From Gemmatimonadota bacterium (GTDB lineage Bacteria > Gemmatimonadota > Gemmatimonadetes > Longimicrobiales > Gaopeijiaceae), in contig JAJDXM010000031.1 of the NCBI GenBank assembly GCA_022823225.1, positions 1 through 32,617 on the forward strand: 32,617 nucleotides of DNA, read 5' to 3'. Position 1 is the stretch's first letter, and the number at the start of each line of letters is the position of its first letter. The notes under the pieces are model-generated. The model saw only the letters and a program-made list of their open reading frames with translations, was not told the origin of the DNA and ran no database searches. The position numbers were made by a program, and so were the translations under genes. Below, piece by piece: positions 1-32,617 of this stretch.

Positions 1-52
1 TCCAGCACCCCTCCCCACCCGCTCGAGCCCTCCGCTCCGACACCACATCCGG

Positions 53-213
53 GTGGACGAAATTCGTCGGAATGGGTGGACGACTTCCGTCGGAACGAGT
101 GGACGAAATGAATCGGAATCAGTGGACGACTTCCGTCGGAACGAGTGGACGAAATGAATCGGAATCAGTGGACGACTTCCGTCGGAATGAGTGGACGAAA
201 TGCGTCGGAATCA
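53..213. repeat. Seven 23-bp tandem repeats, probable IS21-family transposon end
   Basis: Seven contiguous 23-bp units begin at 53, 76, 99, 122, 145, 168 and 191. Each starts GTGGACGA and carries TCGGAA near its end, and two variants alternate (GTGGACGAAATGAATCGG... and GTGGACGACTTCCGTCGG...). There are no unique spacers. Multiple terminal repeats of this kind, used as transposase binding sites, are known from IS21-family elements. The final unit ends in CA at 212-213, matching the terminal dinucleotide expected at an IS21 end. The istA/istB genes would lie left of the window and are not seen, so the family assignment rests on pattern only. Confidence 0.55.
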
Positions 214-1577
214 CCAATCCATCGGGCTCCGTGTACGAGCCACCTTCGTGGTGTAAGGGTGACGAACGGTGGCGGATTCAACTCGGTTTCCTGTTGCGGT
301 TTGTACTGTCGGGGCAGCCTGACTTCACGCGTCCCGTACGCCGGGCGAGTTGGAAGGAGGGCAAATCGGCCTATCGCCCGGCGGAGAGCCACTGGTACCA
401 GCGGCTGTATGGCCTCTACAGTGGGCAGCAGGCGTTCGGAGACGACTGGCTTCCGATTACAGACTGGGTCGAAGGCTTCCTACTAGCCCTCCTGCGCTGG
501 CCAGGGTGCCGGGCACACGAGGAGTTCGGTTGGGTCGACGATGGCATCGATGAGGCCACTACACAGATCGACCGGAGGATCGGCGATCTCCAGGAGCGCC
601 GCGGCACCGCTACCCGCACGTTGATTCTGCCGTTGCTGGCTAAACGAATAGCCGTAACAGGCAACAAGACGTTGCGTGCCTGCGTCGTCCAGACGGTGCT
701 GCCGACCGCTGATGACTTCCTCCGCACAGACCTAGCGCTCGAAGAGTCCGCAATCCGACGGAGACATCGCAACCACTTGTCGGCAGCGCTCGCAGCCGTG
801 GAACGGGCGCTGGCCCTGCGGGAAACGCACAAAGGCCGCGAAGGGCGGCTCGATTGGCTGATTTTACCCGAGTTGTCTGTGCATCCGAGTGACGTTCGTA
901 CTCATCTGATCCCGTTTGCACGGGCGCATAGGACGATGATCCTGGCTGGCCTGACCTATCAAGAACTCCTGGAGGGGGAGCCGCTGGTCAACTCAGCACT
1001 GTGGGTGATTCCGGAGTGGTCGGTCGCCCATGGCCTCCAAATGAGGACTCACCGCCAAGGGAAGGCGCATCTTGCCCCTGATGAGGAAGCGTTCAACGGT
1101 AGTGGGCCGCGCCTTCTCCAAGGATTTCGCCCCTGCCAGTGGTTGATCGGCTATCCGTGGTCTAGTGCAGATGGGATCCGGCCCGTCTGGCTCACGGCGT
1201 CCGTCTGCTACGATGCGACAGACCTCGGGTTGGCTGCGGACCTTAGGGATGTGTCGGATGTCCTAGCGATCCCGGCCCTGAACAAGGACGTGAAGACGTT
1301 CGATCAGATGGCCTTGGCGCTCCACTACCATATGTTCCAACTCGTGATCGTCGCCAACAACGGGCAGTACGGTGGAAGCAATGCCTACTGGCCCCACCGC
1401 GATGCTCACGTCAGGCAGGTCTTCCACACTCACGGACAACCGCAGGCTTCGATTGCATTCCTTGAAATCGACGACATCGGTGCCTTCCTGGGGCGCCACG
1501 ACGTGTCGGGAGGCAAGCCCAACGACTGGAAGCATCCTCCCGCAGGTCTGAATTACGGCATCGCCGTGAGGTTGTGA
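72..1577 (+). CDS. Nitrilase-domain protein, 5'-truncated; possible C-terminal part of an RT-nitrilase defence protein
   Basis: The C-terminal ~250 residues form a carbon-nitrogen hydrolase (nitrilase) fold with all three catalytic residues visible: Glu267 in LPELSV, Lys331 in GKAHLAP and Cys379 in SVCYDATD, followed by VIVANNGQYGGSNAYWP. The family hydrolyses or condenses C-N bonds; the substrate here is unknown. Residues 1-47 are translated transposon-end repeats, so the ATG at 72 is not the ancestral start; genuine protein begins near base 214 (NPSGSVYEPPSW). Residues ~50-150 (WRIQLGFLLRF, YRPAESHWYQRLYGLY, ITDWVEGFLLALLRWPG) resemble, from memory, the linker between reverse transcriptase and nitrilase in DRT type 1 (UG1) proteins. 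No RT motif such as YxDD is present. I infer that the RT half was separated by the transposon. The nitrilase call is firm; the RT-fusion origin is tentative. Confidence 0.6.
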   Translation: MGGRLPSERVDEMNRNQWTTSVGTSGRNESESVDDFRRNEWTKCVGITNPSGSVYEPPSWCKGDERWRIQLGFLLRFVLSGQPDFTRPVRRASWKEGKSAYRPAESHWYQRLYGLYSGQQAFGDDWLPITDWVEGFLLALLRWPGCRAHEEFGWVDDGIDEATTQIDRRIGDLQERRGTATRTLILPLLAKRIAVTGNKTLRACVVQTVLPTADDFLRTDLALEESAIRRRHRNHLSAALAAVERALALRETHKGREGRLDWLILPELSVHPSDVRTHLIPFARAHRTMILAGLTYQELLEGEPLVNSALWVIPEWSVAHGLQMRTHRQGKAHLAPDEEAFNGSGPRLLQGFRPCQWLIGYPWSSADGIRPVWLTASVCYDATDLGLAADLRDVSDVLAIPALNKDVKTFDQMALALHYHMFQLVIVANNGQYGGSNAYWPHRDAHVRQVFHTHGQPQASIAFLEIDDIGAFLGRHDVSGGKPNDWKHPPAGLNYGIAVRL

Positions 1578-1673
1578 CAGGCCTCACCGCTGGTGCCGCT
1601 GCCTACCGTCGCACCATGTTGCCGTCCCCGTTTACGGTGGCTTCTGGTCCTGCCGTGCCCCCTTAGGTTAGAG

Positions 1674-4600
1674 TTAGAGGGCTCTCCGAAGGTCGCAGGT
1701 CCTTCCCTGGCCGGATTCATACAACGTCACGGCCCCTACGGAGGCACATGTTTGCTCCGCAAACAGCTTCACCAACAATGACTCCGTGAGCACGTCTTGA
1801 TCGTTCGACAGGTGCTCAATAAAAGACTCGGTCAAGAAAACGATCAATTTGGCTCTCGCTCGCGAGGCCATGACGTTGAAACGCCTCAGGTTGTAGAGAA
1901 ACTCCTCTTCGGACGCGATCACGTCGGGGTCGCCGATGCCGAAGGACGCGAGAACAATGTCGCGCTGCTGACCCTGAAACCGCTCGACGGTGTCGACGGC
2001 GCCACGTATGAGGTCTGCCGGCTCGTTCGGGAACATCGATTGAAGGCGGGCAACGATTAGACCCATTTGTGCCCGGTGCGGGACGACGATGCCCAGTGAT
2101 TGCCGCCAGAATTGGGAGGGCAGCGGCGTCGTAGGGTCACTGTATCGTCCGTCTCGGATCTTCATCCCGAGGGGATCGCGTTCGTTGTCCAACCGGTAGA
2201 GCAGGTCCCGACGGAACAGCCACACCAACGAGACAATACTCTCTGCCTCGAATTGGTTGGCCTGACCGCTGCGGCGATCCTCGTACACGATAGAAGTGAT
2301 CGGGTAATCCGGATCCATGATCTTCGCATAGTCCGGAGTCCAGGTTAGGCCGGAAGGCCAATCTGCTGGAGCCGCGGAGCGGGTTTGGCGTAGGCGGATG
2401 CGGAGATCGGGAGAGTGTGCCCTCAACTCAGGCTCGTAACCGGCTTCGCGAGTGAATGCGATGAGCGTGGAGTTAGACCTGAAGCTGACGTTCAATGGCG
2501 CGGGCTCTACGCCGAGGTGATGCCGACAGTAGTTATAGATGGAACCGACGACGTTTTCCAGGTCAAGAGGCGGGGTGGCTGGATGTATGGGCGGTAGCTG
2601 AAGGTCGTCGCCCGCCAACACGCACGTTCCTCCGGCGGCCCGCTTCGAGAACACAAGTGTGCTGTTCGCCACGTCCACCTGTGAGGCCTCATCTAATACG
2701 ATGAGATCGAACCACTGTCGCTGCGTTGCACTTGCCGGCGGCTTCTTTTGCCCGGCGACCGCGAGATTGTGAAGTTGTTGTGTGGGACTTCCGACGACGG
2801 TGATGTGGTCCGACGCGTCAAGCGATCGTAATAACGCTCTCACGTTCGCTGACGGTTTGCCTCTATTCAGTGGCAGATTCTCGAGCATGCGATAGCGATC
2901 ATCGAAATCGTGGTCGACCGGTCTGCTATCACTCTGAATGCGATGCAGCGTACACGGCCATGCACCTCCCGGATACAGCTCGCGGAGATCGTCGTGAAGC
3001 CGAAGGAGAATGTTGTCAACCGCCGTGTATGTGTTGGCGGATACCAGGATCCGTAGTGGCTGGCGGCGGCTCGCAGCGTCCAGCACCGCGCCGAGGATGA
3101 CAGCCCGAAGTGTGTAGCTTTTCCCCGTCCCGGGTGGACCCCAGACGAGAGTCAGTTGGCGGTCCAGAGCAGTCTCCAAAGCGCTCCATTGGTCACTCAT
3201 GAGGACCTTGCCAACTCCGCGAAGGGCCTGCTCGAGACTCTGCCGAAGTGGTGCGACGGCCCTGCCGCTTCGTGCCTCCTGCAAGCGCGAGCCATCCCAA
3301 AGAACCTCTGCCGCCGGCGTCAGTCGGCTCGTGCCGGCCGTCGTCCCTGAGGGAAGTCCCAAGGCCTCAAGCATGCGTCGGTCAGGCTGGGCAATCGATG
3401 GGTTTGCTATCCCGCGCAGAGTGAGCCTGACTTTCTTCGAAAGGTAGTCCCTCTCTACGCGATCAAGGGTACATGGACCGGCAAACGAAATCCCGGCCTC
3501 ACTTGTGAGTTCGGCGAACCAGCTCCGTAAGTCCGGGCGGAGCGCGATAAGCCCCTCCTGACGCTCGATGCTCTCAATCGTTACAGCGGTCAGGTTTGCG
3601 TCCGCGACGGTATCTCCCCATGCCTGGATGCTGGTGTCCTTTATAAACGGGTAAGGATGCTGGTCTAGAAAGTTGGATAGGGCGTCGGGAACAATCGCGT
3701 ATCCGAAATCTCCTGGTCTTGCGTTGAACTCGTGCGAGCCGGGGGCCAGCTTGTAGACAAGCAGCTCGCTGGGCTGGGCTAGCGGACCGGGAGCCACGTG
3801 CTGGAGGCAAGGAAGGGCATCCCGACGCTCCGCTCCCTCGAGGCGCTTCAATAGCCGTGCGGACCTGAACCGGGCTTCTCGCTCGTGTGGAGGCATCGCA
3901 CGCACGCGATCTGCCTCTAGCGACGTGAGAGCAGCGTTTAGGTGAGTGAATTCAAGCCAAAGATGGCTTACCGGTGCCAGTCCGGCCGGCCTGTTCGGTG
4001 GCGTTGGGATCAGAGGTGCGCTGAGCCGGCTGAGTTCATCCTTCAGTCGTCGCTCTAGGGTGGCGACGACGAGCCCTAGAGCCAGAAGCTTCTTCTGGGC
4101 CGTCTCCACGATGAGAGCTTGAGTCTCTTGCCAGTTGCGGCGCTTTAGCCAGAATTCGTGGATCCGCTCAGGCGGCAGCAGGTTGCTCAGCGTATCGCTG
4201 TAGAGGGGGTGTACCCGCGGTGAAGTCACAGTCGTGTCACTGAGCGTGCTGGCCACGTCCAGAAGCGTGTAATGGTGGGGGTTGGGCAGTGCGACGGTGT
4301 TTTGTACGACATCGTACACGAGCGTGAACGGACTGCGCCTCGTTGCGTCCGCTGGATTGGTGAGGAGTTCGGGGGGAGGGAACAACCACGCCAGAACCCG
4401 GAGTTCCGTGTCCGCCACGATTTTCGGAAGGTAGCGCGAAATGAGTCGGACCAAGTGCCGTCGTTGGGCGTCGTCCCACAGGTAGATCTGGTAGGTGCTA
4501 CGGCTTGTCTTGCGATTCCGTCGTCCAGAGGCCTCATCGACCTCATCCTGCGCCTGTACCTCGCGGAAGATGCGCTTGATCTGGCGAAGGAAGTTTCGGA

Positions 4601-6095
4601 ACTCACGCCATTCATCGGGTACCCCACGGCGGTCTACCAAGAACACTTCCGTATCGCCGCTACGTCGGCTCCAGCGTCGAGTTTGGCTCTCAAGCGCCGA
4701 CCCGTAAGGAAGGGGTTCTCGCCAGAAAGCCCTAAGCCCGAACGAGACTGACATTGCGGTGGCAGGATCGTAGTCGACGAACACGTAGACGTGGAGGTCA
4801 GGCCATCGCGGCATGAGAGCATCGCCTCCGCTGGCCGGGATGATGGTGGTGGTAGCATGCTCCAACGCATCCGCTCTCGACGGGTATACTGTGCGCTTCG
4901 CTCGGAGGCCCTGATGATCCAAAAAAGCCGCGTGGTTCTCACCGACTTCGGCCAACGCAGGCACGTCGGAGACCTGATGCTCCTCAAGGACTGAGACGGC
5001 ACCCTTGGAGATGCCGAATACACGAGAGAGGTGGTTGGTCTGTTCGGCATTCGGCCAGCAGTGGAGCGGATCCTGGGTAGGACGACCTTTCCGGTCTCGA
5101 ATGTGAGGGTCACCGAGGAACTCGCATCCGGCGCACCGATAATTGACATGGTACGCGGTATCTGTCCACGGCGTCTCGAGGAGTCTCGGAAGAGTTTTGG
5201 AAATAAGATGTCGGAGGCGGGGAGCAAAAGCTTCTACGGGCGCGATTTCCAAGTCATTCTCAAAGACCTGGCTCAGCTCGGCAGCCGTTGGCACGTATCC
5301 CATACCGTGCCATTTTCGTTTCTGCGTGATGAGGTCGGAAACCTCTAACGACCCGGGCAGGACGGCTGGGGCTGCGACAACAAGGTAGTCGTTCGACAGG
5401 CCTTGATCCGCCAACCATCCGGCCAACGCCATCGAATAAAGGACGACCTCAGCGAAGTAGTGAGCACCAGGCTCACTCGTCATCTTGATGTCCGCAACAC
5501 GTAGACGGACACGAGAGTCGTTTGCAGGGTCAATTTGACGAGTACGCCCACTCGGGAGAATCTCCTCACAGTACGCGCCTGGCAAGTCCGGCCAGGCGAT
5601 TTGGTGCTCGCTAAGACGTGGGAAGACCTGGATCAAGTCCGGCCGCATCTCCCCAAGCTCAAGCGTCAGGCCGTTCCGATCCCGTAGGGCCAACATCCCA
5701 ACGGCGTCTCGAAAAGCGCGGGTGTGAGCGGAGTAGCTTCCTTCAACCAAGAACTGGTAGTCGGTTAGGGAGGCCAAGACGGAGTCCAGCGGCGTTGCCG
5801 GGATGCTTCCAGCCTTGTCTCTACCAGGGCTTCGGATCACGTTTGGAGCGCCAAAGGCACCCTCAAGTTCTCTAACTTTATCTGCCTGCCATTGGAGTCC
5901 GTGCCGACCAACCAAACCGAGCCCAGCCCGTCCACTTTGGCGAGGAGGCATTTGTAGGGCGGCCCTTGCGTCGTCAGTGTAGAGATAGAGCAAGAGTTGC
6001 CTTTCGCACCCTACTCGGAAGAACAACGAGACGGCACGCTTAGTTAGTCGAGGGGGTCTTAGTTCCATGGGTGGTGAAGTTCCTGATGAGGCCAT
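1674..6095 (-). CDS. TM0106-like RecB/Cas4-type nuclease fused to Upf1-like SF1 helicase
   Basis: This 1473-residue protein has three parts. The N-terminus is a PD-(D/E)XK nuclease: a conserved Cys30 (GCERQLLLYLY), the active-site Asp202-Ile-Lys204 followed by a helix HYFAEVVLYSMAL, and Cys321, Cys324 and Cys346, which with Cys30 would bind a 4Fe-4S cluster as in Cas4/AddB. An RNase H-like segment follows (VYVFVDYDPATAMSVSFGLRAFW). The last ~500 residues are an SF1 helicase with Walker A GPPGTGKS (Lys992), Walker B VLDEAS (Asp1135-Glu1136), and C-terminal motifs VDTVERFQGQQ and NVMASRARAK. This is the architecture of the TM0106-type nuclease-helicase family, expected to unwind and cut nucleic acid. 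An alternative start at 6068 (MELRPPRL) looks more natural for the family. It converges on the nitrilase gene and lies downstream of a DNA methyltransferase on the same strand, which suggests a defence role; that role is inference. Confidence 0.75.
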   Translation of the reverse strand: MASSGTSPPMELRPPRLTKRAVSLFFRVGCERQLLLYLYTDDARAALQMPPRQSGRAGLGLVGRHGLQWQADKVRELEGAFGAPNVIRSPGRDKAGSIPATPLDSVLASLTDYQFLVEGSYSAHTRAFRDAVGMLALRDRNGLTLELGEMRPDLIQVFPRLSEHQIAWPDLPGAYCEEILPSGRTRQIDPANDSRVRLRVADIKMTSEPGAHYFAEVVLYSMALAGWLADQGLSNDYLVVAAPAVLPGSLEVSDLITQKRKWHGMGYVPTAAELSQVFENDLEIAPVEAFAPRLRHLISKTLPRLLETPWTDTAYHVNYRCAGCEFLGDPHIRDRKGRPTQDPLHCWPNAEQTNHLSRVFGISKGAVSVLEEHQVSDVPALAEVGENHAAFLDHQGLRAKRTVYPSRADALEHATTTIIPASGGDALMPRWPDLHVYVFVDYDPATAMSVSFGLRAFWREPLPYGSALESQTRRWSRRSGDTEVFLVDRRGVPDEWREFRNFLRQIKRIFREVQAQDEVDEASGRRNRKTSRSTYQIYLWDDAQRRHLVRLISRYLPKIVADTELRVLAWLFPPPELLTNPADATRRSPFTLVYDVVQNTVALPNPHHYTLLDVASTLSDTTVTSPRVHPLYSDTLSNLLPPERIHEFWLKRRNWQETQALIVETAQKKLLALGLVVATLERRLKDELSRLSAPLIPTPPNRPAGLAPVSHLWLEFTHLNAALTSLEADRVRAMPPHEREARFRSARLLKRLEGAERRDALPCLQHVAPGPLAQPSELLVYKLAPGSHEFNARPGDFGYAIVPDALSNFLDQHPYPFIKDTSIQAWGDTVADANLTAVTIESIERQEGLIALRPDLRSWFAELTSEAGISFAGPCTLDRVERDYLSKKVRLTLRGIANPSIAQPDRRMLEALGLPSGTTAGTSRLTPAAEVLWDGSRLQEARSGRAVAPLRQSLEQALRGVGKVLMSDQWSALETALDRQLTLVWGPPGTGKSYTLRAVILGAVLDAASRRQPLRILVSANTYTAVDNILLRLHDDLRELYPGGAWPCTLHRIQSDSRPVDHDFDDRYRMLENLPLNRGKPSANVRALLRSLDASDHITVVGSPTQQLHNLAVAGQKKPPASATQRQWFDLIVLDEASQVDVANSTLVFSKRAAGGTCVLAGDDLQLPPIHPATPPLDLENVVGSIYNYCRHHLGVEPAPLNVSFRSNSTLIAFTREAGYEPELRAHSPDLRIRLRQTRSAAPADWPSGLTWTPDYAKIMDPDYPITSIVYEDRRSGQANQFEAESIVSLVWLFRRDLLYRLDNERDPLGMKIRDGRYSDPTTPLPSQFWRQSLGIVVPHRAQMGLIVARLQSMFPNEPADLIRGAVDTVERFQGQQRDIVLASFGIGDPDVIASEEEFLYNLRRFNVMASRARAKLIVFLTESFIEHLSNDQDVLTESLLVKLFAEQTCASVGAVTLYESGQGRTCDLRRAL

Positions 6096-6213
6096 TTGGA
6101 TCGCGCATCGGCTAGTGGCGTTGATTCACGGCAGCCGAAGGAGAATGAACGAGTTTGCAGTGGTTCCATCGTCCGCCAGATTCGGGCGCGGCGCCTGTCA
6201 ACACCTAGCACCG

Positions 6214-7317
6214 CTAAACCCTCGAATCCGAGTCACAGCTGACGGCACAGGACCCTGATGGTCTAGCTCCGTTGCGTAGGGCCGAGATTGGAACGGCGGC
6301 AATGTCGCCGCCGACCGCCCGTCGACCGAGCCTGATCGCCACCTCGAGCGTAGTACCCGAGCCGGCGAACGGGTCAAGCACAGTTCCGGGTACATATCCC
6401 GTCATGCAGGAGCATGAAGTGTACCCGGCTGATTCCCATTGCGGGAAAGTGAATTCTCGAAAATAGCCTCCTAGGAGCTTCTTTGCTTCGGAGGCGAGAC
6501 GTTGTACGGACGCCGAGTTCTTCTGTCCTTGGATCTCGCGACCCTTACCGGCGTCTGATATGCCGGTTGCCTGAATGGCTGCGATGTGGTCATTCGTCAG
6601 CCCTACCGTCTCGGCCAGCGCCTGGGCCCGCCTTGCCTGTGGTCGGTTGGGATTCAGAGACATCGTCTTTCTCATTAGTCGCTCTCGAGGGTAACCACAT
6701 GACCGGCAGACCTCGCTCGGACAGGCAAGAGTGATCGCGCGTTCAGCGAGCTCGCCGGGAAAGGGGGCTAAGTGGCTGTTGTTGCGACCGGAGGGGGGGA
6801 ACTCCCAGACGTCACTTGGCGAGACGCCTTCGCCTAGGTACTCCGAGTAGGCGTGAAGATCGTAGAAATACTTCGTCGATTTAGTGAGATGAAGTACGTA
6901 CTCATGTCGGGCCGGAAGGCGGTTTCGTGTGGGCGTCGGCATCCCTCTGATCTTGGACCATACGATGCGGTTCCGGACCTTCCATCCCTGGCCGCGGGCT
7001 ACCTCTTCGATGGCACCCGGAATCCCAGCTAGGCTGCGGTGACCGTTGTAGGTGTCACCGATATTCATGAACACCGAGCCGGACAGCTTCAGGACGCGTT
7101 TCATTTCGCCCAGTACTCTTGCCATTTCCTGGGCATATTCTTCCGGAGTGCTCTCTTGTCCGATCTGGCGCTCATGACCGTAGTCGCGGGTCTTGTAGTA
7201 CGGAGGCGACGTAACGACAAGGTCTATTGATTCAGACGCCAACGGAAGATTTCGAGCGTCACTCCTGTAGATCGCGACACGCTCGATGATGTGATTCGCT
7301 GGTTGGTTCTGGCTCAT
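6214..7317 (-). CDS. Site-specific DNA methyltransferase, beta class (N4-cytosine or N6-adenine)
   Basis: The 367-residue protein has the circularly permuted order of beta-class DNA methyltransferases: catalytic motif IV TSPPYY at residues 36-41 near the N-terminus and SAM-binding motif I FAGSGT at 317-322 near the C-terminus. Between them are pairs of cysteines (CPSEVCRSCG and TSCSCM) that could bind zinc. SPPY is compatible with N4-cytosine or N6-adenine methylation, and the target site cannot be read from sequence. A GAGAGG Shine-Dalgarno lies about 10 nt before the ATG. It sits 118 bp upstream of the nuclease-helicase and 118 bp downstream of the PLD-SNF2 helicase, all on the minus strand. 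It may protect host DNA from one of these neighbours. The C-terminal ~35 residues after motif I look little conserved. Confidence 0.85.
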   Translation of the reverse strand: MSQNQPANHIIERVAIYRSDARNLPLASESIDLVVTSPPYYKTRDYGHERQIGQESTPEEYAQEMARVLGEMKRVLKLSGSVFMNIGDTYNGHRSLAGIPGAIEEVARGQGWKVRNRIVWSKIRGMPTPTRNRLPARHEYVLHLTKSTKYFYDLHAYSEYLGEGVSPSDVWEFPPSGRNNSHLAPFPGELAERAITLACPSEVCRSCGYPRERLMRKTMSLNPNRPQARRAQALAETVGLTNDHIAAIQATGISDAGKGREIQGQKNSASVQRLASEAKKLLGGYFREFTFPQWESAGYTSCSCMTGYVPGTVLDPFAGSGTTLEVAIRLGRRAVGGDIAAVPISALRNGARPSGSCAVSCDSDSRV

Positions 7318-7435
7318 GGTCGCAGCCGCCTCTCAGGTTGCTCGCTCAATCGATCGCACGAGGCACCATTCCCATGGAGGTGCTCTGTCGTCGACCACTC
7401 ACCCGCGGCTGGGTGGTCCCAAGCTCGTTCTCTCA

Positions 7436-10400
7436 TCACTTGTTTCCTTCCTTGTGGATCTGTTCCGGCGTCGATGCGGAACGTGGAATTGAGTCATGGG
7501 GAGAGGCCGTGGACGTATCCGCCTCCATGACGCCCATCCAGACGACGAGATTCACCTCGTCCTCCTCGATGGGATCAAGCGGCTCGGGCGGCCTCCACGG
7601 CTGTAGCCCGAGTTCGTTCACGACATCGGCGATCCTGCGCGTCAGTTCTCCGGGGCCGACCTCGTCGGGCGCGAACACCTCCCGGAGGCACCGCTCTTGA
7701 CGGATCCCCCACGGCGCTTCGAGGGCGTCGGCCACTCGGTCCCGCTCCTCCACGGACAGCCCGGAGGCCGGGTGCATCCGCACATGGTCGGCGGCAGCCC
7801 GGAAAAGCGGGCGGATGCTGGGCTGGAGCGTGGCGGGATCGGTGGCGCGCATCCATTCCTCGTAGATGTCGCGGCGGGCGCGCTTCCAAGCATCGAAGGC
7901 TCCTTTCGCGAACCCCTCCGGCAGCGCGCGCTCGGTGTCCTCGGTGCATGAGAGGATTCCGAGGCAGGTCAGGGTGTCCCGCTCGATCTCCGCGTCCGGT
8001 TCCAAGGGCACGAACCGCATGAACACGCGGTCGAAGACGCGGGCGCAAAAGACGTGGCCCGTGCGGGCTCCGCCCACGAATCCCGAGCCGACCCCCCACG
8101 CCAAGTCTCGGATCCGGTCGTCCCAGCGCTCAATCCCCTTCCGTAGTTCCTGCCGGTACTCCTCGCCGCTGTGCGCGTGCACGCCTTCGCCTCCACGCTC
8201 GAAGAGGGAAGAGTCGCCCCTTCGGAGCGCCTCGATTTGCTTCCGGTCGTCCGCGAAGACGTGTTCCGTGTGGGCCGCGCCAGGAATGACGATCTGATCG
8301 AGTCCGATGGAGGCCGCCGCCTGTGCCAACTTCCTGCGGATCCGTTCTTCGAGGGCCAGAAGGGCTTCGAGTTGGCGGTCGGGAAACACGCAAGTGAGGA
8401 ACACCTTCTCGTGGGGACTGCCGATGCGGTCGATGCGCCCGTGCCGCTGTACGAGCCGCATCGGGTTCCAAGGCAGGTCGTAATTGATGATCCGTCCACA
8501 CTGCTGGAGGTTCATCCCTTCGGCCAGCACATCGGTCGTCACGAGGATGTCATACTTGTCGTCGGAACGTGACGGTGGGGCTTCCGTGGACTCGGGCGCG
8601 AAGCCGAACACCGCGTCGCTGCGGGTGATCCCATCGAACGAGTCGGTTCCCCTGACGACGGCGATGCGGCCCCGGTAGCGAGCGAGCCGCCGATCCGCCG
8701 CCACCACCTGCCGCAAGCGCTCGGCGATCCACTCAACGGTGTCGCCGAAGTATGAGAACACGAGCACCTTGCGGCGGTTGCGGATGTCGCGCTCCGAGAT
8801 GCCCTTCCGCTCGGCCTCCGCCGCAATGCGGGCGAGTTCCCCCGCGAGGAGCTTGAGCTTGGGGTCGTTCTCCGCCCTTATCGCGGACGCCCGAACGCGG
8901 AGGCGTTCGAGAAGCGCCCGATCCGACTGCACGTCTTCGACGAGCCTTGCGGTGTCGAGGTCGTCCTCGACCGGCTCGCCTTCGATGAGAAGCTCCTCCC
9001 ACGCCTCGTCGGAATCGGTCTCGCGTAACGCGGCCAGCGAATCGGAGGACGGGATCACCCCGGCTTCGACCGCGCGCACGAAATGGTCGTGTGCTGCGAC
9101 CATTCTGCTCACCGTCTGGACGAACGCCCGCGCCGATGACTCGAACCGCTTGAGCAGCCCCGAGCGGATGAGGCCCACGAGGGCGGTCTCGCGGGCGTCG
9201 GGGGTTCCCTCGCGGCGGTACCGGGTCGGCCAGTATCTGGCCATCGTGAGCTTGGGCTCGCCCTCCCCGGAGTCCAGCACCTCCGCGAACTCGTCGAAGA
9301 ACCCGGGAAGCACTTCATCCAGATCGTAGCTTCGGGAGCGGACCACCGGGTCCGGGAACCGGATCGTGACCTCGGTCCCGTCCTTGAGTCGGAAGTTGTC
9401 GTTCGGGTAGAAGCGCTGAACGAAGTGCCGCGTCCGCCGCACCGTGGTCGCATCGAGGATGTCGAACAGAGTGTCCGGGCTGAGCGAGAACGGATCTTCC
9501 TTGTCGGCCTGCCGGAACCGCTCCTTTAGCGAGGGGATGCCTCGGTCCGCGAACACCGCGTCGTGGCCGACGAAGTAGGTGAGGAGGTCGTACAGGTCCC
9601 AGAGCGAGTTGTTCACCGGCGTCGCGGTCAGAAGGACCACCTTCCGGGGCGGGTCCCCCCGCAGCAGTTGGCGGAGCGCGCGGGCGCGCTTCGTGTCCGC
9701 GTTCCGGAAGCCGTGCGCCTCGTCAATCACGACGAGCGAGTAGTCGCCGATGCTGGAGCCCAAGGCGCTCCCGTCTCCCTGGCCCAACTGCCGGTCGCCT
9801 GCCAACTGCTCGAACGACACCACTTCGATCCCGACTTGGTAGCGCGTCCTGAACTGCCTCCACATCCCATCCCTGAGCTGAGCCGGTGCGATGAGAAGCG
9901 CCCGTTGGCGGTTGCGCTCGATGACCTCGGTGAAGATCTCGGCCGCGATGAAGCTCTTTCCGAGCCCCACGCTGTCGGCGACCAGAACGCCGTTGTACTG
10001 GTCGAGGATCCGCTTGGCCCGGAACACCCCGTCAGTCTGGAAACGCGTGAGCCGGATGCGGCCCGAGTCCCCCGCCTCCTCTTCGAGCTCGCCGCCGTAG
10101 CGCTCCCACAGCGCGCGCAGGTAGATCAGGTAGGGAAGATGCTCGGCGAACTGTTCCCTGTAGATGGCGGCGAGGTCGTAGGGACGGGCGTCGTTCCAAA
10201 GACGGTCGAACCACTCCTCTACCCTCTCGACGACGCCGGGCTGGTACTGGCCGAGGTTCAGTTCGAGGTTCGACGTGAGCCCGGCGAGCGTGAAATTCGA
10301 CGATCCGGCGAGGACCCCCTGCTTGCCGGAGAACAGGAATGCCTTGCCATGCAGGAAGCGGTGCTCGTAGCGGCGCACCTCGATCTTGCCGGAGTCGAGG

Positions 10401-10780
10401 AAGTCCAGAAGCTCGCGCACCGAGGCTCGGCTCGGCCCGGAGAACGGGAGGCGGTCGCGGTCTCGTCTGAGTTTGCGCTCCGCGCCGTCGAGCTCCTCGT
10501 CCGCCAGCCTCTTCTCGTATCGCTCGCCGCGCGGATCGCCGAGGCGGCGCTCCGGCAGCCGGGCGGCGGGCAGCGGCTCGGCTCCGAGCAGGAGGCGCAC
10601 GCCTGCGGCGCGGCGGAGCACGTCAGCCAGCCGGCCGAATCCCCCCGGATTGAAGTATCCCGTCGCAATGGACGCCGAAGGCGGCTCGCGCAGCGTACCG
10701 AGCAGGTGTTCGAGGCGCTCCCGGAGCGCCCGCTCCAGAGTATTGCCATCGAGGTTGTCGACGAACTCCGGGTAACTCAT
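7436..10780 (-). CDS. PLD-like domain plus SNF2-family helicase
   Basis: The 1114-residue protein starts with a phospholipase D-like domain: His144-Gly-Lys146 followed by GSSNFT (Asn162). The Asp of a full HKD motif is replaced (Ser151), as can occur in helicase-associated PLDs. An SNF2/SF2 helicase follows: a Walker A-type DSVGLGKS (Lys275), DEAH at 353-356, LTATP at 384-388, and C-terminal motifs VFSYFGDTVEW and QRHGRIDRIG. Such PLD-helicase proteins are typically encoded with large Eco57I-type methylases in restriction-like loci and are thought to translocate along and possibly cleave DNA. The gene overlaps the upstream methylase-containing ORF by four bases (ATGA), indicating translational coupling. 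It appears full length. I could not match the locus to a named system such as DISARM, which keeps its PLD and SNF2 parts on separate proteins. Confidence 0.82.
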   Translation of the reverse strand: MSYPEFVDNLDGNTLERALRERLEHLLGTLREPPSASIATGYFNPGGFGRLADVLRRAAGVRLLLGAEPLPAARLPERRLGDPRGERYEKRLADEELDGAERKLRRDRDRLPFSGPSRASVRELLDFLDSGKIEVRRYEHRFLHGKAFLFSGKQGVLAGSSNFTLAGLTSNLELNLGQYQPGVVERVEEWFDRLWNDARPYDLAAIYREQFAEHLPYLIYLRALWERYGGELEEEAGDSGRIRLTRFQTDGVFRAKRILDQYNGVLVADSVGLGKSFIAAEIFTEVIERNRQRALLIAPAQLRDGMWRQFRTRYQVGIEVVSFEQLAGDRQLGQGDGSALGSSIGDYSLVVIDEAHGFRNADTKRARALRQLLRGDPPRKVVLLTATPVNNSLWDLYDLLTYFVGHDAVFADRGIPSLKERFRQADKEDPFSLSPDTLFDILDATTVRRTRHFVQRFYPNDNFRLKDGTEVTIRFPDPVVRSRSYDLDEVLPGFFDEFAEVLDSGEGEPKLTMARYWPTRYRREGTPDARETALVGLIRSGLLKRFESSARAFVQTVSRMVAAHDHFVRAVEAGVIPSSDSLAALRETDSDEAWEELLIEGEPVEDDLDTARLVEDVQSDRALLERLRVRASAIRAENDPKLKLLAGELARIAAEAERKGISERDIRNRRKVLVFSYFGDTVEWIAERLRQVVAADRRLARYRGRIAVVRGTDSFDGITRSDAVFGFAPESTEAPPSRSDDKYDILVTTDVLAEGMNLQQCGRIINYDLPWNPMRLVQRHGRIDRIGSPHEKVFLTCVFPDRQLEALLALEERIRRKLAQAAASIGLDQIVIPGAAHTEHVFADDRKQIEALRRGDSSLFERGGEGVHAHSGEEYRQELRKGIERWDDRIRDLAWGVGSGFVGGARTGHVFCARVFDRVFMRFVPLEPDAEIERDTLTCLGILSCTEDTERALPEGFAKGAFDAWKRARRDIYEEWMRATDPATLQPSIRPLFRAAADHVRMHPASGLSVEERDRVADALEAPWGIRQERCLREVFAPDEVGPGELTRRIADVVNELGLQPWRPPEPLDPIEEDEVNLVVWMGVMEADTSTASPHDSIPRSASTPEQIHKEGNK

Positions 10781-13284
10781 TGGTCACCCTGCCACGCCCG
10801 GAAGTGGTGCAGCGTGGCCCTCAGTCGCTCCTCGTGGTCCCAGCCTTCGTGGAACGTCTCGAAGATGTGGACGAGTTGCGACTCGGTGAGGGCGTAGAGG
10901 TGGGCGACCACGGCGTCGAGTTCCCAGATGTGGTCCTGCTTTTCGTCCGGGTCCATCGGACCGCACGCGACGCCGAGTCTTCCGGCCCATTCGGCGAAGC
11001 GGTCGTCTTGCGCCGCGAGTCGTCCGGCAAGAGCGATGACGCGTCCCCGCCGCGGGTTGTCCGGGTCGGGACGAGGTGCGGGGAAAGGGTTGATGACAAA
11101 GTAGGTCGGGTGTGTCTCCACGAATCGCCGTGCATACCAGTCGAGCGGAAGGGAACTCAGTAGGCCAAGCAGGAAAGCTTCATCCCTCTCGTCTCCGCGC
11201 GGGAGGAGGAAAAACGGCGAGTTGTGGACCAGCAAGACCCGTGGCGGCACCAACGCCGCCCGGATTGTGCGACTGTCAGTGGCACGAGTGACATCCCTGA
11301 AAGCGATGCGCGGTCGCAAGCACGGGAGAGTCTCGGGGTCGTCCCTCCACGCCTGATCGAACTCTGCGAACGCCGAGCGCCTGTTCGCACGCTTCCGCTT
11401 GCTCCGGAGACGGCCGAGTACTCGCTCGGGATCCGCCCAAGCGTAGTAGGTCCCCGTGTCCGGGGTCCAAAGGTCGAACGACGCCCCCTTATAGACCGGC
11501 CAGAATCCCTGGGGACACTCGTTCGACTCGATGTCCATCACATGCTTGTCGTTCGTGGCATCCAGTTCCCTATGTGGCCGTGCCCGCCAACCCACCCCGT
11601 CGTTGAGGTCCAGACGCGGGCTCCTGCGCAACTGCGCGAACACCTCCACCGACTCGTCCGACGGCAGAAGCGGGAGGGACGCCGTGTCGTTCCACGCCTC
11701 GACCTCGCGAGCGCAGAACGTCACCGGAGCACGCCGGACACCGGCCCGAAACCGCTTGAGGTTCGCATACGGCCCGTTCAGCCGAAGTTTGGACTCGCGG
11801 CTGTCCTTTGCGCGCGTAATGGCGGTTAGGCCGATGGTGTATTGCGGATGGACGTTCGGGAACACCCACTCGCGGTTGTTCACCAACATCGTCAGATCCA
11901 GCACCTCGGCGCTCGCCAGCAACTCCTTGCGGAATGCCGTGGATCCCTTCGCCGCCAGCGCCGAGCGGGGCAGCACGACGCCGATCCGCCCGCCGTCCGG
12001 CGACACAAGGTCCCAGAACCTCCAGACGAATGCCTTGTAGAGATCGGGGTCGCCCGTCCCCATCCCCGGAAACCCTCCAGCCGTGAGAAGGTGGCGCATT
12101 GAAGCTGCGCCGTCCTTTTCCGCTTCGAGCCGGTCCGCCAGATCCGGGCGCTGGGCCCGATACTGAACCTTCAGCGTCTCCTGCACCCTCTGCGGCCGCG
12201 ACCGCAAACCCGGGAAGTGGCGCGCCCAGAAAGCGTCCTCTTCGACGCGGGGTTTTTCCCACGGCGGATTGCCGAGGATCACGTCGAACCCGTTGCGGCG
12301 GCCAAGGAAGACGTGTGGGAAAGCGAGCGCGAAGTGCAGTACGTCCAGTCCCTTGAGTTCCTCGTGTCCCATATCCATCAACTGGGCTCGGAAGATGTCG
12401 CCCGGGTCGTCCAGAGCCGTCGCCACCCGTCCCTCAGCGATTGCTTCGCGGATGCTGCTGTTCGTCCGCGAGGCCGCCAGGAGCCCGCGCTGGCCGTCCG
12501 CCAGACTCCGCGCCGCCAGCGTCCGCTGGGTGATGAACTGGTTCAATCCCCAGTAGAAGAGGTTGGGGATCCAGAGGCCCCCGATGAAGACGGCGAGCCA
12601 CGGCATCTCGGTGTGGTTCCACGGCAGGACGGTGTGCAGCTTGCCGTCGGCGACCTCGAGGAATCGCTCCACTCCGCCGATCGCCTGGAAGCCGAGCACC
12701 GTCACCACCACCCCGCCCAGCAGCAGCGCCACGCCCTGGATCAGGTCCGACCAGACCACCGCCTTGAGCCCCCCGTAGATCGTGTAGCCGCCGGCGAGGA
12801 TCCCGATCAGCCAGATCCCGGCCACCGTGTCAATCCCGAAGATCGACTCGAGCGCGAGCGCCCCGGAATACAGCACGGTTGCCAGCGCGACGAACACGTA
12901 CGCCGCCATGATGAAGGCGGCCATGAGCGTGCGGGTGCGCAGGTCGTAGCGGAACTCGAGGTACTCCGGGATCGTGTAGATGCCCGCCTGCAGGAAGCGC
13001 GGCAGGAAGAACAGCCCGACCAGCACCAGCGTGACCGCGGCCATCCATTCGTAGCTGGCGATCGCGAGGCCGAGCTCGTATCCGCGGCCCGCCATGCCCA
13101 CGAAGTGCTCCGTCGAGATGTTGGACGCGATCAGCGAGAAGCCGATCAGCCACCAGGGCAGGTTCCGCCCCGCCAGGAAGTAGTCGGTGGCGTCGTGCTT
13201 GCCGCGCGACGCGTACAGCGAGACGCCCACGACGATCGCGAGGAAGCCGATGAAGGCGGCGATGTCGAGGGGCTGGAAGGACAT
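10777..13284 (-). CDS. Chimeric ORF: N-terminal half of SSS-family symporter fused to truncated Eco57I-type DNA methylase
   Basis: From the ATG at 13284 (longer readings use only TTG), residues 1-~270 are a sodium:solute symporter: hydrophobic helices with DYFLAGRNLPWWLIG, ASNISTEHFVGMAG, YTIYGGLKAVVWSDLIQG and FYWGLNQFITQRTLAARS. At about base 12430-12480 the protein switches, in frame, to a soluble Eco57I-like adenine methylase with catalytic motif NPPW (residues 339-342), the helicase-linked KAFVWRFWDLVSPDGGRIG block and a C-terminal target-recognition-like region. Symporters of this family have 11-14 helices; only about half are here. The methylase half begins only ~70 residues before NPPW, so SAM-binding motif I is missing. 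Both halves are therefore incomplete and the methylase is unlikely to be active. The methylase end couples to the PLD-SNF2 gene by an ATGA overlap, so the methylase was once the first gene of that pair. A deletion at the island edge or a misassembly would both explain this. Confidence 0.75.
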   Translation of the reverse strand: MSFQPLDIAAFIGFLAIVVGVSLYASRGKHDATDYFLAGRNLPWWLIGFSLIASNISTEHFVGMAGRGYELGLAIASYEWMAAVTLVLVGLFFLPRFLQAGIYTIPEYLEFRYDLRTRTLMAAFIMAAYVFVALATVLYSGALALESIFGIDTVAGIWLIGILAGGYTIYGGLKAVVWSDLIQGVALLLGGVVVTVLGFQAIGGVERFLEVADGKLHTVLPWNHTEMPWLAVFIGGLWIPNLFYWGLNQFITQRTLAARSLADGQRGLLAASRTNSSIREAIAEGRVATALDDPGDIFRAQLMDMGHEELKGLDVLHFALAFPHVFLGRRNGFDVILGNPPWEKPRVEEDAFWARHFPGLRSRPQRVQETLKVQYRAQRPDLADRLEAEKDGAASMRHLLTAGGFPGMGTGDPDLYKAFVWRFWDLVSPDGGRIGVVLPRSALAAKGSTAFRKELLASAEVLDLTMLVNNREWVFPNVHPQYTIGLTAITRAKDSRESKLRLNGPYANLKRFRAGVRRAPVTFCAREVEAWNDTASLPLLPSDESVEVFAQLRRSPRLDLNDGVGWRARPHRELDATNDKHVMDIESNECPQGFWPVYKGASFDLWTPDTGTYYAWADPERVLGRLRSKRKRANRRSAFAEFDQAWRDDPETLPCLRPRIAFRDVTRATDSRTIRAALVPPRVLLVHNSPFFLLPRGDERDEAFLLGLLSSLPLDWYARRFVETHPTYFVINPFPAPRPDPDNPRRGRVIALAGRLAAQDDRFAEWAGRLGVACGPMDPDEKQDHIWELDAVVAHLYALTESQLVHIFETFHEGWDHEERLRATLHHFRAWQGDQ

Positions 13285-13483
13285 GGCGGCGGGGTTTTGG
13301 TGGGTGGAGGCTGGCGGCAGAGGCAAGCGACGGCGGATGGCAGGATAGCGCCCAGGCGGCGTGGCTACCAGTGCCGGCGAGGGCGAACGGTCCTGGTCTC
13401 GGCAACCCTTCCGCCGTTCCTCGTGTCAGCGGTTCAGTCCACCGTCATTCAAACGACGGACGCTCACTCAAGCCGAACGACGG
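13285..13483. other. Divergent intergenic region, no recognised feature
   Basis: About 200 bp separate the symporter-methylase chimera (minus) from the propeller/sigma unit (plus). Promoters for both directions would be expected here. I see no convincing -35/-10 pair, palindrome or terminator. Confidence 0.3.
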
Positions 13484-14788
13484 ATGCTCATGCCGACCGG
13501 ATTCTCCCGCGACACCCCAGGCCGGGTCCCGACATGGCGGCAACCGGCACGTCCACGACCGACGCGACACCTGCCGCGCGCGATCACCGCGGCCGTGCTG
13601 CTTCTCCTCGGCCTTGGCACGACCGCCTGCCAGGGGGATGCGGGCCAGTCTCTGGCCACCGGCGCAGTGCCGGCGGGTGCGCGCGCGCAGGTCGTCGTCG
13701 AGAACGCGCTCGCGTCAGCCTGGACGACCACTGCCGAATGGACCCTCGAAGAGGATCTGCGGATCCTGGGGCCGCCCGGAGGGTATCTGGGCAACATCGA
13801 CGCAGTCGCCGCCGACTCCCGGGGCAACATCTACATCCTTGACGGCACGACGCAGGAGATCCACGTCTTCGATGCCGGGGGCGGTTACTTGCGGACGCTC
13901 GGCGGACGGGGCCAGGGGCCGGGGGAGTTCCGGGAAGCGCTGGGACCCGCCATCGCGCCCGGAGACACGCTCTGGGTGGCGGACGGACTGGCGCCGCGCT
14001 ATTCGATCTACGGCCCGGACGGTACGTTCATCGGCACGAGGGTCCGCGCCCTGGCCTCAGGCATGCTCACGGAGCGTTGCACGATCGCGCCGGACGGCAG
14101 TTACATGGAGTGGTGGACGCGTTTGCCGAGGGTGGAGATGAGCGAAGACATGAACAACAACGACCTTCGGCATCACTATCCGATCCGGGTATCTCCCGAT
14201 GGAGAGAAGCAGGACACACTGCCGCACCTGGAGTTCACCCGACAGCTGGCCGATCTGCCATCGACGGGCAGCCGGCGGCCGGTCTGGTTCGGACCAACTC
14301 TCAAGAGGGCCCTGGGGTGCAGAGACGATGTCTGGTTCGCGCCCAGCAGCGAGTACCGGGTCTACAGGCGTACGCTGGCCGGCGACACAACCCTGGTTTT
14401 CACGCTGGAAGGAGTCAGGCCGGCGGCCGTCGACGAAGCCGACCGCGACGAGGTGCGCGCCACCTTCGAACGCTACCCCGAACTCGCGTCCGCCACCGCG
14501 TTGATGCGAGACCATCTGCAGGCCCTGCCGGAGCACAAGCCGATCATTGCCGGCCTCTTCCTGGACGGCGACGGCCATGTGTTCGTGGTCCCGGAAACCT
14601 CGCGGGTCGACGCGGGCACGGCCATCGACGTATTCCGCGAAGACGGGGTGTTCCTGGGGCGGGTCGCGGTCCCGGAGGCGGTCAACATCAACCCCGGCAG
14701 GGTCTATGCGACCGGGGACCAACTCCTCTTCGCGGGCGAGGACGAAGCCGGCGCTCCGTATGTGACCCGGCTGAGGATCCGGCGATGA
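13484..14788 (+). CDS. Secreted six-bladed beta-propeller lipoprotein, first gene of the sigma-factor unit
   Basis: I choose the ATG at 13484 (a second lies at 13490) because it places a basic stretch and a hydrophobic segment (ITAAVLLLLGLGTTAC) before a lipobox-like Cys49. The reading frame extends further upstream without a better start. The mature protein carries repeated beta-propeller blade motifs: VAADSRGNIYILDGTTQEIHVFD, then GRGQGPGEFREALG, APGDTLWVADGLAPRYSIYGPDG and FLDGDGHVFVVPE. This is the 6-bladed propeller family common in Bacteroidota and Gemmatimonadota, of unknown biochemical role and probably ligand binding at the cell surface. Its stop overlaps the sigma-factor start (ATGA at 14785-14788), so the two are translationally coupled. 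It could provide the signal-input side of the sigma/anti-sigma pair; that is inference. Confidence 0.75.
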   Translation: MLMPTGFSRDTPGRVPTWRQPARPRPTRHLPRAITAAVLLLLGLGTTACQGDAGQSLATGAVPAGARAQVVVENALASAWTTTAEWTLEEDLRILGPPGGYLGNIDAVAADSRGNIYILDGTTQEIHVFDAGGGYLRTLGGRGQGPGEFREALGPAIAPGDTLWVADGLAPRYSIYGPDGTFIGTRVRALASGMLTERCTIAPDGSYMEWWTRLPRVEMSEDMNNNDLRHHYPIRVSPDGEKQDTLPHLEFTRQLADLPSTGSRRPVWFGPTLKRALGCRDDVWFAPSSEYRVYRRTLAGDTTLVFTLEGVRPAAVDEADRDEVRATFERYPELASATALMRDHLQALPEHKPIIAGLFLDGDGHVFVVPETSRVDAGTAIDVFREDGVFLGRVAVPEAVNINPGRVYATGDQLLFAGEDEAGAPYVTRLRIRR

Positions 14789-15480
14789 CGGTGCCGGCGG
14801 CGGATTCGGTTCACGCAGAGGGCGCCCGTCGGCCGCTTGACCCCCGCGCCGATGCAACCAATGGACACATTGCCGGTGTCATCGGACCGGAGGCGGCGGC
14901 GAGGGCGGAACCGGCGGGTGACCGGAGACACGGCTCGTTGACGGAAACAGAACTCATACAGCGGTTGAAAGACGGAGATCAGTCGGTCGCGCGAACGCTG
15001 TACGAGGCGCATGTCGACCGGATCTTCCGCCTGTGCTACCGCTTCGCGGGCGAGTACGACCTCGCCCAGGATTTCACGCAGGAGACGTTCGTGCAGGCGT
15101 TCACGAAGATCGGGAGCTTCCGGGGCGAAGCGAAGTTCGGCACCTGGATCGCGGCCATCGCGACCAACGTGTCGCTGAACGAGCTTCGCAAGGTCAAGCG
15201 CTTCCGCGACCGGCAGACGGAGCTCGACGAGCAGATGCACGTATCGAGCGCGACTCGCCGGCTGGAGCCCGACCTGCGCGCCGACCTGCACCGCGCCATC
15301 GACGCCCTGCCCGAGCGCTCCCGCACGGTGTTCCTGCTGCACGACGTGGAGGGCTATACCCACGCGGAGATCGGCGCGATCCTGGGAATCCAGATCGGGA
15401 CCTCGAAGTCGCAGCTGTTCCGCGCTCGCAGAAGGCTTCGCAAGGCGCTGGCGGCACATGCGGGGGAGTGGGCGTCGTGA
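14785..15480 (+). CDS. ECF-family RNA polymerase sigma factor
   Basis: From the ATG at 14785 the protein has 231 residues. Residues ~52-231 are a standard ECF sigma factor: region 2 (LYEAHVDRIFRLCYRF, YDLAQDFTQETFVQAF, FRGEAKFGTWIAAIATN) and region 4 (LPERSRTVFLLHDVEGYTHAEIG, then GTSKSQLFRARRRLRKAL). The first ~50 residues are a poorly conserved, Pro/Ala/Arg-rich extension; internal initiation closer to LTETELIQRL cannot be excluded. The start overlaps the stop of the propeller gene by ATGA, and its stop overlaps the following anti-sigma start by GTGA. It would direct transcription of an envelope-related regulon, probably including this unit, and be held inactive by the product of the next gene. 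Confidence 0.92.
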   Translation: MTVPAADSVHAEGARRPLDPRADATNGHIAGVIGPEAAARAEPAGDRRHGSLTETELIQRLKDGDQSVARTLYEAHVDRIFRLCYRFAGEYDLAQDFTQETFVQAFTKIGSFRGEAKFGTWIAAIATNVSLNELRKVKRFRDRQTELDEQMHVSSATRRLEPDLRADLHRAIDALPERSRTVFLLHDVEGYTHAEIGAILGIQIGTSKSQLFRARRRLRKALAAHAGEWAS

Positions 15481-16511
15481 GCGACATGGACCGGTTCGCG
15501 GAGTTTCTCCGGCGCGAGGCCAGGGGGTACAACGAGGCGCGGGGTGCGCCCGTGGAGGTGATGTGGCGGGGGGTTGAGGTGGGGTTGGGGGATGACGCGG
15601 TGGCTGGCGGGAGTGGGGCCGCAGCTGAACGCGTGGCGGACGGGGAGGCCATCGACGCGCTGGGATATAACGAGGCGCCACGCACGCCCCGGGAGGAGAT
15701 GTGGGGGCGGATCGAGGAGTTGACCGCTGGGCGGCGTCGGCCGTGGCGGTGGTCGGCGCGGCGGTGGTCGCAGCGGCGGCAGGTCGCCGGCTGGGCGGCA
15801 GGGCTTGCCGCGGCCGCTTCTCTCGTGCTGGGACTGGCGCTCGGCCGGAACGTGGAGCCATCGCAGCCGGGTGAGGTGGTGGGCGGGCTGCGGGCGCCGG
15901 CTGCCGTCACCGGGGCGGCCGTCGAACCGCCGGGAGCTTCTGTTCCGACAGCGTCAGTCGAGCCGGCGACACCTCCGGCCAGCCATGCCCAGACCGCCGA
16001 GCCGGTCCGATCCACCGACGTGCAGCCCGAAGTCCTCGCGGCCGGGGTTCTCCCCATACCCGCAGCGGCCGCCGATCCGCAGGCCGTCGCGCCAGGGGGC
16101 GAAGGCGAAGTCTCCGGGGTGCGCGTCACCGTCGGCGCGCCCGTGGATCGGCCGGCGGTCTTCACCAGCCCATTCAGCGTGCGCCGGGACGACGAGACCC
16201 TCCGCTACCTCGGCCGGGCCGAAACGCTGCTCACCGCCTTCCGGATCGATCAGCGGACGCCCGTGTCGGAACGGGACCTCGCGATGTGGGCCCGGGACCT
16301 CCTCATCGAAACGCGCATGCGGCTCGACCTGCCGGTGTCCCGCACGCCCGAGGAGAATGCTCTGCTCGAGGACCTGGAACTGATCCTGCACCAGATTTCG
16401 CGCCTGGGCACCGGCGTACGGCACGTCGAATGGCAACTGGCCAGGGAGAGCATGGAGTTGAAAGGCACCTTGCCCCGGTTGCGCGCGGTGAGTTCAACGG
16501 ACGGATTATGA
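15477..16511 (+). CDS. Membrane-spanning anti-sigma factor
   Basis: I take the GTG at 15477 (GTGA overlap with the sigma-factor stop); an ATG follows at 15486. The 344-residue protein has a cytoplasmic N-terminus with two copies of a short motif, GYNEARGAPVEVMWRGVE (residues 18-34) and GYNEAPRTPREEMWGRIE (63-79), a basic Arg/Trp stretch, one transmembrane helix (~103-123, VAGWAAGLAAAASLVLGLALG) and a Pro/Ala-rich periplasmic linker. A C-terminal helical domain follows (YLGRAETLLTAFR, ARDLLIETRMRLDLPVSR, LLEDLELILHQISRL). Gene order and topology make it the cognate anti-sigma. There is no HxxxCxxC ZAS motif, so it is not a zinc-type anti-sigma. The periplasmic domain likely senses an envelope signal. 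Confidence 0.75.
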   Translation: MSDMDRFAEFLRREARGYNEARGAPVEVMWRGVEVGLGDDAVAGGSGAAAERVADGEAIDALGYNEAPRTPREEMWGRIEELTAGRRRPWRWSARRWSQRRQVAGWAAGLAAAASLVLGLALGRNVEPSQPGEVVGGLRAPAAVTGAAVEPPGASVPTASVEPATPPASHAQTAEPVRSTDVQPEVLAAGVLPIPAAAADPQAVAPGGEGEVSGVRVTVGAPVDRPAVFTSPFSVRRDDETLRYLGRAETLLTAFRIDQRTPVSERDLAMWARDLLIETRMRLDLPVSRTPEENALLEDLELILHQISRLGTGVRHVEWQLARESMELKGTLPRLRAVSSTDGL

Positions 16512-16582
16512 TATTGCATGATATATTTTTCCGAACGAGATATATGCTAAACAATATTGCCCATATGCTTGGAGATATGAAA
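16512..16582 (+). promoter_or_regulatory. AT-rich spacer with likely promoter and Shine-Dalgarno
   Basis: This 71-bp spacer is strikingly AT-rich (ATATTGCATGATATATTTTT, then GATATATGCTAAACAATATT) inside GC-rich DNA. That suggests a promoter or an mRNA start region for the HEAT-repeat gene. A TTGCAT at 16514 could be a -35 box, but no well-spaced -10 is evident. GGAG at 16571-16574 lies 8 nt before the ATG at 16583 and decides that start over the nearer ATG at 16577. Confidence 0.4.
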
Positions 16583-18424
16583 ATGAACAACGGAACACGC
16601 AATCTCCTGTGTGCGGGGGCGGCGCTGGCTGTCCTGGTGGTGTCGGATGTCGCCTCGATGACGGGACCCCTGCCCGGTTCACAGTCGAGACGCCTTTCGG
16701 CGCAGGAGACGGGAGTCTGGAGTCGGGAAAACGAGGAGCAAAGATACCTGGAGGCTCGCCGGGCGGTGAACCGGGAAGAGTGCGACCGGGCAGCGGAACT
16801 CTTCCAGACCCTTCGGACCGAATACGACGAGGCCGCCGGTGGGCGCTTCATCGCGGACTCCTACTACTGGGAGGCGTTCTGCAGCCACCGGGCGGGTGAC
16901 CTTGACGAGGCGCTGGTACTGCTGGACCTGGCGAGCGTCCACCGCGAGGCCAGGAGATACGTCATCGAAGGCAGCTACCAGCGCCCGGGCCGGGTGTACC
17001 AGGAAGTGCGCGACCTCCGCCTCCGAATCCGGCGGCAACTCGCCGAGCAGGGCGATCCCGACGCGGCCGAGGAGGTGCTGCGGCAATCCGAAGCGGTGCT
17101 GGCCAGGGACACGGCCGCACGGCGCGAAGCCCAGGGGCAGCTCGAGGCGAGACACCGGGAGTTGCTGCGACAATGGCAGGCAGAGCAGGCGCGGGCGGAA
17201 CGGCTGTGGCAGGACGAGCAGGCGCGGGCGGCACGGCTGTGGCAGGAGCAACTTGCCCGGTACCAGGCACTGGATTCCACCGAGATCCAGGAAATCCTCC
17301 GACAGCCTGAGAGGATGGCCCAGCTTGCGGGGGCCATGGCCGCGCTGGCGGACACAGCCGCGGTGCCAATTGCCGGGATCGCCCGGAGGCCCTTTATGCC
17401 CGGGGTCTACCTGAACGAGCGGGGCGTCCTGGTCAACTCACCCGAAGTGGCGAGTTACTTCGCAACGAGGTTCAACCCGGTCCCCGACGCGGCCGACATC
17501 CACCCGGAGTGCGTGGACGCGCTTATTGAACAGGAGGCCCTCACCGCGCTGCTGCGCGTGCCGACCGACCGGCTGCCTACGGCCCGCGGCATACTCGAGC
17601 GCCGCGATGACTGCTCGGGGCACCTGCGCCACCTGGTGGTGCACTGGCTGGCCGGGACTGACACGGACGAGGCCCGGCAACTGCTGCTGGATGTCGCACG
17701 GGAACACCCGGACCCCGACACCCGCCAGCTGGCCGTCACGGGACTCGCGTACGTAATGACGCCTGAAGCGGCCGAGGTCCTGGTCAACATTCTGCGGGAG
17801 GCCCGCGACCGGGAGATGCAGGATGCGGCCATCAGCGGACTCTACCACCACCAGACCGAAGAAGCGTCTGAGGCTCTGATCGACTTTGCTGCTGACGGGT
17901 CGAAACCGGAACTGCAGCGTCAGCGGGCCGCCGTACTGGTTGCGGAACGTTTGAGTCCCGAATTGCTCCAGACGGTCTTCGGCAGATTCGACGACTACAG
18001 CGTCCAGCATGCCTTTCTTGAAATCGTGGGCGCGAGGGCGGAGCACGGAGAGCACGGGGTCACCAGTTGGCTCTTGCCGGTGATCGTCGACGGAGAACAC
18101 CCGGAGCGCGTCCGCGCGGAGGCCCTGCGAGCCTGGGCCAGGCAGCCTTCGCTGGATCTGGAACGGGTCGAAGAGACGTACAACCGGCTTGAGAGCGCCG
18201 AGTTGCGGGATCAGTTCCTCTACGCCCTGTACCAGACGATCGAGTCCGACGAGGAGAATGCGGATGCGATCATAGACAAGATGATCGAGTTGGCCCGCGA
18301 GGAAACGGATCCGGAGGTGCGCAGGCGGGTCATCTACTGGCTCGGCCGTACGGGATCGGACCGTGCCGCGGCGTTCCTCGTGGAGATACTGCGAAAAGGT
18401 TTCGACCGGCTGCCGGCGCCATGA
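16583..18424 (+). CDS. Secreted HEAT-repeat protein with hendecad coiled coil
   Basis: The 613-residue protein begins with a signal sequence (NLLCAGAALAVLVVSDVAS; probable cleavage near SAQE at ~40). A TPR-like helical region follows (DRAAELFQTLRTEYDEAA, YYWEAFCSHRAGDLDEALVLLDLA). Next comes a charged coiled coil at ~185-225 containing two exact-length 11-residue repeats, RAERLWQDEQA and RAARLWQEQLA. The C-terminal half is built of HEAT-like repeats (ARQLLLDVAREHPDPDTRQLAVTGLAYV, AEVLVNILREARDREMQDAAISGLY, DPEVRRRVIYWLGRTGSDRAAAFLVEIL). It is probably a periplasmic scaffold or adaptor with no catalytic motif. It follows the anti-sigma gene after an AT-rich spacer and is coupled to the next gene by ATGA. 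Confidence 0.75.
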   Translation: MNNGTRNLLCAGAALAVLVVSDVASMTGPLPGSQSRRLSAQETGVWSRENEEQRYLEARRAVNREECDRAAELFQTLRTEYDEAAGGRFIADSYYWEAFCSHRAGDLDEALVLLDLASVHREARRYVIEGSYQRPGRVYQEVRDLRLRIRRQLAEQGDPDAAEEVLRQSEAVLARDTAARREAQGQLEARHRELLRQWQAEQARAERLWQDEQARAARLWQEQLARYQALDSTEIQEILRQPERMAQLAGAMAALADTAAVPIAGIARRPFMPGVYLNERGVLVNSPEVASYFATRFNPVPDAADIHPECVDALIEQEALTALLRVPTDRLPTARGILERRDDCSGHLRHLVVHWLAGTDTDEARQLLLDVAREHPDPDTRQLAVTGLAYVMTPEAAEVLVNILREARDREMQDAAISGLYHHQTEEASEALIDFAADGSKPELQRQRAAVLVAERLSPELLQTVFGRFDDYSVQHAFLEIVGARAEHGEHGVTSWLLPVIVDGEHPERVRAEALRAWARQPSLDLERVEETYNRLESAELRDQFLYALYQTIESDEENADAIIDKMIELAREETDPEVRRRVIYWLGRTGSDRAAAFLVEILRKGFDRLPAP

Positions 18425-19659
18425 AGAACAGCCTCGCGGCGGGCACGCTTCTACTCGCCGGCTTCCTCCTCGGGGCCCTTGCGGTGCGGACCGTGCACGA
18501 AACCAACCCGGACGTCCGCTCGGTTGAGGTACCCGAAATCGTGTTCCCGTCCGCGGCTCTGAAACAGTGGTTTCCGCCGGTATCGCAATACGATACAGGC
18601 GGCCAGCCTTTGGACGACGAGAGCTTTGGAGCACTCATGACGGCGCTCGATGATGCACTGAACGCCAGCGAGACGCTGTCGGACTTCGAGCAGGAGGGCG
18701 ACATCCATCTATGGAACTTCGTCCGCCGACTGATGCGCCCCAGGATTACGGAGGCGCAGAGTGAGAGGATCGCGGCATACATGGAGGAACTCCAGGCACG
18801 GCACCCGGATCACAGCGAAAAGATCGCGCATCACGCGGCCTCGCTCGCGATCCTTTACGGCGACGCCGTGCCCGATGTTCCGCCTTTCTCCTGGGGCCCG
18901 GGCACGTTCCAGCACGCCGCCGCCGCCTTCGACCCGGTTTCTGACGGAGGGGCCTTTACCGAAGCCCATGTCGACGCGTTGCTTGCCTGGATCCATACCG
19001 CCTTGACCATGCCCGAAACCGCGAACGACTTCGACCGGGAAGCCGTCCGCTATTTCGGCGAGTTGGGCCGCATCCTCCAGCAGGCGGAGCTTGGCGAGCA
19101 GCAAAGCGGTCGTGTGTTCGCGTCGCTGGACCGGATGAAGGGATCGAACGAGTACATCGATACGATGGAAAGGGAACTGGAAAAACTGCGCAGTTTCATT
19201 CCGGGGGGAATCCCGCCGAACATCGTGGCAAACGACACCGAGGGGATCGAATTCGCCCTGGATGAATACCGGGGAAACATCGTGGTCCTGATCTTCTCCG
19301 GACACTGGTGTGGGCCGTGCCGCGTGGAATACCCCTACCATCGCTTCATGCTCGAACTGTACGAGGACAAACCGGTCGTGCTGCTCGGAATCAACAGCGA
19401 CGGCGAACTCGAGACGATTCGGCAGGCGAAGATCGACGAAGGACTGGACTACCGCACCTGGTGGGACGGGCACGCCACGGTTCCGACCGCGGGGCCGATC
19501 GCCACAGCATGGAACGTGCTCGAATGGCCGACGATCTACATCCTCGACGGAGCCGGCGAGATCCGTCACGTGGACAAGCGTGGCGGCGACCTTATCGCTG
19601 CCGTGGATCGAATGCTCGCGGAGATGGCCGAGCGCGACTCCGGGAGTGGACAGCAATGA
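18421..19659 (+). CDS. Membrane-anchored TlpA-like thioredoxin-fold protein, copy 1
   Basis: The 412-residue protein has an N-terminal signal anchor (LAAGTLLLAGFLLGALAV), a ~230-residue helical region and a C-terminal redoxin domain. The domain starts with IPPNIVANDTEGIEFALDEYRGNIVVLIFSG and carries the active site WCGPC (Cys297, Cys300), followed by VVLLGINSD, a WPTIYILDGAGEIRH cis-proline region and a final helix. The family performs thiol-disulphide exchange in the periplasm. The start overlaps the HEAT-gene stop (ATGA at 18421-18424). It is clearly paralogous to the next gene across its full length, including the unusual helical region. The partner substrate is unknown. Confidence 0.82.
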   Translation: MKNSLAAGTLLLAGFLLGALAVRTVHETNPDVRSVEVPEIVFPSAALKQWFPPVSQYDTGGQPLDDESFGALMTALDDALNASETLSDFEQEGDIHLWNFVRRLMRPRITEAQSERIAAYMEELQARHPDHSEKIAHHAASLAILYGDAVPDVPPFSWGPGTFQHAAAAFDPVSDGGAFTEAHVDALLAWIHTALTMPETANDFDREAVRYFGELGRILQQAELGEQQSGRVFASLDRMKGSNEYIDTMERELEKLRSFIPGGIPPNIVANDTEGIEFALDEYRGNIVVLIFSGHWCGPCRVEYPYHRFMLELYEDKPVVLLGINSDGELETIRQAKIDEGLDYRTWWDGHATVPTAGPIATAWNVLEWPTIYILDGAGEIRHVDKRGGDLIAAVDRMLAEMAERDSGSGQQ

Positions 19660-19719
19660 ACGCATTAGCTGGAGGACCGAATACACTTCAGCCCGGCCCC
19701 AACCGAGGAGGTCGCTACC

Positions 19720-20934
19720 ATGCGAAACCCCTTCACAATCATCGGAATCGTCGCCCTCTCCCTCGTGGCAGGGGCCTTCATCTCTGAGGCGGTTGGATGG
19801 CCTGGTTTCTCCCATCCGGCAACGGAGGAGGGCGCCGCTACCTTCCTGCCCGCAGCGCTGAGCCGCGAGTGGTTTCCTCCGCTGGAAGACTACGACAACG
19901 GTGGAGAGCCGCTCGACGACGCGCTGTTCGAAAAACTGATGGAGCACCTCGATGTGGCCATGAACGCCGAGGAGACACAGGCCGACTTCAGGTGGGAAGC
20001 GGAATTGCACTTGTCAAACTTCGCTCAACGCCTGGTCGTCCCCGAACTCACGACCGGGCAGCAGGAGCGCGTCACGCACTATTTCGCCACCTTGGAAGAG
20101 CAATACAAGGAACACCGCGATATGATCGACCAGCAGAGGGTGTTCCTTCGGATGGACGCCCGCCCTGCTGACGATATCATGGGTCTGTCCATGTGGACGC
20201 AGCCATATGGCGACGCTGCGGACCTGAATCCCGAGGGTGGATTCTTCGAAGGCCAACAGGTAGACGAGATTGTCGGGCGAGTTGACGCGTTCCTCAAGCA
20301 TCCGGACGTGGTTCGGAGCTTTGAGCGAGACGCGAGATTCCCGTTGGTGCACATGATTCAAGTCCTTGGGATGGGACGCCTCACACCGGCACAAACCAGT
20401 CGCGTCGTCAACTACTTCGACCAGTTGATAGAGGAGCACCCCGAAGGAGCGGAGTTCCTGGAAGAGACTCGCTATCGGATCTCGAATCTGCTGCCCGGGC
20501 AGGTCGCCCCGAGCATCGTCGGGAAGGATGCCGCAGGGGTCGAGTTCTCGCTGGAGGAGTACCGCGGGCAGATCGTCGTCCTGGTCTTCTCGGGATTCTG
20601 GTGCGGGCCGTGCCACGCCGAGTATCCCTACCAGCGCGCCATGATGGAGCTGTACGCGGACCAGCCCGTAGCCCTGCTGGAGGTGAATTCCGACGAGTCG
20701 CTCGATGTCCTGCTTGTCGCCAAGGCGCAGGAAGGCCTTACTCACCGGGTCTGGTGGGATGGCCATATGGAGGGAGCGAACAAGGACGGTCCGATTACAT
20801 CCGCCTGGGCAGTTAACATGTGGCCGACCACCTTCATCCTGGACAAGGAAGGCGTGATCCGGAAGGTGTCGTCGGGGGCGCAGCGTGGGAAGACGATTGT
20901 GGCGGTGGACGAGCTGCTGATGGAATACCGGTAG
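19720..20934 (+). CDS. Membrane-anchored TlpA-like thioredoxin-fold protein, copy 2
   Basis: This 404-residue paralogue of the preceding gene has the same layout: signal anchor (FTIIGIVALSLVAGAFI), a helical region (REWFPPLEDYDNGGEPLDDALFEKLMEHLD parallels copy 1), then a redoxin domain with WCGPC (Cys295, Cys298), LLEVNSD and WPTTFILDKEGVIRKV. The start is supported by a strong Shine-Dalgarno (GAGGAGGT) about 8 nt before the ATG at 19720, unlike the coupled genes upstream. A 60-bp gap separates it from copy 1. Tandem duplication followed by divergence is the simplest origin. Compared with copy 1, the position after the CGPC motif changes from Arg to His, and it has a short insertion (EGANKDGPI). 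Confidence 0.82.
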   Translation: MRNPFTIIGIVALSLVAGAFISEAVGWPGFSHPATEEGAATFLPAALSREWFPPLEDYDNGGEPLDDALFEKLMEHLDVAMNAEETQADFRWEAELHLSNFAQRLVVPELTTGQQERVTHYFATLEEQYKEHRDMIDQQRVFLRMDARPADDIMGLSMWTQPYGDAADLNPEGGFFEGQQVDEIVGRVDAFLKHPDVVRSFERDARFPLVHMIQVLGMGRLTPAQTSRVVNYFDQLIEEHPEGAEFLEETRYRISNLLPGQVAPSIVGKDAAGVEFSLEEYRGQIVVLVFSGFWCGPCHAEYPYQRAMMELYADQPVALLEVNSDESLDVLLVAKAQEGLTHRVWWDGHMEGANKDGPITSAWAVNMWPTTFILDKEGVIRKVSSGAQRGKTIVAVDELLMEYR

Positions 20935-20979
20935 GCAATGGTGACACGGCCGGTCATCAATCCGCACAAGAGAACTTCC

Positions 20980-22194
20980 ATGACCCGAACCGGAACCAGG
21001 ATCGCCGCCACCGCCGCCTCCCTCCCTCTCCTCCTGGCCTGCGACCCCGGCTCACAACCCGGTCCCGCCACCCTCGCCACAGACAGCGCGGGTGTCAGGA
21101 TCGTCTACAGCGACCCCGCGTCCTCCGGCGCCACCTGCACCATCGGCGAGGAGCCGACCGTCGTGATCGGCGACAACGACAGCGACGAGAACCAGTGGTT
21201 CTCCTCCGTCAGGGATGCGGCGCGGTTGTCCGACGGCTCGATCGCCGCCGTCGATCAGGCCTGGGCCGAGATCCGGATCTACGACTCGGCCGGCGAGCAC
21301 CTGCGCACCATGGGGAGGCACGGTGAAGGACCCGGCGAGTTCCAGGACCCCTACCAGATCTGGGTCGGTGCGGGCGACACAATCTGGGTCGGCGACTACT
21401 CCCCGTGGCGCTACAACCTGTTCGCGCCGGACGGAGCTTTCGTACGTGTCGTCGGTCTGGCACCCATGTTCATCAACCCGTCCAGGGCGGGAGGCGTGCT
21501 CGACAACGGGTACAGTGTGAACTCCACCGTCACGTGGTTTCGCAAGTCGGACTACAGCGTTCCGGACTCCATGGTCGTGGAGGGGCATGGTCCCGACGGA
21601 CAGCTCATCGACACGCTGGCCAGCATCCCCCATGGGAGCTGGGGGCAGGACGACCACGAAGCGCTGCGCACCTACTGGCTCCCCCGCCTCTTCGACGCGC
21701 GCGCCGTGGTCGACGCGGGCGGATCCACGGTTGCGCTGGGTCACGGGCTGAACGCCGAGGTTCGCGTCCTCGACGATGAATTCGACCTCCGCCTCATCGT
21801 GCGGTGGACAGAGCCTGACCGGGAGGTGACCGGCGGAGATGTGGAAGCCTGGCGCGCGGACTACACCCGGGAGTATGAGCGGCCCACCTCTTCACCGATG
21901 GCCGAGGCCTATGACGCCAACCTCAGCGACGACCGTCCGGTGGCCGACCTCTTCCCGGCCATCTCCGGCGTGATGGTCGGCCGTGACGATCGCATCTGGG
22001 TACGCCAATACGACAGACCTGGGGAAGATCGGGGATGGCTGGCCTTCGACCCCGACGGGGAGTTCCGGTGCCACATGGCCCCCCCGCCCGGGTCGATCCT
22101 GGAATTCGGCTCGGACTACGTGCTGCTGCGGCATGAGTCGGACCTTGGGGTGCAGACGGTTCGGCTGCACGGGTTGGAGTTGCCGCAGGTGTAG
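20980..22194 (+). CDS. Six-bladed beta-propeller lipoprotein
   Basis: I choose the ATG at 20980 over 20938 because it gives a compact lipoprotein signal (MTRTGTRIAATAASLPLLLAC, lipobox LLAC, Cys21). The mature part starts with the family signature DSAGVRIVYSD and has propeller blades with LSDGSIAAVDQAWAEIRIYDSAGEHLRTMG, GEGPGEFQDPYQIWVG, DTIWVGDYSPWRYNLFAPDG and DRIWVRQY. Role unknown; probably surface-exposed ligand binding. It is the last plus-strand gene of the sigma-factor region and converges on the next gene with a 62-bp gap in which I see no strong terminator. Its last 111 bp recur nearly exactly at 28687-28797. Confidence 0.78.
   Translation: MTRTGTRIAATAASLPLLLACDPGSQPGPATLATDSAGVRIVYSDPASSGATCTIGEEPTVVIGDNDSDENQWFSSVRDAARLSDGSIAAVDQAWAEIRIYDSAGEHLRTMGRHGEGPGEFQDPYQIWVGAGDTIWVGDYSPWRYNLFAPDGAFVRVVGLAPMFINPSRAGGVLDNGYSVNSTVTWFRKSDYSVPDSMVVEGHGPDGQLIDTLASIPHGSWGQDDHEALRTYWLPRLFDARAVVDAGGSTVALGHGLNAEVRVLDDEFDLRLIVRWTEPDREVTGGDVEAWRADYTREYERPTSSPMAEAYDANLSDDRPVADLFPAISGVMVGRDDRIWVRQYDRPGEDRGWLAFDPDGEFRCHMAPPPGSILEFGSDYVLLRHESDLGVQTVRLHGLELPQV
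22084..22194 (+). repeat. Dispersed 111-bp repeat, copy A (3' end of propeller gene)
   Basis: This stretch, encoding the last 36 residues (PPGSILEFGSDYVLLRHESD...) and stop of the propeller gene, matches 28687-28797 with three mismatches by eye. Confidence 0.85.
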
Positions 22195-22256
22195 CGTGGA
22201 GGCGTTGGTGCGGTAGCTACACCGGGCCCAATGCTGCCTGAAGCAACACAACTACC

Positions 22257-23525
22257 TCAGCCGGTCCCCACCAGCTCGTACACCACGACATTCTCGACGT
22301 CCATTGCGTCCAGCTGGACTCCGAGTACGAGCCCACCGACCACGTCAAGAATCCGAAACCGCGGCGGGGCCTCCACCGTGCCCAGCCACTCCCCGTCGCC
22401 GGAGATGACGGTGTACTGCGGCGCTCCCTCGGTGCGGACTGCCGGCTGGTAGGCTGGCAGCCACACCCGGCCCTCCGAATCCCCGATCGGGGTCGCGAAG
22501 AGGGGCATCGGGTCGCCAAGGACGGCCCGGCGTGTGGCCATGTTGTCACTGGTCATGCGATCGATGGCGGCATCCGACGCGCCCGGGTTGGCCAGCTGGT
22601 TTCTGGCCCTGAGCCCGGCCTCGATGCCTTCGAGCAACTCCTCTGTCAGGGGAGCCGCCTCGGCCTGCCACCGCACGATCTGCGTGACGGTACCATCGGG
22701 ACGATGCCAGGCGACCTGCGGTCGATCGGTGCGTGCGTAGACGAACTGACGGGCGACGACCGCAACCCAGCCGGCCGCCCCGATCGGGTTCCACCGGATT
22801 CCCGGGGGAGCCTGGGCGAGCAAATCGTAGGAAGCGACCGTGTCGAGGGTGCCGGTTTCCATGTCGAACCGGGCCATGTGGCCGGGAAGCCATTCCTCCT
22901 CGAAGTCGGGCGTCATCAGATTCGCAGTTCCCAGCAACTGTCCGGATTCGCCGATTCCCAAAACACTCAGCGGATCGGCGTGCCGAATGTCCACCGTGCG
23001 TTCGACCGAGCCGCCGTCAAAGATGGTCAGGCGGTCCAGCTGGAAGTCGACCGCCATGAATCTGTCCTGCCCCAGCGCGAACGTGGCTCCCACGTAGCTG
23101 ACGTCTCCCGGGCCCTCGCCGGGCCCGGCAATTACCTCGTGCGACGCGCCGTCCGGGCTCAGGACGATCAGTTCCCTGTTGAGCACATCCGAAACCACGG
23201 CGCTGCCGTCCGGAAAGAGGCTGCCGGGCTGGACTGCCTGGAAGGCGTAATCGCCGGGGTTGGTGCCGTGGCGGTAGCGTGGTTCGGGCGGGAACCGGAA
23301 GGGTGCCTCGGTCACGGGCGTCCCCATGTACTCCACGATACGCACGCCGGCGCTGTCTTCGACCTGGACCGGGATGCCGGCGGTTTCACGGATATCGGAC
23401 TGGCAGGCTGAGAGTGCCGCGGCCAGCGCCGGTAGCATCAGGCGGATTGCACGATCTGCGTTCCGTGCCGTTGCATTGGACCCTGCCCATGATGCGTCTG
23501 TCGTATCCGTGTGCGCTCGTCGCAT
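22257..23525 (-). CDS. Six-bladed beta-propeller lipoprotein
   Basis: The 422-residue protein has a lipoprotein signal (RLMLPALAAALSAC, lipobox LSAC, Cys41) after a ~28-residue N-terminal extension; an internal ATG at 23438 would give a shorter leader but has no ribosome site. The mature sequence opens with QVEDSAGVRIVEYMG, the signature shared with the genes at 20980 and 30366. Blades include FPDGSAVVSDVLNRELIVLSPDG, GPGEGPGDVSYVG and EGRVWLPAYQPAVRTEG. Function unknown, likely envelope ligand binding. It lies 17 bp downstream of the secreted propeller at 23543 on the same strand, so it may be the last gene of the blaI-blaR1-propeller transcript. Confidence 0.78.
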   Translation of the reverse strand: MRRAHTDTTDASWAGSNATARNADRAIRLMLPALAAALSACQSDIRETAGIPVQVEDSAGVRIVEYMGTPVTEAPFRFPPEPRYRHGTNPGDYAFQAVQPGSLFPDGSAVVSDVLNRELIVLSPDGASHEVIAGPGEGPGDVSYVGATFALGQDRFMAVDFQLDRLTIFDGGSVERTVDIRHADPLSVLGIGESGQLLGTANLMTPDFEEEWLPGHMARFDMETGTLDTVASYDLLAQAPPGIRWNPIGAAGWVAVVARQFVYARTDRPQVAWHRPDGTVTQIVRWQAEAAPLTEELLEGIEAGLRARNQLANPGASDAAIDRMTSDNMATRRAVLGDPMPLFATPIGDSEGRVWLPAYQPAVRTEGAPQYTVISGDGEWLGTVEAPPRFRILDVVGGLVLGVQLDAMDVENVVVYELVGTG

Positions 23526-23542
23526 GGAGGCACGCTACACGG

Positions 23543-24658
23543 TCAGTTCACCGACGGCAACATCCCCGGGCACGGCTCGCCGCTGACCCGGCGCAACGGG
23601 TGGAGCGAGACCCGGTTGGCGCTGTCCGTGTAGTAGGTGGTTCCGCCGTTCTCGTTTGGCTCGCTGTAGTTGTGAAACACCAGGACGCTGTCGCCGAGGA
23701 GGCGCACGGGCACACGGGCCTTGTCGGTGCTCGGATCCTTCCGGACGATCGCGTAGCAGCCGGTCTCCGGGTTGATGATTGTGCCCGCAAAATCGAAGTC
23801 ACTACCCAGTAGCACGAGATTGCCCCGGTCGTCCATGGAGGGCGTCAGGCCCCGGTTCCAGACAAAACAGGGGGCGCGGCCCACGAACTGGCCGGATGCC
23901 GTCGTGAGCTCCCTCTTCTCGCATCCCTCCCAGTCGGCGAAATCGGTGGGCACCGCCCCCACGGTCCCCGTCTCACCACTCCCATGGTACACGAACACGG
24001 AGTCCGGGCCATCCGTGTAGGACCTCACGACGAAGGCCCTGGACTCCGTGCAGACGATCCGGGCGCCGACGTGCGTTGTGACGAACGCATTGTTCTCCTC
24101 GATGGAGCGGATTTCGGGGGCGCGGTCCCTGTCCACTGCTGGGGGCATGCCGTCACTCGTCGCTTCCGGTCCCCTTCGCTCGACTCCGGACGGTATCGGA
24201 ATGGCCGGCTCGCCGCCAAAGTCGCAAACGTCAAAGGTTTGTTTCCAATCGGGGGTCCAGGAGCTGACGAAAACGCCCAGCGCATCGTACTCGACCACTC
24301 TTCCCAGGCCGGACACGTAGAAGCCCCCGTCCGGGGCGATCGCCGTGCTCCCCCTGCCGTTCGGGAACTCCCGGGGGCCGTCGCCCTCCGGGGTCTCGAT
24401 GGTTCGGATCCATTCGCCCGTCTCGAGGGAGAAGGCCATGATCCCTTCCGGTTCCTCGGCGTCGATGACGTAGAGGATGCCCCTGCTTCGGTCGATGGCC
24501 AGATCGGCGGTTCGCATCGACCGCCATTCGTCGTCGATGATGGTCCGGCCGGCTGTGTAGTCGATCTCCAGCAGCTGTTGGGCGTCCGCCGCGGGCGCGG
24601 CGAAGATCGCCGCAACGGCGAGCGGTATGACGGTCCAAGAGCGATTCAGCATCCTCAT
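23543..24658 (-). CDS. Secreted beta-propeller, paralogue of the BlaR1-like sensor domain
   Basis: I choose the ATG at 24658 because AGGAG lies five bases upstream; the longer start at 24682 has no ribosome site. The ~371-residue product has a cleavable signal peptide (TVIPLAVAAIFAAPAADAQQ). The remainder is a full-length paralogue of residues ~390-731 of the upstream BlaR1-like protein: both start EIDYTxGRTIIDDE, share DRSxGILYVIDAEE, GDGxREFP, CDxGGEPAIPxPSGV and end in GEPCPGMLP. Six or so conserved cysteines (for example CDFGGEP, GARIVC, WEGCEKRE, APCFVWNR, ETGCYAIV, EPCPG) may form disulphides. It could be a soluble competitor or co-receptor for the same ligand as the BlaR1-like sensor; that is inference. 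The last 120 bp before the stop region are identical in both genes. Confidence 0.75.
   Translation of the reverse strand: MRMLNRSWTVIPLAVAAIFAAPAADAQQLLEIDYTAGRTIIDDEWRSMRTADLAIDRSRGILYVIDAEEPEGIMAFSLETGEWIRTIETPEGDGPREFPNGRGSTAIAPDGGFYVSGLGRVVEYDALGVFVSSWTPDWKQTFDVCDFGGEPAIPIPSGVERRGPEATSDGMPPAVDRDRAPEIRSIEENNAFVTTHVGARIVCTESRAFVVRSYTDGPDSVFVYHGSGETGTVGAVPTDFADWEGCEKRELTTASGQFVGRAPCFVWNRGLTPSMDDRGNLVLLGSDFDFAGTIINPETGCYAIVRKDPSTDKARVPVRLLGDSVLVFHNYSEPNENGGTTYYTDSANRVSLHPLRRVSGEPCPGMLPSVN
23561..23680 (-). repeat. 120-bp identical repeat, copy 1
   Basis: Identical base for base to 24707-24826; it encodes the C-terminal ~40 residues of the secreted propeller. Confidence 0.9.
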
Positions 24659-24697
24659 TTCCTCTCCTGTATGCCTTTCCATGATGTGTTTGCCGTT

Positions 24698-26887
24698 CTA
24701 AGGCAGCATCCCCGGGCACGGCTCGCCGCTGACCCGGCGCAACGGGTGGAGCGAGACCCGGTTGGCGCTGTCCGTGTAGTAGGTGGTTCCGCCGTTCTCG
24801 TTTGGCTCGCTGTAGTTGTGAAACACGAGGACGCTGTCGCCGAGGACGCGCACGGGCAGTCGGGCCTTGTCGGTGTTCGGATCCTTGCGGACGATCGCGT
24901 AGCAGCCGGTCCCGGGGTTGATGATGGTGCCGGCGGTGTAGAAGTCCACCTCACTGAGGAGGACGAGATTGCCCCGGCCGTCCATGGACGGCGTCAGGGC
25001 CCGGTTCCAGACCCAACAGGGGGCGCGGCCCGCGGACTGGCCGGATGGCGTCCTGACCTCCCTTTTCTCGCACCCCTCCCACTCGGCGAAATCGGTGGGC
25101 ACCGCCACCCTCCCCGTCTCGCCACTCCGGTGGTACACGAAGACGGAGTCCGGACCGTCCAGATAGGACCGTACGACGAAGGCCGTAGACCCCGTGCAGG
25201 CGATACGGGCACCGAAGTGCGTCGTGTTGAACGTAGACGCCTCCTCAGGGGATCGAGCTGTGAAGCTGTCTTCCTCCGCGGCCTCCGCAGGGATGGGATC
25301 GTCTGTGCCGTCAGGCCCCCTTCGCATCACTCCGGACGGCATCGGAATGGCCGGCTCGCCGCCCAGGTCGCAGACTCCGGTGCCCTTCTGCCAACCTGGA
25401 CTCCACGCGCCTACGAAGGCGCCCAGCGCATCGTGTTCGAGAACCCTTCCCGGGCCTGATACGTAGATGCCTCCATCGGGTGCAATCGCCGTGCTCCACC
25501 TGCCGCCGGGGAACTCGCGCAGGCCATCGCCCCGCGGGGTCCGGATGGTTCGGATCCAATCGCCGGTCTCGAGGGAGAAGGCCATGACGCCTTCCCTTTC
25601 CTCGGCGTCGATGACGTAGAGGATCCCTTTGCTTCGGTCGACGGCAAGGTCGGTGGCCCACATCGAGCGTCGTTCGTCGTCGATTATGGTCCGGCCGGTC
25701 GTGTAGTCGATCTCGAGCACGGCGATCCGATTGCCGGTGCCGTCCTCCGACGCCGTGGCGGTCGGCAACTGCGGCTGGGCGAGGGCCCGCCGCGCGCCCG
25801 GAGTGAAGTACACAAGACCGAGGGACAACCCGAACACCAGCGCGGCCGCGCCGGCCACGCGCAGCCTGCCGACGGCGGCTGAAACGGAAGAGGTTGCCAT
25901 AACCGTCCTCAGCCTCTGCTCCAGCCGCCTTGAATCCCGGCAGCCGTCAGCCATGCTCGCCAGGGCCGGGGCCCGCGGGATCGGGACGGCCGACATGATC
26001 TCGACCACGCGGAGCAGTGACTTGGCGTACTGATCCCGCGTGAGCCTCGACGCGGCGACGGCGACGATATCGCAGCTCGACTCCTCGGCCGACCTCATCC
26101 TGCGCTTGGCCCACCAGACGACCGGATTCCACCAGTAGGCCGAGCACGCCAGCAATTCCACCACTCGCACCAGGTAGTCACGGCGCCGCACGTGGGCCAG
26201 CTCATGCGCCAGCACCGCGCGAAGCTCGGTCTCATCGAGCTCGGCGACGAAAATCGCTGGAATCAAAACGCGAACGCGCCCGCCCGCCCACCACACCATT
26301 GGGCGCAGCCGCGCATCCGTGGTGTAGACACGCGGCACTCGCGGCAGGCCCAGCGTGTCGCAGATCTCGGTCGCGAGCCGTTGCAACTGTGGGGCCGGCC
26401 GGGCGGCGCGGGTAAGCGTTCGATGAAAGCGGACCGTCCGCGCCACGGTCCACCCGAGGAACCCGGCGGAACCCAGCAGCCAAAGGATCGCAGCCAGGGG
26501 GTTTCCGTTCTGCGCGAGCCACGCGCCCAGGGAAAAGGCATCACCGTTCAATCCGGGGTCGGCTACCACCGGCGGGCCGACCTCGCGTCGCACCACAGCC
26601 TCTTGCGCCAAGTCCTCCGGCGGAGCGGGAAGCGGCTCGGCTGTGGACTGCGCCGTCAACTCGGACTGCGCCACGTGGGACTGCCCCACAACCTCCTCCT
26701 CCGCCCCCTCCGGCAGAATCCGAAGCGGGACGACTGCGGGCACCAGCATTGTGACGAGCACCATGAGCCACAGGGCATGGACGGTTGCCGGCCGCTTCAC
26801 GCGTTGCTGGACCGCCCAGGCCGCGCCGCCCAGCGCGAACGCGAGCGCCAGCTTCGTGGCGCCGATCTGCAGCAGGATGTCGGTCAT
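24698..26887 (-). CDS. BlaR1/MecR1-like M56 membrane protease with C-terminal beta-propeller sensor
   Basis: The N-terminal ~370 residues match the M56 antirepressor protease family. There are membrane helices near residues 10-25, 38-58, 125-150 and 345-365, the zinc site HELAH (His230, Glu231, His234, counted from an upstream ATG at 26893) in AVLAHELAHVRRRDYL, and the downstream Glu in SAEESSCD. In BlaR1 the part outside the membrane is a penicillin-binding domain. Here residues ~390-731 are instead a beta-propeller with EIDYTTGRTIIDDE, YVIDAEEREGVMAFSLETGDW and GGIYVSGPGRVLEHD. No SxxK serine site of a penicillin-binding domain is seen. The ATG at 26887 overlaps the blaI stop (ATGA), so the pair is coupled. 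Expected mode: ligand binding outside triggers the protease to relieve BlaI-type repression. The ligand is unknown. Confidence 0.82.
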   Translation of the reverse strand: MTDILLQIGATKLALAFALGGAAWAVQQRVKRPATVHALWLMVLVTMLVPAVVPLRILPEGAEEEVVGQSHVAQSELTAQSTAEPLPAPPEDLAQEAVVRREVGPPVVADPGLNGDAFSLGAWLAQNGNPLAAILWLLGSAGFLGWTVARTVRFHRTLTRAARPAPQLQRLATEICDTLGLPRVPRVYTTDARLRPMVWWAGGRVRVLIPAIFVAELDETELRAVLAHELAHVRRRDYLVRVVELLACSAYWWNPVVWWAKRRMRSAEESSCDIVAVAASRLTRDQYAKSLLRVVEIMSAVPIPRAPALASMADGCRDSRRLEQRLRTVMATSSVSAAVGRLRVAGAAALVFGLSLGLVYFTPGARRALAQPQLPTATASEDGTGNRIAVLEIDYTTGRTIIDDERRSMWATDLAVDRSKGILYVIDAEEREGVMAFSLETGDWIRTIRTPRGDGLREFPGGRWSTAIAPDGGIYVSGPGRVLEHDALGAFVGAWSPGWQKGTGVCDLGGEPAIPMPSGVMRRGPDGTDDPIPAEAAEEDSFTARSPEEASTFNTTHFGARIACTGSTAFVVRSYLDGPDSVFVYHRSGETGRVAVPTDFAEWEGCEKREVRTPSGQSAGRAPCWVWNRALTPSMDGRGNLVLLSEVDFYTAGTIINPGTGCYAIVRKDPNTDKARLPVRVLGDSVLVFHNYSEPNENGGTTYYTDSANRVSLHPLRRVSGEPCPGMLP
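24707..24826 (-). repeat. 120-bp identical repeat, copy 2
   Basis: Identical to 23561-23680; it encodes the C-terminal ~40 residues of the BlaR1-like protein. The flanking sequence of the two paralogues is clearly more diverged. Confidence 0.9.
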
Positions 26888-27255
26888 TCCCATTCCTCCA
26901 GAATCCTGCGCAGCCTCTCGATCTCCCTTTTCGGCAGCCTGTCCGCCTCGAGCAATTGCGTGATGATCGGGACGACCGATCCATCGGTGATCCGCTGGGC
27001 GAGAACCTCGAGCCGGTCGCTCGCGTATTCCTCCCGGCTCGGGACCGGAGAGAACCGGTAGACACCCACGTCACGGTCACGGACCACGAACCCCTTCTCC
27101 ATGAGGCGTTGCAGCAGACTCTGGACGGCACCGTGCTGCGAACGCGGCGAGTTCGGGTAGAGCTGCTCCTGGATCTGGCGTGCCGACAGGCGCGGCTTTC
27201 GCCAGAGCAGCTGCATGATGGCCAGTTCGGCGTTAGGCAGTTTCGGCATTCCCAT
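26884..27255 (-). CDS. BlaI/MecI/CopY-family transcriptional repressor
   Basis: At 123 residues it has the usual family length. The N-terminal winged helix is clear (LPNAELAIMQLLWRK, LSARQIQEQLYP, QHGAVQSLLQRLMEKGFV, VYRFSPVPSREEY), followed by the C-terminal dimerisation helices (LEVLAQRITDGSVVPIITQLLE, REIERLRRILEEWE). A GGAGGG ribosome site lies about 6 nt before the ATG at 27255. It is the first gene of a minus-strand unit with the BlaR1-like protease and propeller genes. It should bind the two palindromes in its own promoter as a dimer and be inactivated after signalling by the M56 protease. Confidence 0.9.
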   Translation of the reverse strand: MGMPKLPNAELAIMQLLWRKPRLSARQIQEQLYPNSPRSQHGAVQSLLQRLMEKGFVVRDRDVGVYRFSPVPSREEYASDRLEVLAQRITDGSVVPIITQLLEADRLPKREIERLRRILEEWE

Positions 27256-27285
27256 AAGCGTCCCTCCCCGGGGTGATCGTCATGA

Positions 27286-27302
27286 TACGGCAATCAGCCG
27301 TA
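27286..27302. promoter_or_regulatory. Operator 1 for BlaI-type repressor
   Basis: A perfect 6+6 palindrome, TACGGC-N5-GCCGTA, covers the predicted transcription start just downstream of the -10 box. Binding of the BlaI homologue here would block initiation. Confidence 0.65.
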
Positions 27303-27332
27303 ATGTTAATGCACCGTGCCGTATTCTGTCAA
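27303..27332 (-). promoter_or_regulatory. Sigma70-type promoter of the blaI unit
   Basis: On the minus strand a perfect -35 TTGACA (27327-27332) is followed, after 18 bp, by TAACAT (27303-27308; four of six consensus bases); TTAACA with a 17-bp spacer is an alternative. Transcription would start near 27296, about 40 nt before the blaI ATG. Confidence 0.65.
27307..27323. promoter_or_regulatory. Operator 2 for BlaI-type repressor
   Basis: TAATGC-N5-GCCGTA is a half-degenerate copy of operator 1 with the same 17-bp length. It lies within the -35/-10 spacer, and its centre is 21 bp (two helical turns) from that of operator 1, so two dimers would sit on one DNA face. Confidence 0.6.
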
Positions 27333-27472
27333 GTCCGACCGGTGGCGGCCTATCTTGCACTCCTGACGGCAAGGTCGCCCGAGGTTCGGGTACATCGCAG
27401 GGGGTGACCGCACGACCAACAGGATCCGGGTTGCCATGCAACCAGAATGAACTCGGCGAAGTAGGGCATGGC

Positions 27473-28630
27473 GTGAACCGTATTCCAATTCGGCCGACCG
27501 CTGCGGCGGCGTTCTTCCTCGTGACGACCGCCTGCTCAGAGGGAGAGGATTCCGGTGTTTCCCTGCCGGACGTCCCCACCTTCGAGGGCACAATCGACCT
27601 CGAGATCGGTCAAGTCGACGGCGACGACCCGTATCTGTTTTCCGCCATTCAGGATGTCGCGGCCGACGAGCAGGGACGTGTGATCGTCGCAGACCGGCAG
27701 TCGATGGAGATCCGCGTCTTCGAACCCGACGGGACTTTCGCGTTCCACTTCGGAGGTCCGGGCGAGGGTCCCGGCGAATTCGGGGACCTCTGCTGTCTGC
27801 AGTTTGCCCCGGATGGCGAATTCTGGGTGCGCGAGAGTGCCCGGTACAGCGCATTCGTGCTTGGGGCGGCGGGTGCGGAGTACCAGCGAATCATCAGAAC
27901 CCCCCACCTTGGTCAAAGCGGCCTGATGGATCCGTTCACCTTCGACCTGGAGGGCAATCTCGTCAGTGTCGGACCCGTGCGAGGCGACGATGACTCCGGC
28001 GCTGGCCTCATGGCACGGCTCCGCGTGCACGCCGACGGGGCCGTGGACACCGTCGTCATGGCGGACGCGGAGCGCCAGTCGGTCAGCCAGGCGACCGTTC
28101 CGTTCGAACTGGGGACCATTCGGGGCCTCGCCTACCTCCATCAGCCCTTCGGCCCGCTGTGGATTCACGCCCACGCGAACGGCGGCACATGGGCGGAGGC
28201 GATAACCTCGGACTATTCGATCAACCTCCATCGTCCCGACGGCACCGTGTCCGTGATCGAGGGTCCCTTGCTCGTGGGACCACCGCTGAGCGCGGATGAA
28301 AGGGATGGGGCGCAAGAATCGATCGACCGCGATCGGGATCGCACCGGCGTCGCCATTCACCCCTTCAGGATCCCCGACCGCAAGCCTCCGCTGGACGACA
28401 TGTTCTTCGATCGCGCAGGCCGGCTGTGGGTCGTCAAGACGCTTGCAACAGGCGAGACGGTGCGTAAAGCCGACGTGTGGGATGGAACGACGCTCGTAGC
28501 GCACTATCGGTGGCCGAGCCGCATCCGGGAGATTCCGACCCCGTGGGCGACCGGATCCGTGCTTTACGGGGTGACGGCCGACACGCTCGGTGTCCACCGT
28601 GCGGCGAGGGTCCGGTTCGAGAGGCGGTAG
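27473..28630 (+). CDS. Six-bladed beta-propeller lipoprotein, divergent from blaI
   Basis: The GTG at 27473 gives a 385-residue protein with a short lipoprotein signal (VNRIPIRPTAAAAFFLVTTAC, Cys21); the open frame continues upstream but through the blaI control region. Blades include LPDVPTFEGTIDLEIGQ, VAADEQGRVIVADRQSMEIRVFEPDG, GPGEGPGEFGDLCCLQFAPDGEFWVRE and DRAGRLWVVKT. Role unknown, probably ligand binding at the outer surface. It is divergent from blaI, 217 bp apart, and the two operators lie in this gap about 150 bp upstream of its start. Co-regulation is possible but not shown; no clear plus-strand promoter is visible. Confidence 0.75.
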   Translation: MNRIPIRPTAAAAFFLVTTACSEGEDSGVSLPDVPTFEGTIDLEIGQVDGDDPYLFSAIQDVAADEQGRVIVADRQSMEIRVFEPDGTFAFHFGGPGEGPGEFGDLCCLQFAPDGEFWVRESARYSAFVLGAAGAEYQRIIRTPHLGQSGLMDPFTFDLEGNLVSVGPVRGDDDSGAGLMARLRVHADGAVDTVVMADAERQSVSQATVPFELGTIRGLAYLHQPFGPLWIHAHANGGTWAEAITSDYSINLHRPDGTVSVIEGPLLVGPPLSADERDGAQESIDRDRDRTGVAIHPFRIPDRKPPLDDMFFDRAGRLWVVKTLATGETVRKADVWDGTTLVAHYRWPSRIREIPTPWATGSVLYGVTADTLGVHRAARVRFERR

Positions 28631-28686
28631 GACGGAAGCCGTTCGTCTCTCGCTTCTCTCTGGCTCCCGCGCCAACGCCACCTCCG

Positions 28687-28797
28687 CCGCCCGGGTCGAT
28701 CCTGGAATCCGGCTCGGACTACGTGCTGCTGCGGCATGAGTCGGACCTTGGGGTGCAGACGGTGCGGCTGCACGGGTCGGAGTTGCCGCAGGTGTAG
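28687..28797 (+). pseudogene. 3' fragment of a propeller gene (dispersed repeat, copy B)
   Basis: This 111-bp stretch matches the 3' end and stop codon of the propeller gene at 20980-22194 with three mismatches by eye (22084-22194). It encodes PPGSILESGSDYVLLRHESD... to ...ELPQV but has no start, signal or upstream blades. It sits in the 208-bp gap after the propeller gene ending at 28630. It is a relic of a lost or partially copied propeller gene. Confidence 0.8.
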
Positions 28798-28838
28798 GCC
28801 CCGACAGCTCGCCCGTCGAAGGGTCGGCGCGGCGCGGC

Positions 28839-30068
28839 TCATCGGTTGCCCGCCGGGATTCGCCGAACTTCCAGGTAGACGGTACGGTCCGCGAACAGCG
28901 CGACGTATCCGTCGGGCTGCACGGACACCACGGCTGGGAGTGCGTCGTCGCCCAGGTACGCGCCCGCGCCGGTGGCGGCGTCGATCAGGTAGTGTCGCTG
29001 CACGATTTCCTTCTGGTCCGGCAATACGCGGGAGTAATCCAGAAGCACATGATCGCCGTTGCCGACGGCAAAGGCTGCCATCAGGCGGTCATGGTCCAGC
29101 AAGGTGCCTTCGGAGTACGCTACCGTGCCGCCCGGTCCCTGGGACTCGGTCACTCGAAGCTGCAGGTAGTCTTCCAGTATGGCCGCCGTCCACTGGAGGG
29201 ATCCGTCGGTGGCGTAGCCTTGAACGAGGGGAAGTACTGCGAACCCGTAGACGATGCGGTCGGACCTGTCCAGGCACGCTACCGACCCGCCGGAAAGCGC
29301 CTGTCGGATGTACCATTTGTCGTATCGGTACCCGGACCCGAAACTCCGGATCGAGTCGCCCAACTCGTTGATGATCGTGGATCCATCGCTACTCGCGTAG
29401 GCGGCGGAAAACCATCTGCCGTCATCCATCCCGCATAGGGAGCGGGAGCGAGCGTCGACGATCTCACTGAGCTCCCACCTGGTCACGGATCGCTCGAAGA
29501 TCTTGATCGGGCCGAACTCGCCCAGCGGAACGGCGATCCTGCCATCGGGGAAGAGATGGAAGTCCCTGGCTCCGCGCAGCTCCATCGGTCCATCGCCGAT
29601 CCCGCCGAACTGCTCGACGAACCTGCCTTGAGAGTCGAAAATGCGTATCTCCTGGGCGTCCTCGTCCAACACCACGAGGTTGCCGTCAGGTGCGAAGTCC
29701 GCCTTCGGCACATACGCGAATTGCTCGGCCCCCCTTTCTTCCGATCCGACCCGGAAGACCGGCGTGGCCGAAAGAAGCGACCGCTTCGCGGCGATCCATG
29801 CGTCGGTCGCTTCCTCGGACAGTCCCCGCGGGACCGAATCTTCGGTTATCGCCGAGGCGTCGGCTGGCGGCTGGTTCTCATCGTTCGGATGCCGAATACG
29901 GGTATTCGGACCGGAGGCGCGGTCACGTTGCTCATCCTCGCAACCGGCGACGGCGACGGCGAGCAAGAGGATTGTCGCGACGTTGCGGCCACGGATCGAC
30001 CCGAACCAAAGGCGCGGAGCGATGAGTGGAACAGTCGAGTCTGCCAGGAGCCTCCGCTCGATCTTCAT
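28839..30068 (-). CDS. Six-bladed beta-propeller lipoprotein
   Basis: The ATG at 30068 is preceded by GGGAGAGG about 6 nt upstream. The 409-residue product has an N-terminal extension, then a lipoprotein signal (NVATILLLAVAVAGC, lipobox VAGC, Cys43). A polar linker precedes the propeller: FAPDGNLVVLDEDAQEIRIFDSQGRFVEQFG, GIGDGPMELRGARDFHLFPDGRIAVP and a C-terminal VSVQPDGYVALFADRTVYLEVRRI. The blade motif departs from GEGPGEF (GDGPMEL), making it a more diverged member. It converges on the 27473 gene's plus-strand transcript and is divergent from the propeller at 30366. Confidence 0.76.
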   Translation of the reverse strand: MKIERRLLADSTVPLIAPRLWFGSIRGRNVATILLLAVAVAGCEDEQRDRASGPNTRIRHPNDENQPPADASAITEDSVPRGLSEEATDAWIAAKRSLLSATPVFRVGSEERGAEQFAYVPKADFAPDGNLVVLDEDAQEIRIFDSQGRFVEQFGGIGDGPMELRGARDFHLFPDGRIAVPLGEFGPIKIFERSVTRWELSEIVDARSRSLCGMDDGRWFSAAYASSDGSTIINELGDSIRSFGSGYRYDKWYIRQALSGGSVACLDRSDRIVYGFAVLPLVQGYATDGSLQWTAAILEDYLQLRVTESQGPGGTVAYSEGTLLDHDRLMAAFAVGNGDHVLLDYSRVLPDQKEIVQRHYLIDAATGAGAYLGDDALPAVVSVQPDGYVALFADRTVYLEVRRIPAGNR

Positions 30069-30365
30069 GCACGCCTCTCCCTCGCATTCAAATGGTTGCC
30101 CGAGATATCGGGATTCTACGGAACCTCAGTGAGTCCGGTTTCGGACGGCCAGCCAAATCAAGCAAATGGCCCACGGCCGGGCCGAGAGCGCCGTGCCGGA
30201 AGACTGACCGAGGGGCGTGTCATCCCCGCAGCCGCCGGTCCATCCAAGAAAGCCGTGGCCGCACGGCACAGAGAACGGCTACACCCTTCCGGTGCCGCTT
30301 GCCGATGGTGGGCACGTAGTCGACGTTGACTTGACATCAGTGACCCCAAAGGAAATCAACGCCCG
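30069..30365. other. Divergent intergenic region of 297 bp
   Basis: This gap should hold promoters for both flanking propeller genes. On the plus strand TTGACTTGACA near 30328-30338 looks like a -35 box, but it lies only ~30 bp before the ATG at 30366 and no -10 box fits. AAAGGA about 12 nt before the ATG may be the ribosome site. No ORF, tRNA or repeat is seen. Confidence 0.3.
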
Positions 30366-31562
30366 ATGAAGACACTTGTCGCGCCAATGCTCATCAGCCT
30401 TGGAACCCTGGCCTGGCTGCCTGACGCAGTGACGGCTGGAGCGCAAGCTACCCAACAGCACGACAGCGCCGGAGTCCGGATCGTCGAAAACGCCCGGCCC
30501 GCGGACGGTTCGCGTCTGGACTGGCGAATCGGGTCCCAGCCGCAGGTATCGATCGGGGAAGTGTTCGGAGACGATCCGTACCTGCTTTCCGGCGCATCGG
30601 ATGCAACGCGGCTGTCGGACGGACGGATCGTCGTTGTGAATCGCTTCACTCGTGAACTCAGGGTCTTCGACGAGGCAGGGATCCATCTGGATACCTGGGG
30701 AGGAACCGGTGAAGGACCGGGCGAGTTCGAACCCGTTACCATCTTCCACATCGCTTCGCTCCCGGGTGACTCGGTGATCGTTTGGGGCATCTGGCACGAC
30801 CCGCTCATGAGCGTGTTCGGTCCGTCCGGAGACTTCGAGCGCGGGTTCCGCCCGCAGAGAAGCCAGCCTGGGGTAGCGGGGGGACTGAGCGCGGTGGCGG
30901 TTGCGCGCGACGGCTCGATCCTCGCCGGACCCAACCGGATCAGCGTCGTCGCCGACGCCGTGGCCGTCGAGCTTTGGGATGCCCAGGGCGAACTCCAGGC
31001 ATCGCTGGGCACCCACCCCGGCGTGGAACGATATCGCGTGGAAGACCGGGGCACCGAAAGCGTGATCTTCGGCCGGTCGCTGATCCTGGAACCCTGGGAC
31101 GACCTGATCGTGGTCAGCCCGACCACCCGCTACGAGATCAGGGCCTTCGCGCAGGATGGCTCGCTGGCCCGTTTCGTCCGCCGCGACCATACCCTGGGGA
31201 CGCCGACCACGGCGCATGTCGAGCGTTACATCGAAGAAGCGGTGTCGAGGATTCCGGTCGCGGCAAGCCAGGCGAGTGCACGCAGGCGCTTCCAGTCCGC
31301 GCCGGTTGCCGAGTACTTCCCCGCTTTCGCTTCCGTCATCATCGACGCGCTGGACCACCTGTGGGTCGAGGAGTTCGAGCCTCCGGGTGAAGAGTCGCCC
31401 GGTGTGCTCTGGACGGTGTTCGATCCTGACGGTCGGGTGCTGGGTTTCGTCGAGACCCCGGATGACCTGGAGATCTACGAGATCGGCGAAGACTACATCC
31501 TGGGCCGTGCCAGAGACGAACTCGATGTGGAGTTTGTGCAGTTGTGGTCGTTGGCGAGGTAG
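30366..31562 (+). CDS. Secreted six-bladed beta-propeller protein
   Basis: The 398-residue protein has a type I signal peptide (APMLISLGTLAWLPDAVTAGAQA, likely cut after AGA or AQA) rather than a lipobox, so it may be released into the periplasm. The mature protein opens with the signature HDSAGVRIVENARP and has blades RLSDGRIVVVNRFTRELRVFDEAG, GTGEGPGEFEPVTIFHIA, DSVIVWGIWHDPLMSVFGPSG and DALDHLWVEEFEPPG, ending FVQLWSLAR. Function unknown. It is the last propeller of the cluster, and I see no enzyme motif. Confidence 0.78.
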   Translation: MKTLVAPMLISLGTLAWLPDAVTAGAQATQQHDSAGVRIVENARPADGSRLDWRIGSQPQVSIGEVFGDDPYLLSGASDATRLSDGRIVVVNRFTRELRVFDEAGIHLDTWGGTGEGPGEFEPVTIFHIASLPGDSVIVWGIWHDPLMSVFGPSGDFERGFRPQRSQPGVAGGLSAVAVARDGSILAGPNRISVVADAVAVELWDAQGELQASLGTHPGVERYRVEDRGTESVIFGRSLILEPWDDLIVVSPTTRYEIRAFAQDGSLARFVRRDHTLGTPTTAHVERYIEEAVSRIPVAASQASARRRFQSAPVAEYFPAFASVIIDALDHLWVEEFEPPGEESPGVLWTVFDPDGRVLGFVETPDDLEIYEIGEDYILGRARDELDVEFVQLWSLAR

Positions 31563-31569
31563 GTGACTG

Positions 31570-31686
31570 TGACCTTGCGGGGAAGGTCCGGGCGAGTTCG
31601 CCCACGTAAAGAGTGACGGGGCCGCGGATCCGGGGCCACGCCGTGGACATCAGTACCAGCACCGCCAATCCCCGGACGACCTTCAC
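31570..31686 (-). pseudogene. Possible remnant of a DUF5615-like toxin
   Basis: Directly after the DUF433 gene a GTG (GTGA overlap with its stop) opens VVRGLAVLVLMSTAWPRIRGPVTLY. The hydrophobic strand followed by a 'xxWPRI' motif recalls, from memory, the C-terminus of PIN-like DUF5615 toxins that commonly follow DUF433 antitoxins. The acidic N-terminal active-site half is absent, so if this is the toxin it is a remnant. Weakly supported. Confidence 0.25.
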
Positions 31687-31910
31687 GAAGCGACCGGTGC
31701 CGCCAATGCGCGGAGCTCATGATCGAGCACAGTCTCGACCTGCCACTGATCGACACCCTGGAACCACTCAAGAAACTGGTCGATCGATGCGCCGGCCTTG
31801 AGATTCTCGAACAGGGCGGCAACGGGCACTCGGGTTCCCTTGAATACCCAAGCGCCGCTCACCTTCAGAGGATGGCGTTCGACCGCCGGGCAGCTTTCCC
31901 AGTTCGCCAT
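31683..31910 (-). CDS. DUF433 family protein, antitoxin-like
   Basis: From the ATG at 31910 (preceded by AGAGGGG about 7 nt upstream) the protein has 75 residues, typical for DUF433. The family pattern is clear: HPLKVSGAWVFKGTRVPVAALFENLKAG, then IDQFLEWFQGVDQWQVETVLDHE. These small winged-helix-like proteins usually act as antitoxins or DNA-binding partners of a PIN-like DUF5615 toxin encoded immediately downstream. Here only a short possible remnant of that partner is seen, so this may be an orphan antitoxin. Confidence 0.8.
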   Translation of the reverse strand: MANWESCPAVERHPLKVSGAWVFKGTRVPVAALFENLKAGASIDQFLEWFQGVDQWQVETVLDHELRALAAPVAS

Positions 31911-31987
31911 ATGGTCACCCCTCTGTGCACTCCTGGACACGACGCAGTGGTCTCACGCGTACCGGCCAGCGCGGAAGCGCTATTGCC

Positions 31988-32446
31988 CTACCCCACCTCC
32001 GCCGACCAGGTCACCTCGACCGCACCTTTCAGGGTGGCCGCAGTGGGGCACTTGGCCACATGCGTCTCCAGCGCCCGGTCCACCTTGTCGCGCGGCGCGC
32101 CCTCGGGCAGCCTGATCGTGTAGTGGACGTGGATCCGGGTCAGGGTGACGATCCGCTCCACGACCTCGTTGGTGCCTTCGGCCGTGACGCTGATCGCGTC
32201 GTTCGCCATCGGGATCCCGCGCACCTCCAGTGCGCCGTTGAGGGTCCCGAGGAGTCAGCCGGCGGCGGCCGCGACGATGTAGTCGACGGGCAGCGGGCGG
32301 TCCGGCTCGGCGTCGAGGCGGAAGTGGGACTTGATCGGGCCGTGGACGCCGAATTCGATTTCGGTGCCGTCCTCGAGGGTGGCGCGGCGGTGGATGCCGT
32401 CCACCTTGGCCACGCTGGCGCGGGCGGTGTAGAAGGGGTCGCTCAT
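31988..32446 (-). CDS. OsmC-family peroxidase-like protein, probable selenoprotein (TGA = Sec64)
   Basis: Starting at the ATG at 32446, 63 residues (MSDPFYTARASVAKVDG..., GPIKSHFRLDAEPDRPLPVDYIVAAAAG) lead to an in-frame TGA at 32255-32257. The same frame then stays open for 88 more residues (LLGTLNGALEVRGIPM..., HYTIRLPEGAPRDKVDRALETHVAKCPTAATLKGAVEVTW). Read through, it is a normal 152-residue OsmC-family protein. The TGA falls exactly where the family has its first catalytic Cys (small-residue run, Cys, then LxGTL); the second catalytic Cys is kept at Cys133 (AKCPTA). OsmC proteins reduce organic hydroperoxides using two redox cysteines, and selenocysteine versions are known from marine metagenomes. 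A hairpin with SECIS features lies 25 nt downstream. Nonsense mutation is the alternative, but the intact downstream frame and exact position argue against it. Confidence 0.8.
32219..32235 (-). promoter_or_regulatory. Candidate bacterial SECIS hairpin
   Basis: On the coding (minus) strand GCGCAC-TGGAG-GTGCGC forms a perfect 6-bp stem with a 5-nt loop whose second base is G. The loop begins 25 nt after the TGA, inside the range reported for bacterial SECIS elements (about 16-37 nt). An outer CGGGA/TCCCG pairing can extend the structure. Confidence 0.6.
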
Positions 32447-32544
32447 TGGGCGAAGACCTCGTTTGATTGGGGGATGACGGGCGCTCAAAGCTAATCTGCG
32501 CGCGGCGGCGGGGCAGCCCGGCGGCCCCACGCGGCGGCGGCGCC

Positions 32545-32617
<73 letters not shown>

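Follow-up and report, generated by a model that had tools for sequence, protein, structure and literature searches.

BlaR1 is known as an antibiotic-resistance sensor. In the Staphylococcus aureus BlaR1/BlaI pair (PDB 8exp-8ext), as far as the structural account goes, an M56 fold with HEXXH and ExxxD motifs is combined with a C-terminal domain outside the membrane, the blaI gene adjoins, the promoter carries dyads, and the sensor is kin to the regulated product (PMC9834060); the class D-like sensor and the beta-lactamase product of the bla system are described there and elsewhere as relatives (PMC7593790, PMC9834060). OXA-domain BlaR homologues of non-clinical bacteria similarly join M56 to an extracellular sensor, one which, in the account given, retains the class D active site (PMC9045261). 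The window analyzed here, a 32,617-nucleotide stretch of a Gemmatimonadota genome, contains a locus in which each feature of the S. aureus pair has an observed or predicted counterpart, but where the class D beta-lactamase-like sensor described for S. aureus BlaR1 is replaced in the fused protein, P0001, by a propeller-like domain. The features of this locus are as follows, in order of transcription; propeller types are lettered A to D.

27303..27332 (-): sigma70-like promoter TTGACA-N18-TAACAT, interleaved with the dyads; read from sequence
27307..27323 (-): imperfect second dyad TACGGCACGGTGCATTA, 21 bp from the first; likewise read from sequence
27286..27302 (-): dyad TACGGC-N5-GCCGTA, candidate BlaI operator 1
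26884..27255 (-): blaI-like repressor gene P0003, 123 aa; Pfam Penicillinase_R, E 4.4e-21; overlaps the M56 gene
24698..26893 (-): fusion of M56 and a probable propeller, P0001, 731 aa; full-length orthologues at 83% and 79% identity
25988..26821 (-): Peptidase_M56 domain, residues 25-302; Pfam E 4.3e-28; AF2 model resembles BlaR1 8ext
26504..26734 (-): first extracellular loop (EL1 equivalent), residues 54-130, 77 aa
26192..26206 (-): zinc motif HELAH, residues 230-234; aligned with BlaR1 HEXXH
26069..26083 (-): gluzincin motif ExxxD, residues 271-275; aligned with BlaR1 EVEAD
25796..25861 (-): fourth hydrophobic segment, about residues 345-366; from hydropathy, with a model helix at 341-359
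25724..25750 (-): junction scar SEDGTGNRI, residues 382-390; like the N-terminal DSAGIRI of type B/C/D propellers
24701..25720 (-): type A propeller-like sensor, residues 392-731; hhalign profile match, four invariant Cys, purifying selection
23543..24682 (-): solo type A propeller P0002, with a Sec-type signal peptide; 77% identical to the fused propeller; downstream of the fusion gene after a gap of 15 nt
22257..23525 (-): solo type B propeller, downstream of P0002 after a gap of 17 nt; carries a lipobox-like LSAC

The M56 protease and its coupled repressor

P0001 is encoded by a single uninterrupted frame of 731 codons with zero internal stops. Its second ATG (26887, codon 3), at which the preliminary description had placed the end of the feature, would give a protein of 729 aa and, sharing an ATGA overlap with the blaI stop, is the likelier start compared with 26893. 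The protein scores 98.8 bits against Pfam Peptidase_M56 (PF05569; curated cut-off 31), and its HELAH at residue 230 and E271xxxD275 align with the motifs of BlaR1 (8exs), as these are defined in the structural account (PMC9834060). In a full-length AF2 model built from 36 alignment rows, pLDDT was 80-97 in ten-residue blocks over residues 121-300, and residues 7-323 matched BlaR1 8ext_A with Z 17.5 and rmsd 3.8 over 245 aligned residues; the runner-up family in this fold comparison was ZMPSTE24, at Z 9.8. By profile and model, then, P0001 belongs to the M56 peptidases and its membrane and protease part is predicted to have the BlaR1 fold; the M56 module and the coupled BlaI gene of the preliminary description are both borne out. 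It had also implied that the penicillin-binding domain is missing, and no penicillin-binding or transpeptidase domain was found in P0001 by Pfam at E up to 1, while the NCBIfam BlaR1/MecR1 models matched its M56 part alone, at 56.9 bits against a cut-off of 400. Because the defining sensor was tested for and not found, P0001 does not belong with BlaR1 and MecR1 among the beta-lactam receptors. A reading of P0001 as a genuine beta-lactam sensor to which a further domain has been added would be in keeping with the BlaI/BlaR1-like pair, but in the face of these two results we regard it as scarcely credible.

Hydropathy identifies four hydrophobic segments in P0001, the last at about residues 345-366. 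Since the C-terminal 340 residues follow this fourth segment, BlaR1 topology predicts them to lie outside the inner membrane. At the end of TM4, about residue 365, the window protein reads LVYF and most relatives read LVYC, a cysteine for which lipid attachment or a disulfide is possible. The EL1 loop is 71-91 aa long in 10 fused stems versus 46-50 aa in five unfused sister M56 proteins; in the BlaR1 structures, as described, EL1 sits in the active site of the sensor (PMC9834060).

The perfect dyad before blaI recurs in two other loci (L001 and L003), and other loci of the fusion clade carry diverged forms at the same position, with TTGAC(A/C) at the matching position in the other loci of this clade. 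In planctomycete relatives, a different dyad, ACGACA-N3-TGTCGT, lies upstream of blaI. Within the window's own genome the strict pattern TACNGCN5GCNGTA was no commoner than its reversed control, and we claim no regulon; because the control was in fact commoner (12 sites versus 5), the candidate operator is proposed from its position and conservation. A BlaI gene stands beside 24 of the 28 fusions found in the genus (20 upstream, 4 downstream), the remaining four comprising two that are second in arrays and two that begin at contig ends. This association bears on whether the M56 protein might instead be a processing protease for propellers or other envelope proteins, with BlaI cleavage not its role. 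BepA and ZMPSTE24, which are processing or quality-control proteases, are among its structural relatives, but with BlaI adjoining in most cases and a dyad promoter ahead of blaI, we consider such a role very improbable.

Elsewhere in the window, positions 72-13326 hold a defence island comprising a DRT type 1a-like C-terminal part (72-1577, +; PADLOC E 3e-154), a DpdJ-like helicase (1674-6095, -), a type II DNA methylase (6214-7317, -), a PLD/SNF2 helicase (7436-10780, -) and a type IIG fragment. The last lies in an 849-aa frame (10777-13326, -) that begins as a sodium:solute symporter (SSF) over its N-terminal third, the SSF match breaking off at profile position 232 of 406. At about residue 280-300 the frame continues without a shift into a type IIG restriction-modification enzyme, of which it contains the C-terminal half (PADLOC E 2e-107); this chimera perhaps marks the edge of an inserted island or an assembly join. 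Two tandem redoxin/TlpA-like proteins (18421-20934, +), with AhpC-TSA at about residues 260-385 and N-terminal parts of ~250 residues, are followed directly by a DUF5128-like propeller gene (20938-22194).

A probable propeller, predicted to lie outside the membrane

The C-terminal ~340-residue all-beta domain of P0001 is probably a beta-propeller, an assignment drawn from several weak family and profile matches. Pfam gave no match in this part of P0001 itself, and P0002 reached 11.4 bits against DUF5128 (PF17170), below the curated cut-off of 22.9. Within an alignment of 20 type A sequences, five matched DUF5128 (best E 0.045), four matched NHL (best 1.2e-4) and one matched SGL (8e-5), all of them weakly. 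The type A profile aligned by hhalign to the DUF5128-like propellers of the same genomes with E 6e-5 over 90 columns at a probability of 65%, a match that depends on settings, as others gave 5e-4 and 31%; compared with itself, the profile contains weak internal repeats (best off-diagonal E 0.003). Neither P0002 nor the type A profile drew more than chance-level matches from PDB sequences, and a scan of viral contigs with P0002 returned no relative. Of the order's 154 genomes, 18 contain matches to the type A profile, and 15 of these 18 belong to the window's own genus.

The preliminary description had specified a six-bladed propeller and proposed structure prediction of residues 390-731. Modeled alone from 7 alignment rows, the propeller had a pLDDT of 42.5, too low to trust fold or blade number; in the full-length model the sensor part is mostly below pLDDT 60. 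Both are low-confidence models with a mostly beta pattern in the sensor part, and the Foldseek matches of the full-length one to propellers had E-values no better than 2e-4 and TM-scores of at most 0.25. The propeller stands as probable, on the profile and family matches, while the count of six blades finds no support at this pLDDT. The extracytoplasmic location that had also been claimed is predicted here both from the position of the domain after the fourth hydrophobic segment and from four cysteines (508, 566, 664 and 726) that are invariant in 20/20 type A homologues and fit disulfides outside the cytoplasm.

Retention, matching and exchange of the sensor

Full-length orthologous fusions were found in two other Gemmatimonadota genomes (L001/G005 and L002/G003), at 83% and 79% identity (82% and 78% by a second search), in each case preceded by blaI and followed by a solo type A gene. 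Chance or assembly error behind the fusion is unlikely, given the same full-length fusion in two other genomes. Across the three genomes the fused propellers share 86-89% identity and have dN/dS values (NG86) of 0.18-0.22, whereas the M56 parts of the same proteins are 72-78% identical with dN/dS of 0.35-0.45; the propeller is under stronger purifying selection than the protease. The fusion is thus real, since two related genomes keep it and the sensor is under purifying selection. A tree of the propellers groups the three fused copies together (100/100) and apart from the solo copies, and pairing of the window's fused and solo propellers was rejected (p-AU 3e-6). This separation argues that both copies coexisted before the three lineages split, and that both were retained.

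In the genus at large, about 193 M56 matches were obtained from 23 genomes; after removal of short, motif-less or duplicate rows, 155 distinct genes were examined among the best-scoring matches listed. The search for further fusions and their neighbors that the preliminary description had suggested found a C-terminal propeller fused in 28 of these 155, a count in which some rows are frame-broken or partial (L202, L216) and L097 is scored as unfused. A tree of 129 of the 155 genes (segments below 180 aa were excluded, among them the fusion P0004 on G000:C47) requires that the fused state changed four times or more; this state is carried by two large groups of 11 and 14 rows and by one single row; by this tree, the fused state is inferred to have arisen more than once. 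The full 1.5 kb downstream was available for 140 M56 genes, and within it a propeller gene lies on the same strand in 84 and on the opposite strand in one (same-strand split: 17/27 fused, 67/113 unfused). In the upstream control window the corresponding counts were 15/40 and 8/40; propellers are thus frequent upstream too, and part of the neighborhood signal is general clustering.

These counts bear on a more mundane origin, in which the fusion is a by-product of tandem propeller duplication behind an M56 gene, the propeller being tolerated baggage and M56 signaling otherwise. Tandem duplication of propeller genes is clear (78-93% DNA identity at 1146-1149 nt spacing), unfused M56-propeller neighbors are common (67/113), and some relatives are frame-broken (L097, L202). 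Baggage would nonetheless not be expected to hold a dN/dS of about 0.2 over three genomes, to form a fused clade of its own, or to be fused more than once, and we judge this origin improbable.

The window's own genome (G000, 4.19 Mb) yields at least 151 DUF5128-like propeller profile matches and 12 of type A, and on these matches contains a very large expansion of secreted propellers. It also encodes two further fusions in other M56 groups: L133 (G000:C47:44818-46758, P0004), whose propeller has stand-alone relatives 68-75% identical in seven other genomes, and L135 (G000:C63:27586-29769), which has next to it a solo propeller that shares 63% identity with its sensor. A three-M56-gene array (L139:9365-14859, on G000:C87) is followed by same-strand propeller genes; the C-terminal parts of its M56 proteins contain short stretches that may resemble those of TonB-receptor plugs.

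The preliminary description had the fused propeller drawn from the family of secreted propellers around it, which holds for the adjacent gene at 23543-24682 alone, the rest being of types B, C or D. A solo propeller of the sensor's own type lies directly downstream in 7 of 11 near-clade fusions: the window, G005a and G003 (type A), and G017, G014 twice and G010a (type B). The unmatched cases are G005b (C), G010c (D, then B), G010b and G022. Across all 28 fusions, the fetched locus contains a solo propeller of 60% or higher identity in ten cases and no detectable similar one in 11; because of these 11, copying of the effector by the sensor is not universal. Sequence comparison thus gives good support, at this locus and among its close relatives, to the idea of a sensor that copies its effector, and does not make it a general rule.

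The near clade comprises 12 M56 genes with a propeller, one of them frame-broken with the propeller following in another frame; they form a single clade (100/100) beside five propeller-less sisters. Three of their sensors are of type A and seven of type B (among these one shortened and one frame-broken); types C and D are represented once each. A single clade of type A rows on the M56 tree was rejected (p-AU 0.004), and a single clade of type B was not (p-AU 0.089). Among 67 fusion pairs that share at least 70% M56 identity, the propellers have no match at E 1e-5 in 33 and are at least 60% identical in 17. The occurrence of the same stem with differing propellers suggests a plug-in receptor whose sensor is borrowed from neighboring secreted proteins.

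The junctions suggest how the type A sensor was acquired. Fused type A proteins read PQLPTxAxSEDG(T/A)GNR and then LEIDY, and fused type B proteins read PQLPTPAMSEDSAGIRIVEY or close variants, with SEDSAGIRI where fused type A has the scar. The SED-G motif is present in 3/3 distinct fused and 0/19 distinct solo type A sequences, the solo proteins having a signal-peptide-like start at this point. Because of this scar, the type A propeller appears to have been spliced into an older B-like fusion, replacing another propeller type.

A proposed propeller-sensed switch and its known relatives

We propose, at somewhat better than even confidence, that the locus is a one-ligand switch of the BlaI-BlaR1 type, with a membrane-tethered copy of a co-regulated secreted propeller as its sensor. 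BlaI would repress the dyad-bearing promoter ahead of its own gene. The propeller's ligand would bind the tethered copy outside the inner membrane and, by analogy with BlaR1, binding would activate the cytoplasmic M56 site, leading to cleavage of BlaI. The operon would then be derepressed, and more of the secreted propeller or propellers of the same specificity would be made. The solo type B gene probably shares the operon with P0002, and type B is the sensor fused onto the same M56 stem in relatives. The preliminary description had suggested that the receptor senses what neighboring propellers bind; a same-type secreted propeller in the same operon makes this more likely than could be appreciated at the time. 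As part of this explanation, the M56 stem with its long EL1 would serve as a fixed chassis, the sensor being exchanged by recombination with propeller genes.

Alternatively, the propeller may bind no small ligand. Propellers are often protein-docking platforms, and the sensor may instead dock a partner protein (such as the secreted paralogue, or an outer-membrane or cell-wall protein), such that the system reports envelope state or secretion load. The paralogue within the same operon and the abundance of propellers in the genome (at least 151 matches) fit such docking; it has yielded no candidate partner, and 10 of the 28 fusions lack a downstream propeller as the obvious one (one of these ends near a contig end), which leaves it unlikely, though the weightiest of the alternatives.

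Extending the ligand-gated switch to the whole genus is a more tentative step, which we put somewhat short of an even chance: its M56/BlaI systems may form a modular chassis in which a fixed junction directly past the last TM helix accepts swaps, by recombination, from a pool of more than 150 secreted propellers in the genome, each receptor sensing the ligand of its co-transcribed propeller. If so, these bacteria would be diversifying a recognition repertoire through domain exchange. Here, in a phylum that is seldom cultured, the BlaR1 protease chassis has repeatedly been combined with sensors of other kinds, and the ligand that triggers BlaI cleavage would offer a route to the role of its many unnamed secreted propellers. 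The chassis could double as a programmable one-ligand biosensor. Natural sensor swaps also provide material on the passage of a signal from outside, through the membrane, to the M56 site, which the BlaR1 structural account names as an outstanding question (PMC9834060).

Comparison with described families and architectures places the locus as follows. The sensor and its solo neighbors resemble DUF5128 (PF17170), NHL and SMP-30 propellers by weak family and profile matches, but P0001 and P0002 fall below every curated cut-off of these families. A planctomycete protein (L033, 775 aa) also has M56 followed by a propeller-class domain, with BlaI upstream; its propeller is of the WD40 type and its phylum is another, and the architecture presumably arose independently of the window fusion. 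Among 32 M56 proteins scanned outside the phylum, one each carried WD40 (L033), LRR, Secretin_N and HEAT repeats; a varied C-terminus on M56 is thus a known kind of arrangement. In the open-licence literature we found no paper joining BlaR1, M56 and a propeller, and none on DUF5128 or Gemmatimonad six-bladed beta-propellers; Gemmatimonadota together with BlaR1 gave one match, a review on resistance. As far as that literature shows, propeller-sensed BlaI/M56 switches, their matched secreted partner and the evidence for sensor exchange are new. The bla system co-encodes a beta-lactamase or PBP2a, whereas a secreted propeller is co-encoded here and cleavage of BlaI is expected by analogy. With that difference, the switch in the window would follow the same logic as the bla system, where sensor and product are kin, with another fold.

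Follow-up and report, generated by a model that had tools for sequence, protein, structure and literature searches.

The window analysed here is the whole of contig JAJDXM010000031.1 (32,617 nt; Gemmatimonadota bacterium, assembly GCA_022823225.1), which belongs to a genome of 4.19 Mb in 97 contigs with an estimated completeness of about 96%. Close to its end lies an OsmC-family gene of 152 aa whose frame contains a single TGA, at codon 64 (Table 1). The frame reads MSDPFYTARA...VAAAAGU64LLGTLNGALEVRG...VAKC133PTAATL...AEVG up to the stop codon, with U64 standing for the TGA. An earlier note on this DNA had proposed that one TGA at codon 64 splits the frame of an OsmC-like protein and that a gene caller would report fragments; the TGA is indeed at this codon, on the minus strand, which the note had left unstated, and a standard caller does split the frame.

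Because the DNA is G+C-rich and an antisense ORF of 189 aa covers the same stretch as the OsmC gene, the open frame alone carries little weight. The plus-strand reading of 31988-32446 was rejected as an antisense frame without OsmC features. On the minus strand, the Pfam family PF02566 matches residues 49-147, across the TGA, with 58.2 bits against a gathering cut-off of 27.5. In an alignment made with a profile of 45 relatives, codon 64 aligns with the first active-site Cys ('aagC') and C133 with the second Cys ('CP') of the Thermus thermophilus OsmC protein 1UKK. This agrees with the placement of the TGA at the peroxidatic Cys and of an intact resolving Cys133 in the same frame that had been proposed earlier, and the Cys that was expected in the TGA column of OsmC homologues is present in this solved structure.

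Table 1. Features of the osmC locus, in window positions
Feature	Position	Strand	Evidence
OsmC-family gene, predicted to contain Sec (ATG at 32446, TAG ending at 31988)	31988..32446	-	translation, PF02566, homologues, AlphaFold, Foldseek
TGA, codon 64, predicted to be read as Sec; peroxidatic position	32257-32255	-	alignment with Cys of 1UKK
TGC codon of Cys133, putative resolving Cys in CP motif	32050-32048	-	invariant in A1 and A2; aligned with second Cys of 1UKK
Possible ribosome-binding site GAGG, 10 nt 5' of the ATG	32457..32460	-	visible in sequence (candidate)
Putative bacterial SECIS hairpin, 6-bp stem, loop UGGAG	32219..32235 (loop 32225-32229)	-	alignment, covariation, bSECIS criteria

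Several other features of the contig were recorded. A defence-like cluster at 72-10780 comprises a large AAA helicase, a type II methyltransferase and a PLD+SNF2 helicase, and opens with the C-terminal nitrilase part of a DRT1a-type protein that is cut by the contig start. In the ORF 10780-13326 (minus strand), an initial sodium:solute symporter portion (positions 1-232 of the 406 in Pfam SSF) runs into the C-terminal region of a type IIG restriction enzyme-methyltransferase, and the join reflects either a fusion by deletion or a chimaeric assembly. At 23543-26893 (minus strand) lies a tandem duplication with a spacing of 1146-1149 nt and copies that are 81-93% identical; here a beta-propeller-like gene adjoins a BlaR1-type M56 peptidase with a second copy at its C-terminus, and a BlaI-type repressor lies upstream. 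A 114-nt repeat, found at 22081-22194 and 28684-28797 with 96% identity, encodes in both places the C-terminal tail SDYVLLRHESDLGVQTVRLHG of a propeller-type protein, and its copy at 28684-28797 sits after the end of an unrelated gene, like a displaced 3' fragment. The contig closes with a near-pure poly-C run at 32549-32609, which lies some 100 bp before osmC begins and is probably an assembly artefact.

Conservation of the in-frame TGA

Among the matches listed from 395 genomes of the phylum, every relative with an E-value of about 1e-21 or better has exactly one internal TGA. In the genes that we read directly, it stands at the same column in 78/78 members of group A (close relatives) and 33/33 members of group B (paralogous genes). 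The same was true of 80/80 further GTDB relatives (79 by script and one, L213, by eye), which are mostly labelled Gemmatimonadota/Longimicrobiales and include Eisenbacteria as well as MAGs labelled Acidobacteria. Because one of the two patterns used for the GTDB search carried Cys at the codon-64 position, this search was not biased against Cys forms. When Cys orthologues were sought by profile in 18 weakly matching genomes, the search returned TGA genes (four more) or nothing, the sole other match being the N-terminal piece of a gene interrupted by a contig break.

No Cys was found at the TGA column among the 111 phylum homologues, the 80 GTDB relatives and the 4 additional genes. Against the A+B profile, OsmC proteins of the phylum that lack the TGA scored no higher than 23 bits, and the complete extra members scored above 170. 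Gly at +3 and Thr at +4 from the TGA are shared by all 78 group A and all 33 group B genes (motif UxxGT), in none of which the UxxT motif of the described OsmC selenoproteins occurs. Within what could be searched, the UxxGT branch thus appears to be Sec-only. The genome under study has a second Sec-OsmC paralogue, a member of group B (L053, G000:C52:53723-54016), which shares the TGA column, UxxGT, the second Cys and mostly the same hairpin, but is 33% identical and differs in the motif at the second Cys, which is CPVYR here and CPTA in the first protein.

Decoding signal and selenocysteine machinery

The alignment revealed a hairpin 3' of the TGA in which GCGCAC pairs with GUGCGC around the loop. 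The published criteria for bacterial SECIS (bSECIS) elements are an apical loop of 3-9 nt, a stem of 4-16 bp, a G in the first two loop positions, a distance of 16-37 nt from the UGA and a minimum free energy of at most -7.5 kcal/mol (PMC13188914). With a loop of 5 nt, 6 bp, G as the second loop nucleotide, a UGA-to-loop distance of 25 nt and -12.7 kcal/mol, the hairpin lies within all of them; its energy was reached by 43/2000 synonymous shuffles. An Rfam search of the region returned no matching family.

All six stem pairs are kept in 96/96 distinct group A sequences. Compensatory changes replace A26-U34 by G26-C34, together with a Val-to-Ala codon change on the opposite side, and C25-G35 by U25-A35, the latter in both groups A and B. 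Among 27 distinct stems, 100% of cells pair and the covariation score was reached by 0/500 shuffles, and sliding the partner strand of the hairpin destroys the pairing. In group B, 28/32 sequences keep most hairpin pairs and 4/32 do not in this register. These four distinct sequences (L102, L103, L105 and L107) have a different hairpin sequence and lack the pairs while their TGA is conserved, and they may use a shifted SECIS.

Selection was assessed on both sides of the TGA. Median pN/pS values against this gene are 0.21 upstream and 0.27 downstream, and the latter indicates that the half downstream of the TGA is under constraint at the protein level. Synonymous change is reduced in the first 14 codons after the TGA (median pS 0.16 versus 0.39 downstream overall). 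Codons +7 to +12, where each conserved amino acid is encoded by one or two different triplets, are frozen (GGC 77/78, CTG 78/78, CGC 77/78); conserved Gly, Leu and Arg codons elsewhere mostly have a codon entropy of 1.2-1.9 bits.

The earlier note had implied that the host decodes UGA as Sec, had suggested a search for selA, selB, selC and selD, and had regarded the absence of selB or selC as fatal to its reading. All four were found in the same genome, above curated cut-offs: tRNA-Sec with anticodon TCA (79.6 bits), SelB (306.9 bits), SelA (470.4 bits) and SelD (381.1 bits). Because this set is present, the genome should decode UGA as Sec. The selD gene of this genome (L018, G000:C52:13402-14319) has an in-frame TGA of its own (GAGUGCKLG) with a strong hairpin directly 3' of the UGA, and is itself a selenoprotein gene. 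Across the phylum, where Sec-OsmC was counted as present at E<=1.3e-15 (114 of 395 genomes), tRNA-Sec was detected in 106/114 Sec-OsmC genomes versus 171/281 others (Fisher p about 8e-12, from a hand tally that ignores shared ancestry). The eight Sec-OsmC genomes without a detected tRNA-Sec are all drafts, and the absence is most simply due to this draft state.

An erroneous TGA, read in place of TGC, might be suspected in a gene that lies some 100 bp short of a contig end and its low-complexity tail, and the earlier note would have given up its reading for such an isolated error. A pseudogene, with translation stopping at the TGA and a defunct 3' half, would likewise fit the frame being split by a standard gene caller. 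Many genomes share the TGA together with both of its flanks, at 51-95% identity, which excludes sequencing error and a decayed pseudogene. The error, to which we give a negligible chance, is refuted by the same TGA in all homologues examined and in independently assembled genomes, single-contig ones included (G017, G058, G070, G075, G069, G125). The pseudogene is refuted by a TGA at the same codon across genera and by purifying selection on both sides, and is extremely improbable. That UGA encodes another amino acid, in the style of code 4, or is passed by programmed read-through without selenium, has the open frame in its favour and nothing beyond it. Such recoding is very hard to reconcile with one TGA per gene that is always at the redox position, with homologues of which most, among those with a recorded stop codon, end in TGA, and with a full Sec machinery and a SECIS hairpin right 3' of the UGA. 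TGA conservation, the covarying hairpin and the co-occurrence with tRNA-Sec instead support the OsmC-like selenoprotein that had been proposed, and we consider it almost certain, judging from the sequence, that the gene is a functional selenoprotein gene.

Fold, active site and gene neighbourhood

An AlphaFold model built from 45 sequences has a pLDDT of 96.4, and the top Foldseek matches are OsmC/Ohr structures with a probability of 1.00, among them E. coli OsmC (1NYE chain E, TMq 0.75), Thermoplasma Ta0195 (2ONF, TMq 0.79) and Ohr 6EB4, which has the top E-value. The model places U64 within its central helix (residues 53-75), and C133 where helix 119-132 breaks off before helix 134-139. Both are invariant and correspond to the two redox-active positions (Cp and Cr) of Ohr/OsmC peroxidases. 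R20 near the N-terminus, which is invariant in A1, may correspond to the catalytic Arg of Ohr. At the position of the catalytic Glu of Ohr (-10 from Cp), Val is found in 78/78 group A sequences and Leu or Ile in group B, followed by an invariant Asp at -9 from codon 64 (V54-D55). Because this Glu is replaced by Val, Leu or Ile, the active site, as read from the alignment, differs from the standard Ohr one.

Ohr uses its peroxidatic Cys to reduce hydroperoxides and its resolving Cys to form a disulfide, and is regenerated by lipoylated proteins, with Arg19 and Glu51 assisting (PMC5962072); the Glu positions the catalytic Arg. In the gene described here, UGA64 would be decoded by SelB and Sec-tRNA(UCA) under the direction of the SECIS hairpin, which lies inside the coding sequence at 22-38 nt 3' of the UGA. 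What results would be an OsmC/Ohr-fold protein with Sec at the peroxidatic position and Cys133 as the resolving residue. It would most likely reduce organic hydroperoxides: the selenolate would attack the peroxide to yield a selenenic acid, Cys133 would then form an Se-S bond, and a dithiol donor, which in Ohr is a lipoylated protein, would reset this bond. Computation shows the gene, the decoding machinery, the SECIS, the conserved TGA and the fold; UGA decoding in the cell, the peroxidase activity, its substrate and its reductant are what we infer in this scheme. The protein would then be a selenol peroxidase whose activation step is altered, and loss of the Glu could perhaps be tolerated because a selenol has already given up its proton at neutral pH.

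The neighbourhood of the gene offers a weak hint at the donor. No conserved operon was found around osmC in the genus of this gene. Of 65 loci with enough upstream DNA, 21 have a divergent 2-oxoglutarate dehydrogenase E1 gene upstream, in most of them with a YfiH/laccase-domain gene between the E1 gene and osmC; all 21 lie outside the genus and outside the close relatives of more than 76% identity, and the present contig ends before the region where the E1 gene would lie. Since Ohr is reduced by lipoylated proteins, a lipoyl-linked donor is a tempting suggestion, which stays a hint because no E2 or E3 gene was recognised by eye near osmC in the E1 loci.

An OsmC-fold selenoprotein could also have a job other than peroxide reduction, such as thiol-disulfide exchange, reduction of other electrophiles or selenium/sulfur handling. 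The absent catalytic Glu, with invariant V54-D55 in its place, and scores far below the cut-offs of the NCBIfam peroxidase subfamilies would suit such a role, and other OsmC relatives are without known function; to our knowledge, the superfamily also contains proteins without known peroxidase activity. Against it stand Sec and Cys at both active-site positions, Arg20 invariant in A1 and a fold that is nearest to OsmC/Ohr peroxidases, and a selenolate at neutral pH may lessen the need for activation by Glu and Arg. We regard a non-peroxide role as possible but rather unlikely, and hydroperoxide reduction as probably the main job of the protein.

Discussion

Because standard annotation splits such genes, a widespread antioxidant-type selenoprotein is overlooked in Gemmatimonadota; Sec is predicted at the same position in considerably more than 100 bacterial relatives of the gene. 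On balance, we favour the reading that the UxxGT genes form an undescribed two-group OsmC branch that is exclusively Sec, has retained Sec as it spread through Gemmatimonadota and reached Eisenbacteria with no Cys version, and has lost the usual Glu; its members may then be peroxidases that depend obligately on selenium and are activated by another mechanism. According to a recent review, nearly all selenoproteins have Cys homologues (PMC13188914), and a branch for which the searches gave no Cys form invites the question of why Sec is retained. Because the covariation support for its SECIS, which lies inside the coding sequence, is unusually strong, the hairpin would also be well suited to tests of how SelB recognises its target in the phylum.

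Sec-OsmC as such is already known. OsmC-like selenoproteins were predicted in 2005 from the Sargasso Sea, with three sequences, the motif UxxT and an assignment to COG1765/PF02566 (Zhang et al., PMC1088965), five sequences were found in GOS (PMC2398784), and OsmC-like is one of the 119 selenoprotein families of a 2026 review, which treats different Sec motifs as separate subfamilies (PMC13188914). The protein described here is the same fold, with the same two active-site positions, as E. coli OsmC (1NYE/1QWI), T. thermophilus OsmC (1UKK) and Ohr (1N2F, 6EB4); these structures, at 20-26% identity, have Cys where Sec is predicted here, and Ohr has its catalytic Glu at -10, where Val is found here. 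With the UxxT protein it shares the OsmC domain, a Sec redox residue and a bacterial SECIS 3' of the UGA, whereas its motif is UxxGT, with Gly rather than Thr at +3, and the 2005 table counts Cys homologues of the UxxT kind while no Cys member was found in the UxxGT branch.

The NCBIfam model NF041052 (OsmC_like_Se) is the best NCBIfam match of the protein (E 3.2e-8), at 33.6 bits against a cut-off of 95, and the group B member of the same genome has no match to it. In this phylum, NF041052 finds OsmC genes without a TGA rather than the UxxGT genes, as there was no TGA gene among the phylum matches at E<=1e-15. The protein is both a selenoprotein and an OsmC protein, and is set apart from the described OsmC selenoprotein subfamily by motif and models, although it may prove closer to the UxxT protein MCS5647933.1 than these models suggest. 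The UxxGT motif, an NF041052 score far below the cut-off, the missing Ohr Glu and the apparent Sec-only pattern characterise this branch among the OsmC selenoproteins.
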